Origin: Leifsonia sp. PS1209
GTDB taxonomy: Bacteria; Actinomycetota; Actinomycetes; Actinomycetales; Microbacteriaceae
Assembly (NCBI RefSeq): GCF_012317045.1
Contig: NZ_CP051154.1
Coordinates: 3,100,001-3,164,000, forward strand
Direction: 5' to 3'
Length of the DNA stretch: 64,000 nt
In this document: positions 1 through 64,000 of the stretch, in pieces
Layout of the letters: every line of letters begins with the position of its first letter
Numbering within the stretch: the first letter of the stretch is position 1
Notes under the pieces: model-generated
Seen by the model: only the letters and a program-made list of their open reading frames with translations
Database searches by the model: none
What the model was told of the DNA's origin: nothing
Position numbers and translations under genes: made by a program

Positions 1-1105
1 CCTCGCGGGCGTACTTGACGGCCATCAGCGTGTCCATGGTCTCGCCGGACTGGCTGATCGAGATGACCAGCGTTCCGTCGGTGATGACCGGCTCGCGGTA
101 GCGGAACTCGTGGCTCAGCTCGACCGTGACGGGGACGCGCGCCCACTTCTCGATGGCGTAGCTGCCCACCAGACCGGCGTAGGCCGCCGTCCCGCAGGCG
201 ATGATCGTGATGCGGTCGATGGTGGCGAGCTTGTCGTCGCCGAGCACGTCCAGCTCCGGGATGTGCACCGTTCCGTCGACCAGACGGCCGCGCAGGGTGT
301 TGGCGACGGCGTCCGGCTCCTCGGCGATCTCCTTCGCCATGAACGACGACCAGCCGCCCTTCTCTGCGGCGGAGGCGTCCCAGGCGATCTCGAACGGCTC
401 GACCTCGACCGGAGCGCCGGAGAAGTCGGTGACGGTGACCGCATCCGGGGTGATGGTCACGATCTGGTCCTGGCCGATGGCCAGCGCGTTGCGGGTGTGC
501 TCGACGAAGGCGGCGACGTCGGAGCCGAGGAAGTTCTCTCCGTCGCCCAGACCGATCACGAGGGGCGAGTTGCGGCGGGCGCCGACCACGACGTGCGGCT
601 GGTCCTTGTGCAGGGCGAGCAGGGTGAACGCGCCCTCCAAGCGCGAGACGACGCGCTGGAACGCCTCGTTCAGGTCACCCGTCCTGCGGTACTCGCGGCC
701 GAGGAGCACAGCGGCGACCTCGGTGTCGGTCTCCGACTCGAAGGTGAAGCCGTCGGCGAGCAGTTCGTCGCGCAGCGTGGCGAAGTTCTCGATGATGCCG
801 TTGTGGATGACGGCGAGCTTGCCGTCGTCTCCGAGGTGCGGGTGCGCGTTGCGGTCGGTCGGGCCGCCGTGCGTCGCCCAGCGGGTGTGGCCGATGCCCG
901 TTCCGCCGTTCGGGATGGGGTGCGCATCCAGTTCGTCGGCGAGCGCGGACAGCTTGCCGGCCTTCTTCGCTGTGCCCAACTGACCGTCCGGGCCGATCAC
1001 GGCGATACCCGCCGAGTCGTACCCGCGGTACTCCAGACGCTTCAGGCCGCCGAGCAGGACCTCAACACTCTTGTCGGTACCGACGTACCCCACGATTCCA
1101 CACAT
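1..1105 (-). CDS. glmS: Glucosamine-fructose-6-phosphate aminotransferase, C-terminus cut by window edge
   Basis: GlmS converts fructose-6-phosphate and glutamine to glucosamine-6-phosphate, the first step toward UDP-GlcNAc for peptidoglycan. About 368 N-terminal codons of the usual ~610 are present. The protein starts [11 protein letters not shown], so Cys2 becomes the N-terminal glutaminase nucleophile after Met removal. HTRWATHG and IHNGIIENF of the glutaminase domain follow. SISQSGET of the first SIS sugar-binding domain lies near residue 348, just before the edge. The start ATG is 7 nt below a TAAAAT box, so the mRNA is probably leaderless. It is divergent from coaA. The product of the pathway feeds GlmM, which is encoded nearby. 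Confidence 0.97.
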
Positions 1106-1112
1106 GCTGCCG

Positions 1113-1118
1113 ATTTTA
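1113..1118 (-). promoter_or_regulatory. glmS -10 element, leaderless
   Basis: TAAAAT on the minus strand lies 7 nt before the glmS ATG. This is where a -10 box falls when transcription starts at the start codon. No Shine-Dalgarno sequence fits in between. Confidence 0.65.
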
Positions 1119-1134
1119 GCCTGGCGCGACACCC

Positions 1135-1140
1135 TAGACT
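1135..1140 (+). promoter_or_regulatory. coaA -10 element, leaderless
   Basis: TAGACT lies 8 nt before the coaA ATG at 1149 and matches the actinobacterial TANNNT box. It is back to back with the glmS box, so the two promoters share about 45 bp. Confidence 0.6.
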
Positions 1141-1148
1141 TGTCGCCT

Positions 1149-2114
1149 ATGGCGGTGAACGGCGCAGCACAGGGCGTATCCACAGGCAACGGCGACTCGT
1201 CCCCGTTCGTCGAGCTGAGCAGAGCCGACTGGGCCGACCTCGCCCAGAGCACCCGCCTCCCGCTCAAAGAAACCGAGATCGTGCAGCTGCGCGGCCTCGG
1301 CGATCCGCTCGACATGCGCGAGGTCGAAGAGGTCTACCTGCCACTCAGCCGCCTCCTGAACCTCTACGTCGGAGGCGCGAAGCAGCTGCACAGGGTGACC
1401 AGCCAGTTCCTCGGGGAGCGGGCGGCGAGCACGCCGTTCGTCATCGGCGTCGCCGGTTCCGTGGCCGTCGGCAAGTCGACGATCGCCCGCCTGATGCGCG
1501 AACTGCTGTCCCGCTGGGACGACACCCCGCGCGTCGAGCTCGTCACCACGGACGGCTTCCTGCTGCCCAACGCCGAGCTGGAGCGCCGCGGCCTGATGGA
1601 GCGCAAAGGCTTCCCGGAGTCCTACGACCGCAAGGCGCTGCTGCGCTTCGTCACCGCCGTCAAGAGCGGGGCCGCCGAGGTGCGGGCGCCGTTCTACTCC
1701 CACCTCAGCTACGACATCGTCCCCGACGCCGAGATCGTGGTGCGGCGGCCGGATGTGCTCATCGTCGAGGGGCTCAACGTGCTGCAGCCGGCAGGGGGAG
1801 GCAACCAGCTCGCCGTCAGTGACCTCTTCGACTTCTCCGTCTACGTGGATGCCCGCACCCGCGACATCGCCAACTGGTACCAGGAGCGGTTCCTCAAGCT
1901 GCAGCGGGGCGCGTTCGCCAACCCCAAGTCGTACTTCCACCGCTTCTCGCAACTCACCGAGGAGCAGGCGAGGGCGCGTGCATCCAGCATCTGGGAGTCG
2001 ATCAACGAGCCGAACCTCACCCAGAACATCCGGCCGACGCGCTCGCGCGCCAAGCTGGTGCTGCGCAAGGGCGCCGACCACGCGGTGAGCTCCGTGCTGC
2101 TGCGCAAACTCTGA
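1149..2114 (+). CDS. coaA: Type I pantothenate kinase
   Basis: CoaA phosphorylates pantothenate with ATP, the first committed step to coenzyme A, in the cytoplasm. The 321-residue protein fits the bacterial type I family (about 310-320 aa). The Walker A motif [12 protein letters not shown] is at residues 100-111, and the conserved [11 protein letters not shown] and [20 protein letters not shown] stretches follow. An in-frame start 26 codons upstream (1071) exists but would run across the divergent promoter region. The ATG at 1149 gives the family length and sits behind a good TAGACT box, so I chose it. Confidence 0.95.
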
Positions 2115-2162
2115 CCCGGGCGTAAATGCCTCAGGTGTTCATCACCACCGTTTCTACGCTCT

Positions 2163-2170
2163 GGTATTCA
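2163..2170 (+). promoter_or_regulatory. Possible extended -10 for the XRE pair
   Basis: TGGTATTCA is an extended -10 type element (TGnTAT) ending 8 nt before the GTG at 2179. No -35 consensus is visible and the last base of the box is A, so support is modest. Confidence 0.35.
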
Positions 2171-2178
2171 AAGCGCGT

Positions 2179-2505
2179 GTGATTCCATCATGGGGTATGG
2201 CCGCCCCACACTCCCGCGCCGCCGAGCTGTTCGGCGTACGCGTCCGCGCGGCCAGAATCGCCCTCGGCCTCAGCCAGGAGGACGCTGCGCACCTCGCCGA
2301 CATGCACTCCACGAACTACGGACGGATCGAGCGCGGAGAGGCGAACGCCGAACTGCACACGATCGTGCGCCTCGCGACCGCGCTCAATGTCGACCCCGGC
2401 GACCTGCTGAAGGGCCTGTACGGCGACGAGCTGCTGCCGAAGCGCACGCGCGCATACTCCGTCGCCGACTTCATCGCATCCAGAAAGGCGGACGGCGGCC
2501 ACTGA
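2179..2505 (+). CDS. XRE-family helix-turn-helix regulator 1
   Basis: This is a 108-residue single-domain DNA-binding protein. The helix-turn-helix occupies roughly residues 18-75, with LGLSQEDAAHLADMHSTNYG followed by RIERGEA, the classic Cro/C1-type recognition region. The short C-terminus ends in SVADFIASRKADGGH. The GTG start at 2179 is chosen because of the upstream -10-like box; an in-frame ATG at 2197 is the alternative. No ligand or enzymatic domain is present. A closely related gene follows 17 bp downstream, so the two look like a tandem duplication. The target is unknown. Confidence 0.85.
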   Translation: MIPSWGMAAPHSRAAELFGVRVRAARIALGLSQEDAAHLADMHSTNYGRIERGEANAELHTIVRLATALNVDPGDLLKGLYGDELLPKRTRAYSVADFIASRKADGGH

Positions 2506-2522
2506 GCCGACCGGAGGACACC

Positions 2523-2828
2523 GTGCCAGAACAGCGCTCGAACGCCGCAGGGATCATCGGCGACCGCATCCGGGATGCGCGCCTCACCTTCGGCCTGCCG
2601 CAGAGCGACATCGCGCACCTCGCCGGGATGGACGTCGCCAACTACGGCAAGCTGGAGCGCGGCCAGAGCAACCCGACGCTCGAGACGCTGGTGCAGGTGG
2701 CCACCGTGCTCGGCGTCGACCTCGGCGCGCTCACGTCCGGCCTCAGCGGCCTGGACATGCTTCCGCCGTCCGAGAGCGTGTTCACGGCCGCGGACTTCCT
2801 CGAAGCCCGCGGCCGCCGAACCCGCTAG
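2523..2828 (+). CDS. XRE-family helix-turn-helix regulator 2
   Basis: This 101-residue Cro/C1-type regulator is paralogous to the preceding gene. The helix-turn-helix reads FGLPQSDIAHLAGMDVANYG then KLERGQSNPTL. The C-terminal tail VFTAADFLEARGRR matches the SVADFIASR tail of regulator 1. The GTG start at 2523 follows a clear GGAGGA ribosome-binding site. The gene is 17 bp from its partner, so they are probably co-transcribed. It ends 13 bp from the convergent glmM. The two could form homo- or heterodimers; this is inference. Confidence 0.85.
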   Translation: MPEQRSNAAGIIGDRIRDARLTFGLPQSDIAHLAGMDVANYGKLERGQSNPTLETLVQVATVLGVDLGALTSGLSGLDMLPPSESVFTAADFLEARGRRTR

Positions 2829-2841
2829 AAACGCGAACCGG

Positions 2842-4203
2842 CTAGAAGGACAGCCGTTCGCGGACGACCGTGGCGAGTTCCTCCGCCAGGCGTTCCGCCG
2901 TGTGGATGTCCGCCGCCTCGACCATGACGCGCACGAGGGGCTCGGTGCCCGACGGACGCAGCAGCACCCGTCCGGTGTCCCCGAGGGCCGCCTCCGCGGT
3001 CTGCACGGCCGCCTTGAGGCCGTCGTCGGTGTGCACGGCGTGGTGGTCAACGTTCTTCACGTTCACCATCACCTGCGGGTACACCGTCATGACCTGGGCG
3101 AGCTCGGCCAGCGACTTGCGCTGACGCGCCATCTCGCTGAGCAGGTGCAGCCCGGTCAGAATGCCGTCGCCGGTCGTGGCGAACTCGCGCATGATGACGT
3201 GCCCGGACTGCTCGCCGCCGAGCGAGTAGTCGTTCTGGTTCATCTCTTCGAGCACGTACCGGTCGCCGACCGCCGTCTCGACCATCCGGATGCCGTTGTC
3301 GCGCATCGCGAGCTTGAGCCCGAGGTTGCTCATCACCGTCGCCACGAGCGTGTTGTCGCGCAGCTTGCCGCGCTCCTTCATGCCGAGGGCGAGGATCGCC
3401 ATGATCTGGTCGCCGTCGACGACGTTGCCGTTCGCGTCGATCGCGAGGCACCGGTCTGCGTCTCCGTCGTGCGCGATGCCGACGTCCGCGCCGGCCGCGA
3501 GGACCGCCGCAGCCAGGTTGTCGAGGTGGGTCGAACCGACACCGTCGTTGATGTTCATGCCGTCCGGCGAGTCGCCGATGACGGTGACGCGGGCTCCCGC
3601 GTCCGTGAACACCTCGGGCGAGACGCCGGCCGCCGCGCCGTGGGCGCAGTCGAGCACGACGTGGATGCCGTCGAGGCGGTGCGGGAGGCTGCCGAGCAGG
3701 TGCAGGACGTAGCGGTCCTCGGCGTCTGCGAAGCGGCGGATGCGCCCGACGCCGGCACCGGTCGGGGCGAGCTTCTCGAGGGAGAGGTGCTCCTCGATGC
3801 GGTTCTCGACCACATCCGGGAGCTTGGTGCCTCCGCGGGCGAAGATCTTGATGCCGTTGTCCGGCGCAGGGTTGTGGGACGCGGACACCATGACGCCGAA
3901 GTCGGCGTCGAAGTCCGCGATCAGGAACGCCGCGGCAGGCGTCGGGATGACCCCGGCGTCGTACACGTCGACACCGGAGCTGGCGAGCCCGGCGGACACG
4001 GCCGCAGAGATGAACTCGCCCGAGACGCGAGGGTCACGGGCGACGATCGCCGTCGGGCGCTTGCCCGCGGCACGCCGCGCCTCGGCGCTGCGGCCTTGCG
4101 TCAGGACAGCAGCAGCTGCCTGAGCAAGGCCGAGCGCGAGGTCGGCGGTGAGACTACCGTTTGCGAGTCCGCGGACTCCGTCGGTACCGAAGAGGCGTGG
4201 CAT
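2842..4203 (-). CDS. glmM: Phosphoglucosamine mutase
   Basis: GlmM interconverts glucosamine-6-phosphate and glucosamine-1-phosphate for UDP-GlcNAc synthesis. The 453-residue length is typical. [10 protein letters not shown] is at the N-terminus. The phosphoserine loop [11 protein letters not shown] places the active Ser at residue 109. The metal loop AHDGDADRC and the C-terminal [12 protein letters not shown] phosphate-binding motif are intact. It starts 27 nt after the rpsI stop and is most likely the third gene of the rplM-rpsI-glmM operon, which links cell-wall precursor supply to ribosome synthesis. GlmS, which makes its substrate, is encoded about 1.7 kb away. Confidence 0.97.
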
Positions 4204-4230
4204 GAACCGAAGCCTAAGCGCTCTCGACGC

Positions 4231-4728
4231 TTAGCGCTTGGAGAACTGCGACGCCTTGCGGGCCTTCTTGAGACCGGCCTTCTTGCGCTCGATGACGCGA
4301 GCGTCACGAGTGAGGAAGCCGGCCTTCTTCAGGGTGGGACGGTTGTTGTCGCGGTCGATCTCGTTGAGGGCACGAGCGATCGCGAGACGCAGCGCGCCGG
4401 CCTGGCCCGAAGGGCCACCGCCGGTGATGCGTGCGACGACGTCGTAGCCGCCGATGAGGTCGAGGACCTTGAACGGGTCGGTGATCAGCTGCTGGTGCAG
4501 CTTGTTCGGGAAGTAGTCGGCGAACTCACGGCCGTTGACCGTGATGGTGCCGGAGCCCGGGACGAGGCGCGCGCGGGCGATGGCCTGCTTGCGACGGCCG
4601 ACGGCCGCACCGGGAACGGTGAGGACGGGGCGCTGCGTCTGGGGGGCCTCGGAGGCCGGGGTCTCGGTCGAGTAGGACTCGACGTTGTCGGCCTGGGCCG
4701 ACTCGATGCTGTCTGCGATCTTCGCCAC
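4231..4728 (-). CDS. rpsI: 30S ribosomal protein S9
   Basis: S9 binds the 3' major domain of 16S rRNA and its C-terminal tail reaches the P-site tRNA. The core starts near residue 45 ([15 protein letters not shown]) and ends with the conserved basic tail [12 protein letters not shown]. At 165 residues it is about 35 longer than the ~130 of E. coli. The excess is an N-terminal Ser/Thr/Glu-rich extension. It is 47 nt downstream of rplM in the same transcript. Confidence 0.97.
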
Positions 4729-4775
4729 GATGGTGATAATCCTTTATCTCTGAGTCTGAAAGGTCTGTCGGTCGC

Positions 4776-5222
4776 TTACTGAGCGACCTGGCCGAGGGTG
4801 TACGGCTTCGGCTGCTGGGCGGCGTGCGGGTGCTCGCTGCCCGTGTAGACCTTCAGCTTGCGGAGCTGGGCGCGGCCGATCGAGTTCTTGGGGAGCATTC
4901 CGCGGACGGCCTTCTCCACAGCGCGGATCGGGTTCTTCTCGAGGAGCTCGGCGTACGTCACGGCGGTGAGGCCGCCCGGGTAACCGGAGTGGCGGTACGC
5001 CTTCTTCTGCGCAGCCTTGGCGCCGGTGAGGGCGACCTTGTCCGCGTTGACGATGATGACGAAGTCGCCGGAGTCCATGTGCGGGGCGAAGGTCGCCTTG
5101 TGCTTTCCACGGAGGAGAGCGGCGGTGTGGCTGGCGAGACGGCCGAGCACGACGTCAGTCGCGTCGATGATGACCCAGTCGCGCTGGATCTCGTCTGCCT
5201 TCGGGGTGTAAGTGCGCGTCAC
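4776..5222 (-). CDS. rplM: 50S ribosomal protein L13
   Basis: L13 is an early-assembling 50S protein that binds 23S rRNA domain II. The 148-residue length is normal. Recognisable blocks are [35 protein letters not shown] and HSGYPGG. The start is GTG, within [11 protein letters not shown]. It is the first gene of the operon with rpsI and glmM and lies behind a strong promoter with an approximately 135-nt leader. Confidence 0.97.
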
Positions 5223-5305
5223 AGTAGTGGCTGCTTTCTGTATCGAACGGAGGTGTTCGTGAATCCCACTCCCTGGCTGTTCCGCTCCTGATGAGGAGGG
5301 AACCT

Positions 5306-5319
5306 GCCCTTCGGAGGGC
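5306..5319 (-). other. Small hairpin in the rplM leader
   Basis: GCCCT and AGGGC pair around a four-base loop inside the rplM 5' leader (about 5223-5358). L13 mRNA leaders are autoregulatory in other bacteria, but I cannot match this one to a named leader family. Confidence 0.3.
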
Positions 5320-5364
5320 TCACGTTCGCGTGTCGCACCGCAGAGGCGCGGACACCAAAGATCA

Positions 5365-5394
5365 ATAGTACGCGACAGGCGGGATGCCGGTCAA
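5365..5394 (-). promoter_or_regulatory. rplM-rpsI-glmM promoter
   Basis: On the minus strand TTGACC (5389-5394) is separated by 18 nt from TACTAT (5365-5370). This is a good sigma-70/HrdB-type promoter with predicted start near 5358. Confidence 0.8.
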
Positions 5395-5467
5395 ACCGTG
5401 GGCGGGACGGGCTCAGCCCCAGGGCTGAATTCGGGGCAGAAACCGTGCGGCGACGGTCCCGGCACTC

Positions 5468-5473
5468 TAGCGT
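5468..5473 (+). promoter_or_regulatory. Histidine kinase -10 element, leaderless
   Basis: TAGCGT lies 7 nt before the ATG at 5481, as expected for a leaderless transcript. No Shine-Dalgarno sequence precedes this ATG. Confidence 0.55.
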
Positions 5474-5480
5474 GATCGGC

Positions 5481-6728
5481 ATGGTCAAGCTCCTCCCCCA
5501 CGCTCAGCGGTACATCGAGCCCGTGGTCGCCGTCGCCTTCTTCCTGTTCTGGGCATTCGCCGAGGTCGGGCGGCATCAGATCCTTCCCGGATTCCTGCGC
5601 AGCGCCCTCCCCTGGTGGGCGGCGCTGCTCGGCGTCGCCCTCGCCATCGCCGTGGCGCGGATCTGGCCGATGGTCGCGATGGCGGTCTGCACCGCGGTGG
5701 TGATCGGCCAGCTGCTCGTCCCCGCCGGCGCCTTCTCGTCCACCGACTGGCCGATCTCGTTCGGCTATCTGGTGGTGATCGTGGGCGTGAGCGCGAGCAT
5801 CCGGGATCGGTGGCGCCCGCTGTCGTTCGCGTTCGCGCTGGGGCTCGCCGTCGCGGTCGCCGGGCTGCTCATCTCCGGGCCACGGCTCGACTGGTACGGC
5901 CCGTTCGGAGACACGAACGGCAACGTCGGCACGATCGTGGTCAACCGGGTGATCCTGTTCGCCGTCGCGATCCTGCTGGCCGTCGGCGCATGGCTCCTCG
6001 GCTTCTTCGGCCGCGCGTGGCAGCAGAAGCTGCACAGCGACGCGCTCCTCGCCAAGACGACGGACGAGCTGCACAGCGCGGAGGTCGACCTGCTGGTGTC
6101 GCAGGAGCGCGACCGCATCGCCCAGGACGTGCACGACATCATGGCGCACTCCCTCTCGGTGATCATCGCCCAGGCCGACGGCGCCCGCTTCGTCGCTCCC
6201 GCACGCCCGGAGGCTGTCGCCGAGTCGCTGGAGAACATCGCAGCGTCGGCGCGCACGTCGCTGACCGAGGTGCGGATGCTCATCCAGACCCTCGTCGCCG
6301 ACCCCGTCGGGCACTCGACTCCGACCGTCGACGACATCGACGAACTGGTCGACCGGATGCGCACAGCGGGGCTCGACGTGCAGCTCGAGGAGTTCGGAGA
6401 GAGGGAGCACCTCACCGGCACCCAGCAGCTCGCCGTCTACCGCATCGTGCAGGAGAGCCTCACGAACGCGCTCAAGCACGCCGGAGCGGAGCCGTCCGCG
6501 CGCATCTCGCTGGACTGGCGCGGCCAGGGGCTCTCCATCGCCGTCTCGTCCAGCGGCACGGCGACCGAACGTCCGCAGCAGACCACAACGTCGCGCGGAC
6601 TGTACGGGATGCACGAGCGCGCCAGGCTCGCCGGCGGCTGGCTCACAGCGGGAGAGGACGACGAGGTGCCCGGCGGCTACGTGGTCGCGGCGTTCATCCC
6701 CACCGCACCCCTGGAGCAGGCGTCGTGA
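5481..6728 (+). CDS. NarL-type sensor histidine kinase (HisKA_3)
   Basis: This 415-residue membrane sensor kinase autophosphorylates and hands phosphate to the response regulator encoded next. Five or six hydrophobic segments fill residues 10-180 with no large extracellular domain. The HisKA_3 dimerisation helix follows, with the phospho-acceptor in ERDRIAQDVHDIMAHSLS (His218). The ATPase domain has QESLTNALKHA (N box) and SRGLYGMHERARLAGG (G box). I chose the ATG at 5481 because of the TAGCGT box 7 nt upstream; a GTG at 5472 is possible. The stop overlaps the regulator start (GTGA), so the pair is translationally coupled. The signal is unknown. Confidence 0.92.
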   Translation: MVKLLPHAQRYIEPVVAVAFFLFWAFAEVGRHQILPGFLRSALPWWAALLGVALAIAVARIWPMVAMAVCTAVVIGQLLVPAGAFSSTDWPISFGYLVVIVGVSASIRDRWRPLSFAFALGLAVAVAGLLISGPRLDWYGPFGDTNGNVGTIVVNRVILFAVAILLAVGAWLLGFFGRAWQQKLHSDALLAKTTDELHSAEVDLLVSQERDRIAQDVHDIMAHSLSVIIAQADGARFVAPARPEAVAESLENIAASARTSLTEVRMLIQTLVADPVGHSTPTVDDIDELVDRMRTAGLDVQLEEFGEREHLTGTQQLAVYRIVQESLTNALKHAGAEPSARISLDWRGQGLSIAVSSSGTATERPQQTTTSRGLYGMHERARLAGGWLTAGEDDEVPGGYVVAAFIPTAPLEQAS

Positions 6729-7372
6729 GCGCGATCCGGGTGGCGGTGGTCGACGACCAGGTGCTGTTCTGCTCCGGGCTCGCCATGCTGATCGAGTCGC
6801 AGGCCGACCTGGAGTTCGCCGGGTCGGCGCACGACGGGATGGCCGCCGTCGACCTCGTCGAGCGCGAACGACCGGAGGTGGTGCTGATGGATGTGCGGAT
6901 GCCGCTGCTCGACGGCATCGCCGCGACAGAGCGCATCCTGTCGGGGTCGACGGCGGACGACGCTCCGAAGATCATCGTGCTCACCACGTTCCAGCGCGAC
7001 GAGGCCGTCGCCCGCGCCCTGCGCGCCGGAGCATCCGGCTTCATCATGAAGGACACGACGCCCGAGTTCGTCCTCGCCGCGATCCGGACCGTCGCCGCCG
7101 GTCACGCGGTGATCGCGCCGAAAGACGCTGCCGAGTTGTTCGGCGCCCATCGGCGGCCACCCGCCCCGGATGCGATCGCCGACCTGTCCGTGCGGGAGAG
7201 GGAGGTCTTCCTGCTCGCCGCCCGCGGCCTGAGCAACGCGGAGGTGGGACAGACCGCGTTCATCAGCGAGGCCACCGTGAAGAGCCACATGCGCAGCATC
7301 CTCGCCAAGCTCGGCCTGGCATCGCGGGTGCAGCTGGTCGCGTTCGCGTACGAGAACGGGCTGGTGCGCTGA
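6725..7372 (+). CDS. NarL/FixJ-family response regulator
   Basis: This 215-residue response regulator pairs with the upstream kinase. The receiver domain (about 1-125) has the acidic pair Asp10-Asp11, the phosphorylated Asp56 in VVLMDVRMP, the switch Thr in VLTTF and the Lys in GFIMKDT. A LuxR-type helix-turn-helix fills the C-terminal 60 residues (LSVREREVFLLAARGLSNAE, then SEATVKSHMRSILAKL). GTG at 6725 overlaps the kinase stop by 4 nt. It faces truA tail to tail. Targets are not evident; the acyltransferase across truA is one possibility. Confidence 0.95.
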   Translation: MSAIRVAVVDDQVLFCSGLAMLIESQADLEFAGSAHDGMAAVDLVERERPEVVLMDVRMPLLDGIAATERILSGSTADDAPKIIVLTTFQRDEAVARALRAGASGFIMKDTTPEFVLAAIRTVAAGHAVIAPKDAAELFGAHRRPPAPDAIADLSVREREVFLLAARGLSNAEVGQTAFISEATVKSHMRSILAKLGLASRVQLVAFAYENGLVR

Positions 7373-7408
7373 GCCGGGACGACAGCGCCGTGGATGCAGG
7401 GGCCGGGC

Positions 7409-8278
7409 CTACAGCGTCCGCATCGCCCTGGTCTGCAGCGCGCGGAGCGCGAGCCCCACGTCGTCCGGGTAGCCGACCTGTTTCAGCGTCAGGCCTCGCG
7501 CCGGCATCACCTTGAACGCGTTGGTGCGCTGCCGGTCGTCGCGCAGCGCGATCAGTTCCTCCGCCGCCAGCCTGCCCTCGCCGACCGCGACGCACGCTCC
7601 GACCAGGGCGCGCACCATGCTGTGGCAGAACGCGTCGGCTTTCACCTCTGCGACCAGCACGCCGTCGTCGTCCTTGGTCCAGCCGAAACTCTGCAGCGTC
7701 CGGATGGTCGTCGCCCCGTCGCGGGGTTTGCAGTAGCTGGCGAAGTCGTGGAGTCCGAGCAGGCCGAGCGCGGCCGCATCCATCGCCTCGACGTCGAGCT
7801 CCGCCGAGACCCACGCCGTGCGGTGCCGCTGCAGCGGGTCGTGGAGGGCGACGGCGTCGGCGACGCGGTACTCGTAGCGACGCCAGATGGCAGAGAAGCG
7901 CGCGTCGAAGCCCTCGGGTGCGACGGTCACCTCGGTCAGGATGACGTCGGCGACGGGGCCGAGTACGCCGTTGACGCGTCTGCGCAGTGCCTCGCCGAGC
8001 GGGAACTGCTGGTGCGTGCCCCTGCGGCGCTGCAGGCTCGCGACCTGCGCTTCCGTCAGGTCGACGTGGGCGACCTGGCCGGTCGCGTGCACGCCGGCGT
8101 CCGTGCGCCCGGCGACGGTGAGCGTCGGGGCGTCGCCGTGCCTCCGGAAGATCGTCGCGAACGCCGCCTCGATCTCTCCCTGCACCGTCCGCAGCCCCGG
8201 CTGCCGTCCCCAGCCGTTGAAATCGGTGCCCTGGTACGCGATGTCGAGGCGGAATCGGGTCGTCGACTGGTCTTCCAC
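7409..8278 (-). CDS. truA: tRNA pseudouridine(38-40) synthase
   Basis: TruA isomerises uridines 38-40 in the anticodon arm of tRNAs. The 289 residues fit the family. The catalytic Asp is residue 60 in VAGRTDAGVHATGQVAH. The C-terminal half has GLHDFASYCKPRDGATT and FCHSMVRALVGACVAVGEGR. The start is GTG, 6 nt below a TAGAAT box, so the gene appears leaderless with its own promoter. In many genomes truA directly follows rplQ; here it is separated from it by the acyltransferase and GNAT genes. Confidence 0.96.
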   Translation of the reverse strand: MEDQSTTRFRLDIAYQGTDFNGWGRQPGLRTVQGEIEAAFATIFRRHGDAPTLTVAGRTDAGVHATGQVAHVDLTEAQVASLQRRRGTHQQFPLGEALRRRVNGVLGPVADVILTEVTVAPEGFDARFSAIWRRYEYRVADAVALHDPLQRHRTAWVSAELDVEAMDAAALGLLGLHDFASYCKPRDGATTIRTLQSFGWTKDDDGVLVAEVKADAFCHSMVRALVGACVAVGEGRLAAEELIALRDDRQRTNAFKVMPARGLTLKQVGYPDDVGLALRALQTRAMRTL

Positions 8279-8284
8279 ACGTCG

Positions 8285-8290
8285 ATTCTA
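8285..8290 (-). promoter_or_regulatory. truA -10 element, leaderless
   Basis: TAGAAT on the minus strand ends 6 nt before the GTG start of truA. No ribosome-binding site is present. Confidence 0.6.
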
Positions 8291-8322
8291 CGGAAGCGGC
8301 AACGACTGTCAGGAGCCGTTGC

Positions 8323-8328
8323 TATCGT
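8323..8328 (+). promoter_or_regulatory. Possible acyltransferase -10 element
   Basis: TATCGT is 27 nt before the ATG at 8356. The -35 region is weak and there is no clear ribosome-binding site. Confidence 0.3.
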
Positions 8329-8355
8329 GGTCCCTTCGCGATCCCCCGACCCGCT

Positions 8356-10383
8356 ATGACTCCACAGACTTCCCCATCCCCCAGCACCTCCCCCAGCCGC
8401 ACTCTTCCCTCGTATCCCGGCCACCAGCCCCGGCTCACGGTCCGCCCCACCGTCACCGTGCGTCCCTCCGGACACCCGCCGTTCGCGGGCAGGAACGCGC
8501 GGCGCCGCTACGCGGGACTGGACGGCCTGCGCGCGTTCGCGGTCGCCGCCGTGCTCGTCTACCACCTGTTTCCCGGCGTACTGCCCGGCGGCTTCATCGG
8601 GGTCGACATCTTCTTCGTGGTGAGCGGCTTCCTGATCACCAGCCTGCTCATGCGCGAGCGCTCCGGTACGGGCCGCATCGACCTGCGCGGGTTCTGGGTT
8701 CGGCGTGCGCGACGGCTCGTGCCGGCGATCGTGGTGCTCGTCCTCGTCTGCTCCGCTGCCGCGCTGGCCGTGGGAGGGGACGTGCTCGTCGGGTTGCCGC
8801 GGCAGATCCTCGGGGCAGCGACGTTCAGCGCCAACTGGCTGTCGATCGGGGCCGACAGCAGCTACTTCGCCCAGGATGCGCCCGAGCTGTACCGCAATCT
8901 CTGGTCGCTGGCGGTCGAGGAGCAGTTCTACCTCGTCTGGCCGCTCGTCATCCTGGCCGTTGCGCTGCTCCGCCCGTGGTGGGCGAGGCTCGCCGTGGTC
9001 TCCGCGGTGGCGGTGGCGTCCGCCGTGGCAATGTTCACGCTGTATCCGCCGGACGGCGACCCGACCCGCGTCTACTTCGGTTCGGACACGCACAGCTTCG
9101 GGCTGGCCATCGGCGCGGCCCTCGCCATCCTGATCGCGCGCTCCCGCCCGCTCGACCTCGACGCCGGAGAGACGGCGATGCAGACCTTCATCCGGAGGTG
9201 GCTGCCACCGCTCGGGGTCCTCTCGCTGGCCGCTCTGGTCGCGGCGTGCGTGCTGCTGCCCGACGACGCCGCATTCACCTACCGCGGCGGCCTCGTGCTG
9301 GTCAGCGTCCTCAGCGCCGTCGCGATCTGGGCGGCCGTCGTCCCCGGCGCGCGGCTCGGCCGCATCCTCGACGCCCGACCACTCCAGGCGGTCGGCGCGC
9401 GATCGTACGGACTGTACCTCTGGCACTGGCCGGTCTTCGTGCTCGTCTGTGCCATCGTCCCCGACGAGCACGACCCGGTGATGGCCCCGATCGTCGGCTT
9501 CGGCGCGCTCGCCATCGCGTCCGCCGCCGCCTTCCTGTCCTACCGCTGGGTCGAGCAGCCCATCCGCAGGCACGGGATGCACGGAGTGCTCGCCGCGGGC
9601 AGGCGCAGGATGCGCGCATCCCGGGCTGCACGTGCCGGTGGCGTCTCCGTGGTCGCGGTCGCCGCCGTGCTCTCCGTGGCGACGGTCGCGGCGATGGTCG
9701 TCGCGCCCGCGGCGACGGGCGCCCAGCGCTTCATCGAGCGCGGCTCGGCCTCGCTCGGCGGACCGGCCGCCGGCCAGCAGGGCGGAGGAGACTCCGTCCC
9801 GCACGACCGGCAGCACCTGCGCATCCCGCCCGACCCGCAGCCGGTCGCTACCGGCACGGACATCTCGGCGTTCGGCGACTCGGTGATGCTCGCGTCCGCT
9901 CCTGCACTGCAGGAACGGTTCCCGGGCATCCGGATCGACGCCGTCGTCTCCCGGCAGCTGAGCGCGGCGCCCGCGCTCGTGCGCTCGGCAGCGGAGGCAG
10001 GCGAGCTGCGGCCCGTCGTGCTGGTGGGGCTCGGGACGAATGGCTCGATCAGCGCCGACACCCTCGGCGACCTCCTCGACGCCATCGGGCCGAGCAGGAA
10101 GCTCGTGCTGGTGACCGTGCAGGCGCCGCGATCCTGGACGGAGGGCGTCAACAGCACCATCGCCGGTTTCGCCGCTGCCCACCCGAAGCAGGTCGCCGTC
10201 GCGCCCTGGCGTGAGGACATCGCCGGCCACCTCGACCTGCTCGCCGACGACCAGATCCACCCCGGCCACCGCGGCGGCCTCGTCTACGCCGACGCGCTCC
10301 GGGATGCACTGCTCCAGCTGGCGCGTAACTCGCCCGTGCGCGTCGCCAACCCGTGGGACACGGCAGGCCCGCGCCCGCAGTGA
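8356..10383 (+). CDS. Membrane acyltransferase (acyltransferase-3) with C-terminal SGNH domain
   Basis: This 675-residue protein is of the OatA/OafB type, which O-acetylates cell-wall or surface glycans. After a 45-residue Ser/Thr/Pro-rich cytoplasmic start comes an acyltransferase-3 domain (about 50-400). It has YAGLDGLRAFAVAAVLVYHL, the conserved RR of RRARRLVPA, LWSLAVEEQFYLVWP and about ten membrane segments. After the last helix and a linker, an SGNH/GDSL-like extracellular domain shows FGDSVMLASAP (nucleophile Ser) and DDQIHPGHRGG (catalytic Asp and His). The acetyl acceptor cannot be read from sequence; peptidoglycan or a surface polysaccharide is likely. It converges with the GNAT gene, 10 bp away. 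Confidence 0.9.
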   Translation: MTPQTSPSPSTSPSRTLPSYPGHQPRLTVRPTVTVRPSGHPPFAGRNARRRYAGLDGLRAFAVAAVLVYHLFPGVLPGGFIGVDIFFVVSGFLITSLLMRERSGTGRIDLRGFWVRRARRLVPAIVVLVLVCSAAALAVGGDVLVGLPRQILGAATFSANWLSIGADSSYFAQDAPELYRNLWSLAVEEQFYLVWPLVILAVALLRPWWARLAVVSAVAVASAVAMFTLYPPDGDPTRVYFGSDTHSFGLAIGAALAILIARSRPLDLDAGETAMQTFIRRWLPPLGVLSLAALVAACVLLPDDAAFTYRGGLVLVSVLSAVAIWAAVVPGARLGRILDARPLQAVGARSYGLYLWHWPVFVLVCAIVPDEHDPVMAPIVGFGALAIASAAAFLSYRWVEQPIRRHGMHGVLAAGRRRMRASRAARAGGVSVVAVAAVLSVATVAAMVVAPAATGAQRFIERGSASLGGPAAGQQGGGDSVPHDRQHLRIPPDPQPVATGTDISAFGDSVMLASAPALQERFPGIRIDAVVSRQLSAAPALVRSAAEAGELRPVVLVGLGTNGSISADTLGDLLDAIGPSRKLVLVTVQAPRSWTEGVNSTIAGFAAAHPKQVAVAPWREDIAGHLDLLADDQIHPGHRGGLVYADALRDALLQLARNSPVRVANPWDTAGPRPQ

Positions 10384-10393
10384 TGCGGCGCGC

Positions 10394-11422
10394 TCAGTAC
10401 GTGCGCACCAGGCTGACCTCGGCGTTCGTGCGCTCGAAGCCCATCCCGGTGTAGAGGCCGAGGGCGCCGGACGGGTTCTCCGCGTCCACCGACAGCGTCA
10501 CCTTCTGCCAGCCGAGCGCCGCGCACGCCTCCATCGTCCGGCCGAGGAGGGCGGGCGCGATCCGCTTGCCGCGCGCGTCGCGGATGGTCCCGACCATCCC
10601 GATGTACGCACCGGTGAAGCCCTGGGTCTCCCAGTCGCCCTCGTTCACCTGGTTGAGCGCGAAGCCGACGACCCGGTCGCCGGACAGCGCGAGGAACGAG
10701 ATGTCCGGCCGGAACGTGCCGCCGATCCACGCGTCCCACTGCTCCTCGCTCATCGGCTGGCTCGCCCAGTGGTCGCGGAACGAGTCGTTGCGCGCGGCCA
10801 GCGCCCCGGCGGACAGCTCGTCGCTGAACGGCACGATCCGGATGCCGTCCGCCGGCTCGACCACGGGGATCGGCTCCGCGAGGTCGCGCTCCAGCTCGAA
10901 GAAGTAGCGCGCGGTCTCGAACCCGTCGTGGTGGAACAGCCCCACAGCGTCCTCCGCGCGCTCGTCGGCGTACGCCATGATCCAGGCGGGAAGACGCTTG
11001 GTCGACGCCGCCAGCTTCTGCTCGGCACGCGCGCGCGACCACGCCAGCAGTTCGCGCCCGACGCCCCTGCCACGCACCTCGGGATGCACGCCGCCCTCCA
11101 GGAACACGCGCACCAGCGACTCCTGCAGCGGGGGCATCGTAGTCACCCCGACCGCCACGAGCCTGCCGTCCCCGTCGAACCCGAGCACGGAGTCCTCAGC
11201 GAGGTCGACGAACGAGTAGTCGAAAAGCTCCTGCACCTCCTCGCGGGTGTGCAGCCACTCGGGGTGGTCCACCGCATCCATCGCCCGCTGCGCCTCGGTG
11301 ACGGCGTCGACGTCCGCCGGCGTGGCAGGACGCCACAGCGCGACCAGTGGATGCGCGGGGTTGCGCGTCGCAGGCGCGGTCACGCGCTCGGTCACGGGCA
11401 GGAGGTCGTCGAGGTCGGCCAT
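10394..11422 (-). CDS. Tandem-GNAT N-acetyltransferase
   Basis: This 342-residue protein has two GNAT folds, the architecture of mycothiol synthase and related actinobacterial acetyltransferases. The first domain has the acetyl-CoA loop VHPEVRGRGVGRELLAWS near residue 120. The second has IGMVGTIRDARGKRIAPALL near residue 275, with a partly changed loop. The donor is presumably acetyl-CoA; the acceptor is unknown. It is not called mycothiol synthase because the fit is only architectural. It has its own apparent leaderless promoter between its ATG and the rplQ terminator. Confidence 0.8.
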   Translation of the reverse strand: MADLDDLLPVTERVTAPATRNPAHPLVALWRPATPADVDAVTEAQRAMDAVDHPEWLHTREEVQELFDYSFVDLAEDSVLGFDGDGRLVAVGVTTMPPLQESLVRVFLEGGVHPEVRGRGVGRELLAWSRARAEQKLAASTKRLPAWIMAYADERAEDAVGLFHHDGFETARYFFELERDLAEPIPVVEPADGIRIVPFSDELSAGALAARNDSFRDHWASQPMSEEQWDAWIGGTFRPDISFLALSGDRVVGFALNQVNEGDWETQGFTGAYIGMVGTIRDARGKRIAPALLGRTMEACAALGWQKVTLSVDAENPSGALGLYTGMGFERTNAEVSLVRTY

Positions 11423-11428
11423 GCCTCC

Positions 11429-11434
11429 ACCCTA
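11429..11434 (-). promoter_or_regulatory. GNAT gene -10 element, leaderless
   Basis: TAGGGT on the minus strand ends 6 nt before the ATG at 11422. It lies just beyond the rplQ terminator, so the GNAT gene is an independent unit. Confidence 0.55.
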
Positions 11435-11452
11435 GCGACGGGCCCAGCAACG

Positions 11453-11489
11453 ACGAAGGCCCCGCATCCAGTGGATGCGGGGCCTTCGT
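11453..11489 (-). terminator. Terminator of the rpsM-rpsK-rpoA-rplQ operon
   Basis: A perfect 17-bp inverted repeat (ACGAAGGCCCCGCATCC with its complement, loop AGT) lies 11 nt past the rplQ stop. It lacks a T-run, as many actinobacterial terminators do. Confidence 0.85.
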
Positions 11490-11500
11490 GAACCGTGAGG

Positions 11501-12055
11501 TCAGGCCTTCTCGGCCTCGGCCTCTGCGGTGGTCTCCTCCGGGGTGACCTCCGCGTCGGCGGTGGTCTCCTCGACGACCTCGGCCTCAGCGGCCTCGGTC
11601 TCGGTGGAAGCTGCCTCGACCGGCGCCTCTTCTGCTGCCGGGGCAGCCTTCGGGGCGGCGGTGGTGCTCGACTTGGTCGACTTCACCTTCGGGGTGACGG
11701 GCTCGAGCACGAGCTCGATCTGCACCATCGAGGCGTTGTCGCCCTTGCGGAAGCCCAGCTTCGTGATGCGGGTGTATCCACCCTCGCGCTCGGCGACGAG
11801 CGGAGCGATCTCGGTGAACAGCTCGTGCACCACACCCTTGTCGTGGATGGTGGCCAGCACGCGACGGCGGGCGTGCAGGTCGCCGCGCTTCGCGAACGTG
11901 ATGAGGCGCTCGGCGATCGGACGCAGGCGCTTCGCCTTGGTCTCCGTGGTCTTGATGCTCTTGTGGGTGAAGAGCGCAGCGGCCAGGTTGGCGAGCATCA
12001 GGCGCTCGTGCGCGGGGCCGCCTCCGAGGCGGGGGCCCTTGGTGGGCTTAGGCAT
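11501..12055 (-). CDS. rplQ: 50S ribosomal protein L17
   Basis: L17 lies near the exit of the 50S peptide tunnel. The core (about 1-120) is typical: [35 protein letters not shown] and [18 protein letters not shown]. At 184 residues it is about 60 longer than E. coli L17. The excess is a strongly acidic Ala/Glu/Thr tail ([14 protein letters not shown] and similar). It is the last gene of the alpha operon and is followed by a perfect terminator hairpin. A weaker hairpin with a T-run lies between rpoA and this gene. Confidence 0.96.
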
Positions 12056-12080
12056 GATCGGTTATCTCCAGTTGTAAAAA

Positions 12081-12095
12081 TCGACAGTGTCGATG
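12081..12095 (-). terminator. Weak hairpin plus T-run between rpoA and rplQ
   Basis: On the minus strand ATCGAC and GTCGAT pair around a three-base loop and are followed directly by TTTTA. It may reduce read-through into rplQ. Confidence 0.4.
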
Positions 12096-12124
12096 TATCA
12101 GGTGGCGTCGTCGGAAGACAAGCC

Positions 12125-13120
12125 TCAGATGGTGGTCTCGTCTTCTTCGTAGCCGCTGTAGAAGTGGGCGCCGTCGAAGCCGGGGACCGAGTCCTTGAGC
12201 GAAAGGCCCATCTCGGTCAGCTTGTCCTTGACCTCATCCACCGACTTCTGACCGAAGTTGCGGATGTTCATCAGCTGCGTCTCCGAGAGCGAGACGAGCT
12301 CGCTGACGGTGTTGATGCCCTCACGCTTGAGGCAGTTGTACGATCGGACGGACAGGTCGAGGTCCTCGATCGGCATCGACAGCTCGGAGCTGAGGACGGC
12401 GTCGACCGGCGCGGGGCCGATCTCGATGCCCTCTGCCGCCGTGTTGAGCTCGCGGGCCAGACCGAACAGCTCGGTCAGCGTGCGGCCGGCCGAAGCGATG
12501 GCGTCGCGGGGGCTGATCGCGGGCTTGGTCTCGACGTCGACCACGAGGCGGTCGAAGTCGGTGCGCTCACCGGCACGTGTCGCCTCGACACGGTAGGTGA
12601 CCTTGAGGACCGGGGAGTAGATCGAGTCGATCGGGATCTGACCGGCCTCGCTGTACTCGTTGCGGTTCTGGGTCGCCGACACGTAGCCGCGGCCACGCTC
12701 GATGGTCAGCTCGACCTCGAACTTCGCCTTGTCGTTGAGGGTCGCGATGACGAGCTCGGGGTTGTGGATCTCCACACCGGCCGGAGCCGAGATGTCGGCG
12801 GCGGTCACCTGACCGGAGCCGGTCTTGCGGAGGTACGCCGTGATCGGCTCGTCGTGCTCGCTGGAGACGACGAGTCCCTTGATGTTCAGGATGATCTCGG
12901 TGACGTCTTCCTTGACACCCGGGACCGTGCTGAACTCGTGCAGCACGCCGTCGATGCGGATGCTGGTGACAGCCGCGCCGGGGATCGAGGACAGCAGGGT
13001 GCGGCGAAGCGAGTTGCCGAGGGTGTAACCGAAACCGGGCTCGAGGGGCTCGATCACGAACCGCGAGCGGAACTCGGAAATGTTCTCTTCGGCGAGCGTA
13101 GGACGCTGTGCAATGAGCAC
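12125..13120 (-). CDS. rpoA: RNA polymerase alpha subunit
   Basis: The alpha subunit dimerises to nucleate RNA polymerase, and its C-terminal domain contacts UP elements and activators. The 331 residues include the N-terminal dimerisation domain ([20 protein letters not shown], then [19 protein letters not shown]). The alpha-CTD (about 250-310) has [20 protein letters not shown] and [18 protein letters not shown]. The start is GTG. It is separated from rpsK by 125 nt with two hairpins; rpsD, which sits here in Mycobacterium, is absent. Confidence 0.98.
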
Positions 13121-13138
13121 TGTTGATTCCTTTCGGCT

Positions 13139-13206
13139 AAGTGTCCGCTATATGACACTTGCGATTTGCGCGCCGGGATCGATGACGGCCAACCGCCACC
13201 GATCCC
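13139..13206 (-). other. Two hairpins in the rpsK-rpoA spacer
   Basis: AAGTGTC (13139) pairs with GACACTT (13154), and GGGATCG (13175) pairs with CGATCCC (13200). No T-run follows, so processing or attenuation is more likely than termination. They occupy the place of the missing rpsD. Confidence 0.45.
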
Positions 13207-13245
13207 CGCCTGCGCGAAAATGGATACTGAGAGAACTACTACTGC

Positions 13246-13644
13246 TTAGACGCGACGACGCTTCGGCGGGCGGCAACCGTTGTGCGCCTGCGGGGTGACA
13301 TCGTTGATCGAGCCGACCTCGAGGCCTGCGGCCTGGAGCGAACGGATCGCGGTCTCGCGACCGGAGCCCGGTCCCTTGACGAAGACGTCGACCTTCTTCA
13401 TGCCGTGCTCCTGCGCCTGACGCGCAGCAGACTCGGCGGCGAGCTGAGCGGCGAACGGGGTCGACTTACGCGAACCCTTGAAGCCGACGCCGCCGGACGA
13501 TGCCCAGCTGATGACCGCACCGGTGGTGTCGGTGATCGAAACGATGGTGTTGTTGAACGTCGACTTGATGTGGGCCTGGCCCACGGCGATGTTCTTCTTC
13601 TCTTTCTTGCGCGGCTTGCGAACGGCCGACTTGGGTGCTGCCAT
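13246..13644 (-). CDS. rpsK: 30S ribosomal protein S11
   Basis: S11 forms part of the platform of the 30S subunit near the mRNA exit. The length of 132 fits. The basic start [20 protein letters not shown], the core [20 protein letters not shown] and the C-terminal [12 protein letters not shown] are conserved. It is 41 nt downstream of rpsM. Confidence 0.98.
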
Positions 13645-13685
13645 GATTTCTCCTGAATCCTATGGGCGAGGCTGCTGGCTAAGGC

Positions 13686-14060
13686 CTAGCGAGCCTTCTT
13701 CTTGCCGGCCACGGTGCGCTTCGGGCCCTTGCGGGTGCGAGCGTTGGTCTTGGTGCGCTGACCGCGGACCGGGAGGCCCTTGCGGTGACGGATACCCTCG
13801 TAGCTGCCGATCTCGACCTTGCGCCGGATGTCGGCCGCGACCTCGCGGCGGAGGTCACCCTCGACCTTGAAGTTGCCTTCGATGTAGTCGCGGAGGGCGA
13901 CGAGCTGGTCGTCGGACAGATCCTTGACGCGGATGTTGCCGTCGATCGCGGTGTCGGCGAGGGTCTTCAGAGCCCGCGTGCGGCCGACGCCGTAGATGTA
14001 AGTGAGTGCGACTTCCACGCGCTTCTCGCGCGGGATGTCAACGCCTGCTAGACGTGCCAT
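13686..14060 (-). CDS. rpsM: 30S ribosomal protein S13
   Basis: S13 sits in the 30S head, bridges to the 50S subunit and contacts P-site tRNA. The 124-residue protein begins [20 protein letters not shown]. It carries the helix-hairpin-helix [12 protein letters not shown] and the basic tail [20 protein letters not shown]. The 170-nt gap to rpmJ contains a hairpin and an AT-rich stretch, so an internal promoter for rpsM-rpsK-rpoA-rplQ is possible. Confidence 0.98.
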
Positions 14061-14192
14061 TGTGGCTTCTCCTGTGAGTGAGTGGAGGTCTGCAGCAATC
14101 CCGGTGCCCCGGCCTCCAACCGGGGGTGTCCCCCTCCTCGCTCACGCGATTCGGGATCTGGGACTGCCAGATTTCGATATTGAGTTATGGGT

Positions 14193-14220
14193 GGCCGGCG
14201 GGAAATGCATCCCACCGGCC
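14193..14220 (-). other. Hairpin between rpmJ and rpsM
   Basis: GGCCGG and CCGGCC form the outer stem, GGGA and TCCC the inner stem, with one mismatch. It lies 11 nt past the rpmJ stop and could be a partial terminator. Confidence 0.45.
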
Positions 14221-14230
14221 GGAACCGCGA

Positions 14231-14344
14231 TTAACCCTGGCGCTGCTTGTGGCGCGGGTTCTCGCAGATGACCATGACCCGGCCGTTACGACGGATGACC
14301 TTGCACTTGTCGCAGATCTTCTTGACGGAGGGCTTGACCTTCAT
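14231..14344 (-). CDS. rpmJ: 50S ribosomal protein L36
   Basis: This 37-residue protein begins [16 protein letters not shown] and ends NPRHKQRQG. The zinc ligands Cys11, Cys14, Cys27 and His32 are all present, so it is the zinc-binding (C+) form. L36 binds 23S rRNA near the GTPase-associated region. The ATG is preceded by AAAGG at a 9-nt distance. It is the second gene after infA. Confidence 0.96.
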
Positions 14345-14374
14345 ATTTCTTTACCTTTGTTCGCTGTCCTCGTA

Positions 14375-14402
14375 CCTCGCCAGGGGCTACCCGGTGGCGA
14401 GG
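14375..14402 (-). other. Hairpin between infA and rpmJ
   Basis: CCTCGCCA and TGGCGAGG form a perfect 8-bp stem with a 12-nt loop in the 78-nt gap. It may modulate the high infA output relative to downstream genes. Confidence 0.4.
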
Positions 14403-14422
14403 CCGTTACTTACAGCAGACCT

Positions 14423-14644
14423 TTACTTGTAGCGGTAGACGATCCGGCCGCGGGTCAGGTCGTATGGGCTCAGCTCCACGATCACGCGGTCCTCGGGGAG
14501 GATGCGGATGTAGTGCTGGCGCATTTTGCCGGAGATGTGGGCAAGGACCTTGTGGCCGTTGGTCAACTCAACGCGGAACATCGCGTTGGGAAGAGCTTCG
14601 ACTACGGATCCTTCGATCTCGATGACGCCGTCTTTTTTGGCCAT
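14423..14644 (-). CDS. infA: Translation initiation factor IF-1
   Basis: IF-1 binds the 30S A site during initiation. The 73-residue OB-fold protein ([20 protein letters not shown] at the start, [10 protein letters not shown] at the end) is of standard length. A longer in-frame start at 14704 would add 20 unrelated residues and is rejected. A strong promoter lies about 90 nt upstream. This splits infA-rpmJ-rpsM-rpsK-rpoA-rplQ from secY-adk-map. Confidence 0.98.
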
Positions 14645-14734
14645 AGCCTCACTGTCGCTAAAAGTCGTGGTTTGCTGGTCGTGCGTTGATTGTGGTGACG
14701 GCACGCTGAAACGCGCCTAAGACACCAAGGATCA

Positions 14735-14764
14735 ATCTTATGGGATTGTCTGGCGTTTTGCCAA
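14735..14764 (-). promoter_or_regulatory. infA promoter
   Basis: On the minus strand TTGGCA (14759-14764), an 18-nt spacer and TAAGAT (14735-14740) form a good sigma-70/HrdB promoter. It lies between map and infA. Confidence 0.75.
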
Positions 14765-14829
14765 TCCTTGTGTATGATCTGCGCACGCTGACCGCGAACA
14801 GCCCGGTCGGGGCGGGATTCCCTGCCCGG

Positions 14830-15660
14830 TCACGCGATCGGAGTCGGAGTGATGCCGAACGGTGCGAGACCGGCCGCTCCCCCGTCGGCAGCGGTCAGCA
14901 CCCAGATGCCGTCCTTGTGCACGGCGACGCTGTGCTCCCAGTGCGCTGCCGCCGAGCCGTCCTCGGTGGCGACGGTCCAGCCGTCATCCTTCACGTAGGT
15001 CTCCGGGTCGCCGAGAACCACCATCGGCTCGATCGCGACGACCAGGCCCGGCTTCACCTCCGGACCCTTCGCGCGAACGCGGTAGTTGAAGACCGGGGGC
15101 TCCTCGTGCATCCTGCGGCCGATCCCGTGTCCGATGTAGTCGGTCAGGATGCCGTACTCGCCCTGCGAGAGGATGTGGTCCTCCACGGCTTCGCCCACCT
15201 CGTTGAGATGCTTCGCCGTCGCGAGCCTGGCGATGCCGTGCCAGAGCGACTGCTCGGTCACGTCGGAGAGCTTCTGGCGCTCGGCGACCAGCTCCGGCCT
15301 GGCCGGGTCCGGCAGGACGAAGCTGCGCGCCGAGTCGCCGTTCCAGCCGTCGAGGATCGCACCGCTGTCGATGGAGACGATGTCCCCCGGCTGCACGATG
15401 CGCGAACCGGGGATGCCGTGCACGACCTCGTCGTTCACCGATGAGCAGATGGTGTGGTGGTAGCCGTGCTCGAGCTTGAAGTTCGGCTTTCCGCCGGCGG
15501 CGATGATCGCCTGCTCAGCGAGTTCGTCGAGCTGCAGCGTGGTGACGCCGGCGACGAGCGCATCCCGGACGGCGTCGAGCGATGCGGCGGTCGCGAGACC
15601 GGGCGCCACCATCAGCCTGAGCTGCGCCGGCGACTTGTAGATCGAACGCTTGAAGACCAA
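14830..15660 (-). CDS. map: Methionine aminopeptidase, type I
   Basis: Map removes the initiator methionine from nascent proteins. All five metal-ligand regions are visible: SIDSG and NGDSA (two Asp), GHGIGRRMHEEP (His), AIEPMV (Glu) and EHSVAV (Glu). The 276-residue length is normal. The start is TTG at 15660, since the family N-terminus (here VFKRSIYKSPAQLRLM) requires it and no closer ATG exists. It is 6 nt after adk, in the secY-adk-map transcript. Confidence 0.96.
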   Translation of the reverse strand: MVFKRSIYKSPAQLRLMVAPGLATAASLDAVRDALVAGVTTLQLDELAEQAIIAAGGKPNFKLEHGYHHTICSSVNDEVVHGIPGSRIVQPGDIVSIDSGAILDGWNGDSARSFVLPDPARPELVAERQKLSDVTEQSLWHGIARLATAKHLNEVGEAVEDHILSQGEYGILTDYIGHGIGRRMHEEPPVFNYRVRAKGPEVKPGLVVAIEPMVVLGDPETYVKDDGWTVATEDGSAAAHWEHSVAVHKDGIWVLTAADGGAAGLAPFGITPTPIA

Positions 15661-15666
15661 CGGAGC

Positions 15667-16275
15667 CTATGCCACGGACTCGTCGCGCTCCGCGACGGGC
15701 AGGATGCCCTTGCTCGCGAGCGCCGACTTGATGCGTGCTGCCACCTCGTCCATGTCGCCGAGTCCGTCGACCTCGACGAGGAGTCCGCGCGAGCGGTACA
15801 CGTCGATCAGCGGAGAGGTCTCGCGCACGTAGACCTCCTGGCGGTGCCGGATGGCCTCCTCGGAGTCGTCTGCACGACCCTGCTCCTGCGCACGCTTCGA
15901 GAGCCGGGCGACGATCTCGTCCTGGTCTGCGACCAGCTGGATGACCGCGTCGAGCTTCTGCCCGTTCTTCTCGAGCAGCTCATCCAGGTATGCCACCTGG
16001 TCGAGCGTGCGCGGGTATCCGTCGAGCAGGAAGCCGTTCTTGGCGTCGTCCTCCGCGATGCGGTTGGTGACGAGCTCGTTGGTGAGGCTGTCCGGGACGT
16101 AGTCGCCCGCGTCGACGATCGCCTTGACCTGCAGGCCGAGCGGCGTCTCGTTCTTGATGTTGGCCCTGAAGATGTCGCCCGTGGAGATGTCCGGGATCCC
16201 GTACGCGGTGGTGATGCGAGAGGCCTGAGTGCCCTTGCCCGCTCCGGGAGGTCCGACGATCAGCATACGGGTCAA
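15667..16275 (-). CDS. adk: Adenylate kinase
   Basis: Adk catalyses ATP plus AMP to two ADP. The P-loop [12 protein letters not shown] is near residue 10, and NMP-site residues are in [10 protein letters not shown] and LDGYPRT. The LID is the short form without zinc cysteines, giving 202 residues. The likely start is TTG at 16275, which overlaps the secY stop and lies 10 nt after AAGGG. An ATG at 16266 would be too far from that site. Confidence 0.97.
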
Positions 16276-17594
16276 CGCAGAAGCCCTTCGTAGTGCCGCT
16301 GCTGGAGCTGGGAGTCGATCTGCTTGACCGTCTCCAATCCGACACCGACGATGATCAGGATGGACGTGCCGCCGAACATGAAGTTCTGACTGGCTCCGAT
16401 GACCGCGAATGCGACAAGCGGTATCAGCGCGACGAGACCCAGATAGATCGAACCGGGGAGGGTGACGCGGGTGAGCACGTAGTCGAGGTATTCGGCGGTC
16501 GGACGGCCGGCACGGATGCCGGGGATGAAGCCGCCGTACTTCTTCATGTTGTCGGCGACTTCTTCCGGGTTGAACGTGATGGCCACGTAGAAGTACGTGA
16601 AGCCGACGATCAGCAGGAAGTAGAGCAGCATGTAGAGCGGGTGGTCGCCCTTGGTGAGGTAGTTCGTGATCCAGGTCACCCAGGGAGCGGGAGCCTTGCC
16701 CGCTGCCGGCTGGTTGAACTGCGCGATCAGCGCCGGCAGGTAGAGCAGCGACGACGCGAAGATCACGGGCACGACACCGGCCATGTTGACCTTGATCGGG
16801 ATGTACGTGTTATTACCGCCGTAGGTCCGCCTGCCCACCATCCGCTTGGCGTACTGCACAGGGATGCGCCGTTGCGACTGTTCGACGAAGACGACCGCCA
16901 TGACGATCAGCAAGCCGATCGCGATCACCAGCAGCAGCGTCTCGATGCTCTGCGACTGGGCGATGGCCCAGAGCGAGCTCGGGAACTGAGCCGCGATCGA
17001 GGTGAAGATGAGGAGGGACATGCCGTTGCCGATGCCGCGCTCGGTGACGAGCTCGCCCATCCACATGATGAGGCCGGTGCCGGCGGTCATGGTGATGACC
17101 ATGAGCATGATGGCGTACCAGGAGTCGTCCGTGATGAGCTGGGTGCACTGCGAGACGGCGGTGGTGCCGAAGAGTGCGCCGCTGCGGGCGACGGTGATCA
17201 GCGTGGTCGACTGGAGGACGCCGAGCGCGATCGTGAGGTAACGCGTGTACTGCGTGAGCTTGGCCTGACCGGCCTGGCCCTCCTTGTAGAGGGTCTCGAA
17301 GCGCGGAATGACCACGCGCAACAGCTGCACGATGATCGACGCGGTGATGTACGGCATGATGCCGAGCGCGAAGATCGAGAGTTTGAGGAGCGCGCCACCC
17401 GAGAACAGGTTGACGAGCGAATAGAGACCAGAAGTGTCCTGGTTGGCATTGAGACAGGTCTGCACATTGCCGAAGTCAACGAACGGCGCCGGGATGAACG
17501 AGCCAAGGCGGAACAGGGCGATGACGCCCAAGGTGAAGGCGATCTTCCGGCGAAGATCTGGTGTGCGGAAGATCCGCGCAACGGCGCTAAACAA
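16272..17594 (-). CDS. secY: Protein translocase subunit SecY
   Basis: SecY is the membrane channel through which preproteins are exported; here it would also serve the prepilins and other surface proteins encoded in this window. It has 440 residues and about ten membrane segments. [32 protein letters not shown] and [20 protein letters not shown] are characteristic. The start is TTG at 17594, 7 nt from GCAGGA. The 83-nt gap after rplO holds an 11-bp hairpin. Confidence 0.97.
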
Positions 17595-17626
17595 AAGTGC
17601 GTCCTGCTTTCCTGTAAGGAGTCAGC

Positions 17627-17655
17627 CGGGTGACCGGAGAAATACCGGTCACCCG
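17627..17655 (-). terminator. Hairpin between rplO and secY
   Basis: CGGGTGACCGG and its exact complement form an 11-bp stem with a 7-nt loop. It lies 22 nt past the rplO stop and probably marks partial termination between the spc operon and secY-adk-map. Confidence 0.6.
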
Positions 17656-17677
17656 ACTGTACAGCTTTACGGTGTGG

Positions 17678-18412
17678 CTACTTGACCGAGCCACCCGCGG
17701 CGACGATCTTCTGCTCTGCAGAGCCGGAGACCTTGTCGACCGCAACGTTCAGCTTAACCGCAATGTCCCCGTTGCCGAGAACCTTGACCTTCTCGTTCTT
17801 GCGAACGGCGCCCTTGGCGACGAGATCGGTGACGGTGACGTCACCACCCGACGGGTAGAGCTCGGCGAGCTTCTCCAGGTTCACGACCTGGTACTCGACG
17901 CGGAACGGGTTCTTGAAGCCGCGAAGCTTCGGGGCCCGCATGTGGAACGGCAGCTGGCCACCCTGGAATCCGGGGCGGACCGAGTAGCGAGCCTTCGTAC
18001 CCTTGGTACCACGGCCTGCCGTCTTACCCTTCGAGCCCTCACCGCGTCCGACGCGGGTGCGGTCCTTCTTGGCACCTGCTGCTGGACGGAGGTGGTGAAC
18101 CTTGAGCACGTGCTCGCGGGTCTCCGAGGGCGCTGCCTTCTTGGCCGGGGCCTTCGCGGCGGGCTTGTCAGCCTTGGCGACGGTCTCGTCCTTCGACGCT
18201 GCGGCAGCCTTGGCAGGAGCCTTGGCGGCCGGAGCCTTCGCAGCAGGAGCCTTCTTCTCGGCGGCCGGCTTGTCGGCAGCGGCCTTCGCCGGAGCCTTCT
18301 TGGCCGGAGCCTTCTCAGCAGCGGCCTTGGCCGGAGCCTTGGCAGCAGCTGCCTTCTTCTCGGCGGCCGGCTTGGCGGCAGCCTTGGTGGTTGCTTCCTT
18401 TTCGTCAGCCAT
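17678..18412 (-). CDS. rplO: 50S ribosomal protein L15 with long Lys/Ala-rich N-terminal extension
   Basis: L15 is a late-assembly 50S protein. The conserved core starts near residue 98 ([19 protein letters not shown], then [18 protein letters not shown]) and runs normally to the end. It is preceded by about 97 residues of low-complexity Ala/Lys/Pro repeats ([17 protein letters not shown] and variants), giving 244 residues instead of ~147. The long form is supported as real. Its ATG overlaps the rpmD stop (TAATG), and GAGGAG at the end of rpmD is correctly spaced. The extension resembles histone H1 or HupB tails and may bind nucleic acid; that is inference. Confidence 0.95.
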
Positions 18413-18597
18413 TAGTCAATCTCCTCGACCTTGACAAGGTGAGCGACGGTCTTGACGTACCCGCGGTTCTGCGAGTTGTCCTCGCGAACGACGACGTCAC
18501 CGATGCGCTTGAGTCCCAGGCTGCGAAGGGTGTCGCGCTGGTACTGCTTCTCACTTACTTTGGACTTGATCTGCGTGATCTTCAGACGCGCAGCCAT
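18412..18597 (-). CDS. rpmD: 50S ribosomal protein L30
   Basis: This 61-residue protein has the L30 signature ([31 protein letters not shown]). It overlaps rpsE upstream and rplO downstream by one base each, so the three genes are translationally coupled. Longer in-frame starts inside rpsE are rejected. Confidence 0.97.
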
Positions 18598-19316
18598 CAG
18601 GCACCTGCCTTCGCGGTCGCGGCGGCCTCTGCCGCCTGGGCCTCGGCACGCAGCAGGCGAGCCGGAGCCACCTGGTCGTAGTCGAGTCCACGGCGAGCGG
18701 CAACGGCGCGAGGTTCCTCGAGCTGCTGCAGCGCCTCGACGGTCGCGTGCACGATGTTGATCGTGTTGGACGAACCGAGCGACTTGCTCAGGACGTCGTG
18801 GATACCGGCGCACTCGAGGACGGCGCGGACCGGGCCACCGGCGATAACACCGGTACCTGCCGCGGCGGGGCGCAGGAGCACCACACCGGCTGCAGCCTCA
18901 CCCTGGACGGGGTGCGGGATGGTGTTGCCGACGCGCGGGACGCGGAAGAAGTTCTTCTTCGCCTCCTCGACGCCCTTCGAGATCGCCAGCGGGACCTCGC
19001 GGGCCTTGCCGTAGCCGACACCGACCAGACCGTTGCCGTCTCCGACGACGACGAGGGCGGTGAAGCTGAAGCGACGTCCACCCTTGACGACCTTCGAGAC
19101 GCGGTTGATGGTCACAACGCGCTCGAGGAACTGGCTCTTGTCCTGGTCGCGGCTGCCGCGATCACGGTTGGGGTTGCGCTCGCGACCACCACGGCGGGCC
19201 TCACGGGGCTCGCTCTGGGTGTTGGTGGTCGATGCCGCAGTCTCAACCGGCGCCTGGGCGTCGGTCGTCTGCTCAGAGGCCACGGTCTGCTCCTTGTTGT
19301 TCTGTTCGTCGCTCAC
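18597..19316 (-). CDS. rpsE: 30S ribosomal protein S5 with N-terminal extension
   Basis: S5 sits at the mRNA entrance of the 30S subunit and affects fidelity. The core begins near residue 63 ([20 protein letters not shown]) with [18 protein letters not shown] and [20 protein letters not shown]. The first 60 residues are Gln/Thr/Glu-rich and then Arg-rich ([15 protein letters not shown]), giving 239 residues versus 167 in E. coli. The start is GTG, overlapping the rplR stop by 4 nt. Confidence 0.97.
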
Positions 19317-19684
19317 AGGTTCAATCCACCCTCTCGAGCTCCTTCGGCGACAGCTGCGACGCGACCTGCGTACTTGCTGCCTCCACGGTCGAATACGACG
19401 GCGTCGACGCCAGCGCTCTTGGCGCGCTCGGCGACGAGCTCGCCGACCTTGCGTGCCTTGGCGGTCTTGTCACCGTCGAAGCTGCGGAGGTCCGCCTCCA
19501 TGGTCGAAGCAGACGCGAGGGTGTGACCCTTGCTGTCGTCGACGATCTGGACGAAGACGTGACGTGCCGAGCGGTTGACGACCAGACGCGGACGGACCGC
19601 GGTGCCCTCGACCTTCTTGCGGAGCCGGGTGTGACGGCGGCCGCGTGCTGCGGACTTGCTCTTTCCTCTGGTTCCGAGAGCCAT
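19313..19684 (-). CDS. rplR: 50S ribosomal protein L18
   Basis: L18 binds 5S rRNA and anchors it to the large subunit. The 123-residue protein has [33 protein letters not shown] and the C-terminal [20 protein letters not shown]. It overlaps rpsE by 4 nt and follows rplF by 2 nt. Confidence 0.97.
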
Positions 19685-19686
19685 GG

Positions 19687-20223
19687 TTACTTACCAGCCT
19701 TTCCGGCCTTGCGGCGGACAACCTCGCCGGCGTAGCGCACACCCTTGCCCTTGTAGGGCTCGGGCTTGCGGATCTTACGGATGTTGGCGGCGACCTCACC
19801 GACGGCCTGCTTGTCGATACCACTGACCGTGAGCTTGTTGTTGCCCTCGACCGTGAACGTGATACCCGCGGGCGGCTCGACGTTGACCGGGTGCGAGAAG
19901 CCGAGAGCGAACTCGACGCCCGCGCCCTTCTGCGCGACACGGTAACCGGTGCCGACGATCTCGAGTCCCTTGGAGTAACCCTCGGTGACGCCGATGATCT
20001 GGTTGTTGATCAGGGTGCGGGTCAGGCCGTGCAGCGAACGCGATGCGCGCTCGTCGTCGGGACGGGTGACGAGCACCTGGCCCTCTTCCAGCTTGACCTC
20101 GATCGGGCTGGCGACGACGAGGCTGAGCTCGCCCTTCGGGCCCTTGACGGTGACGGCCTGGCCGTCGATCTTCACATCAACCCCGGCAGGGATGCTGATG
20201 GGCAGTCTTCCAATACGCGACAT
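19687..20223 (-). CDS. rplF: 50S ribosomal protein L6
   Basis: L6 lies near the factor-binding site at the base of the L7/L12 stalk. The 178 residues begin [17 protein letters not shown] and carry [10 protein letters not shown] in the first domain and the C-terminal signature [14 protein letters not shown]. It starts 6 nt after rpsH. Confidence 0.98.
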
Positions 20224-20229
20224 GACGAA

Positions 20230-20628
20230 CTACCACACGTAGGCGAGGACTTCCCCACCCACGCCCTTCTTCTCAGCCTGACGGTCGGTGAGCAGACCGG
20301 AGGAGGTGGACAGGATGGCGACGCCGAGGCCGCCGAGAACCTTGGGGATCTCGGTGGACTTCGCGTAGACGCGGAGTCCGGGCTTGGAGACGCGCTTGAT
20401 GCCGGCGATGGAACGCTCGCGGTTCGGTCCGAACTTCAGACCGAGGGTGAGGGTCTGGCCGACGCGTGCGTCGCTGACCTCCCAGCTCGCGATGTAACCC
20501 TCGGACTTGAGGATGTCGGCGATGTGCGCCTTGAGCTTCGAGTGCGGCATCGACACGGTGTCGTGGTGCGCCGAGTTCGCGTTGCGCAGTCTGGTCAGCA
20601 TGTCTGCGACCGGATCTGTCATTGTCAT
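20230..20628 (-). CDS. rpsH: 30S ribosomal protein S8
   Basis: S8 binds the central domain of 16S rRNA and in E. coli also represses the spc operon. The protein begins [18 protein letters not shown] and has 132 residues, the usual size. The ATG at 20628 is preceded 8 nt away by AAAGGA; a GTG 21 nt further upstream is rejected. The 103-nt gap to rplE contains a 10-bp hairpin and no rpsN. Confidence 0.97.
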
Positions 20629-20694
20629 TTCGGTGTTTCCTTTGTTCACCAGGTTTCGTTCAGCCGTTACACGACTGACGACCTGTGGTGGAAG

Positions 20695-20719
20695 CGGGCC
20701 GGCCGGATCGGCCGGCCCG
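20695..20719 (-). other. Strong hairpin between rplE and rpsH
   Basis: CGGGCCGGCC and its complement form a perfect 10-bp stem with a 5-nt loop, shortly after the rplE stop. It occupies the place where rpsN is found in other spc operons. Confidence 0.6.
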
Positions 20720-20731
20720 ACAGGGTGAGGA

Positions 20732-21319
20732 CTAGTTCGCGGCCTCGTTGGAACGGAAGGGGAAGCCGAGCTGCTTGAGCAGCGCGCGGCCCTCTTCGTC
20801 GTTCTTCGCGGTGGTCACCACAGTGATGTCCATTCCGCGGACGCGGTCGATGCGGTCCTGGTCGATCTCGTGGAACATCGCCTGCTCCGTGAGACCGAAG
20901 GTGTAGTTGCCCGTTCCGTCGAACTGCTTGTCCGACAGACCGCGGAAGTCGCGGATACGGGGAAGTGCAAGAGACAGCAGGCGGTCGAGGAACTCCCACA
21001 TGCGGTCGCCACGCAGCGTGACGTGCGCGCCGATCGGCTGACCCTCGCGCAGCTTGAACTGCGCGATGGACTTGCGGGCCTTGGTGACCTGCGGCTTCTG
21101 ACCGGTGATCTTGGTGAGGTCTGCGACCGCACCATCCATGACCTTGCCGTCACGAGCAGCCTCGCCGACGCCCATGTTGACGACGATCTTCACGAGACCC
21201 GGCACCTGGTGCGGGTTGGTGAAGCCGAGGTCCTTGGACAGCTGCGCTGCGATCTCGTTCTTGTACTTCTGCTTGAGACGCGGCTGGATTTTGCCAGCAG
21301 CGGTTGCAGTGTCGGTCAT
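20732..21319 (-). CDS. rplE: 50S ribosomal protein L5
   Basis: L5 binds 5S rRNA and forms the central protuberance contact with S13. The 195 residues have a short Ala/Thr-rich N-terminal addition, then [32 protein letters not shown] and the C-terminal [20 protein letters not shown]. It overlaps rplX by one base. Confidence 0.97.
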
Positions 21320-21678
21320 TACAGGTCCTTACCTGACTTCTTGGCGTAACGAACGCGGACCGTCTTGGTGACGCCGTCCTTCGTGACAGTCTCGTTGCGG
21401 AAACCGACGCGGGTCGGCTTCTTGGTCTCGGGGTCGACGAGCGCCACGTTGGAGACGTGGATCGGAGCCTCGTGCGTCTCGATGCCGCCGGTCTTCGTGC
21501 CACGCTGCGTCTGTCCGACGCGGACGTGCTTGGTGACGAAGTTGACGCCCTCGACGATCACGCGGTTCTTCTCGACGAGAACCTCGATGACGCGACCCTG
21601 CTTGCCCTTGTCGCCTCCGCGCGCCTGCGACGCACCGGAGATGACCTGGACCAGGTCGCCCTTCTTGATGTTCGCCAT
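21319..21678 (-). CDS. rplX: 50S ribosomal protein L24
   Basis: L24 is one of two assembly initiators of the 50S subunit. The KOW motif is at the start ([26 protein letters not shown]), followed by [12 protein letters not shown]. The 119 residues are slightly longer than E. coli L24. It is 3 nt after rplN. Confidence 0.97.
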
Positions 21679-21681
21679 GTG

Positions 21682-22050
21682 TTACAGCACCTCCGGGGCC
21701 AGCGAGATGATCTTCATGAACTTCTTGTCGCGGAGTTCGCGACCGACCGGTCCGAAGATGCGGGTACCGCGGGGGTCCCCGTCGTTCTTCAAGATCACTG
21801 CGGCGTTCTCATCGAACTTGATGTATGAGCCGTCCGGGCGGCGGGTGTTCTTCACCACGCGCACGATGACAGCCTTGACGACGTCGCCCTTCTTGACGTT
21901 GCCGCCGGGGATCGCGTCCTTGACCGTGGCGACGATCGTGTCGCCCAGGCCGGCGTAACGACGGCCGGAGCCGCCGAGCACGCGAATCGTGAGGAGCTCC
22001 TTGGCGCCCGTGTTATCGGCGACCTTGACTCGGGATTCCTGCTGAATCAC
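21682..22050 (-). CDS. rplN: 50S ribosomal protein L14
   Basis: L14 forms inter-subunit bridges with 16S rRNA. The 122-residue protein begins [20 protein letters not shown] and carries the conserved [20 protein letters not shown]. The start is GTG, overlapping the rpsQ stop by 4 nt. This overlap ties the S10 and spc operons into one continuous transcript here. Confidence 0.98.
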
Positions 22051-22352
22051 TTGGCCTTCTCCAGAATCTCAACCAGGCGCCACCGCTTGGAGGCGCTCAG
22101 CGGACGGGTCTCGTTGATGAGAACGAGGTCGCCGATGCCGGCGCTGTTGCTCTCATCGTGCGCCTTCACCTTGGAGGTGCGGCGGATGACCTTGCCGTAC
22201 AGGGGGTGCTTCACGCGGTCTTCGACCTCGACGACGATGGTCTTGTCCATCTTGTCGCTGACGACGTAACCGCGACGGGCCTTGCGGTACCCGCGGACGA
22301 GGGCCTCGTCGGCCGCCGACTCCGCGGCCGCAGCCTTGGTGGTCTCAGCCAT
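22047..22352 (-). CDS. rpsQ: 30S ribosomal protein S17
   Basis: S17 is a primary 16S rRNA-binding protein with an OB fold. The core begins near residue 22 ([20 protein letters not shown]) after an Ala/Glu-rich N-terminal extension, giving 101 residues versus ~84. It is the last gene of the S10 group and overlaps rpmC by one base. Confidence 0.97.
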
Positions 22353-22681
22353 TACTTGGCCTCCTCAGTCTCAGTCTCGGCGTCGGCGGCCGCGGGGGCG
22401 GCCTTCTTCGCCTTGGTCTTCTTCTCAGCCTTCGCGTCGGCGACCTCGGCGGGGGCCGGGGTGGCCCTGATGCCGAGCTCGCGCTCACGGATGACCGTGT
22501 AGATACGAGCGATGTCGCGCTTCACGGCGCGCAGGCGGCCGTGGCTCTCGAGCTGGCCGGTGGCCGACTGGAAGCGCAGGTTGAACAGCTCTTCCTTGGC
22601 CTTCTTCAGCTCGTCGACGAGACGCTCGTCTTCGAAAGTGTCGAGCTCTGCGGATGCGAGCTCCTTGGATCCGATCGCCAT
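22352..22681 (-). CDS. rpmC: 50S ribosomal protein L29 with C-terminal tail
   Basis: L29 lies at the peptide tunnel exit, where trigger factor and SRP dock. The two-helix core ([20 protein letters not shown], then [20 protein letters not shown]) fills residues 23-70. A Lys- and then Glu-rich tail of about 38 residues ([14 protein letters not shown]) follows, giving 109 residues instead of the usual 65-75. The ATG at 22681 overlaps the rplP stop (TAATG). Confidence 0.96.
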
Positions 22682-23100
22682 TACGCGTCGCCCTCCTCGC
22701 GCTTGATGATGCGTGCCTTGAGGGGCAGCTTGTGAATTGCACGGGTCATGGCCTCGCGAGCGAGTTCCTCGCTGACACCAGAGACCTCGAAGAGGACTCG
22801 ACCCGGCTTGACGTTGGCGACCCACCACTCGGGGGAACCCTTACCGGAACCCATACGGGTTTCGGCCGGCTTCTTCGTGAGCGGACGGTCGGGGTAGATG
22901 TTGATCCACACCTTGCCACCACGCTTGATGTGACGGGTCATCGCGATACGAGCGGACTCGATCTGACGGTTCGTCACGTACGCGGGGGTCAGGGCCTGGA
23001 TGCCGAACTCGCCGAAGGAGACCTTCGTGCCACCAGTGGCCTGGCCGGAACGGCCGGGGTGGTGCTGCTTGCGGTGCTTGACTCTACGTGGGATCAACAT
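22681..23100 (-). CDS. rplP: 50S ribosomal protein L16
   Basis: L16 helps position A-site tRNA near the peptidyl transferase centre. The 139-residue protein begins [19 protein letters not shown] and has [20 protein letters not shown] and [19 protein letters not shown], all standard. It is 2 nt after rpsC. Confidence 0.98.
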
Positions 23101-23102
23101 GG

Positions 23103-23879
23103 TTATGCCTCAACTCCTGCTGCGGCCGGCGCGCTCTCAGCTGCAGGGGCGTTGCCCCGGCCACCGCCGCGACGCGGACGGTCACGGTCGTTGCGCTCGC
23201 GCGACGGCTTCTGGTTGGCCTGCTCGCGAGCAAGCTCCTTGTTCGTGATGTCGCCCTTGTAGATCCACACCTTGACACCGATGCGACCGAAAGTGGTCTT
23301 GGCCTCGTAGAAGCCGTAGTCGATGTTGGCGCGGAGCGTGTGCAGCGGCACACGGCCCTCGCGGTAGAACTCCGAGCGGCTCATCTCAGCGCCGCCGAGA
23401 CGGCCGGACACCTGGATGCGGACACCCTTGGCGCCTGCGCGCTGGGCGCCCTGCAGGCCCTTGCGCATCGCGCGGCGGAACGCCACACGTGCGGAGAGCT
23501 GCTCTGCGATGCCCTGAGCGACGAGCTGAGCGTCGGCCTCGGGGTTCTTGACCTCGAGGATGTTCAGCTGGATCTGCTTGCCCGTGAGCTTCTCGAGGTC
23601 GGCGCGGATGCGCTCTGCCTCTGCGCCACGACGACCGATCACGATGCCCGGGCGGGCGGTGTGGATGTCGACGCGGACACGGTCACGGGTGCGCTCGATC
23701 TCGATGCGGGAAACACCCGCGCGGTCGAGCGACGTCTGCAGCAGACGACGGATCTTGACGTCCTCGGCGAGGTAGTCACTGTACCGCTGACCCGGCTTGG
23801 TGCTGTCCGAGAACCACCGCGACACGTGGTCGGTGGTGATGCCCAGACGGAAGCCGTATGGATTGACTTTCTGACCCAT
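23103..23879 (-). CDS. rpsC: 30S ribosomal protein S3
   Basis: S3 forms the mRNA entry pore with S4 and S5. [20 protein letters not shown] starts the protein. The KH domain is marked by [19 protein letters not shown], and the C-terminal domain by [20 protein letters not shown] and [11 protein letters not shown]. After residue 220 there is an Arg/Gly-rich stretch ([12 protein letters not shown]) and an Ala-rich end, for 258 residues. It overlaps rplV by one base. Confidence 0.98.
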
Positions 23880-24271
23880 TACTTGCTCGCCTTCTTCGTA
23901 GCCTTGGCAGCTGCGGCCTCATCCGGCGTCGCGAGGACGATCGTGATGTGGCTGGTGCGCTTGTTGATGCGGAAGGCCCGGCCCTGTGCACGCGGCTGGA
24001 AGCGCTTGAGGGTCGTGCCCTCGTCAACGAATGCGCTGCTCACGTACAGGTCCTGCTCGTCCAGATAGGTGTTCGACTGGTCGGCCTTGACTCGCGCGTT
24101 GGCGATCGCCGAGGCGACGAGCTTGTACACCGGCTCGCTCGCACCCTGCGGGGCGAACTTCAGGATGGCCAGGGCCTCCTGTGCCTGCTTGCCGCGAATC
24201 AGGTTGACGACGCGACGAGCCTTCTGGGGGGTCACGCGGATGTGTCGCACGCGTGCGATCGACTCCACCAT
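23879..24271 (-). CDS. rplV: 50S ribosomal protein L22
   Basis: L22 lines the peptide exit tunnel; its beta-hairpin tip is marked by [20 protein letters not shown]. The 130 residues begin [21 protein letters not shown] short Ala/Lys tail ends the protein. It is 24 nt after rpsS. Confidence 0.98.
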
Positions 24272-24295
24272 TTCTCTCCTCCTTACGTCACCGCG

Positions 24296-24577
24296 TTAGC
24301 GGCGACGACCCTTCTTGTCGTCCTTCACGTGTCCACGGAAGGTGCGGGTGGGAGCAAACTCACCGAGCTTGTGCCCAACCATGGTCTCGGTGACGAACAC
24401 CGGGATGTGCTTGCGACCGTCGTGCACCGCGATGGTGTGACCCAGCATGGCCGGGACGATCATCGAGCGGCGCGACCAGGTCTTGATCACGTTCTTGCTG
24501 TTGGCCTCGTTCGCGGCGACAACCTTGCGAAGCAGGTGGTCGTCGACGAAGGGGCCCTTTTTGAGACTGCGTGGCAT
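24296..24577 (-). CDS. rpsS: 30S ribosomal protein S19
   Basis: S19 forms a complex with S13 in the 30S head. The 93-residue protein begins [19 protein letters not shown]. It has [19 protein letters not shown] and ends [12 protein letters not shown], all typical. It is 9 nt after rplB. Confidence 0.98.
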
Positions 24578-24586
24578 CTTCTACTC

Positions 24587-25426
24587 CTACTTACGCTTCT
24601 TGCCGACAGTACGACGACGCACGATGAGCTTGTCGCTTTCCTTGTTCGGGTGGCGGGTGCGGCCTTCCTTCTGACCCCACGGGCTGACCGGGTGACGACC
24701 ACCGGAGGTCTTGCCCTCACCACCACCGTGCGGGTGGTCGATCGGGTTCATGGCAACACCACGCACGGTCGGGCGGACGCCCTTCCAGCGCATGCGGCCT
24801 GCCTTGCCCCAGTTGATGTTCGACTGCTCGGCGTTGCCGACCTCGCCGATCGTCGCGCGGCAGCGTGCATCCACGTTGCGGATCTCACCCGACGGCAGAC
24901 GGAGCTGCGCGTACGGGCCGTCCTTGGCGACGAGACGCACGGAAGCGCCGGCCGAACGGGCGAGCTTTGCGCCACCGCCCGGCTTGAGCTCGATCGCGTG
25001 GATCACGGTACCGGTGGGGATGTTGCGCAGCGGCAGGTTGTTGCCCGGCTTGATGTCCGCGCCTGCACCCGACTCGACGATGTCGCCCTGCGACAGCTTG
25101 TTCGGGGCCAGGATGTAGCGCTTGGTGCCGTCCACGAAGTGGAGCAGCGCGATACGTGCGGTGCGGTTGGGGTCGTACTCGATGTGAGCGACCTTCGCGT
25201 TGACGCCGTCCTTGTCGTTGCGACGGAAGTCGATCACGCGGTACTGGCGCTTGTGGCCACCACCGATGTGACGGGTCGTGATGCGGCCCTGGTTGTTGCG
25301 GCCACCGGTCTTCGACAGCGGACGGAGCAGCGACTTCTCGGGCGTCGACCGGGTGATCTCAGCGAAGTCGGCAACGCTCGAACCGCGACGACCGGGGGTC
25401 GTGGGCTTGTACTTACGAATAGCCAT
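24587..25426 (-). CDS. rplB: 50S ribosomal protein L2
   Basis: L2 is needed for subunit association and peptidyl transfer. The 279 residues include [37 protein letters not shown] and the universally conserved [18 protein letters not shown] with its critical His. It is 26 nt after rplW. Confidence 0.98.
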
Positions 25427-25452
25427 TGTCTGTTTTCCTCTAGATCCCGGCC

Positions 25453-25749
25453 TTAGCCAACTGCCGTGAAGATGTCGATGGAACCGGACTTGAGCGTGAC
25501 GATGGCACGCTTGGTGTCCTTGCGCTTGCCGGTGCCGAACTTGGTGCGACGCGTCTTGCCCTGACGGTTCAGGGTGTTGATCGAGGCGACCTGGACCTTG
25601 AAGATGCTCTCGATGGCGAGCTTGATCTCGGTCTTGTTCGAACGCGGGTCGACGACGAACGTGTACTTGCCCTCGTCGATCAGGCCGTAGCTCTTCTCAG
25701 AGACGACCGGGGCGATGATGATGTCGCGCGGGTCCTTGTTGACGGCCAT
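25453..25749 (-). CDS. rplW: 50S ribosomal protein L23
   Basis: L23 is the main docking site for trigger factor and SRP at the tunnel exit. The 98-residue protein has [20 protein letters not shown] and the RNA-binding loop [19 protein letters not shown]. Its ATG overlaps the rplD stop (TAATG). Confidence 0.98.
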
Positions 25750-26399
25750 TACGCGTTCACCTCTTCCTTGTTGGACTTCGAAGCGATGAAGCCTTCGAGC
25801 GCACCCTTCGTGAAGACGATGTCGTCACTGACGAGCACGTCGTACGCGTTCAGCTGGTCGAAGGTCAGCGTGTGGACGGTGGGCAGGTTGCGGACGCTCT
25901 TGAGGCTCACCGCGTCGTCGCGCTCGAGCACGATGAGGACGTGCTTCGAGGTGGCGACAGTGGCGAGGTACTCTGCGACGGCCTTGGTCGACGGGGTCTC
26001 ACCGAGGGCGAGCGACTCGACGGCGTGCAGGCGGCTTCCGCGGGCGCGGTCGGAGAGAGCACCGAGCAGAGCAGCGGCGATCATCTTCTTGGGGGTGCGC
26101 TGCGCGTAGCTGCGGGGCACCGGTCCGTGGACGATGCCACCACCGGTCATCTGAGGGGCGCGGATCGAGCCCTGACGAGCGCGACCGGTTCCCTTCTGCT
26201 TGAACGGCTTGCGACCTGCACCGGAGACCTCACCACGACGCTTGGTCTTGTGAGTTCCCTGACGCGCCGCAGCGAGCTGCGCGACGACGACCTGGTGGAT
26301 CAGCGGGATGTTGGTCTGGACGTCGAAGAGCTCGGCGGGAAGCTCGACAGAGCCTGCCTTCTTGCCCTTGACATCGAGAACGTCAATCGAGGTAGCCAT
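25749..26399 (-). CDS. rplD: 50S ribosomal protein L4
   Basis: L4 lines the exit tunnel and, in E. coli, represses the S10 operon. The extended tunnel loop is clear ([37 protein letters not shown]). The 216 residues are slightly longer than E. coli L4, mainly at the C-terminus. It is 4 nt after rplC. Confidence 0.98.
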
Positions 26400-26403
26400 G
26401 CGA

Positions 26404-27063
26404 CTAGGCCCCCTTCACTGCGTTGCGGACGAAAACGATGCGGCCGCGAGCGCCGGGAACGGCGCCCTTGACCAGCAGGAGGCCCTTCTCTGCGTCGACG
26501 GCCTGAACCTTGAGGTTCAGAACGGTCACACGCTCGCCACCCATGCGACCGGCCATGCGCATGCCCTTGAAGACACGGCTCGGGGTCGAGGAGGCGCCGA
26601 TGGAACCCGGCTTGCGGTGGTTGCGGTGTGCACCGTGCGAGGCGGAGACACCCTTGAAGTTGTGACGCTTCATCACACCGGCGAAGCCCTTACCCTTGGA
26701 CGTTCCGACGACGTCGACCAGCTGGCCGGCCTCGAACGTGGCGTCGACGGTGAGCTCCTGGCCGGCCGAGTACTCGGCGGCGTCTGCGGTGCGGACCTCG
26801 GTGAGGTGACGGCGCGGCGTGACGCCGGCCTTGTCGAAGTGACCTGCCGACGGCTTGTTGACCTTGCGCGGGTCGATCTGGCCGTAGGCGATCTGGACGG
26901 CGTTGTAGCCGTCGACCTCGGGGGTGCGGACCTGGGTGACGACGTTCGGCGTGATCTCGATGACGGTCACGGGGATGAGCTTGTTGTTCTCATCCCAGAC
27001 CTGGGTCATTCCGAGCTTCTTGCCGAGGAGGCCACGGGAGGTCTTGGTTTCGATGTTCGACAT
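26404..27063 (-). CDS. rplC: 50S ribosomal protein L3
   Basis: L3 initiates 50S assembly and its loop reaches the peptidyl transferase centre. [19 protein letters not shown] is near the start. The long loop is marked by [20 protein letters not shown] and [20 protein letters not shown]. The 219-residue length is typical. It is 11 nt after rpsJ. Confidence 0.98.
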
Positions 27064-27074
27064 GGCACTCCCCC

Positions 27075-27383
27075 TTAGAGCTTGATCTCGATGTTGACGT
27101 CGGCGGGCAGGTCGAGACGCATGAGCGAGTCGACGGCCTTCGGCGTCGGGTCGATGATGTCGATCAGCCGCTTGTGCGTGCGCATCTCGAAGTGCTCACG
27201 GCTGTCCTTGTACTTGTGGGGAGAACGGATGACACACACCACGTTCTTCTCGGTGGGAAGGGGCACCGGGCCGACGACCGTAGCGCCTGCACGGGTAACC
27301 GTGTCGACGATCTTGCGCGCCGAGGTGTCGATGACCTCGTGGTCATACGACTTAAGCCGGATGCGGATCTTCTGTCCCGCCAT
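27075..27383 (-). CDS. rpsJ: 30S ribosomal protein S10 (NusE)
   Basis: S10 is a 30S head protein and, as NusE, joins NusB in antitermination complexes. The 102 residues begin [19 protein letters not shown] and carry [20 protein letters not shown]. It is the first gene of the S10 operon. The 381-nt region upstream holds the operon leader with several inverted repeats. Confidence 0.98.
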
Positions 27384-27764
27384 GTCTGACTCACTCTCTT
27401 GTTATGGCGTCGTACGAGACCGGCTCCCGAGAGAACCTGACTCGCATTGGACGCGGATGCGACGAACGCTTGTTGGGGAACGCCACTATTCTTCTGTCAA
27501 CTCATCGACCGCCCGCGGACATGGGTGAACCCTTGTCTTCGAGGTTGTCGATTAAGCTTTGCTCTTCTACCCGCGGCCTAACCATCTTCCGAATGCCGCC
27601 TGGCGGCGTCTCGGTGGGCTATGCACTGCCTGGCAGTGATCCGTTCGGAGCGCACATGAGCGCACTCGTTCCGAAATGTTGAACTAGACAAGTTTGCCAG
27701 ACTCCGGCCCAAGCTGCAACCCGGGCGTGTCGCGGGCGCGTCGGACGCCGCTTCGCGCTCGCCC
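27384..27764 (-). other. S10 operon upstream and leader region, no gene
   Basis: No convincing ORF is present. The region must hold the S10 promoter, but I could not find a -35/-10 pair of the quality seen for rplM, infA or rpsL. TTGACA at 27495-27500 has no suitable -10. An AT-richer stretch at 27677-27700 (TTCAACATTTCGG on the minus side) is another possibility. Palindromes are listed separately. Confidence 0.6.
27595..27638 (-). repeat. Two compact palindromes in the S10 leader
   Basis: GCCGCC-T-GGCGGC (27595-27607) and CACTGCC-T-GGCAGTG (27624-27638) are perfect palindromes around a single T, 16 nt apart. A third weaker inverted repeat, TTCGGA with TCCGAA, lies at about 27643-27676. Confidence 0.5.
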
Positions 27765-28238
27765 TCAGCCCGAGAAAGCCCGCACGATCACGTCGGCGGC
27801 GAGCACGACGACGACGATCCCGACCAGCAGATCCGTCCACGTCGCGAGCGCCTCCTGCGCGTTCTTGACCCTCTTCGGCAGGTGCATCAGCCCGGCGATC
27901 AGGAGGAAGACGCCGCCCGCGATGCCCGCGGGGAGAGCCCACCCTGGCACGAGTGCCAGCAGGCCGGCGATCCCCATGCCGAGGTTGGCCGTGCCGAGCT
28001 CGCGCGTGAGCTGCTTTTCCTGCACCGTCGGCGTGGCAGCGCCCAGGATCGCCGTGGTCGGCCCCCTGCCGGAGACCTGCGCGACGCCAGCCACGAGCAG
28101 CCGCGTGCCGACTCCCCAGAACACCCACCACTTGCCGAAGACCAGCACGGGGTCTCCCCCGCCCACCGCCAGCTCGATCGAACCGGAGACGATCGGAAGC
28201 ACCACGGTCTGCGCGATGACGAGCACGAAGTAGCCCAT
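27765..28238 (-). CDS. Small multi-pass membrane protein, function unknown
   Basis: This is a 157-residue integral membrane protein with four or five hydrophobic helices (about 3-22, 34-52, 83-118 as one or two helices, 136-155). The only motif-like feature is a conserved-looking KWWVFWGVGTRLLVAGV. It loosely resembles small uncharacterised actinobacterial membrane proteins of the DUF6790 type, but I am not sure of that family. It has its own TAAGGT box 8 nt before the ATG, so it is probably transcribed alone and leaderless. It lies between the small-gene terminator and the S10 leader. Confidence 0.75.
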   Translation of the reverse strand: MGYFVLVIAQTVVLPIVSGSIELAVGGGDPVLVFGKWWVFWGVGTRLLVAGVAQVSGRGPTTAILGAATPTVQEKQLTRELGTANLGMGIAGLLALVPGWALPAGIAGGVFLLIAGLMHLPKRVKNAQEALATWTDLLVGIVVVVLAADVIVRAFSG

Positions 28239-28246
28239 GCATCAGG

Positions 28247-28252
28247 ACCTTA
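28247..28252 (-). promoter_or_regulatory. -10 element of the 28238 membrane gene, leaderless
   Basis: TAAGGT on the minus strand ends 8 nt before the ATG at 28238. No ribosome-binding site is present. Confidence 0.55.
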
Positions 28253-28332
28253 TCGGCAGCACCCCGTTACGCGCCAGCAGCGGTCCGAGACGGTCAGCGC
28301 GGCGGGCGGTGTCCCCAAGCGCCAGACGCACA

Positions 28333-28390
28333 GAGCGGGGCCCGGCTGAACGCCGGAGCCCCGCTCGGGTGACGCCTCGCGCCGTCACCC
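28333..28390 (-). terminator. Tandem hairpins after the candidate small gene
   Basis: GGGTGACG with CGTCACCC (28367-28390) and GAGCGGGGC with GCCCCGCTC (28333-28366, inner stem CCGGC/GCCGG) abut each other. They begin 23 nt past the 28414 stop codon. Together they are a strong, T-less terminator. Confidence 0.7.
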
Positions 28391-28413
28391 CGTGCTGTTG
28401 CCAATGGGACCGC

Positions 28414-28488
28414 TTACGCGACTCCCGAACTTTCCGTCCGAATGCCTGTCTGCGGGTTGGCCTGGTTTGCGAGGTCATGGATATCCAT
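28414..28488 (-). CDS. Candidate 24-residue small protein
   Basis: This short ORF encodes 24 residues starting MDIHDLANQANP and ending RTESSGVA, with no cysteine or membrane segment. It is supported by context. AGGGAG lies 5 nt before its ATG. A TTTACC-17-CAGAAT promoter lies about 40 nt upstream. Two stacked hairpins follow the stop. The unit is isolated from tuf by the tuf terminator, so a transcript of roughly 200 nt is predicted. A longer overlapping frame starting at 28478 has no ribosome-binding site. The function is unknown; it could be a small protein, a leader peptide or a regulatory RNA that also carries an ORF. Confidence 0.5.
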   Translation of the reverse strand: MDIHDLANQANPQTGIRTESSGVA

Positions 28489-28535
28489 ACGCTCTCCCTT
28501 CATCGACGGAACCGTCCGGTTGAAACGGTGTCCTC

Positions 28536-28564
28536 ATTCTGCGCTTCGCCCAGCGGGAGGTAAA
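28536..28564 (-). promoter_or_regulatory. Candidate promoter of the small gene
   Basis: On the minus strand TTTACC (28559-28564), 17 nt and CAGAAT (28536-28541) make a plausible promoter, with start near 28529. It lies just past the tuf terminator. Confidence 0.45.
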
Positions 28565-28605
28565 CCCCCTGGAGCAAACGTCCAGGACCCGATGGGGGAA
28601 TGCAA

Positions 28606-28637
28606 AAAGGGGCCGGACCTTTCGGTCCAGCCCCTTT
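28606..28637 (-). terminator. tuf / str operon terminator
   Basis: AAAGGGGC-GGACC pairs with GGTCC-GCCCCTTT with one mismatch and a four-base loop. On the transcribed strand it ends in CCCCTTTTTGC, a canonical intrinsic terminator 18 nt past the tuf stop. Confidence 0.92.
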
Positions 28638-28655
28638 CCGAGCAGTCGGAGAAGA

Positions 28656-29849
28656 CTACTTGATGATCTTCGTGACCGTACCAGCGCCCACGGTGCGGCC
28701 ACCCTCACGGATGGCGAAGCCGAGGCCCTCCTCCATAGCGATCGGCTGGATCAGCTCGACCGTCATGTCGGTGGTGTCGCCGGGCATGACCATCTCGGTG
28801 CCCTCGGGCAGCGTGATGACGCCGGTGACGTCGGTGGTGCGGAAGTAGAACTGCGGACGGTAGTTCGCGTAGAACGGGTTGTGACGCCCACCCTCATCCT
28901 TGGACAGGATGTACGCGGTGCCCTCGAAGTTGGTGTGCGGCGTAACCGAACCCGGCTTCACGACGACCTGACCGCGCTCGACGTCCTCACGCTTGGTTCC
29001 ACGGAGGAGCAGACCACAGTTCTCGCCGGCCCATGCCTCGTCGAGCTGCTTGTGGAACATCTCGATACCAGTGACCGTGGTCTTCTGCGTCGGGCGGATG
29101 CCGACGATCTCAACCTCGGAGTTGATGGCGAGGGTTCCACGCTCGGCGCGGCCGGTGACGACGGTTCCACGACCGGTGATCGTGAAGACGTCCTCGATCG
29201 GCATCAGGAACGGCTTGTCCTTGTCGCGCACCGGGTCGGGGATGGAGTTGTCGACGGCGTCCATGAGCTCGACGATCGACTCGACCCACTTCTCGTCGCC
29301 CTCGAGCGCCTTGAGGCCCGAGACGCGAACGACGGGGGCGTTGTCGCCATCGAAGTCCTGGCTCGACAGAAGCTCGCGAACCTCGAGCTCGACGAGCTCC
29401 AGGATCTCCTCGTCGTCGACCATGTCGGACTTGTTGAGCGCGACGAGCAGGTACGGAACACCGACCTGCTTCGCGAGCAGCACGTGCTCACGGGTCTGCG
29501 CCATCGGGCCGTCGGTAGCGGCGACCACGAGGATCGCGCCGTCCATCTGAGCGGCACCGGTGATCATGTTCTTGATGTAGTCGGCGTGCCCAGGGGCGTC
29601 AACGTGCGCGTAGTGGCGCTTCGGGGTCTCGTACTCGACGTGCGAGATGTTGATCGTGATACCGCGCTGACGCTCTTCCGGAGCCGAGTCGATCGACGCG
29701 AAGTCGCGCTGAACGTTGGTCGCCGACGGGTACTTGTCAGCAAGCACCTTCGAGATCGCCGCGGTGAGCGTCGTCTTTCCGTGGTCGACGTGACCGATGG
29801 TTCCGATGTTGACGTGCGGCTTAGTCCGCTCGAACTTGGCCTTAGCCAC
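28656..29849 (-). CDS. tuf: Elongation factor Tu
   Basis: EF-Tu delivers aminoacyl-tRNA to the ribosome as a GTP complex. The protein has 397 residues, the standard length. G1 is [11 protein letters not shown], followed by DAPGHADY (G3) and NKSDMV (G4). The GTG at 29849 is chosen because GAGGAGG precedes it and [19 protein letters not shown] is the conserved N-terminus; the longer reading from 29906 is rejected. It is the last gene of the str operon and may also have its own promoter in the AT-rich part of the fusA-tuf gap. Confidence 0.98.
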
Positions 29850-29881
29850 TGGGTCCTCCTCAGGACTCTCGTGTAGAAGCC

Positions 29882-29903
29882 CCGGCCGATGGTTTCCGGC
29901 CGG
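29882..29903 (-). other. Hairpin in the fusA-tuf spacer
   Basis: CCGGCC and GGCCGG form a 6-bp stem with a 10-nt loop. An AT-rich patch next to it (29915-29940, with TAACAT and TAGATA on the minus strand) could be a tuf promoter, though no clear -35 is visible. Confidence 0.35.
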
Positions 29904-29962
29904 CAACTCTACGGGATTGTTTATCTATGTTACGGGATACTGCGAAAGGAGGGTGACCGGAG

Positions 29963-32077
29963 TCACTCGCCCTTGTTCTTCTGGACGATCTCGTCGGCAA
30001 CAGCCTTGGGAACCTCCGCGTAGCTGTCGAAGGTCATCGAGTAGACCGCACGGCCCGAGGTCTTCGACCGCAGGTCGCCGATGTACCCGAACATCTCCGA
30101 CAGCGGAACGTTCGCGCGGATCACCTTGACCCCGCTCGCGTCCTCCATCGACTGGATCTGACCACGTCGTGAGTTGAGGTCACCGATCACATCGCCCATG
30201 TACTCTTCCGGCGTGCGAACCTCGACCGCCATGAGCGGTTCGAGGAGCACGGGGTTCGCCTTGCGCGCGGCCTCCTTGTAGGCCATCGAGCCGGCGATCT
30301 TGAACGCCATCTCCGAGGAGTCGACGTCGTGCGAAGCGCCATCCACGAGGGTGGCCTTGACACCCACGGTCGGGAAGCCGGCGAGAACACCCACCTGCAT
30401 CGCGTCCTGGATACCGTGGTCGACCGAGGGGATGTACTCGCGCGGGACGCGGCCACCCGTCACAGCGTTGACGAACTCGTAGCTCGTCTCCGGCGTGACA
30501 TCCATCGGCTCGATCGTGATCTGGATCTTGGCGAACTGGCCAGAACCACCGGTCTGCTTCTTGTGGGTGTAGTCGTACTTCTCGACCGCGCGACGGATGG
30601 TCTCGCGGTAGGCCACCTGGGGCTTGCCGACGTTGGCCTCGACGTTGAACTCGCGCTTCATGCGGTCGACCAGGATGTCCAGGTGAAGTTCACCCATACC
30701 CTTGATGACCGTCTGACCGGTCTCCTGGTTCTGCTCGGTGCGGAACGTCGGGTCTTCCTCGGCGAGCTTCTGGATCGCGGTGCCCAGCTTCTCCTGGTCG
30801 GCCTTGGTCTTCGGCTCGATCGCGACCTCGATGACGGGCTCGGGGAACGTCATCGACTCGAGGACGACCTGGTTGTCCGGGTCGCACAGGGTGTCGCCGG
30901 TGGTGGTGTCCTTGAGGCCGATCACGGCGTAGATGTTGCCAGCGGTCAGGAAGTCGACCGGGTTCTCCTTGTTGGCGTGCATCTGGAAGATCTTCCCGAT
31001 GCGCTCCTTCTTGCCCTTGGTCGAGTTGACGATGCCGGCACCGCTGTCGACACGGCCGGAGTACACGCGCACGTAGGTCAGACGACCGAAGAACGGGTGG
31101 ACGGCGACCTTGAAGGCCAGAGCCGAGAACGGCTCGGACGCGTCGGCGTGGCGAAGGATGACCTTCTCCTCGTCGCGCGGGTCGTGAGCCTCGATGGCCG
31201 GAACGTCGATCGGCGACGGAAGGAAGTCGATCACAGCGTCGAGCATCGGCTGCACGCCGCGGTTCTTGAACGCGGAACCGCAGAGCACCGGGTAGAGCTC
31301 GCTGTTGATCGTCATCTTGCGGATGGCGCCCTTGATCTCTGCGACCGTGAGCTCCTCACCGCCGAAGAACTTCTCGAGCAGTGCGTCGTCGCTCTCCGCG
31401 ACGGTCTCGAGCAGCGTCTGACGGTACTCGTTGGCCTTGTCGACCAGGTCGGCCGGGATCTCCTCGATGGCGTACTTGGCGCCCATCTGGACGTCACCCT
31501 TTGCGTCACCGCGCCAGGTCAGCGCACGCATCTCGATGAGGTCGACGACGCCCTCGAAGGCGGACTCGGAACCGATCGGGAGCTGCAGCACCAGCGGCTT
31601 GGCGCCGAGGCGGCTGACGATGGTGTCGACCGTGTAGTAGAAGTCGGCGCCGAGCTTGTCCATCTTGTTGACGAAGCAGATGCGCGGGACGTTGTACTTG
31701 TCGGCCTGACGCCAGACGGTCTCGGACTGGGGCTCGACGCCCTCCTTGCCGTCGAAGACGGCGACGGCGCCGTCGAGGACGCGGAGCGAACGCTCCACCT
31801 CGACGGTGAAGTCCACGTGACCCGGGGTGTCGATGATGTTGATCTGGTTCTTGTTCCAGAAACAGGTGACGGCCGCGGACGTGATGGTGATGCCGCGCTC
31901 CTTCTCCTGCTCCATCCAGTCGGTCGTCGAAGCGCCGTCGTGGGTCTCGCCGATCTTGTGGTTGACGCCCGTGTAGAACAGGATGCGCTCGGTCGTAGTG
32001 GTCTTGCCGGCATCGATGTGGGCCATGATGCCGATGTTGCGGACCTTGTTCAGGTCGGTGAGCACGTCCTGTGCCAC
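29963..32077 (-). CDS. fusA: Elongation factor G
   Basis: EF-G drives ribosomal translocation with GTP. The 704-residue protein has G1 [14 protein letters not shown], the switch region [14 protein letters not shown]3 DTPGHVDF and G4 [10 protein letters not shown]. Domain IV has [18 protein letters not shown] and domain V is complete. The start is GTG. It follows rpsG by 118 nt that contain a large inverted repeat. Confidence 0.98.
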
Positions 32078-32111
32078 AGGGTTCCTCCGAAAAGTAGAAA
32101 GGTGAAGGGGT

Positions 32112-32157
32112 GCCGGCCCGGGTGGGGCACTCCATGGAGTACAACACCCGGACCGGC
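32112..32157 (-). other. Long inverted repeat in the rpsG-fusA spacer
   Basis: GCCGGCCCGGGTG pairs with CACCCGGACCGGC (12 of 13). The loop contains a second palindrome, ACTCCATGGAGT, so the RNA can form a stem with a nested hairpin. It may be a processing site or attenuator. Confidence 0.5.
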
Positions 32158-32195
32158 GTGGTAATGCCCGAACCGGGATTACCAGCGAGCCGGAT

Positions 32196-32666
32196 TTACC
32201 AGCGGTAGTGCGCGAAGGCCTTGTTCGACTCGGCCATCTTGTGCGTGTCCTCGCGACGCTTGACAGCGGCGCCGAGGCCGTTCGACGCGTCGAGGATCTC
32301 GTTGGTGAGGCGCTCGGTCATGGTCTTCTCGCGACGACCCTTGGCGTAGCTGGTGAGCCAGCGCAGCGCGAGCGTGTTCGCGCGGTGCGGCTTGACCTCG
32401 ACGGGGACCTGGTAGGTCGAGCCGCCGACGCGGCGGCTGCGGACCTCGAGGGTCGGGCGGACGTTGTCGAGCGCCTTCTTGAGCGTGACGACGGCATCCT
32501 GACCGGACTTGGAGGCGACGCCTTCGAGCGCGTCATACACGATGCGCTCAGCGAGGCCCTTCTTGCCGTCGAGCAGGATCTTGTTGACGAGCTGGCTGAC
32601 GATCGGTGCGCCGTAGACCGGGTCTGCGACGACGGGGCGCTTGGGAGCTGGACCCTTGCGAGGCAT
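32196..32666 (-). CDS. rpsG: 30S ribosomal protein S7
   Basis: S7 nucleates the 30S head and binds 16S rRNA; in E. coli it also represses the str operon. The 156-residue protein begins [19 protein letters not shown] and has [20 protein letters not shown]. It ends [14 protein letters not shown]. Its ATG overlaps the rpsL stop by one base (TAATG). Confidence 0.98.
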
Positions 32667-33040
32667 TACTTCTTCTCCATCTTCGCGCCGTACCGGCTGC
32701 GAGCCTGCTTGCGGTTCTTGACGGCCTGGGTGTCCAGCGCGCCACGGACGATCTTGTAGCGAACACCGGGGAGGTCCTTCACACGACCGCCGCGGACGAG
32801 CACCATCGAGTGCTCCTGCAGGTTGTGGCCCTCACCGGGGATGTAGGCCGTGACCTCTGTCCCGTTGGAAAGCTTGACGCGAGCCACCTTGCGGAGAGCC
32901 GAGTTCGGCTTCTTCGGGGTGGTGGTGTAGACGCGGGTGCACACGCCGCGCTGCTGGGGGTTGGCCTTCAGGGCGGGCGCCTTGGTCTTTGTGACCTTGG
33001 GGCTGCGGCCCTTCCGAACCAACTGCTGAATGGTTGGCAC
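32666..33040 (-). CDS. rpsL: 30S ribosomal protein S12
   Basis: S12 sits at the decoding centre and controls accuracy. The 124-residue protein has [13 protein letters not shown], then [19 protein letters not shown] and [18 protein letters not shown], with the usual lysines in both loops. The start is GTG after AAGGAGAAG. It is the first gene of the str operon, about 235 nt below a strong promoter. Confidence 0.98.
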
Positions 33041-33096
33041 TGAACTTCTCCTTATATGGACTGCACGGTGACAGGTGTTGCTTCCCCGAGCCAGGG

Positions 33097-33114
33097 CACG
33101 CCCTGCTGGGCGTG
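33097..33114 (-). other. Hairpin in the rpsL leader
   Basis: CACGCCC and GGGCGTG form a perfect 7-bp stem with a four-base loop, about 55 nt before the rpsL start. A T-run occurs only on the plus-strand side, so it is not a terminator for the rpsL transcript. Confidence 0.4.
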
Positions 33115-33283
33115 TCTTTTCTCAGGGGGACCGATCGACGTTCAGAAGTGTTCGTCATCGATATGCCGTGGGGGCTGGACTCCCGTGCGGTTGTCCTGCC
33201 CATCGGATGAGTACGTGCCTGCCCACTCGCGGTGGCCATTCCTGGGCACCAGACGAGCGCGCGACAGAGCGCACACCCGATAA

Positions 33284-33312
33284 ATCTTAGCTCGCGGGCA
33301 GCGCCCGGTCAA
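33284..33312 (-). promoter_or_regulatory. str operon (rpsL) promoter
   Basis: On the minus strand TTGACC (33307-33312), a 17-nt spacer and TAAGAT (33284-33289) form one of the best promoters in the window. The predicted start is near 33277. Confidence 0.85.
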
Positions 33313-33371
33313 ATGGATGCGGGTGCGCGCGGCGCGTCTGCAGCCCGCGATCTCCCCGCTGGGAGTATACG

Positions 33372-33410
33372 GCGAAGCGCGGGCATCCATCGTGGATGCC
33401 CGCGCTTCGC
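33372..33410 (-). terminator. Terminator of the WXG100 gene
   Basis: A perfect 18-bp stem (GCGAAGCGCGGGCATCCA and its complement) with a three-base loop lies 17 nt past the WXG100 stop. It separates the secretion locus from the str operon. Confidence 0.85.
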
Positions 33411-33427
33411 GGTGGAGGCGGCGAGAC

Positions 33428-33724
33428 TCAGCCGCCGATGCCCTTGGCGAGCTCGCTGTCGACGTTCTGCAGTGCGTCAGCGGCCTTGGTGAGGAACTGC
33501 GACATCCCGTCGAGACCGTTCACCGCGTCGGTCGTGCCCTTGGTGAACTGCTCGTACGAGGTGTGGAATGCGCCCGAGGCCTGGTCGGTGACGAAGCCGC
33601 CGTTGACGAGTCCGTTGACCAGGTTCTGCAGTTCGTGGAGCTTGGCGGTGATGTCGTCCTTGCCCGAGATGAGGCGGTTGGCGGCATCGGTCATCTCGCC
33701 GTACGTGACGTTCATGTTTGCCAT
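33428..33724 (-). CDS. WXG100-like (ESAT-6 family) protein
   Basis: This 98-residue helical protein has the size and two-helix layout of WXG100 substrates of type VII secretion. It has a long amphipathic first helix, a turn near residue 43 (VNGGFVTDQASGAFHTSYEQF) and a second helix ending in NVDSELAKGIGG. The turn keeps the downstream A-F and Y-x-x-F spacing, but the Trp of W-x-G is replaced by Phe and the Gly is lost. The ATG follows AAGGGAA. It is transcribed alone behind a palindromic operator candidate and ends in a perfect terminator. It probably forms dimers and is exported by the EccC-type ATPase encoded nearby. Confidence 0.8.
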   Translation of the reverse strand: MANMNVTYGEMTDAANRLISGKDDITAKLHELQNLVNGLVNGGFVTDQASGAFHTSYEQFTKGTTDAVNGLDGMSQFLTKAADALQNVDSELAKGIGG

Positions 33725-33781
33725 GATGTCGTTCCCTTCGTGTTGTCCGAGAGGCCAACCCCTCGGCCGACCAGTGATATC

Positions 33782-33787
33782 AAACTA
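33782..33787 (-). promoter_or_regulatory. -10 of the WXG100 gene promoter
   Basis: TAGTTT on the minus strand lies 23 nt below the palindrome at 33811-33830. The -35 position has no TTGACA-like sequence, which fits an activator-dependent promoter. Confidence 0.4.
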
Positions 33788-33810
33788 TCCGTGGATGCTG
33801 GTGGAGTGGA

Positions 33811-33830
33811 ATGGGGAGCACTCCCCATGC
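33811..33830. promoter_or_regulatory. Putative T7SS operator, copy 1
   Basis: ATGGGGAGCACTCCCCATGC contains a perfect ATGGGGAG/CTCCCCAT inverted repeat. A 19/20 identical copy lies at 37797-37816. Both abut the -35 position of genes of the same locus. Confidence 0.55.
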
Positions 33831-33848
33831 GCCTCCCCCGGCGGTCCC

Positions 33849-34739
33849 CTACGCGGCGGACTCCCCGGAGCCCAGCTCCTCGCCCGCGCGCCAGAACTGC
33901 GTCGCGCAGACGATGCCCGCGACGATCAGCACGAGGCCGAGCGCGACGAACGAGAGCGTCCAGGGCAGCGCGTCTGCGAGCTCGGCGCTGGAGGAGGTCG
34001 GGCCGACGGCGGAGGACAGCGGGGTGAACGCGAGCACCAGGATCACGCCGCCGAGGCCGGAGAGCCAGAGGTCGAAGCGCCAGCGGTAGTCGAAGAAGCG
34101 CCAGAAGCGGCGGCCGGGCGCATCCACTCCCTGCTGCACCTTTCCTGCGGCCTGCGCGCGGTAGAAGGAGAGCTTCTTGATGAGCGAGGTGATCGCTGCG
34201 ACGGTCACGCCGAAGCCGATCGAGCCGTAGATGACCCAGTAGCGCGAGAAGTCGTTCTCGTCGCCGACGCTCGCCGGCCAGCCGCCGGTGAACCAGGAGA
34301 CGACGGGCACCACGACGAGGAGCACGGAGATCAGCAGGCCGACGACGATCCAGAAGACGTGCCAGCCGACGGGGAGGACGCGGAACCGGGACACCATGCT
34401 CGCCGACGGCAGCACCGTGTCCGGAGGCGCCGGGTTGCGCTTCATCGCACCCCTGCGCAGCTGCTCACCGGCGACGAGGCCGCACATCGCGAGCAGCAGG
34501 ATCACGCCGGGGGTCGCGCCCATCGCGACGGCGGCGACGCCGCGGATGCCGTCGAGCGAACCGTCGTCCGGGCCTCCGGCGACGGCGGTCATCACGAGAC
34601 CGCCGCCGACCAGCAGCACGAACGCGATGGCGGCGAGGATGCCCCCGCCCACGCTGAGCACACGCCCGAATGCCCGGTTCGATGCCGCGACCCGCTCCCT
34701 GCGCTGTGCGAGCGCCTCCTCGGTCAGTTCGTCGGTCAC
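33849..34739 (-). CDS. Six-helix membrane protein of the T7SS locus
   Basis: This 296-residue integral membrane protein has six predicted helices: about 30-57, 70-93, 130-155, a fourth near 185-205, and two near the C-terminus (around 245-262 and 270-292). A cytoplasmic charged stretch (IKKLSFYRAQAAGKVQQG, then RRFWRFFDYRWRFDLW) links helices 4 and 5. I do not recognise a named family. The GTG start at 34739 overlaps the stop of the upstream gene (GTGA). As the only polytopic protein in this operon it is a candidate channel or anchor component; that is inference from context. Confidence 0.75.
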   Translation of the reverse strand: MTDELTEEALAQRRERVAASNRAFGRVLSVGGGILAAIAFVLLVGGGLVMTAVAGGPDDGSLDGIRGVAAVAMGATPGVILLLAMCGLVAGEQLRRGAMKRNPAPPDTVLPSASMVSRFRVLPVGWHVFWIVVGLLISVLLVVVPVVSWFTGGWPASVGDENDFSRYWVIYGSIGFGVTVAAITSLIKKLSFYRAQAAGKVQQGVDAPGRRFWRFFDYRWRFDLWLSGLGGVILVLAFTPLSSAVGPTSSSAELADALPWTLSFVALGLVLIVAGIVCATQFWRAGEELGSGESAA

Positions 34740-35338
34740 GAGACCTCCTCGGTCTGCAGTTCGGCCCAGGTGAGGGAATCGACGATCGCGTCGAAGAAGA
34801 GCGTGTACAGCTCGGGGTCGTGGGCGGTGGGGGCGGAGACGCTGACGGTCAGCAGGCCGGCGTCCGCCGGGTACGGCACCGAGTATTCGAGGTAGAGGGA
34901 CGGCTCGCGCGTCTCCCCGATGACGTCCTCGCCGATCTCCCGGATGCGGGCGACCGGTCCCGTGCGCTGCTCGATGAGCTGCGCGCCGGGCGTCGCGGCG
35001 GCGAGCCGTTCGGCGAGAGGGCGCTCGGCGTCGACCTCCTCCGGCCACGCGCGGTCGCGCGCGATGAGGGCTGCGGGCAGCGGGATGCCGGGGAGGACTT
35101 CGAGCGACATCCAGAACGCGGTGGCGCCGGCGGCCCGCGCGCGCTCTGCCGTGCTCACCAACTCCTCGCGCGCATCCCGTCTCATCCGCGCCAGGCGGTC
35201 GTTGCGGCCGACCTGCTGCAGCACCAGGGTCCGGATGCGCTCGCGCATGGTCTCCTCGTCGACCAGCGGGATGTCGGCCCAGGTGCCGGGGAGGATGATC
35301 GAGTACGAGCCCTGCGGGGAACGGGCGGTGTACGTCAT
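34736..35338 (-). CDS. T7SS-locus soluble protein B, function unknown
   Basis: This 200-residue protein has no signal peptide or membrane helix. It starts with a beta-rich YSIILPGTWADIPLV segment. A charged helical stretch (RNDRLARMRRDAREELVSTA) follows, then FWMSLEVLPGIPLPAALIA, and it ends with LYTLFFDAIVDSLTWAEL. Its layout parallels that of the neighbouring 35335-35961 protein (SIGTPERWYPMPL at the start, then helices and a beta core), so the two look like distant paralogues. It overlaps both neighbours by 4 nt. It may be a cytosolic chaperone or adaptor for the secretion substrates; this is inference. Confidence 0.7.
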   Translation of the reverse strand: MTYTARSPQGSYSIILPGTWADIPLVDEETMRERIRTLVLQQVGRNDRLARMRRDAREELVSTAERARAAGATAFWMSLEVLPGIPLPAALIARDRAWPEEVDAERPLAERLAAATPGAQLIEQRTGPVARIREIGEDVIGETREPSLYLEYSVPYPADAGLLTVSVSAPTAHDPELYTLFFDAIVDSLTWAELQTEEVS

Positions 35339-35961
35339 GCGTCCACCCTGTCCGCGAGGGTGACGGTGAGCGTCGCGACCAGCGCCTGCACGTCGGAGGC
35401 CATATCGGTGAACACGCCGAGGTTCTCCGCCGACGCCACGAACTGCACGACCTGTGCGGCGTCCGGCGGGTAGACCACCGCCACGACCCGCTCCTCCAGC
35501 TCGGCGCCGCCGTCCGGGAGGGCGTGGGCGATGAGGTTGTGAGATCCGACCAGTTCGCCGGCGTCCACGGCGGAGCGCCAGGTCTGTACGGCGAAATAGC
35601 TCTGGCCGGAATCCGGCTCGACGACGGGAGCAGCGAGCGCCTCCTCGTACTGGTCCGGCGTTCCGACCAGCTCGACGGGGGCGAGCGAGAAGACGAGTGC
35701 CGCTCCTGCCCGGCCGATCTCCGGGTACGGGATCCAGACCGCCGCGGTCATCGCCGGGTTGCGCATCTCGCGGAAGCGCGAGCGCGCGAACGCGAGTTCG
35801 TCGGCGAGCTTGGCGCGCATCCCCTGGTCGTCGACGAGGGATGCGGCGAGGTGCGCCGGCCAGTCCGGGTCCGAGGCTTCGGCGAGCGGCATCGGATACC
35901 AGCGCTCCGGAGTGCCGATGCTGAAGTCGACGATGTCGCGCCGTGTTCCGTTCGCCGTCAC
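35335..35961 (-). CDS. T7SS-locus soluble protein A, function unknown
   Basis: This 208-residue protein has no signal peptide or membrane segment. It begins with FSIGTPERWYPMPLAEAS, continues through a charged helix (AKLADELAFARSRFREMRN), and has a beta-rich middle with AALVFSLAPVELVGTPDQY. It ends VQALVATLTVTLADRVDA. It resembles protein B in order and size. The GTG start at 35961 follows GGGGAGG. It is 34 nt after the large candidate substrate and overlaps protein B by 4 nt. Confidence 0.7.
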   Translation of the reverse strand: MTANGTRRDIVDFSIGTPERWYPMPLAEASDPDWPAHLAASLVDDQGMRAKLADELAFARSRFREMRNPAMTAAVWIPYPEIGRAGAALVFSLAPVELVGTPDQYEEALAAPVVEPDSGQSYFAVQTWRSAVDAGELVGSHNLIAHALPDGGAELEERVVAVVYPPDAAQVVQFVASAENLGVFTDMASDVQALVATLTVTLADRVDA

Positions 35962-35995
35962 TGAGCCTCCCCTTCGCCCACCGGTACCCTACCCG

Positions 35996-37405
35996 CTACT
36001 TCGTGCCGTTGTTGGCGACGTTCCAGACGTCCTTGACCACGCCGACCGTGCTGCTCGTTGCTCCGCCGATCTTGTCGTAGTCGCCGGGGACGAACGACGA
36101 ACCGGTGTCGATGGCCTGCCCGATCGGGTTGTTGGTGAAGCCGGAGACTGCGCCCGTGACCACCTTGACCGTGTTGTGCACCTGGTAGAGGGTCGCGGCC
36201 CCCGCGGTGAACTTCATGCCGTTGGTGAGCAGGCTCGGATCCGCCTTGGCCAGGTTGTAGAAGCCGACCAGGTCCTTGTTGATGCCGAAGCCCTTGCTGA
36301 TGCTGAGGTTCAGGCCGGGGAACGCCTCGCGCGCCGCTTCCTTGATGAGCTCTGGACCGGACTTGGTGCCGGACTGGAACGCGGTGAGCGCCGCCTTCTG
36401 CGCATCCGTGCGGATGAACGGGGACTTGAACGCGTCGGAGAGCGGCTTGCTCAGGGCCTCGTTGGCCTTGGTGGCGCTCATGAAGTCCGTGCTGTGCCTG
36501 CTGACCCCCTGCAGCCGCGACAGCTGGCGGCTGTCGGTGATGCCGGTGCGGACGATGGCGGTGGCGCGGAGGTTCTTGGCCACCATCGCGAAGATCTTCC
36601 CGCCGAACAGCGTGAGCACGCAGCCGACGGCGGCGAACGCGACATCCCACCAGGAGCCGTCGCCGTTGATGACCTTGACGATGGACTCGACCAGGTCGAT
36701 GATCGCGCCGATCGCGCCGAGCACGATCAGGATCTGGCCGAGGATGGGCACCCAGGCGAAGAAGATCGCCAGCACGCCCGCCCACTTGCAGATGGTCTTG
36801 AAGATGCTGAAGACGGTGGAGCCCCAGTCGTCCCAGAACGAGTCCTTCAGGCCGTGATTGTTCTTGTCGACGACGTTGACGATGGCGGCGATGGCGGTCT
36901 CGGCGGCGGAGTTCTTCGCATCCAGTGCCGTGTGCCACTCCGCGTGCGCCGCCCGCAGGTCGGCGTCGGCTGCGTCGGCGGCATCCTGAGACTTGGTGGC
37001 CGCCGTGGATGCCGTTGCCTTGTCGGCGTCTGCCGCGGTGTCCGCTGCATGCTGCGCGGTGGTCGCCGCGTGCTTGGCGGTGTTTGCCGCCTCCTGCTTG
37101 CTCTCGATGTGTGCGATGGCGGTGGTGGCCGCATCCTGGGCCGAGCGCAGGGACGACGAGTACGTGATGAGGGCGTCCGCGGTCGTGCGGTAGCGGTCGT
37201 GGGCCTTGTCGATGTCTCCGGCGACATCCTTCGCGGAGTCGCGGAACGCGTCGATGGCCTTGCTGACCATCTGGTCGACGTCGCCGATCTTCTTCAGCGT
37301 GGTGACCGAGCGCTGGATGGCGTCGGCGATCTCGGCGTAGTGGCGCGCCTTGGACAGCACCAGGTCCGGGTCGCCCTTGAGCGGCTGGTATTCGACGTCA
37401 CTCAT
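35996..37405 (-). CDS. Candidate T7SS-secreted membrane-active protein
   Basis: This 469-residue protein begins with a helical domain (about 1-105) starting GDPDLVLSKARHYAEIADAI. It resembles the putative T7SS secretion-signal domain of actinobacterial polymorphic toxins. An Ala/Thr/Asp-rich coiled coil follows (about 90-170; AADTAADADKATASTAATKS). Two or three hydrophobic segments come next (about 195-285, including AGVLAIFFAWVPILGQILIV). The C-terminal ~180 residues have no recognised domain, so no toxin fold or immunity partner can be named. It is 9 nt downstream of a WXG100-like gene, the usual pairing for such substrates. A membrane-inserting effector or surface protein are both possible. 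Confidence 0.7.
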   Translation of the reverse strand: MSDVEYQPLKGDPDLVLSKARHYAEIADAIQRSVTTLKKIGDVDQMVSKAIDAFRDSAKDVAGDIDKAHDRYRTTADALITYSSSLRSAQDAATTAIAHIESKQEAANTAKHAATTAQHAADTAADADKATASTAATKSQDAADAADADLRAAHAEWHTALDAKNSAAETAIAAIVNVVDKNNHGLKDSFWDDWGSTVFSIFKTICKWAGVLAIFFAWVPILGQILIVLGAIGAIIDLVESIVKVINGDGSWWDVAFAAVGCVLTLFGGKIFAMVAKNLRATAIVRTGITDSRQLSRLQGVSRHSTDFMSATKANEALSKPLSDAFKSPFIRTDAQKAALTAFQSGTKSGPELIKEAAREAFPGLNLSISKGFGINKDLVGFYNLAKADPSLLTNGMKFTAGAATLYQVHNTVKVVTGAVSGFTNNPIGQAIDTGSSFVPGDYDKIGGATSSTVGVVKDVWNVANNGTK

Positions 37406-37414
37406 CTGCGTCTC

Positions 37415-37738
37415 CTAGTTCTTCGCCGGCGCTGCCGGGTAGTCCTGCGACTTCGCCGCGTCTTCCAGTGCGGTGGCAAGCCCCTCGTCCACCTTGGTGA
37501 AGCCGTCCGTGACTCCCGCGACGGACTTGGAGAGGCTCTCCACCGACTCGGTCATCTTCTTGCGCTTGTCGTTCCACTTGTGGGCGAAGTCGCGCACGTG
37601 GCCGGAGAGTCCGTCGTGGCCGGTGGCGTCCGCGACGGCGTCACTGAAGTCGTCTGCGCCCTTGAACTCGGAGACGATGGCCTCGAGGTCGGACTTGAGC
37701 TGTCCGAGCAGTTCCAGGTCGAGCTTCAGATCGGTCAT
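37415..37738 (-). CDS. WXG100-like partner protein
   Basis: This 107-residue helical protein has the central HVRDFAHKWNDKRKKM segment. A conserved Trp plus basic helix start is typical of WXG100-like proteins encoded before T7SS-signal proteins. Two helices flank the turn and the C-terminus is a flexible AAKSQDYPAAPAKN tail. The ATG follows GGAGGGG. It is the first gene of a five-gene operon (37738 down to 33849). Its promoter shares an operator-like palindrome with the divergent eccC. It likely heterodimerises with the downstream signal-domain protein for export. Confidence 0.75.
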   Translation of the reverse strand: MTDLKLDLELLGQLKSDLEAIVSEFKGADDFSDAVADATGHDGLSGHVRDFAHKWNDKRKKMTESVESLSKSVAGVTDGFTKVDEGLATALEDAAKSQDYPAAPAKN

Positions 37739-37768
37739 GACGTTCCCCTCCGTTTTCAGGCTGTAGCC

Positions 37769-37774
37769 AACCTA
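37769..37774 (-). promoter_or_regulatory. -10 of the five-gene T7SS operon
   Basis: TAGGTT on the minus strand lies 22 nt from the palindrome at 37797-37816, matching the arrangement at the WXG100 gene. There is no -35 consensus. Confidence 0.4.
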
Positions 37775-37796
37775 CCGAGCGCGGCATGGTGAGGCG

Positions 37797-37816
37797 ATGG
37801 GGAGCAGTCCCCATGC
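37797..37816. promoter_or_regulatory. Putative T7SS operator, copy 2, between divergent promoters
   Basis: ATGGGGAGCAGTCCCCATGC differs from the copy at 33811-33830 by one base. It lies 22 nt from the -10 of the minus-strand operon and 21 nt from the -10 of eccC, so one site could control both directions. Confidence 0.55.
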
Positions 37817-37837
37817 AGCGACGTGCATGTATATAGG

Positions 37838-37843
37838 TATCGT
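37838..37843 (+). promoter_or_regulatory. eccC -10 element, leaderless
   Basis: TATCGT ends 7 nt before the GTG at 37851. No ribosome-binding site is present. Confidence 0.55.
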
Positions 37844-37850
37844 TCTTTGC

Positions 37851-40800
37851 GTGCGCCTCAAACTCACGCTCTCCCGCCCATCCGGTGCCGGCGATGACAT
37901 CGTCGTCACCGCAGACGCCGCAGCCAGCATCTCGGAAGTCGCCGCGAGCATCCGGCGTGTCGACCCGCGCGGCGGGAAAGGGCCGGTCACCGACGACAGG
38001 GCGCTGACCCTCCGCGCCGCCATCCCCGGCCAGGCGGAGACCCTCGTGCTGCCACCGGATGCGCCGATCGGCGAGGCCTGGATCGGGAGCGGGGCGACGG
38101 TCAGCCTGGCGGACGCCGGGGTGTACTACGCCCCGAGCGACCTCGGCGACGCGCCGGCGGTCGCGACGGCGCAGATCCTCACCGGCCCCGACGCCGGGCG
38201 TGAGTTCCCGCTCCGGCCGGGAACGGCCCTCCTCGGCAGGGACGACAGCTGCGACATCGTGCTCAACGACCCGCTGGTGTCGAAGCGGCACGTGCGCCTC
38301 GAGGTGGGCGACGGCGTCGAGGTGATCGACCTCGGCTCCGCCAACGGCGTGGTGGTGGACGGCGGCATCGTGACCCGCCTCACCGTGCGAAGGCCGGAGA
38401 CCCTGCTGATCGGAGACACCGAGGTGCGCATCGCGGTGTCCGGGCTGTCCGGCATCCCCGCTGCTGCGCCGAAGGCCGGACCGGTCTTCTTCAACAGGTC
38501 GCCGCGGGTGGAGCAGCGGTACGCGGGCCAGGTGTTCCAGGCGCCGGAGGTGCCGACGGAGAAGGACGACCCGCCCTTCCCGCTGCTCGCGATGATCACG
38601 CCGCTGCTGCTCGGCGGGGCGATGTTCGCGCTCACCCGCCAGCCGACGTCGCTGCTGTTCGTGCTGCTCTCCCCGGTGATGCTCATCGGCAACTACATGA
38701 CCGGGCGCACCCGCGGCAAGCGCAAGCTCAAGAAGGCCATCGCGGTCTTCGACAAGCGACTGGATGCGCTCACCGCCAAGCTGGACGCCGAGCGTCTCCG
38801 CGAGGTCGAGCTCCGGCGTGCGGAATCGCCGACGACGCACGCCGCCCTCGCGGACGCCGTGCAGCGCGGCCCGCTGCTCTGGACCAGGCGCCCCGAGCAC
38901 TGGTCGTTCCTCAACCTGCAGCTCGGGATCGGCTCGATGCGGTCGAGGAACACCATCGCGAGCAATGATCGCGGCGAGATGATCGTCGAGTTCCAGGAGC
39001 GTCTGGACGCGGTCATCGACGCCAACGAGCGCGTCTCGGACGTCCCGGTGCTCGACAACCTGTTCGAGTCCGGCGCGCTCGGCATCGCCGGCCCGGCCGA
39101 GCACATCGCCGGGTCGGTCAACTCGACCCTGGTGCAGCTGACGGCGCTGCACTCCCCCGCAGAGCTCGTGGTCGCCGCCCTCGTCTCCCCGCGCTGGTCG
39201 CGGGAGCTGGAATGGCTCAAGTGGATGCCGCACACGTCGTCGCCGCACAGCCCGCTCGCCGGAGGCCACCTCGCGGACAGCGCTTCCAGTGCATCCACTG
39301 TCCTCAGCGCGCTCGAAGGGCTCGTGGAGGAGCGGCTGGCCCGCGCGAAGGGCCCGCAGCGCCGCGGTGCGATGGAGCAGGAGCGGGCCGCGATCGAGCG
39401 CGGGGCCGAGGTGGGCAAGTCGCAGACCGTGGACGGGACTCCGTCGCCCGTTCCCGCCGTGGTGGTCGTCATCTCCGGCGACGTGGCGATCGACCGGCCG
39501 CGCCTGGTGCAGCTGGCGGAGGCTGCCGCCGATGCCGGCGTCTTCCCGATCTGGCTGGACACCGACGTCGCGGCTCTTCCCGCCGTCTGCCGCACATACG
39601 TGGCGCACGCGGAGCGGGACGACCGCGCGACGGTCGGCTTCGTGCGCATCGGCGAGACCATCGACGACGTTGTCACCGAGCCCGTCGACCGCGCCACAGC
39701 GCTCGACTACGCCAAGCGCATGGCCCCCGTCATCGATGCGGGCGCGCTCGTCGCCGACGCCAGCGACCTGCCGCGCAGCATCTCGCTCGTCAGCCTGCTC
39801 GGCCACGACCTGACCGAGTCGTCCGGCGCCGTCATCGACCGCTGGAGGCAGAACGCCTCCATCCACGACAGGTCGGGCGCGCGCCCCGTGAAGCGCAGAG
39901 CGGGCACCCTGCGGGCCATCATCGGCTCCGCCGGCGTGGATGCGATGCACCTCGACCTGCGCAGCCAGGGCCCGCACGCCCTCGTCGGCGGAACGACCGG
40001 CGCGGGCAAGAGCGAGTTCCTGCAGGCCTGGGTGCTCGGGATGGCCGCCGAGTACAGCCCGGACAGGGTCACCTTCCTGTTCGTCGACTACAAGGGCGGC
40101 TCCGCCTTCGCGGACTGCGTGAGCCTGCCGCACTGCGTCGGCCTGGTCACCGACCTCAGCCCGCACCTGGTGCGCCGTGCGCTCACCAGCCTGCGCGCCG
40201 AACTGCACCACCGCGAGCACCTGCTCAACCGCAAGAAGGCGAAAGACCTGCTGGAGCTGGAGAAGCGCGGCGACCCGGAGTGCCCTCCCGCGCTCGTGCT
40301 CGTGATCGACGAGTTCGCCGCGCTCGTCGGCGAGGTGCCGGAGTTCGTGGACGGCGTGGTCGACATCGCCCAGCGCGGACGGTCGCTCGGCATCCACCTC
40401 ATCATGGCCACGCAGCGTCCCGCCGGTGTCATCAAGGACAACCTGCGCGCGAACACCAACCTGCGCATCGCGCTCAGGATGGCGGACGAGTCCGACAGCC
40501 AGGACGTGGTCGGCGTCTCGGACGCCGCCCACTTCGACCCGGCCATCCCCGGGCGCGGCATGGCCAAGACCGGCCCGGGCAGGCTCGCCCCGTTCCAGTC
40601 CGCGTACGCGGGCGGCTGGACCAGCCGAGAGCCGGAGCGGGCGGGCGTCGAGGTCGCGGAACTGCGCTTCGGCGGCGAGATCCGCTGGGAGGAGGAGGGC
40701 TCCGGCCGCGAGGAGGAGCGCGACCTCGGGCCGACGGACCAGCAGCGCCTCGTGACCTCGATCGTGCGGGCGCAGGGCGAGGCCCGCATCCCGTCGCCGC

Positions 40801-42338
40801 GGCGTCCCTGGCTGGACGAGCTGGCCGCGGTCTACGACCTCGGGCTGCTGCGGCAGCGCACGGACGCCGAGCTGCTGCTCGGCGTGAGCGACGTGCCGGA
40901 CAGGCAGCAGCAGCTGCCGGTGTACTTCCAGCCGGATGTGGACGGCAACATAGCCATCTACGGCACGGGCGGCGCGGGCAAGTCCGCTGCGCTCCGCACA
41001 CTGGCGTCGTCCGCGGCGATCACCCCGCGCGGCGGTCCCGTGCGCGTCTACGCGCTCGACTTCGGTGCAGGCAGCCTCCGGATGCTCGAGAAGATGCCGC
41101 ACGTCGGCTCCGTCATCCCCGGCGACGACGCCGAGCGCATCATCCGACTGTTCCGGATGCTCAAGGAGGAACTCGAGACCCGAGGGCCGCGGTTCGCGGA
41201 GGCCAACGCCTCCAGCATCACCGAATACCGCAGGCTCACCGGGCGCCAGAACGAGGCGCGCATCCTGCTGCTGATCGACGGATTCCCGAACTTCCGCGAG
41301 GACTTCGAGATCCCGGCGGGACGCTCGCAGTGGTACGACGTGTTCAAGGACATCCTCAGCGACGGCCGCCAGCTCGGGATGCACGTCGCACTCACCGGTG
41401 ACCGCGCCGGCGCCGTCCCCACCGCGATCCGGTCGCTCGTGCAGCGTTCCGTCGTGCTGCGGCTCGCCGACGACGGCTACGGGATGCTCGACGTGCCGAA
41501 CGACATCCTGGGCCCGTCCTCCCCTCCCGGGCGCGCGATCGTCGACGGCTACGAGACGCAGCTCGCGGTGCTGGGCGGGAGCGCATCCGTGTCGGACCAG
41601 TCCGCGGCGACGACGCGCCTGGCGGAGGCGATGGTGCGGGCCGGGGTGCAGGAGACGCCGCCGATCGGCTCGCTGCCCAAGGAGTTCGCCATCGAGACCC
41701 TCCCGCCGTCGCACGACGGGGCACCGGTGCTCGGGGTCAGCGACCTCGACCTCGGGCCGTTCGGGTTCGAGCCCGCCGGGACGCTGCTCGTCGCGGGCCC
41801 TCCGGCGAGCGGTCGGTCGACCACGCTGGCGGCGCTCGCGGCCTCTGTGCTGCGGTTCGACCCGCAGGCGCGGCTCTACTACCTGGGCAACGCGCGGTCG
41901 GCGCTCGGGCGGGCGAGCCACTGGACAGACGCGGCGACGACGCCGGAGACCGCGGCGGCGCTGGCGAAAGACCTGGTCGCCGCCGTCGCCGACCCGGACA
42001 CGGAGGGGCGCATCGCGGTGATCGTGGAGAGCATCGGGGACTTCCTGCAGACCCCGGCCGACTCCCCCATCGTCGAGCTCGTGCGTGCCGTGCGCCGCAG
42101 CGACCACCTGCTGGTCGCCGAGGCGGAGTCGAGCGCCTGGGGGTCGTCCTGGCCGCTGCTCGGCGAGGTGAAGAACGGCCGCCGTGGTCTGCTGCTGCAG
42201 CCGGACTCGGTCGAAGGCGACCTGCTGCTCAAGACGCCGCTGCCGAGGCTGAACCGCTCCGAGTTTCCTCCCGGGCGCGGCGTCTACATCGCCAAGGGTC
42301 GCTTCGCTCGCGTGCAGGTGCCGCTGGTCGGGGAGTAG
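37851..42338 (+). CDS. eccC: EccC/EssC-type FtsK/SpoIIIE ATPase with FHA domain
   Basis: This 1495-residue protein is the motor ATPase of type VII secretion. In order it has an N-terminal beta-rich region (1-100) and an FHA domain (about 108-198) with the phosphopeptide-binding residues GR (129-130), SKRH (144-147) and NG (165-166). Two membrane helices (about 245-284) follow, then three FtsK-like ATPase domains. Walker A motifs are GGTTGAGKSE (near 712), YGTGGAGKSA (near 1037) and GPPASGRSTT (near 1315). The third has Arg for the catalytic Lys. Only the first has a full Walker B (LVLVIDEFAAL); the second reads LLLIDGFPNF. The layout is closer to Firmicutes EssC than to the mycobacterial EccCa/EccCb pair. 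The GTG start at 37851 is set by the TATCGT box 7 nt upstream. Confidence 0.9.
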   Translation: MRLKLTLSRPSGAGDDIVVTADAAASISEVAASIRRVDPRGGKGPVTDDRALTLRAAIPGQAETLVLPPDAPIGEAWIGSGATVSLADAGVYYAPSDLGDAPAVATAQILTGPDAGREFPLRPGTALLGRDDSCDIVLNDPLVSKRHVRLEVGDGVEVIDLGSANGVVVDGGIVTRLTVRRPETLLIGDTEVRIAVSGLSGIPAAAPKAGPVFFNRSPRVEQRYAGQVFQAPEVPTEKDDPPFPLLAMITPLLLGGAMFALTRQPTSLLFVLLSPVMLIGNYMTGRTRGKRKLKKAIAVFDKRLDALTAKLDAERLREVELRRAESPTTHAALADAVQRGPLLWTRRPEHWSFLNLQLGIGSMRSRNTIASNDRGEMIVEFQERLDAVIDANERVSDVPVLDNLFESGALGIAGPAEHIAGSVNSTLVQLTALHSPAELVVAALVSPRWSRELEWLKWMPHTSSPHSPLAGGHLADSASSASTVLSALEGLVEERLARAKGPQRRGAMEQERAAIERGAEVGKSQTVDGTPSPVPAVVVVISGDVAIDRPRLVQLAEAAADAGVFPIWLDTDVAALPAVCRTYVAHAERDDRATVGFVRIGETIDDVVTEPVDRATALDYAKRMAPVIDAGALVADASDLPRSISLVSLLGHDLTESSGAVIDRWRQNASIHDRSGARPVKRRAGTLRAIIGSAGVDAMHLDLRSQGPHALVGGTTGAGKSEFLQAWVLGMAAEYSPDRVTFLFVDYKGGSAFADCVSLPHCVGLVTDLSPHLVRRALTSLRAELHHREHLLNRKKAKDLLELEKRGDPECPPALVLVIDEFAALVGEVPEFVDGVVDIAQRGRSLGIHLIMATQRPAGVIKDNLRANTNLRIALRMADESDSQDVVGVSDAAHFDPAIPGRGMAKTGPGRLAPFQSAYAGGWTSREPERAGVEVAELRFGGEIRWEEEGSGREEERDLGPTDQQRLVTSIVRAQGEARIPSPRRPWLDELAAVYDLGLLRQRTDAELLLGVSDVPDRQQQLPVYFQPDVDGNIAIYGTGGAGKSAALRTLASSAAITPRGGPVRVYALDFGAGSLRMLEKMPHVGSVIPGDDAERIIRLFRMLKEELETRGPRFAEANASSITEYRRLTGRQNEARILLLIDGFPNFREDFEIPAGRSQWYDVFKDILSDGRQLGMHVALTGDRAGAVPTAIRSLVQRSVVLRLADDGYGMLDVPNDILGPSSPPGRAIVDGYETQLAVLGGSASVSDQSAATTRLAEAMVRAGVQETPPIGSLPKEFAIETLPPSHDGAPVLGVSDLDLGPFGFEPAGTLLVAGPPASGRSTTLAALAASVLRFDPQARLYYLGNARSALGRASHWTDAATTPETAAALAKDLVAAVADPDTEGRIAVIVESIGDFLQTPADSPIVELVRAVRRSDHLLVAEAESSAWGSSWPLLGEVKNGRRGLLLQPDSVEGDLLLKTPLPRLNRSEFPPGRGVYIAKGRFARVQVPLVGE

Positions 42339-42357
42339 AGAGAGGCGCGGGTGCCCG

Positions 42358-42846
42358 CTACTTCTCCTTCTCCCACGGCCAGCGCGGGCGACCGCGCTGC
42401 TGGAAGCGGCCGACGAGGACGAGCTGGTACAGGAGCGTGACGACGAACCCGGCGATGCCGACCGTGATCGCGTAGATGCTGCCCAGCTGCCCGACGGCGA
42501 ACAGGACGTACGCGAACGGCTGCGACGGATCGCCCGCCGCCCCGGCGACCCCTCCGGCGACGATGAACACGAAGTAGCAGGCGAACCCGACGGCCAGCGC
42601 GACGCCCGGCGAGATGCGCTGCTTCTCCGCCGGGACGCGCGTGCCGATCACCAGGAGGAACACGAACAGCATCAGCGTCGCGCATCCGGTCATGATCGGT
42701 CCGACGAGCGGGCCGATGTCCGGGTCGGCGATCACGTCCGTGTTCGTCGCCAGCGAGATCAGCCCGAAGGCGGCGACCACCAGCGCCAGGTAGAGGATCG
42801 TGGCGAAGGCCGAAAGGACGGCTGCGTACGCACGATACTCACGCAT
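42358..42846 (-). CDS. Four-helix membrane protein, function unknown
   Basis: This 162-residue integral membrane protein has four helices (about 8-30, 44-64, 80-104 and 112-142) and a basic Arg/Trp-rich end (RFQQRGRPRWPWEKEK). It may belong to the uncharacterised actinobacterial DUF6121 type, but I am not certain. The start is uncertain: ATG at 42846 (MREYRAYAAV) or GTG at 42858, both inside a 16-nt tandem repeat. It follows the 42894-44066 gene by under 50 nt and converges with eccC, 19 bp away. Confidence 0.75.
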   Translation of the reverse strand: MREYRAYAAVLSAFATILYLALVVAAFGLISLATNTDVIADPDIGPLVGPIMTGCATLMLFVFLLVIGTRVPAEKQRISPGVALAVGFACYFVFIVAGGVAGAAGDPSQPFAYVLFAVGQLGSIYAITVGIAGFVVTLLYQLVLVGRFQQRGRPRWPWEKEK

Positions 42847-42876
42847 GAGTGGAGTCACGCATCACTGGAGTCACGC
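42845..42876. repeat. Two-copy 16-nt tandem repeat at a start codon
   Basis: ATGAGTGGAGTCACGC is followed directly by ATCACTGGAGTCACGC (14 of 16 identical), with a partial third unit to the left. It spans the candidate start codons of the 42358 gene and could shift which start is used. Confidence 0.6.
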
Positions 42877-42893
42877 AGGGCGGTGCGTGCCGG

Positions 42894-44066
42894 TCAGTAC
42901 CCCTGCGGCGTGGCGTACGCGGCGACGGCCTGGTTCTGCGCGTCGGCGAGCTGCTGGTCGTATGCGGCCTGAGCTTCTGCGTTGCGGATCTTGAGCTTGC
43001 GGCCGCGCGCTGCGAGCCACGCACCCGTCCACATCGAGATCTCGCGCGCGATCACACCGGCGAGCACCGCGAACGGGGCGACCCAGAGACGCTGAACGAC
43101 CACGACGGCCTCGTTGGCGGTGAGCGTCCAGACGTGGAGGTCGACCAGCGACGCCCCGACGTACGCGAAGTAGACGAACAGCGCCACGAACAGGCCACCG
43201 AGGATGTAGGCCCACCAGCGGGCGCGGTTGATGATCTGGATGAGGACGACCATGCCGACGAAGAACGCCACCACGGGCACCCACCCGGCGGACTGCGACA
43301 GGAAGAAGCGCGACAGCGACTCGGCGAACTGGTCGGTCGGGGTGAGGGCGTAGCCGACGAGCACGACGGCGATCACCCACAGCACCGCGAACACGACCGT
43401 GCCGACGAGCGCGATCAGGATGCCGAAGCCCCTGTTGCTCTTCTTCTTCGGCGGCTCCGGGCGCTGCACGTAGATCGGCGTGACCGGCTGCGCGTACCCG
43501 GGGGCCGGAGCTGCGCCGGGCTCGGGAGCCCAGGTGGCCTCTCCTGCCACGGGCTGGGCGGTCGGCTGCCCGGTGGTGGGCTGGGCGGCGGTGGCCGCCT
43601 CTGCCGCGACGATCACGGGCGTGGCCGACTGGGCGGGGGATGCGGTGTCCACCGTGGCCGTTCCGGCTGCGGCGGCCGCCGGCACGTCTCCGGTGTGCGA
43701 GCGGGCGACGGCGGCGGCGATGTCGTCATCGGTCGCGACGACGGGCTCCGGCTCCGTGACCTTGGCGGGAGTGCTGGGGGCCGGAGTCGCGGGGACCTCG
43801 GTGGCCGTGGCCTCCTGTGCGTCTGCGGCAGGCGCATCCGGTCGGTTGACGTGGCCGCGCGCAGACACCGGGCTCGACGGCGGGTCGACGACCTCAGGGT
43901 CGGTGTCGCGGGGCTCGGTCGCTGCGGGCTCGGCTGCTGCGGGCTCTGCCGCTGCAGTCTGGGCGGGGGCCGTCGCCGGCGCCGTTCCGGCCGTGGTCGG
44001 CGCATTCTCCCCCGCGGGCTCCGCGGCTGCGCCGTTGTTCCGCGCAGATTCCGGCGTCTCGCTCAT
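42894..44066 (-). CDS. Pro/Ala/Thr-rich membrane protein, function unknown
   Basis: This 390-residue protein has a long low-complexity N-terminal half (about 1-215) rich in Ala, Pro, Thr and Glu. A basic KKKSNRG stop and five predicted helices follow (about 222-245, 262-282, 286-310, 316-335 and 340-360). The C-terminus is a short polar helix ending AAYATPQGY. No catalytic motif is visible. The N-terminal part is probably a disordered cytoplasmic domain. The ATG at 44066 is chosen because GAGGAG precedes it; 44123 is a longer alternative without support. It lies between the T7SS and pilus loci and may belong to neither. Confidence 0.75.
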   Translation of the reverse strand: MSETPESARNNGAAAEPAGENAPTTAGTAPATAPAQTAAAEPAAAEPAATEPRDTDPEVVDPPSSPVSARGHVNRPDAPAADAQEATATEVPATPAPSTPAKVTEPEPVVATDDDIAAAVARSHTGDVPAAAAAGTATVDTASPAQSATPVIVAAEAATAAQPTTGQPTAQPVAGEATWAPEPGAAPAPGYAQPVTPIYVQRPEPPKKKSNRGFGILIALVGTVVFAVLWVIAVVLVGYALTPTDQFAESLSRFFLSQSAGWVPVVAFFVGMVVLIQIINRARWWAYILGGLFVALFVYFAYVGASLVDLHVWTLTANEAVVVVQRLWVAPFAVLAGVIAREISMWTGAWLAARGRKLKIRNAEAQAAYDQQLADAQNQAVAAYATPQGY

Positions 44067-44113
44067 GGTGCCACTCCTCGATCGGCCCGGTCGGGCATCC
44101 GTCAGTGCTGCCC

Positions 44114-44119
44114 ACTGTA
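44114..44119 (-). promoter_or_regulatory. -10 of the 44066 membrane gene
   Basis: TACAGT on the minus strand lies about 48 nt before the ATG. A TGGACT 16 nt upstream could be the -35. It sits just past the pilO stop. Confidence 0.4.
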
Positions 44120-44171
44120 GCAACGGGGTGAAGGAAGTCCAGGGAGGGCTGGCGGTGAGCGGGCGGAGTGG

Positions 44172-44891
44172 TTATTTCTGCGCTGCGGCCGCCGTCGGGA
44201 GGGTGAGGACGTATGTGTAGCCGTTGATCTTGGCGTCGACGCCCGTGCCGCCGGATGCTGGACCGGAGGAGAAGCCGTCCACCAGGAACAGCCGCTGGCC
44301 GGTCTGAGCGGCGTGCAGAAACGCCACGACGTTGGTGTATCCGCCTGTCACGGTGAAGCTGACGGGCACCACCGTGAAGTTCTGGGCCGTGATGAGGGGA
44401 CTGACGACGGGCGGCATCCCGGCGACGGGGACCGGCGCAGCCGTGGCCGTCGGAGCGGGGGTCGGCGTCGCCGACGGCGACGGGGTGGCCGTCGAGGCGG
44501 CGGACGAGCCGGTGGAGGCGACGGGGGCCGCCGGTGCTGCCGGGGCTGCGTACGGCTGCCCGTCCGCGATCGCCCAGCCCGAGATCACCACGCCGTTCGC
44601 CGCTGCGAAGCCATTGAGCTCGTCCATGAACGCCGCGTTGGCTGACTCGGTCGGCACGGAGGCGGCGAGTGATGCCAGCGTCTTCTTCAGCGCCGGGAGG
44701 TTCGCCGAGTCCTTCTTCAGCCGGTCGAGCACGGCGGTGTTCGCCGTGATGGTCTGGTCGACCTGCGCGGTCTGCGTGTCAGCGGCGGCGGCCTGGTCGA
44801 GCTGGGGCTGGATGCCGACCACCCAGCCGAGCGCCACGAGGGCGACCATCACGATGACGGAGCCGATCATCCAGAGTCTGGTCTTGTCCAT
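44172..44891 (-). CDS. pilO: PilO-like type IV pilus assembly protein
   Basis: PilO pairs with PilN in the inner-membrane alignment complex of type IV pili. This 239-residue protein has a short cytoplasmic start and one membrane helix (about 7-27, MIGSVIVMVALVALGWVVGI). A coiled coil (about 33-80) and a C-terminal ferredoxin-like domain follow. A Pro/Ala/Ser/Thr linker of about 45 residues (VASTGSSAASTATPSPSATP) splits the periplasm-like domain, which is unusual. The ATG at 44891 is preferred over an overlapping GTG at 44897 because AAGGGC is 8 nt away. It is the last gene of the operon and no strong terminator follows. Confidence 0.82.
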   Translation of the reverse strand: MDKTRLWMIGSVIVMVALVALGWVVGIQPQLDQAAAADTQTAQVDQTITANTAVLDRLKKDSANLPALKKTLASLAASVPTESANAAFMDELNGFAAANGVVISGWAIADGQPYAAPAAPAAPVASTGSSAASTATPSPSATPTPAPTATAAPVPVAGMPPVVSPLITAQNFTVVPVSFTVTGGYTNVVAFLHAAQTGQRLFLVDGFSSGPASGGTGVDAKINGYTYVLTLPTAAAAQK

Positions 44892-44893
44892 GA

Positions 44894-45703
44894 TCACTTG
44901 CCCTTCTGCTCGAAGCGCTTCGCGTAGCGCGTCTGGTCGACGTGGAGGGTGATGGTGACCTTGTACTGACCGGTCGTCGTGTCGAGTGCACCGATGCTCG
45001 GCACCACGTCCGCGACGCCCGGGATCTTCTCCAGCTCGCGCACCCAGGCCGTGACGTCGGGGATGGTGGGACTGGAACTGACGGTGGTGACGGTCCCGAT
45101 CCTGGCCAGCTGCAGCGGGTCGGGAGACTGCTGGTAGATCGCGAGCGGCGACGCGGAGTCCGCCGCGACCGTGTCGAGGGCGACCCCGGCCGGTTGCACG
45201 GCGCCCACCTGGTCGAGCAGCGCTTTCCAGTCGATCTCGGTGGACGCGCCCACCCGCTGGGCCGCCTGAGCGAGCGCGACCTCTTTCTGCACATCCCGGA
45301 CGCCGGTGAACTTCTGCTGCTGGGTGAGCAGGTCGGCGGTGGCGAGCTGGGCTCCGAGGAACCTGGCCTGAGCCGCGACGTTGTAGACGAACGCCCCGCC
45401 GATGGCGAGCACGACGGCGAGCAGCACGGCGAGCACGCCCCAGCCGAAGCCGCGGCGGGTGCTCCTGTTCTTCCGTTCGGCTCTGACCTCCGGCGGCAGG
45501 AGGTCGACGCGCGGCTCCATGCCGATGTCGAGGCTCTCCGTGCGGCCGGTGGCTTTCGGCGCAGACGCTCTGGTGGCCTTCGGTTCGGCAGGGGCTGTGG
45601 GCTTCTTGGGCGCTTTCGGCGCCCTGCGGCCCTTCGTCGCCGGAGCGACCGTCGGCAGCTGCTCCGTCTCCTGGGCGTCCGAGCGCCTCGTCGTGATGCT
45701 CAT
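44894..45703 (-). CDS. pilN: PilN-like type IV pilus assembly protein
   Basis: This 269-residue protein carries the conserved PilN link MEPRVDLLPPEVRAERKNR. The Asn-Leu-Leu-Pro motif that binds PilM in Gram-negatives appears here as VDLLPPE. One membrane helix follows (about 88-110). The C-terminal domain (about 130-269) is the alpha/beta fold that dimerises with PilO. The first 55 residues are a Lys/Ala/Pro-rich cytoplasmic extension. It overlaps pilM by 4 nt. Confidence 0.85.
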   Translation of the reverse strand: MSITTRRSDAQETEQLPTVAPATKGRRAPKAPKKPTAPAEPKATRASAPKATGRTESLDIGMEPRVDLLPPEVRAERKNRSTRRGFGWGVLAVLLAVVLAIGGAFVYNVAAQARFLGAQLATADLLTQQQKFTGVRDVQKEVALAQAAQRVGASTEIDWKALLDQVGAVQPAGVALDTVAADSASPLAIYQQSPDPLQLARIGTVTTVSSSPTIPDVTAWVRELEKIPGVADVVPSIGALDTTTGQYKVTITLHVDQTRYAKRFEQKGK

Positions 45704-46749
45704 GCTGCGCTCCCGAGTGCGAGGCCGAGCGCCACCGTGAGCGCCGACCGGTTCTGCCGAAGCGCGTCCGCGTTGAGACTCCGCGAGAGGGCGACGGCGT
45801 GGAATGGGTCGCCGACGGCGACGGGCAGCCTGGTCATCTCGCTCAGCGCGTCGGTGAGGCCGGGCAGCTGGGCTCCGCCTCCCGTCACGACGAGCCCGCT
45901 GACCGGGTTGTTCGGGCGGGTGTTCACGAAATAGCTGACCGTGTTCCGCAGGCTGGTGAGCAGCTCGCTGGTCACGCGGTAGATGATCTCGACCGCCTGC
46001 TGCTCCTCGATGGTGGTCACCTGTTTGGCCAGGCCGATCGTCGCCTTGATGCGCTCCGCCTCGCCGAGCTCGACGCCGAGTCCCTCCCGCAACGCCTGGG
46101 TCAGCTCCGCTCCCCCGGCCGGGATGATGCGCACGAACTGCGGCACGCCGTCGGTGACCACGACGACGCTCGTCGTGTTCGCGCCGATCTCGATCAGGGC
46201 GACGGTGCCGCCGATCCTGGCCCTGCTGATCAGGATGCGGCTGAGCGCGAACGGGATGAGGTCCACATCCACCGTGGTCAGCCCGGCGAGCTGCGTCGCC
46301 TTCACGTTGCCGAGCACCGCCTCCTTCACGGCGGCGACGAGCAGGCCGTTCACCACCGGGCCGTTGTCGCTCATGCCCTCAGAGACCGGATAGAAGTCGA
46401 GCAGCGCCTCGGCGACCGGCACGGGCAGCATGTCCTGCACCTGGAACGGGAGGGCCTCCCTGATGCGGGTGCGCGACATCCGCGGCACGGTGAGGTCGCG
46501 GGCGAGCACCCGCTGGTTGCCCATCCCGAGCACCACGTCTTTGCTCTTGAAGCCGCCCTGCTGCCAGAGCCGCTTGAGGCTCGCGGCGACGGTGTTCGGT
46601 TCGAGCACCTCTCCGCGGCTGACGGCGCCCTCCGGCAACGGGACCTCGAAGTGGCGCAGCAGCGTCGGCCGTGCCTTGGCCGGGTCGGCGACCTCCACGG
46701 CGCGAACGGTCGAACTTCCGACGTCGATGCCGACGATGCTCGTAGCCAT
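45700..46749 (-). CDS. pilM: PilM, actin-like type IV pilus assembly ATP-binding protein
   Basis: PilM is a cytoplasmic FtsA-like protein that binds the N-terminal tail of PilN. The 349 residues carry the actin-fold phosphate loops VGIDVGSSTVRAVEV and ALIEIGANTTSVVVV, and the adenosine motif GLVVTGGGAQLPGL. The length is standard. It is 19 nt after pilD and overlaps pilN by 4 nt. Confidence 0.93.
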   Translation of the reverse strand: MATSIVGIDVGSSTVRAVEVADPAKARPTLLRHFEVPLPEGAVSRGEVLEPNTVAASLKRLWQQGGFKSKDVVLGMGNQRVLARDLTVPRMSRTRIREALPFQVQDMLPVPVAEALLDFYPVSEGMSDNGPVVNGLLVAAVKEAVLGNVKATQLAGLTTVDVDLIPFALSRILISRARIGGTVALIEIGANTTSVVVVTDGVPQFVRIIPAGGAELTQALREGLGVELGEAERIKATIGLAKQVTTIEEQQAVEIIYRVTSELLTSLRNTVSYFVNTRPNNPVSGLVVTGGGAQLPGLTDALSEMTRLPVAVGDPFHAVALSRSLNADALRQNRSALTVALGLALGSAA

Positions 46750-46768
46750 TCGATCTCCTCAGGTTCTT

Positions 46769-47614
46769 CTATGCGATTCCGAGAAGCGCCAGGTAGGCGC
46801 CCCACACTGCGTTGCCGGCGAGGACGCCGATCCAGGCCCCGCCGAGCATCCACGGCCCGAACGGGATGCCGGACCCGCGGCGCGCGCGGCGCGAGACCAG
46901 GAGCGCGGTGGCGAACAGGCCGCCGAGCAGGAAGGCGGCGAACGCGCCGACGACGAGAGCGCCCCAGCCGAGGAAGCCGAGGAAGAGGCCGAGGACGCCC
47001 GCGAGCTTGACGTCGCCGAACCCCATCCCGCCGGGGGCGATCATCGCGAGGATGAGGTAGACGGCGAACAGTCCTGCGGCGCCGACGACCGCCCGCACCA
47101 GCACACCGGGCTCGCCGTTCAGCAGGGCGGCGGCGCCGAGCAGCACGGCGCCCACCGCGTACGAGGGGAGCACGATCGCGTTCGGCAGGCGGTGCGCATC
47201 CAGGTCGATCAGCGCGAGGGCGATGCTGATGGCGGAGAGATAGAGGAACGCGACCACGACGAGCACGGCGGCGACGGTGGATGCGGTGCCCACCGGATGC
47301 ACGGAGCCCGGCCCGGCCCAGAACCACCAGGCGACGAACGCGAACGCCAGCCCGGTCGCCGCCTCGACGAGCGGGTACCGTGCCGAGATCCCGCTGCGGC
47401 ACGACCGGCACTTGCCGCCGAGGAACAGCCACGACAGCACCGGGATGTTGTCGTACGGCTTGATCTCGGTGCCGCAGCTTCCGCACGCACTCGGCGGCGA
47501 CACGATCGACCTGCCCGCCGGCACGCGGTAGACGACCACGTTGAGGAAAGAGCCGATCAGCAGGCCGAACACGGCGACGAACCCGACGGCGGCGATGGCG
47601 AAGGCGGCGGTCAT
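46769..47614 (-). CDS. pilD: Prepilin peptidase / N-methyltransferase
   Basis: PilD cleaves prepilin leaders after Gly and methylates the new N-terminus. The 281-residue polytopic protein has the N-terminal zinc motif CGSCG with CRSCR. The two aspartate motifs are LIDLDAHRLPN and GMGFGDVKLAG, the second being the GxGD protease signature. About eight hydrophobic segments are present. The ATG at 47614 overlaps the preceding stop. Its substrates are likely the pilins encoded in the same operon. Confidence 0.95.
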   Translation of the reverse strand: MTAAFAIAAVGFVAVFGLLIGSFLNVVVYRVPAGRSIVSPPSACGSCGTEIKPYDNIPVLSWLFLGGKCRSCRSGISARYPLVEAATGLAFAFVAWWFWAGPGSVHPVGTASTVAAVLVVVAFLYLSAISIALALIDLDAHRLPNAIVLPSYAVGAVLLGAAALLNGEPGVLVRAVVGAAGLFAVYLILAMIAPGGMGFGDVKLAGVLGLFLGFLGWGALVVGAFAAFLLGGLFATALLVSRRARRGSGIPFGPWMLGGAWIGVLAGNAVWGAYLALLGIA

Positions 47615-49497
47615 GAGGTCGGGCCTCCGTTCGAGCGGTACGCCACGGCGACCTCGATCTCGGTGGTCACGTCGTAGGAGGTGGTGCGCGGGGTCGGGAA
47701 CTTGGGCGGAGGGGAGTTGAGCAGCCTGGTGTCGTAGCTGTAGCGCTTGAGGAAGCCGCTCGACCCGCTGCCCTGGCCGACCGGGCCGCGGAACTCCTGG
47801 GCGATGGAACCGGTGACGCAGAGGTAGCCGTACGGGTCGCCGGAGTCGTAGTTCTGCACCTCGAAGCTGTGGTAGTTCGAGAGGATCGCCGCGTTGATCG
47901 TGCGGGCGCAGCTCGTGCTCGACGACGAGGCCTCCCAGGTGATCGGGGACGAGGCGGCGTTGCAGCTGCCGCTCGTCCAGTTGCTCGGGCTGGTGCAGAC
48001 GAGCGGGTTGTACACCCACACCGCCCCGGCGCCGACGAGTCCCAGGATGTCGTGGGCGGCATCCGAGTAGACGAGCTTGCCGGTGATCCAGGCGAAGTGG
48101 TCGGCATTGATCGTGATGGCCGAGTGCATGGTGCCCTGGACGAACACGTCGCCCGCCGTGCAGGAGTATGCGGCGGCGGTGGCGACCACCTCGTACTTGA
48201 GCGGGTAGTCGAGCCCGTTGCCCGACGACGTCTTGTCGGCTCCGACGCACTTGAAGGTGTTCCCGTTCGGCGACTTGTTCGACGCCCACGAGTTCGGGTC
48301 GCTGGTCGCGGTGGGGATGCTCTGAACGTAGATCAGGTTGTTGTAGAGCTGAGACGTCGAGTCGATCGTGATGTCCTGCCCGTTCACCGTGTCCGACAGC
48401 GTGCCGGTGTTCGACGTCTTCGTCGGGTCCCCCGGCTTGCCGCAGAACGCCGGGTTCGCGGGAACGCCGGGCCCGGTGGCCGGGTTGCCGACCACCTGGG
48501 TCTGCTTGGTCCACGGCGAGATGACGTTCATTTTCGCCACGCCGCCGACGAGTTTGAAGGTGATCTTGGTCGGACCGGTGTACAGGCATCCCGGCTTGGG
48601 CACCTTGCCCTGGATGTCGGTGCGCACCTGGTCGAGCTGCTGCTGCGGTGGCGGCATCGTGATCAGGGCGGCGTTGCCGGGGGCACCGGCGTTGAACACC
48701 GGGGTGGTGCTGCCGGACGGGCAGTTGTTCGAGCTGTAGAGCTTGCCGGACGAGTCCCTGTTCGGGTTCGCCGTGCTCACCCGCTGTTTGAACGTGCCAC
48801 CGCAGATGTTGAGCGTGTCGTTGGAGTGGACGGCGCCGTCGAGGGTGTCACCGGTGATGAAGTTGATCAGGCATCCGGAGGTGCGTGCCGTCGTGGACTG
48901 CCAGGCGTACGCCTTGGTGCAGGACTTGGAGTTCAGCTGGGGGTCGAGGATCTCGTAGTCGGTGAAGTACACGTAGTTCGTGAAACCGGTCTGCTTGATG
49001 TTCGCCACCACGCTGCGGGCGACGGTGTCGACGAGGCCGGTGGCGCGCACGTGCAGGACGCCGGTGCTCGCATACTTCGAGTTGTCCACTTCGTAGCGGA
49101 AGGCGGCGTTCGCCGGAAGGCCGTCGCTGAGCGGCACGGCGGCCCAGCGCGCGCCGGCAGCCACGTCGAAGGCGGGGTTGTTGTTCCCGGACGGGAGCGC
49201 GACGGTCCCCGCCGAGCCATTGGCGATGGTGAACTTGGATGCGGGGTTGCCGTACTGCTGATAGCTCGGATCGTTGGTGAGCCGGCCCTGGTACTCGGCG
49301 ATCCCGGCATACGCGGCCGACATCGCCGCATCCCAGTCCTTGTCGTGGTCTGCGCGCACGATGCCGGAGACGGAGAACGTCATCGTCAGCGTCACGAGCA
49401 GCAGCAGCACGGACCCGATGCCGATCACCATGGCGAGCGCCACCCCGCGATCGGAGGACGCGGCGCCGAGCCTGCTGCGGAGCAGAGCGCGCATCAC
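47611..49497 (-). CDS. Large PilX-like surface protein, cysteine-rich
   Basis: This 628-residue protein starts with a PilX-type N-terminus: a charged stretch then DRGVALAMVIGIGSVLLLLV as a single membrane helix (about 17-45). The remaining ~580 residues are exported and rich in Ser, Thr, Asn and Gly. They contain twelve cysteines, all after residue 190, which suggests disulfide-stabilised domains. There is no obvious cleavage Gly-Phe motif as in true prepilins. It could cap the pilus or act as an adhesin; this is inference from position and topology. GTG at 49497 and ATG at 49494 are both possible starts, overlapping the minor pilin stop. Confidence 0.75.
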   Translation of the reverse strand: MMRALLRSRLGAASSDRGVALAMVIGIGSVLLLLVTLTMTFSVSGIVRADHDKDWDAAMSAAYAGIAEYQGRLTNDPSYQQYGNPASKFTIANGSAGTVALPSGNNNPAFDVAAGARWAAVPLSDGLPANAAFRYEVDNSKYASTGVLHVRATGLVDTVARSVVANIKQTGFTNYVYFTDYEILDPQLNSKSCTKAYAWQSTTARTSGCLINFITGDTLDGAVHSNDTLNICGGTFKQRVSTANPNRDSSGKLYSSNNCPSGSTTPVFNAGAPGNAALITMPPPQQQLDQVRTDIQGKVPKPGCLYTGPTKITFKLVGGVAKMNVISPWTKQTQVVGNPATGPGVPANPAFCGKPGDPTKTSNTGTLSDTVNGQDITIDSTSQLYNNLIYVQSIPTATSDPNSWASNKSPNGNTFKCVGADKTSSGNGLDYPLKYEVVATAAAYSCTAGDVFVQGTMHSAITINADHFAWITGKLVYSDAAHDILGLVGAGAVWVYNPLVCTSPSNWTSGSCNAASSPITWEASSSSTSCARTINAAILSNYHSFEVQNYDSGDPYGYLCVTGSIAQEFRGPVGQGSGSSGFLKRYSYDTRLLNSPPPKFPTPRTTSYDVTTEIEVAVAYRSNGGPTS

Positions 49498-50147
49498 GAC
49501 CCCGATCCGATGTTCGACATCCCGACCGAGTTGGTGAGGGTCACAGCGCTGGCGGCCCCGGTGGGCTGGATCGTGATGCTGATCGTGATGGAGGCGATGG
49601 CGGACAGGGTCGTGATCGGCAGGGTCAGCGGGGCGCCCGATGCGTCACGGTAGGTGAAGACCACGCTGCCGGCCGGGATGGAGCCGCAGAGGGTGCGCTT
49701 CAGGTTCGGAGTGGGGCTGGTGTTGAAGTCCCAGTGGCCGTTGACGCCGGGCGTGGTGGTCGTCGCGTTCCACTGGCTCTCCACCAGCAGGCCGTTGACC
49801 ACCGCGAACTGCACCTTCACCGGGCTCTCCGCTCCCGTCAGGTTGACGTAGGCGTAGAACTGGATGGTCGTGGCGGTCGCCGTGATGATGGCCGGGTCGT
49901 TCTGCGCGCCGCCCGGCGTAGGGTTGGTCAGCGGATTCGGGGTGGCCGCGCGCACCATGCGGGCCATCTCGTTCATCCCGTTGGAGCCCTGACGGGTGCC
50001 GTTGTCGATCGACTGGGCGAGGCTGACGCTGTGGGTGCTCGCGACGAAGAGCGAGCCGGCCAGCGTGGCGATGAGCGCGGCGATGCCCATGGCGATGAGC
50101 AGCTCCACCAGCGTGAGGCCCTGGTCGCGCCGCACCCGGCGGATCAT
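49494..50147 (-). CDS. Minor type IV prepilin (PilW/PilJ-like)
   Basis: This 217-residue prepilin has the leader MIRRVRRDQG. It is cleaved before LTLVELLIAMGIAALIATLA, with the conserved Glu at +5 of the mature helix. The globular part is beta-rich with one Cys (RTLCGSIPAG) and the sequence FTYRDASGAPLTLP seen in PilW-like proteins. It overlaps both neighbours by 4 nt. It likely joins the tip-initiation complex with the 50144 product. Confidence 0.88.
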   Translation of the reverse strand: MIRRVRRDQGLTLVELLIAMGIAALIATLAGSLFVASTHSVSLAQSIDNGTRQGSNGMNEMARMVRAATPNPLTNPTPGGAQNDPAIITATATTIQFYAYVNLTGAESPVKVQFAVVNGLLVESQWNATTTTPGVNGHWDFNTSPTPNLKRTLCGSIPAGSVVFTYRDASGAPLTLPITTLSAIASITISITIQPTGAASAVTLTNSVGMSNIGSGS

Positions 50148-51520
50148 GGCAGCCTCGGATCGAGGGTGAAGATGGTGGCGCTCGTCGCGGGCGGGCTGCC
50201 GACCGGGCGGGTGATCTTGGAGACGTCGACCAGCGCGGACGACGTCAGCGCGTCGCCCTGGTTGCTGAGTGCGTAGACCATCCACGTGCCGTACGGCAGG
50301 GCGATGACCGCCGCGTTGCCCGCCGATTTCGGGTATGTCAGGGTCATGACGTTCGCGGTGGTGGCTGTCGCGCATCCGGGGTCGCCGACAGTGGATGCTG
50401 CCACTGCGCTCTTCGCGACCAGCCACTTGCCGGAGACGGCGATGGAGACCACCGGCATGGCGACGACCGCCGCACTCGTCCCGGAGGGAGCGGGGATCGC
50501 GTCCGCTCGCGAACCGACGTGCCCGGCCGCGTTCTGCTGCGTCCACTGCTGCGGGTCGACGGACAGACAGGTGGGCTGCGCCCCGGTCGACATGAGGGCG
50601 CCCGCGAAGACCTGATACCCGGACCCGAACGGGAAGAGCGGCGTGGTGGCCGTCACCCCGGTGATCGTCGGGACGGTGGTGTAGGGGTCCGACTGCGGAA
50701 TGTATGTCATCGGGAGATTGGTCGGGATGAGCGTTCCAGCGGCCGCCAGGGTGAGCACAGGGGTCGCGGCCTTGTCGTACTGCATCTCCACCACGGCGGA
50801 CTGCCCGGCCACGACCGAGACCTTGACGGTCGGCACCTGCACCTGAGAGTTGCTGATCGAGCCATCCCCCGCCTTGCCGACAGTGACGGTGTACGCGCCG
50901 GGCGTCACCTTCAGCGCGTAGCTGCAGCCGTCCGCGTCGGTGGACGGCGGCCCCGGTGTGATGGTGGCCGCGGTGTTCGGCGTGATCGTCGCGTCCGGCT
51001 TGGCGGTGATCGGGATGTTCGCGACGCCTGCTCCGCTGGCGTTGGTGACGTGCACGAGGATCGTGCCGGACGCCGGATCGTTGACCGGACCGGCCGGGGC
51101 GAGCAGCGTGCTGGCCTGCACCGGCTTGGTGCCCGGGCGCATCCCGCCCCAGGAGACGGAGACGTTGAGGGTCTTGTTCTGCAGGATGCCCTGGCTGGTG
51201 CCGCAATCGGCGACGGTGCCGGTGCTGGTCACCCACCCGGCGATCTTGGTGATCGTGTATTGCGTGCCGTCGATGGTCTGGGTGACGGTGCCGCTGACGA
51301 CGGAGAAGACGTCCTTGGCGGAGCGGGCGATGTCGACCTGCTGCGCGGCCAGGTTGGCGGCGACCTCGTTGGCCCTGGACGACCGGGTGAGGGTCATCGA
51401 CAGGGTGAGGGAGTATGCGACGAGGACGGAGATGATTCCGAAGACCATCATCGCGATGAGGACCTCGATGAGGGTGAAGCCCGACTCGCGGGTCTCTGTG
51501 GTGCGGAGCGGGTGGAGCAC
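50144..51520 (-). CDS. Large minor prepilin (PilV-like) with Ig-like insert
   Basis: This 458-residue protein has the leader MLHPLRTTETRESG and the mature helix FTLIEVLIAMMVFGIISVLV, with Glu at +5. It is much larger than usual minor pilins (about 130-200 aa). Residues about 150-240 read like an Ig/carboxypeptidase-regulatory-type beta sandwich (GTILVHVTNASGAGVANIPI, then CSYALKVTPGAYTVTVGKAG). Such domains extend adhesins or pilus tips. The GTG start follows GGGAGGTG. It begins 85 nt after pilA, across the pilA hairpin. Confidence 0.85.
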   Translation of the reverse strand: MLHPLRTTETRESGFTLIEVLIAMMVFGIISVLVAYSLTLSMTLTRSSRANEVAANLAAQQVDIARSAKDVFSVVSGTVTQTIDGTQYTITKIAGWVTSTGTVADCGTSQGILQNKTLNVSVSWGGMRPGTKPVQASTLLAPAGPVNDPASGTILVHVTNASGAGVANIPITAKPDATITPNTAATITPGPPSTDADGCSYALKVTPGAYTVTVGKAGDGSISNSQVQVPTVKVSVVAGQSAVVEMQYDKAATPVLTLAAAGTLIPTNLPMTYIPQSDPYTTVPTITGVTATTPLFPFGSGYQVFAGALMSTGAQPTCLSVDPQQWTQQNAAGHVGSRADAIPAPSGTSAAVVAMPVVSIAVSGKWLVAKSAVAASTVGDPGCATATTANVMTLTYPKSAGNAAVIALPYGTWMVYALSNQGDALTSSALVDVSKITRPVGSPPATSATIFTLDPRLP

Positions 51521-51560
51521 GGGGGTTCACCTCCCTGGGTCGGGTGTCTGGGAGAGGGGA

Positions 51561-51596
51561 GGCGGGGTGCCGCGTTAGGAAGCGCGGCACCCCGCC
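51561..51596 (-). terminator. Hairpin downstream of pilA
   Basis: GGCGGGGTGCCGCG and its exact complement form a 14-bp stem with an 8-nt loop, 9 nt past the pilA stop. It probably terminates most pilA transcripts and lets a fraction continue into the minor pilin genes. Confidence 0.75.
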
Positions 51597-51605
51597 GGGG
51601 TGGGG

Positions 51606-52055
51606 CTACTTGCAGGCGCCGGTCGTGGCGCCATTCGAATCGTCGATGTGGAACAGGCTGCCCGTGCTGCCGACAGCGTCGATGCAGAACGAGGTTGACG
51701 TCGGCGTGGAACCGTTCTTGAAGCCGATCGATGTGGTGTCTGCGCTCTGCGTGTATCCGTAGGTGGCGAGGCTCGTCGACGTTCCCTTGTCGAACGTGGG
51801 CTTCGGGACGTCGGCGGCCGAGCCCTTGTCGGTGTAGTACGCGACCACGGCGGTCTTGGCGTTCGCCAGGTCGGACTTGACGCCCGCGTCCTTGGCGTTG
51901 TTCTGGACCCCGATGTAGATCGGGATGGCGATGGCGGCCAGGATGCCGATGATGATGACCACCACGAGGAGCTCGATCAGGGTGAAGCCCTTCTCGTCCT
52001 CTTCGAGCAGGCCCTTGCGGCGAGCGTTCAGCTTGCCCATGAGTCGGAAGTACAT
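51606..52055 (-). CDS. pilA: Major type IV pilin
   Basis: This 149-residue prepilin has a 23-residue charged leader ending EEDEKG. It is cleaved before FTLIELLVVVIIIGILAAIA, the classic pilin N-terminus with Glu at +5. The mature protein has about 126 residues, with a Ser/Thr-rich head and two cysteines (SFCIDAVG and the C-terminal GACK) that can form the pilin disulfide loop. The ATG at 52055 is used; a second ATG at 52040 would shorten the leader by five codons. It has its own promoter region and a strong hairpin after it, as expected for an abundant subunit. Confidence 0.93.
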   Translation of the reverse strand: MYFRLMGKLNARRKGLLEEDEKGFTLIELLVVVIIIGILAAIAIPIYIGVQNNAKDAGVKSDLANAKTAVVAYYTDKGSAADVPKPTFDKGTSTSLATYGYTQSADTTSIGFKNGSTPTSTSFCIDAVGSTGSLFHIDDSNGATTGACK

Positions 52056-52186
52056 TGCAGTTTCCAATCGGTCGGGTAGTGCGGGTCGGGGAGCGTTTGC
52101 GAGTGCCGCTCCGGTGATGACCATAATTCCCAGGAGATTTTGAGAAACATCCCACATTTGGGGGGTTTTCAGTCAGATTTCACCCC

Positions 52187-52192
52187 AGTGTA
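52187..52192 (-). promoter_or_regulatory. Candidate pilA promoter -10
   Basis: TACACT on the minus strand lies in the 175-nt pilC-pilA gap, giving a leader of about 125 nt. The -35 is weak (TTTCCA, 15 nt away). The leader holds a small hairpin, GGAGCG with CGCTCC (52090-52112). Confidence 0.4.
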
Positions 52193-52230
52193 GGGGGATA
52201 AAACGCGTGGAAACCCCTGGTCGGGGGTCA

Positions 52231-53457
52231 CTACTTGACGGCGGAGGCGATGCTGAAAATGGGCAGGTAGAGGGCCACGACCATGCCGCCGATGATCACG
52301 CCGAGGAAGGCGATCATGAGCGGTTCGATCATCGCGGTGAGCTGCTCCGTCGCCGCCTCGACCTCCTGCTCGTAGAAGTCGGCGATCTTGTTGAGCATGG
52401 ATTCGAGCGAGCCGGCGTCCTCGCCGACCGCGATCATCTGCGTCACCATCGCAGGGAACACCGGCTGTTTGGCCAGTGGGGCCGCGATCGACTCGCCCTG
52501 CCGCACGGACTCGGCGACCTCCTCCAGCGCGTTCTGGATCACCCAGTTGCCAGAGGTCTCCCCCACGATCCTGAGGGCTTGCAGGATCGGCACACCCGCG
52601 CTGATCATGTTGGCGAAGTTGCGGCTGAACCGGGCGATGGCGATCTTCTTCAGCAATGAGCCGAAGACGGGCAGCTTGAGCTTGACCGGATCGACCTTGC
52701 GCCGCACGGACTCGTCGTTCTTGTGCCTTCCCCACCAGACCGCGAAGACGATGCCGCCCACGAGCAGCACCGGCGCTATCCAGACCATCGCGTGCGAGAG
52801 CTGCACCAGGATCTCTGTGGGCAGCGGGAGCTGGCTGCCCATGCTGGAGAACATCTTCTCGAAGATCGGGACGACGAACAGCAGCATCACCACGACGGAG
52901 ACGACAGACATCAGCAGCACGATCACCGGGTAGGTCAGCGCCGACTTGATCGAGGACTTGAGCTTGACCTCCTTCTCGAAGTTCGACGCGACCGCTTCCA
53001 GCGCGTCGTCGAGGAAGCCGCCCGTCTCGCCGGCGCGCACCATGTTGATCATGAGCGGAGGGAACAGGTCGGCGTGCTTGCGCATGGCCTCGGAGGTCGA
53101 GACGCCGGACTCCACCTGGTCGCGCACCTCGGAGAGCACGGCCTGCAGCTTCTTGTTCGGCGTCTGCTCGGCCAGGATGTTCAGGGTGCGCAGCAGGGAC
53201 AGCCCGGAGGCGATCATGGTCGCCATCTGCCTGCTCATCACGGCGAGCTCTTTGAGCTTCACCCCCGAGCCGAAGCTGATGTTGATGTCGCGGTTGAGTC
53301 CCGTGCCTCCCGGGGACTCGGCGATCGACACGGGCGAGAGGCCCATCGTCCTGAGCCGGGCTGCGACGGCGGCCTCGCTCGTCGCATCCACCCGGCCTTT
53401 GACGATCTTGCCGTCGGCGTCTCTGCCCTTGTACGCGTATGCGGTGCTTGCGGGCAT
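52231..53457 (-). CDS. pilC: Type IV pilus inner-membrane platform protein PilC
   Basis: PilC (GspF family) is the membrane platform that the PilB and PilT motors act on. The 408 residues begin AYAYKGRDADGKIVKGRVDA and contain two GspF domains (about 70-195 and 275-398). Signatures are MSRQMATMIASGLSLLRTL and FSRNFANMISAGVPILQALR, each followed by hydrophobic helices. The length is typical. It is 4 nt after pilT. Confidence 0.95.
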   Translation of the reverse strand: MPASTAYAYKGRDADGKIVKGRVDATSEAAVAARLRTMGLSPVSIAESPGGTGLNRDINISFGSGVKLKELAVMSRQMATMIASGLSLLRTLNILAEQTPNKKLQAVLSEVRDQVESGVSTSEAMRKHADLFPPLMINMVRAGETGGFLDDALEAVASNFEKEVKLKSSIKSALTYPVIVLLMSVVSVVVMLLFVVPIFEKMFSSMGSQLPLPTEILVQLSHAMVWIAPVLLVGGIVFAVWWGRHKNDESVRRKVDPVKLKLPVFGSLLKKIAIARFSRNFANMISAGVPILQALRIVGETSGNWVIQNALEEVAESVRQGESIAAPLAKQPVFPAMVTQMIAVGEDAGSLESMLNKIADFYEQEVEAATEQLTAMIEPLMIAFLGVIIGGMVVALYLPIFSIASAVK

Positions 53458-53461
53458 GGCT

Positions 53462-54976
53462 CTACCTCACGGTTCCTGAGTATGTGTCGCCGAAGTCCGG
53501 CCCGCTGGATGCGATGGCCATCGCCGAGGAGTCTGTCGGAGACTCCGCGCGCTGGATGAGTCTGGTGATGCCTTCCACGTCGTGGGCCTTGTCCATGGCC
53601 GCCTTGCGGGTGATCTGGCCGGAGTTGACGAGGTCGGCGAGGTGCTGGTCCATCGTGCGCATCCCGGAGTCGCGGCCCGCCTGCATCATCGAGGCGATCT
53701 GGTAGGTCTTGCCCTCGCGGATGAGGTTGGCGACGGCGGGGGTCATCATCAGGATCTCGGTGGCCACCACGCGGCCGCGGCCGTTCGCCCGCTTCACCAG
53801 GGTCTGGCAGACCACGCCCTGCAGGGTGGCGGCGAGCTGGGCGCGCACCTGGTCCTGCTGGTGCGGAGGGAACACGTCGATGACGCGGTCGATGGTCTGC
53901 GGCGCATCCTGGGTGTGCAGGGTGGCGAAGACCAGGTGGCCGGTCTCGGCGGCGGTGAGTGCGACGGAGATGGTCTCCAGGTCGCGGAGCTCGCCGATCA
54001 GGATGACGTCGGGGTCCTGGCGCAGGACGTGCTTGAGGGCCGCACCGAAGCTGTGGGTGTCGTGCCCGACCTCGCGCTGGTTGACGATCGACTTCTTGTG
54101 GGTGTGCATGAACTCGATCGGGTCCTCGACCGTCACGATGTGGTCTGCGCGCGTGGTGTTGACCAGGTCGATGAGGGCGGCGAGGGTGGTCGACTTGCCG
54201 GAGCCCGTCGGGCCGGTGACCAGCACGAGACCGCGCGGCAGCTGCGAGAACGAGCCGACGGCATCCGGGACGCCGAGCTCGTGCAGCTGCTTGATCTCGG
54301 TCGGGATGAGTCGGAACGCGGCCCCGACGGAGCCGCGCTGCTGGTAGACGTTGACGCGGAAACGGGAGTTGGCGGAGATGGTGAACGCGAAGTCGAGTTC
54401 GAGCTCCCGGTCGAAGACCTCGCGCTGCCGGTCGGTGAGGAGACTGGTGAGCGCCGCCCTGGTGCGGTCGTGGTTCCACGGGGTCACGGAGCCCGCCGGC
54501 CGCAGGCTGCCGTCGACGCGCACCATCGGCGCCGTCCCGACGGTGACGTGCAGGTCGGACGCGCCCTGGTAGACCACCTCGTGCAGCGCCGCAACCAGCT
54601 CGGCGTCCGCGCGTTCGAGCGCTTCGCGCTCCACGGTGGTGAGCGTCTCGTCGATGGGCTCCGGCTCGTGCGGGTGCAGGGCGACGGAAAGCACGGGCTC
54701 GGGGAGCGGGTCGGCGGCGCGACGCCCGGACGGGACGAGCCGCTGCACCGGATACGCGTCGTCGACCGCGGGGAACGGGACGGTGGGAATCGCGGCCGTG
54801 GGCGGCACGGCGACCGGCGGGGCGAGCACGGGCGGCGGCAGCAGCGGCGTGCCATCCCCCGGCGCCCAGCCTCCGGCCGTCGAGCCCGGTGGGGTCACCG
54901 GGATCTCGTACACCGGCTTCTGCTCCGGCGGGGGAAAGCCGCCCCAACTCGTGTCGTTGCTCGCATCCGATGCCAT
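53462..54976 (-). CDS. pilT: Type IV pilus retraction ATPase PilT
   Basis: PilT powers pilus disassembly and retraction. The hexameric ATPase core fills about residues 120-470, with Walker A VTGPTGSGKSTTLAA, the Asp box VEDPIEFMHTHKKS, Walker B DVILIGELRDLETI and the His box FATLHTQDAPQTIDR. AIRAGR of canonical PilT is not found in that exact form. At 504 residues it is about 150 longer than usual, because of a Pro-rich, probably disordered N-terminus (1-105) and a 30-residue tail. The ATG follows TAGGAGGG overlapping the pilB stop. Confidence 0.92.
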   Translation of the reverse strand: MASDASNDTSWGGFPPPEQKPVYEIPVTPPGSTAGGWAPGDGTPLLPPPVLAPPVAVPPTAAIPTVPFPAVDDAYPVQRLVPSGRRAADPLPEPVLSVALHPHEPEPIDETLTTVEREALERADAELVAALHEVVYQGASDLHVTVGTAPMVRVDGSLRPAGSVTPWNHDRTRAALTSLLTDRQREVFDRELELDFAFTISANSRFRVNVYQQRGSVGAAFRLIPTEIKQLHELGVPDAVGSFSQLPRGLVLVTGPTGSGKSTTLAALIDLVNTTRADHIVTVEDPIEFMHTHKKSIVNQREVGHDTHSFGAALKHVLRQDPDVILIGELRDLETISVALTAAETGHLVFATLHTQDAPQTIDRVIDVFPPHQQDQVRAQLAATLQGVVCQTLVKRANGRGRVVATEILMMTPAVANLIREGKTYQIASMMQAGRDSGMRTMDQHLADLVNSGQITRKAAMDKAHDVEGITRLIQRAESPTDSSAMAIASSGPDFGDTYSGTVR

Positions 54977-54984
54977 GAGCCCTC

Positions 54985-56655
54985 CTAGGCCACCACTCGC
55001 AGGATCTCTTCCACCGAGGTCAGGCCGAGTCTGGCCTTCTCCCAGCCGTCTTCGCGCAGGGTGAGCATCCCCTGCTCCCGTGCCGCCCGGCCGATCTCGG
55101 CACTGGATGCCCGGCCGACGGCGAGCCGCTCGATCTCCTCGCTCACCGCCATCACCTCGTGCACGGCGATGCGACCCCGGTAGCCCGTGTTCGAGCAGGT
55201 GGGGCAGCCGACGGGCACGAACACCTGCGGCGGCTGCTGGTCGGCGGACACCGGGAACCGGAGCCGCTGCAGGTCGTCGACCGAGTAGACGGCCGGCTGC
55301 TTGCAGCGGTCGCAGAGCCTGCGCGCGAGACGCTGGGCGACCACGCAGTCCAGGGCGGAACCCACCAGGAACGGCTCGATGTCCATCTCGGTGAGGCGGG
55401 TTACGGCGCTCGGGGCGTCGTTGGTGTGCAGGGTCGACAGCACGAGGTGGCCGGTCAGCGACGCCTCGATGGCGATCTGCGCCGTCTCGTGGTCGCGGAT
55501 CTCGCCGAGGAGGACCACATCCGGGTCGCTGCGCAGGATGCTGCGGAGCGCGCTGGCGAACGTGAGTCCCGCCTTCGGGTTCACTTGCACCTGGTTGATG
55601 CCCGCCATCCGGTACTCCACCGGGTCCTCGACCGTGATGACGTTGATCTCCGGTCGCGCGACGGCGTTGAGCGTCGTGTACAGCGTGGTCGACTTGCCGG
55701 AGCCGGTCGGGCCGGTGACCAGGATCATCCCGTACGGCTTCGAATAGGAGGCTCGGTACGTCTCGAAGTTGCGCTCCAGCAGATTGAGGTCGCGCAGCGT
55801 CATCCCGGTGTTGGTGTTGTCCAGGATGCGCATGACGACCTTCTCGCCCCACACCGTCGGCAGCGTCGCGACGCGCAGGTCGATCTGGCGGCCGCCGTGC
55901 ACGACCGACATGCGGCCGTCCTGCGGTTTGCGCCGCTCGGCGATGTCGATGTCGCTCATGATCTTGAGGCGCGAGATGACACCGTTCTGGATGCTCTTGG
56001 GCGCGCTCTGCATGGCGTGCAGCACCCCGTCGATCCTGTACCGCACGCGCACGTCGTGCTCGGCCGGCTCGATGTGGATGTCGGAGGCGTGATCCTGGAT
56101 GGCCTGGCTCACCAGCAGGTTCACGAACCGGACGATGGGGGCGTCGTCGTCGCTCGACTCGGCGATGGTGAGGCTGGAATCGTCCGGGGTCGCCGACTCC
56201 TCCTCGAGCGTGGTGGTGAGGTCGCTCAGCTCGTCGTCCGCGCGGATGTACCTGTCGATCGCGGTGAGCAGGTCGCCGAGCTCCGCGACGGCGGGGGCGA
56301 CGTTCATCCGGGCGGCCGCGCGCACGTCGTCGATGGCGAACACGTTTCCCGGGTCGGCCATCGCGAGGATCACGGTGCCGTCGGCGGTCCCGATCGGCAG
56401 GACGGAGTGGCGGCGGCAGATCGCGCCGGTCACCAGCGAGACGGCGGTGCGGTCCACCGGGTAGTCGCCGAGCTCCACGAACGGGAGGCCGGACTGGGCT
56501 GCGCGGGCGCGGGCCAGCTGCGTCGCGCTGATGGCGCCGCGCGCGAGCAGGTCGCGCACAGCGGCCTCATCGGCTGTCGGCTCGCTCGTCACCGTGTCGA
56601 GATACTCGATCGGCAGATGGCCGTGCAGGATCAGGATTTCCGTCATCGACGCCAC
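54985..56655 (-). CDS. pilB: Type IV pilus extension ATPase PilB
   Basis: PilB powers pilus assembly. The 556 residues have an N-terminal MshEN-like region (about 1-150; LLARGAISATQLARARA, then LPFVELGDYPVD). The GspE core follows: Walker A VTGPTGSGKSTTLYTTL, Asp box VEDPVEYRMAGINQVQ, Walker B DVVLLGEIRDHETA and His box LSTLHTNDAPSAVTRL. The zinc site is CDRCK with CPTCSN. The MshEN-like part could bind cyclic di-GMP, but the motif is not clear. The GTG start follows GGAGG by 5 nt. It is the first gene of the operon. Confidence 0.94.
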   Translation of the reverse strand: MASMTEILILHGHLPIEYLDTVTSEPTADEAAVRDLLARGAISATQLARARAAQSGLPFVELGDYPVDRTAVSLVTGAICRRHSVLPIGTADGTVILAMADPGNVFAIDDVRAAARMNVAPAVAELGDLLTAIDRYIRADDELSDLTTTLEEESATPDDSSLTIAESSDDDAPIVRFVNLLVSQAIQDHASDIHIEPAEHDVRVRYRIDGVLHAMQSAPKSIQNGVISRLKIMSDIDIAERRKPQDGRMSVVHGGRQIDLRVATLPTVWGEKVVMRILDNTNTGMTLRDLNLLERNFETYRASYSKPYGMILVTGPTGSGKSTTLYTTLNAVARPEINVITVEDPVEYRMAGINQVQVNPKAGLTFASALRSILRSDPDVVLLGEIRDHETAQIAIEASLTGHLVLSTLHTNDAPSAVTRLTEMDIEPFLVGSALDCVVAQRLARRLCDRCKQPAVYSVDDLQRLRFPVSADQQPPQVFVPVGCPTCSNTGYRGRIAVHEVMAVSEEIERLAVGRASSAEIGRAAREQGMLTLREDGWEKARLGLTSVEEILRVVA

Positions 56656-56721
56656 GGGAGCCTCCTCGCAAGGACGATGCCGGGGCGGGTCGGGTGTCTC
56701 GGCAGATGCGGCGGTACTGCA

Positions 56722-56751
56722 ATATCACTTCTTCGGGTGAAGCGATGTCAC
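56722..56751 (-). promoter_or_regulatory. pil operon promoter
   Basis: On the minus strand GTGACA (56746-56751), an 18-nt spacer and TGATAT (56722-56727) lie about 65 nt before pilB. The next 60 bp upstream hold GTG-CACAC repeats. Confidence 0.55.
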
Positions 56752-56762
56752 ACTATTCGCGC

Positions 56763-56804
56763 GTGTCACACACGCACCACTCCCACCTACAGGTGCCACA
56801 CACC
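56763..56804. repeat. GTGYCACACAC repeats upstream of the pil promoter
   Basis: GTGTCACACACG (56763-56774) and GTGCCACACACC (56793-56804) are spaced exactly 30 nt apart. Each contains a small inverted repeat (CGTGT/ACACG; AGGTG/CACCT). A third related ATGTCACACTA overlaps the -35. They look like binding sites for a regulator. Confidence 0.45.
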
Positions 56805-56821
56805 TGGGGGTCAGACGAAGT

Positions 56822-57052
56822 TCAGCGGCGGCGGATGTCCGCGCGCCGCGAAGCGAGGTAGACGAGCACGCCCGCGATCACCGCGGAACCCATCGTGGTG
56901 ATCCAGAACGGCAGCGTGCTCGCGGCATGGCCGGTCGTGGCCTGCACGATTCCGATCAGGAAGCTCCCCACGGCGACGACCAGCAGTGCCACCGCGACAC
57001 CGACCATCGCGCGGCCGGTCGAGTCGGTGTATTCGAGGAGGTGACGCCACAT
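56822..57052 (-). CDS. Small two-helix membrane protein
   Basis: This 76-residue protein begins MWRHLLEYTDSTGRAM. It has two hydrophobic helices (about 17-38 and 47-65) and a basic C-terminus (ASRRADIRRR). No motif points to a function. The ATG at 57052 is favoured by a GACAAT box 6 nt upstream; longer starts at 57070 and 57127 run into the rpoC terminator. It lies between the rpoC terminator and the pil promoter region. Confidence 0.7.
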   Translation of the reverse strand: MWRHLLEYTDSTGRAMVGVAVALLVVAVGSFLIGIVQATTGHAASTLPFWITTMGSAVIAGVLVYLASRRADIRRR

Positions 57053-57058
57053 GCATCC

Positions 57059-57064
57059 ATTGTC
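57059..57064 (-). promoter_or_regulatory. -10 element of the 57052 gene, leaderless
   Basis: GACAAT on the minus strand ends 6 nt before the ATG at 57052. It differs from TATAAT mainly at the first base. Confidence 0.4.
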
Positions 57065-57103
57065 GCGCATCCCGCTGGGTCGGCCGTCCACGCCCACAAA
57101 CGA

Positions 57104-57139
57104 GGACGGCCCCCGGTGCCGAAGCACCGGGGGCCGTCC
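57104..57139 (-). terminator. rpoBC operon terminator
   Basis: A perfect 16-bp stem (GGACGGCCCCCGGTGC and its complement) with loop TTCG on the transcribed strand lies 16 nt past the rpoC stop. Confidence 0.88.
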
Positions 57140-57155
57140 GTCGTACGGAATCGCT

Positions 57156-60100
57156 TTAGTTGTACGTTCCCGGGGTGTAGTCGTCCGAGCTGAAGCTGTC
57201 GAAGTCGACGAAGCTCAGGTCGTTCTCGCTGAAGGCCGAGTCGTCGGCGAAGATGCGGTTGGGGTACCGCTCCGCCTTCGCCTCTTCCGTGGCCTCGACC
57301 GTCACGTTGCGGTAGCGAGCCAGGCCGGTACCGGCCGGGATCAGCTTTCCGATGATGACGTTCTCCTTGAGGCCGATCAGCGGGTCGGACTTGCCCTCCA
57401 TGGCCGCCTGCGTCAGGACGCGGGTGGTCTCCTGGAAGGACGCGGCCGACAGCCACGACTCGGTCGCGAGGGAAGCCTTGGTGATACCCATGACCTCCTG
57501 GCGAGCCGACGCGGTCTTCTTGCCCTCGGTGAGAGTGGCGCGGTTGACCTCGTTGTACTTCGAGCGGTCGACCAGCTCGCCGGGCAGCAGGTCGGTGTCG
57601 CCGTGCTCGACGACGGTGACCTTGCGCAGCATCTGGCGGACGATGACCTCGATGTGCTTGTCGTGGATCGGAACACCCTGCGAGCGGTAGACGCCCTGCA
57701 CACCACCGACGAGGTGCTTCTGCACCTCACGGACACCCTTGACGCGAAGAACTTCCTTCGGGTCGACGGCGCCGACGATGATCTGCGTTCCGAGCTCGAC
57801 GTGCTGGCCGTCCTCGACGAGGAGGGTCGAACGCTTGAGCACCGGGTAGACGTGCGGCTCGTCGCCGTTGTCCGGGGTCAGGATGACCTTGCGGCTGCGC
57901 TCCGTGTCCTCGATGGTGATGCGTCCTGCTGCCTCGGCGATCGGGGAAGCACCCTTGGGGGTACGAGCTTCGAACAGCTCCTGCACGCGGGGAAGACCCT
58001 GCGTGATGTCGTCAGCGGATGCGGAACCACCGGTGTGGAACGTACGCATGGTCAGCTGGGTTCCCGGCTCACCGATCGACTGGGCCGCGATGATGCCGAC
58101 GGCCTCTCCGATGTCGACGAGCTTTCCGGTCGCGAGCGAGCGGCCGTAGCAGGCCGCACACACACCGACGGCCGACTCACAGGTGAGCACGGAGCGCACC
58201 TTGATGTCGGTGACACCGGCGGCGACCAGCTTGTCGATGAGGACGTCTCCGACGTCGTCACCGGCCTTCGCCACGACGGTTCCCTCCGGCGAGACAGCGT
58301 CGGCGGCGAGGGTACGGGCGAACACCGAGTTCTCCACGTTCGCGTCGCGCACCAGCACGCCGTCGGCGCCGGCCTCGGCGATCGGAAGGTCGAGACCCTT
58401 GGTCGTGCCACAGTCGTCCTCACGGATGATGACGTCCTGCGACACGTCCACCAGACGACGCGTCAGGTAGCCCGAGTCCGCCGTACGGAGAGCCGTGTCG
58501 GCCAGACCCTTACGGGCACCGTGCGTCGCGATGAAGTACTCCGCCACCGACAGACCCTCGCGGTACGAGGAAATGATCGGACGGGGGATGATCTCACCCT
58601 TCGGGTTGTTCACCAGACCACGCATACCGGCGATGTTGCGCACCTGCAGCCAGTTACCACGGGCACCGGAGGTGACCATGCGGTTGATGGTGTTGTCCGC
58701 TGGGAAGTTGGCGCGCATGGCCTCTGCGACCTCGTTGGTCGCTTCGGTCCAGATCTTCACCAGTTCCTGACGACGCTCGAGGTCGGTCGTGAGACCCTTC
58801 TCGAACTCGGCAGTGACCTTGGCGGCCTTCTTCTCGTAGCCGGCAACGATCTGCGGCTTGTTCGGCGGCGTCAGGATGTCGCTCAGCGACACCGTCACAC
58901 CGGACCGGGTGGCCCAGTAGAAACCGGCGTCCTTGATGCGGTCCAGTGCTGCTGCGACCTCCACCTTCGGGTAGCGCTCCGCGAGGGCGTTGACGATCGA
59001 GGAGATCACGCCCTTGTCAGCGACCTCGTCGACGAACGGGTAGTCCGCCGGCAGCGCCTCGTTGAAGAGGGCGCGGCCGAGGGTCGTCTCGACGATGGCG
59101 GTGACACCCTCGGTGCCGGTCTCGTTCGCGTCGGAGGGCACGTAGTCCTCGAGACGGATCTTGACCTTGGCGTTGAGGTGCAGCGAACCCTGGTCCTTGG
59201 CGAGGATCGCCTCGGAGACCGACGAGAACGCGCGCCCCTCGCCCTCGGCGCCTTCGCGCACGGTGGTGAGGTGGTGCAGACCGATGATCATGTCCTGCGA
59301 GGGCAGGGTGACCGGACGGCCGTCCGACGGCTTCAGGATGTTGTTCGACGCGAGCATCAGGATGCGGGCCTCGGCCTGAGCCTCGACCGACAGCGGCAGG
59401 TGGACAGCCATCTGGTCGCCGTCGAAGTCCGCGTTGAACGCGGCACACACGAGCGGGTGCAGCTGGATGGCCTTGCCCTCGACGAGCTGAGGCTCGAACG
59501 CCTGGATGCCGAGACGGTGCAGGGTGGGTGCACGGTTCAGCAGCACGGGGCGCTCGCGGATGATCTCCTCGAGCACGTCCCAGACCTGCGGACGCGAACG
59601 CTCGACCATGCGCTTGGCCGCCTTGATGTTCTGAGCGTGGCTCAGGTCGATCAGGCGCTTGATCACGAACGGCTTGAACAGCTCCAGCGCCATCTGCTTG
59701 GGCAGACCACACTGGTGCAGCTTGAGCTGCGGGCCGACGATGATGACCGAACGGCCGGAGTAGTCGACGCGCTTTCCGAGCAGGTTCTGACGGAAACGAC
59801 CCTGCTTGCCCTTCAGCATGTCGCTGAGGGACTTGAGGGCACGGTTGCCGGTGCCGGTGACGGGACGACCGCGGCGGCCGTTGTCGAACAGTGCGTCGAC
59901 GGCCTCCTGCAGCATCCGCTTCTCGTTGTTCACGATGATCTCGGGAGCCCCGAGGTCGAGCAGACGACGCAGACGGTTGTTGCGGTTGATCACGCGGCGG
60001 TACAGGTCGTTCAGGTCGCTGGTCGCGAAGCGGCCACCGTCGAGCTGCACCATCGGGCGCAGCTCCGGCGGGATGACCGGGACGACATCCAGGACCATCG

Positions 60101-61031
60101 CAGCAGGCGAGTTGCCCGTGGCGAGGAACGAGGAGACGACGCGCAGACGCTTGATCGCGCGGATCTTCTTCTGTCCCTTGCCGTTCGCGATCTGGTCGCG
60201 GAGCAGCTCGGCCTCAGCGGCCAGGTCGAACGCGAGCAGGCGACGCTTGATCGCCTCGGCTCCCATGTACGCCTCGAAGTACAGCCCGAAGCGGTCGACC
60301 AGCTCGTTGAAGTCCGCGTCCTCCGGCTTGAGGTCGCCGACCTTGAGGGTGCGGAAGGACTCCCACACACGCTCGAGACGGGCGATGTCCTCGTCGTAGG
60401 ACTTGCGGATCTGGCCCATTTCCTTCTCGGCCGTGTCCTTGACGCGACGCTTCTGGTCGGCCTTGGCGCCTTCCTCCTCCAGTGCGGCGAGGTCGGTCTC
60501 CAGGCGCTGCAGACGGTCCGCGATGCGGCTGTCGCGCTGGTCGGACAGGGTCTTGATCTCGAGACGGAGCTCGTTCTCAAGGCCGGGCATGTCGGCGTGA
60601 CGGCCCTCTTCGTCGACCTCGATCACCATGTATGCGGCGAAGTAGATGACCTTCTCGAGGTCCTTCGGCGCCATGTCGAGCAGGTAGCCGAGGCGCGAGG
60701 GAACACCCTTGAAGTACCAGATGTGGGTCACGGGAGCAGCGAGCTCGATGTGGCCCATGCGCTCGCGGCGGACGGAGGACTTGGTGACCTCCACGCCACA
60801 GCGCTCACAGACGATGCCCTTGAAGCGCACGCGCTTGTACTTACCGCACGAGCACTCCCAGTCACGGCTCGGCCCGAAGATCTGCTCTCCGAAGAGGCCG
60901 TCCTTCTCGGGCTTCAGCGTGCGGTAGTTGATGGTCTCGGGCTTCTTGACCTCGCCGTACGACCAACGACGGATGTCGTCAGCAGTGGCCAGGCCGATAC
61001 GCAGTTCATCGAACGTTGTTGCGTCGATCAA
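57156..61031 (-). CDS. rpoC: RNA polymerase beta' subunit
   Basis: The beta' subunit carries the catalytic magnesium and the DNA clamp. The 1291 residues include the N-terminal zinc finger ([13 protein letters not shown], then VCERCG), the active-site motif [12 protein letters not shown], the bridge/trigger region and a second zinc cluster ([20 protein letters not shown]). The actinobacterial length is typical. The start is TTG (then [18 protein letters not shown]), close behind AAGGA. It is 44 nt after rpoB and ends in a perfect hairpin. Confidence 0.98.
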
Positions 61032-61075
61032 TTTTCCTTCTTTCCTGGAAAAAGTGTGTCAGTAGGTCTGGCGGC

Positions 61076-64000
<2,925 letters not shown>

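Follow-up and report, generated by a model that had tools for sequence, protein, structure and literature searches.

What do two near-identical palindromes do beside the promoters of T7SS genes in Leifsonia sp. PS1209? The window, i.e., the whole stretch of 64,000 nucleotides that was analysed, had been given a first-pass annotation in which the two elements were proposed to mark a dedicated regulon. Both palindromes are present and their 20-mers differ at one base; the promoters and genes around them are as follows.

33428..33724, minus strand: WXG100 gene, 98 aa, TsdA/EsxA type (PF06013, E 4.1e-15)
33782..33787, minus strand: -10 box TAGTTT of the WXG100 gene, 23 bp from operator 1
33811..33828, no strand assigned: candidate operator 1, ATGGGGAGCACTCCCCAT, a perfect 8-2-8 palindrome (ATGGGGAG-CA-CTCCCCAT)
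33849..34739, minus strand: five-gene operon, gene 5, 296 aa, without a Pfam match; by eye, a stretch close to the N terminus is hydrophobic
34736..35338, minus strand: five-gene operon, gene 4, 200 aa, no Pfam match
35335..35961, minus strand: five-gene operon, gene 3, 208 aa, no Pfam match
35996..37405, minus strand: five-gene operon, gene 2, 469 aa, putative T7SS substrate (T7SS_signal PF21725, E 3.4e-9)
37415..37738, minus strand: five-gene operon, gene 1, 107 aa, presumed small partner protein, no Pfam match at 1e-3
37769..37774, minus strand: -10 box TAGGTT of the five-gene operon, 22 bp from operator 2
37797..37814, no strand assigned: candidate operator 2, ATGGGGAGCAGTCCCCAT (ATGGGGAG-CA-GTCCCCAT), between two divergent promoters
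37838..37843, plus strand: -10 box TATCGT of essC/eccC, 23 bp from operator 2
37851..42338, plus strand: essC/eccC (tsdC-type), FHA (PF00498) and FtsK/SpoIIIE ATPase (PF01580)

Gaps between palindrome and -10 box were counted from the 18-mer, not the 20-mer. The gaps of 23 and 22 nt previously given for the WXG100 gene and the five-gene operon are unchanged, and the 21 nt given for eccC becomes 23, because the 20-mer had been used as the measuring end. The GTG start of essC/eccC lies 8 nt past its -10 box, and its transcript is therefore probably leaderless. None of the three promoters had been credited with a TTGACA-like -35, in agreement with a consensus scan of 33400-38300 that returned a single TTGACA/TATAAT-like site (36675-36703), away from all three promoters. 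Nor is there a further copy of the palindrome in the window, as had been noted by reading: with 3 mismatches allowed, the pattern still hits nothing but these two places, both strands of each being counted (4 strand-hits vs 0.10 expected; none of 100 shuffles reached 4). The complete genome, a single contig of 4,091,164 bp, likewise has no other place within two mismatches, and the reversed control pattern gave no match there at up to 2 mismatches.

A third site was found at C1:1743274-1743291, 1.39 Mb from the essC/WXG100 locus, and had been missed earlier because it falls outside the window. Both of its arms are altered relative to operators 1 and 2, the palindrome is still perfect, and a -10 box TAGCGT follows at 22 bp. 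The gene behind it encodes a 1728 aa protein with Big_9 (six stretches) and fn3 domains (Pfam), and the genes after it code for MoxR, DUF58 and transglutaminase proteins; nearby lie kinase, PP2C and FHA genes (kinase PF00069 at L115:5848-7533). In its domain content the large Ig/fn3 protein looks like TsdI of T7SSd. The available part of the T7SSd description (Garrett, Higginson, Palmer 2024, PMC11217815) lists a WXG100 protein, an FHA and FtsK ATPase, a Ser/Thr kinase and the large Ig-like protein TsdI, and that part describes no promoter element or transcriptional regulator; unlike that system, the strain has its Ig-protein and kinase genes 1.39 Mb from WXG100 and essC. Here the FHA-bearing EssC-type ATPase, the WXG100 protein (TsdA) and a Ser/Thr kinase (PF00069, in the distant cluster, by domain match only) were all identified, and no PF08817 match, which would indicate a YukD-like ubiquitin protein, was obtained among the window proteins scanned. 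The genes for an fn3 protein, an AAA ATPase, DUF58 and transglutaminase at the third operator also resemble the bifidobacterial PFNA gene cluster (PMC8430577), although the cluster here has a promoter element in common with T7SS genes.

The exact pattern ATGGGGAN4TCCCCAT occurs in 101 of 398 genomes of the family (reversed control in 1) and in 109 of 396 genomes of the order (reversed control in 1), and in 6 of the 288 genomes sampled outside the order (reversed control in 2). It goes with EssC in both sets, in Fisher tests that ignore common descent: in the family 85 genomes have both, 16 the site only, 66 EssC only and 231 neither, and in the order, with EssC at E<=1e-80, the counts are 82, 27, 54 and 233. 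The mycobacterial ESX-1 regulators EspM and WhiB6 are reported to be transcription factors controlling T7SS genes (PMC7002343, PMC11005418), but they belong to another order of bacteria, and the palindrome is found in just those 6 genomes outside its own. Within the genus the operator pair is kept in 16 of 28 genomes (up to 2 mismatches); G018, of the same genus, has an EssC 72% identical and yet no motif match at 2 mismatches. Of 29 EssC loci scanned with the variant pattern, 13 have sites with a 22-23 bp gap, in records of Leifsonia, Lacisediminihabitans, Cryobacterium, Microbacterium, Humibacter, Agromyces (MAG) and Oerskovia; at these loci the element is conserved upstream of T7SS genes. 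Even the details recur: L007 and L018 have a gap of 22 on the side of the five-gene operon and TATCGT at 23 on the essC side, L018 has TAGTTT at 23 as does the WXG100 promoter here, and four Cryobacterium loci have an altered right arm with the 22/23 bp gaps kept.

The distance to the -10 box is strongly preferred across genomes. When both sides of every palindrome were taken and duplicates merged, TANNNT started at 21-24 bp in 132 of 369 distinct flanks, or 33 per offset vs 0.76 per other offset. Counted by palindrome, 119 of 174 unique ones had TANNNT at this distance on at least one side (six control windows: 6, 1, 2, 2, 14 and 3). The same palindrome in viral contigs showed no peak (23 of 185 flanks at 21-24, 5.75 per offset vs 4.83 elsewhere), and genomes outside the order had TANNNT at 21-24 in none of 18 flanks. 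At promoter-linked flanks the gap is mostly 22-23 bp, the -10 is typically TAGNNT and a consensus -35 is absent; palindrome positions 9-10 vary among 112 such flanks. A small group of flanks has its TANNNT at offset 33, a further turn of the helix away (8 flanks, 6 of which represent one conserved Leifsonia-type gene). The fetched regions were in part chosen by hand; among 60 loci returned automatically by the family and order scans (L064-L093, L150-L179) and labelled as T7SS or not by reading, TANNNT at 21-24 was present in 28 of the 34 T7SS loci and in 8 of the 26 others. The six T7SS loci that have no TANNNT at 21-24 are L152, L172, L174, L175, L178 and L179; by eye, L172, L174, L178 and L179 have TTGAGT at offset 22. 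A random genome-wide occurrence of the element, which the first-pass annotation had named as contrary evidence, is not what was seen: the sites are not spread at random over genomes, and the gap is strongly preferred.

Which genes follow the element? By reading, about 95 of the 122 downstream genes are T7SS genes or lie within T7SS clusters and about 25 are not evidently T7SS. Pfam matches among the 122 proteins, any of which may count under several families, include WXG100 (41), WXG100_2 (14), FHA (6) and LXG (4), and in two genomes the element precedes esx pairs divergent from eccD (T7SSa). The term "dedicated" fits this strain within the scope of the analysis, since its three sites and four promoters all belong to T7SS or T7SSd-like genes, but in other genera the element also precedes some lipoprotein and small membrane protein genes. 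Some exact matches have no -10 at the right offset and lie in coding regions, near flagellin genes or near flgB (the flgB sites of G544, G626, G676 and G770, all of one genus, lack TANNNT at the fixed gap), so part of the exact matches reflects chance or another use. Two regulator genes downstream of sites, each in one genome, are likely chance matches: L145 codes for a response regulator and lacks a -10 at 21-24 bp, and L142 codes for a MerR protein and has its -10 at about 20 bp.

We consider it likely that a dimeric regulator of T7SS genes, most probably a class II activator, has the 18-bp palindrome as its operator. The palindrome would sit directly upstream of the expected place of the -35, and numbering the -10 hexamer -12 to -7 puts its centre near -43.5/-44.5; it abuts the -35 region at a fixed phase relative to the -10, and the -35 itself is weak or absent. 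A dimer bound at this helical phase would help RNA polymerase at TANNNT -10 promoters that have no consensus -35. One dimer on operator 2 could serve both divergent promoters, those of essC and the five-gene operon, a second on operator 1 the WXG100 gene, and a third the Ig/fn3 (TsdI-like) gene, plus the MoxR, DUF58 and transglutaminase genes if these form one operon. The proposal that a regulator-bound site abuts or replaces the -35 and couples substrate, partner and motor is supported by the conservation at EssC loci, the non-random spread and the preferred gap.

A repressor that keeps the T7SS genes off until a signal frees them could use the same kind of operator, as symmetry alone cannot separate the two modes and the palindrome abuts the -35 region. 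Repressor sites, however, more often overlap the -35, the -10 or +1, with freer spacing, whereas no part of this one reaches into the spacer between -10 and -35, upstream of which it lies; its upstream position, near-fixed gap and missing -35 therefore fit a polymerase-touching activator better, and the offset-33 class weakly favours an activator as well, which leaves repression unlikely. It is very improbable that the palindrome holds the -35 element of a dedicated sigma factor: this would account for the missing consensus -35 and the preferred distance to the -10, but the 22-23 bp between the nearer half-site and the -10 are more than a -35 allows (the -35 to -10 distance is usually 16-18 bp), the element has two-fold symmetry and is used in both directions, and the TAGNNT -10 looks like the ordinary housekeeping type. 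The Streptomyces CebR-type operator, TGGGAGCGCTCCCA, has arms like those found here (TGGGAG vs TGGGGAG) and such operators have a central CG. A LacI-type sugar regulator is nevertheless equally improbable, since each arm here is one G longer, the central CG is not kept (positions 9-10 vary) and the targets are mostly T7SS genes, not sugar uptake genes. An RNA, terminator or attenuator hairpin, which would suit operator 1, 20 nt past the stop codon of the five-gene operon, is the least credible reading, as operator 2 lies between divergent start regions upstream of both -10 boxes, no terminator-like stem-loop with a T tract was found by a scan of 33400-38300, and the preferred gap to the -10 would be left without a reason.

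For the predicted activator, a GerE/LuxR-NarL type HTH protein is our leading but tentative guess, from operator shape. The tra box of TraR and other LuxR-NarL (GerE) operators are 18-bp palindromes with the half-site ATG.G.AG in a class II position near -43. The palindrome described here agrees with the tra box in length, half-site layout and position and differs in having G at two half-site positions instead of T and C. Among neighbour clusters present in at least 4 loci (from 1098 predicted proteins encoded up to 8 kb away from exact or variant sites, inspected by eye), no recurrent HTH gene was found beside the sites. GerE matches numbered 9 in G161, 6 in G145 and 6 in G443, mostly NarL-type response regulators, with no clear orthologue common to the three genomes. 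Within genus g96 there was no GerE group in G443, G513 and G601 that was missing from both G500 and G539, a contrast that is weak because G500 and G539 carry EssC (30 of the 40 matches had loci; L231 and L247 were left out). A protein with a degenerate receiver and an HTH (L217) was rejected as the common regulator: the 26 of 40 genomes that match it include some with T7SS and some lacking it, and the site-bearing G161, G407, G513 and G601 have no match.

To our knowledge, little is known about the switching of T7SS genes in actinobacteria other than mycobacteria, and the motif was not found in the open-licence literature (searched by motif strings and by T7SS with promoter, regulator and taxon terms). 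It is possible, though somewhat less likely than not, that one master activator conserved across Actinomycetales families recognises ATGGGGAGNNCTCCCCAT before T7SSd and T7SSa genes, scattered effector genes and the Ig-protein operon. If so, the element would be a signature by which unlinked T7SS substrates and components can be found in genomes, and it would keep a machine with dispersed genes under common control. A promoter mark across much of an order gives a handle for isolating the regulator and a means to predict effectors of the WXG100/LXG type whose genes lie at a distance from those of the machine. The shared element is also evidence that the Ig/kinase/MoxR/transglutaminase (PFNA-like) genes functionally belong to the secretion system.

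The two near-identical palindromes described in the first-pass annotation (taken here as 18-mers) are real and rare: even with three mismatches allowed, nothing else in the window matches (expectation 0.10 strand-hits), where no third copy had been seen by reading either, and they are the sole matches in the whole 4.09-Mb genome when two are allowed. The claimed near-constant distance to the -10 boxes was also recovered, with a TANNNT 22 or 23 bp from the palindrome in all three promoters.

Features of the locus and its flanks (gap, distance from the 18-mer to the -10 box)
28656-33040 and 44172-51590, the two flanks: str operon and type IV pilus genes
33811-33828, palindrome 1
37797-37814, palindrome 2
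-10 box of the WXG100 gene: TAGTTT, gap 23
-10 box of the five-gene operon: TAGGTT, gap 22
-10 box of essC: TATCGT, gap 23
37851-42338 (+), essC, EssC/EccC-type FHA and FtsK/SpoIIIE ATPase

The essC message is probably leaderless, because the GTG start codon begins only 8 nt past the -10. Leifsonia sp. Root227, at 96% EssC identity, is the closest named relative. The locus stands between the str operon (rpsL, rpsG, fusA, tuf) and genes of the type IV pilus (PilO, PilM, prepilin peptidase, N_methyl).

With three mismatches allowed, the genome scan revealed a third operator, ATGGGCAGCGCTGCCCAT (contig C1:1743274-1743291), in which both arms are changed and which is nonetheless a perfect palindrome. 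It stands immediately upstream of a gene whose large product contains bacterial Ig and fn3 domains, and TAGCGT follows at 22 bp; PP2C, FHA-protein and Ser/Thr kinase genes lie upstream of the operator, and MoxR, DUF58 and transglutaminase genes downstream. Since the third operator has a -10 at the gap and the other three three-mismatch places (L003, L005, L006), all inside predicted genes, have no TANNNT there, the element marks four promoters in this genome as far as a three-mismatch scan sees, all of them T7SS or T7SSd-like. In the genus, 19 of 28 genomes matched with two or fewer mismatches, 16 of them with a palindrome pair 3-4 kb apart; where an additional site was inspected (ten genomes), it was upstream of the Ig/fn3 gene every time. 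Single matches in G001, G016 and G020 do not fit this picture, and one genus member (G018, EssC 72% identity) had no match at two mismatches.

Conservation in related Microbacteriaceae, for which a scan had been proposed, extends beyond the genus. The exact pattern (ATGGGGAN4TCCCCAT) is found 220 times in the family, in 101 of 398 genomes and 32 of 85 genera, and 346 times in the order, in 109 of 396 genomes and 38 of 110 genera; of a phylum sample, 9 of 296 genomes carry it (6 of 288 outside the order). The reversed control pattern was found in one, one and two genomes, respectively. EssC was detected in 85 of the 101 family genomes with sites versus 66 of the 297 others (Fisher p 9e-29, common descent ignored), and at E<=1e-80 in 82 of 109 versus 54 of 287 in the order (p 2e-25, common descent ignored). 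Four of the 16 family genomes tallied as site without EssC (G076, G132, G263, G411) yielded a diverged EssC with an alignment as query. EssC-positive genomes without the exact motif numbered 66 in the family and 54 in the order (1e-80). A variant pattern allowing G-to-C changes in the arms gave sites with the gap at 13 of 29 EssC loci from named records (four of them Cryobacterium loci, where the right arm reads TGCCCAT) and none at the other 16, some of which are short or truncated sequences. Three site-rich genomes had no EssC match (G494, 12 sites; G714, 7; G596, 5), and their sites may represent different motif use or a diverged machine. In a genome from another order (G880, contig C7), four identical ATGGGGAATTTTCCCCAT copies (L254, L260-L262) on either strand within 22.5 kb are perhaps unrelated, iteron-like repeats.

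Two checked cases tie the element to T7SSa in addition to T7SSd, because in G624 and G540 (family f14) it precedes a WXG100 gene pair divergent from eccD (eccB was seen too in G624), with -10 boxes, by eye, of TAGCCT at 23 and TAGTGT at 22. The EssC search gave no match in G624 and a weak one (3e-68) in G540.

Among 369 distinct flanks, taken from both sides of every palindrome, TANNNT started at offset 22 in 76, 23 in 41, 24 in 9 and 21 in 6, against 0.76 per offset elsewhere. The peak survived clustering at 60% identity (345 flanks, 286 clusters; 58 representatives at 22 and 29 at 23), and 119 of 174 unique palindromes had TANNNT in this offset range on at least one side. Viral contigs with the same palindrome (185 flanks, lower GC) showed no such peak, which argues that it is not a property of the palindrome sequence itself. 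A minor class at offset 33 comprised eight flanks, six of them from one conserved Leifsonia-type gene divergent from a WXG100 gene. At f9 T7SS sites (L172, L174, L178, L179), TTGAGT replaces TANNNT at offset 22. The promoter consensus reads ATGGGGAG-TN-CTCCCCAT-CG-N20-21-TAGNNT; no TTGACA was seen in it, in agreement with the first-pass annotation, and the palindrome's final T, with the G two positions further, could form part of a degraded -35.

The 134 oriented promoters (10 without a called gene within 400 nt) led to 122 distinct downstream proteins, with Pfam matches (a protein may count more than once) to WXG100 (41), WXG100_2 (14), EspC (7), FHA (6), LXG (4), Tdi1-type immunity (3, Tdi1-C), PP2C (2) and GAD-like (1). 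By reading, T7SS genes and other members of T7SS clusters make up about 95 of the 122, and non-T7SS genes about 25: those of lipoproteins, of small DUF4190/DUF4870-like membrane proteins and of unknown proteins. Far from the secretion machine, many effector-like genes carry the element. Mutually similar proteins lie downstream of the palindrome at L096 (7362-8222), L097 (9412-9906) and L080 (1642-2511); these are probably the Tdi1-C and GAD-like members and possibly immunity genes of T7SS toxins. At L110, L111, L112, L172 and L306, WXG100 genes are duplicated along with their palindrome promoter, which is exact or nearly so (copies ~0.5 to 4.4 kb apart). Outside T7SS loci, genes for small DUF4870/DUF4190-like membrane proteins, mostly named by eye, adjoin the palindrome in several genera (L103, L107, L131, L184, L191, L195). 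The regions analysed were partly chosen by hand; among the 60 loci returned automatically, 34 were T7SS by reading, and the promoter gap was present in 28 of these and in 8 of the 26 non-T7SS loci. Exact matches that lack a -10 at the gap also occur, some inside coding sequence and some close to flagellar genes; in four genomes of one genus an exact palindrome lies 129 nt upstream of flgB (L153-L156, L301), with no -10 at 21-24 bp.

GerE protein searches gave no clear candidate for the binding protein, no recurrent HTH gene was seen beside the sites, and one specific candidate family was rejected. In the literature searched, we found no description of such a T7SS-regulon element. Its length, symmetry and position are like those of GerE-type operators, e.g., the tra box. 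We read it as an operator-promoter element through which a putative factor, probably a class II activator, would control a T7SS regulon.
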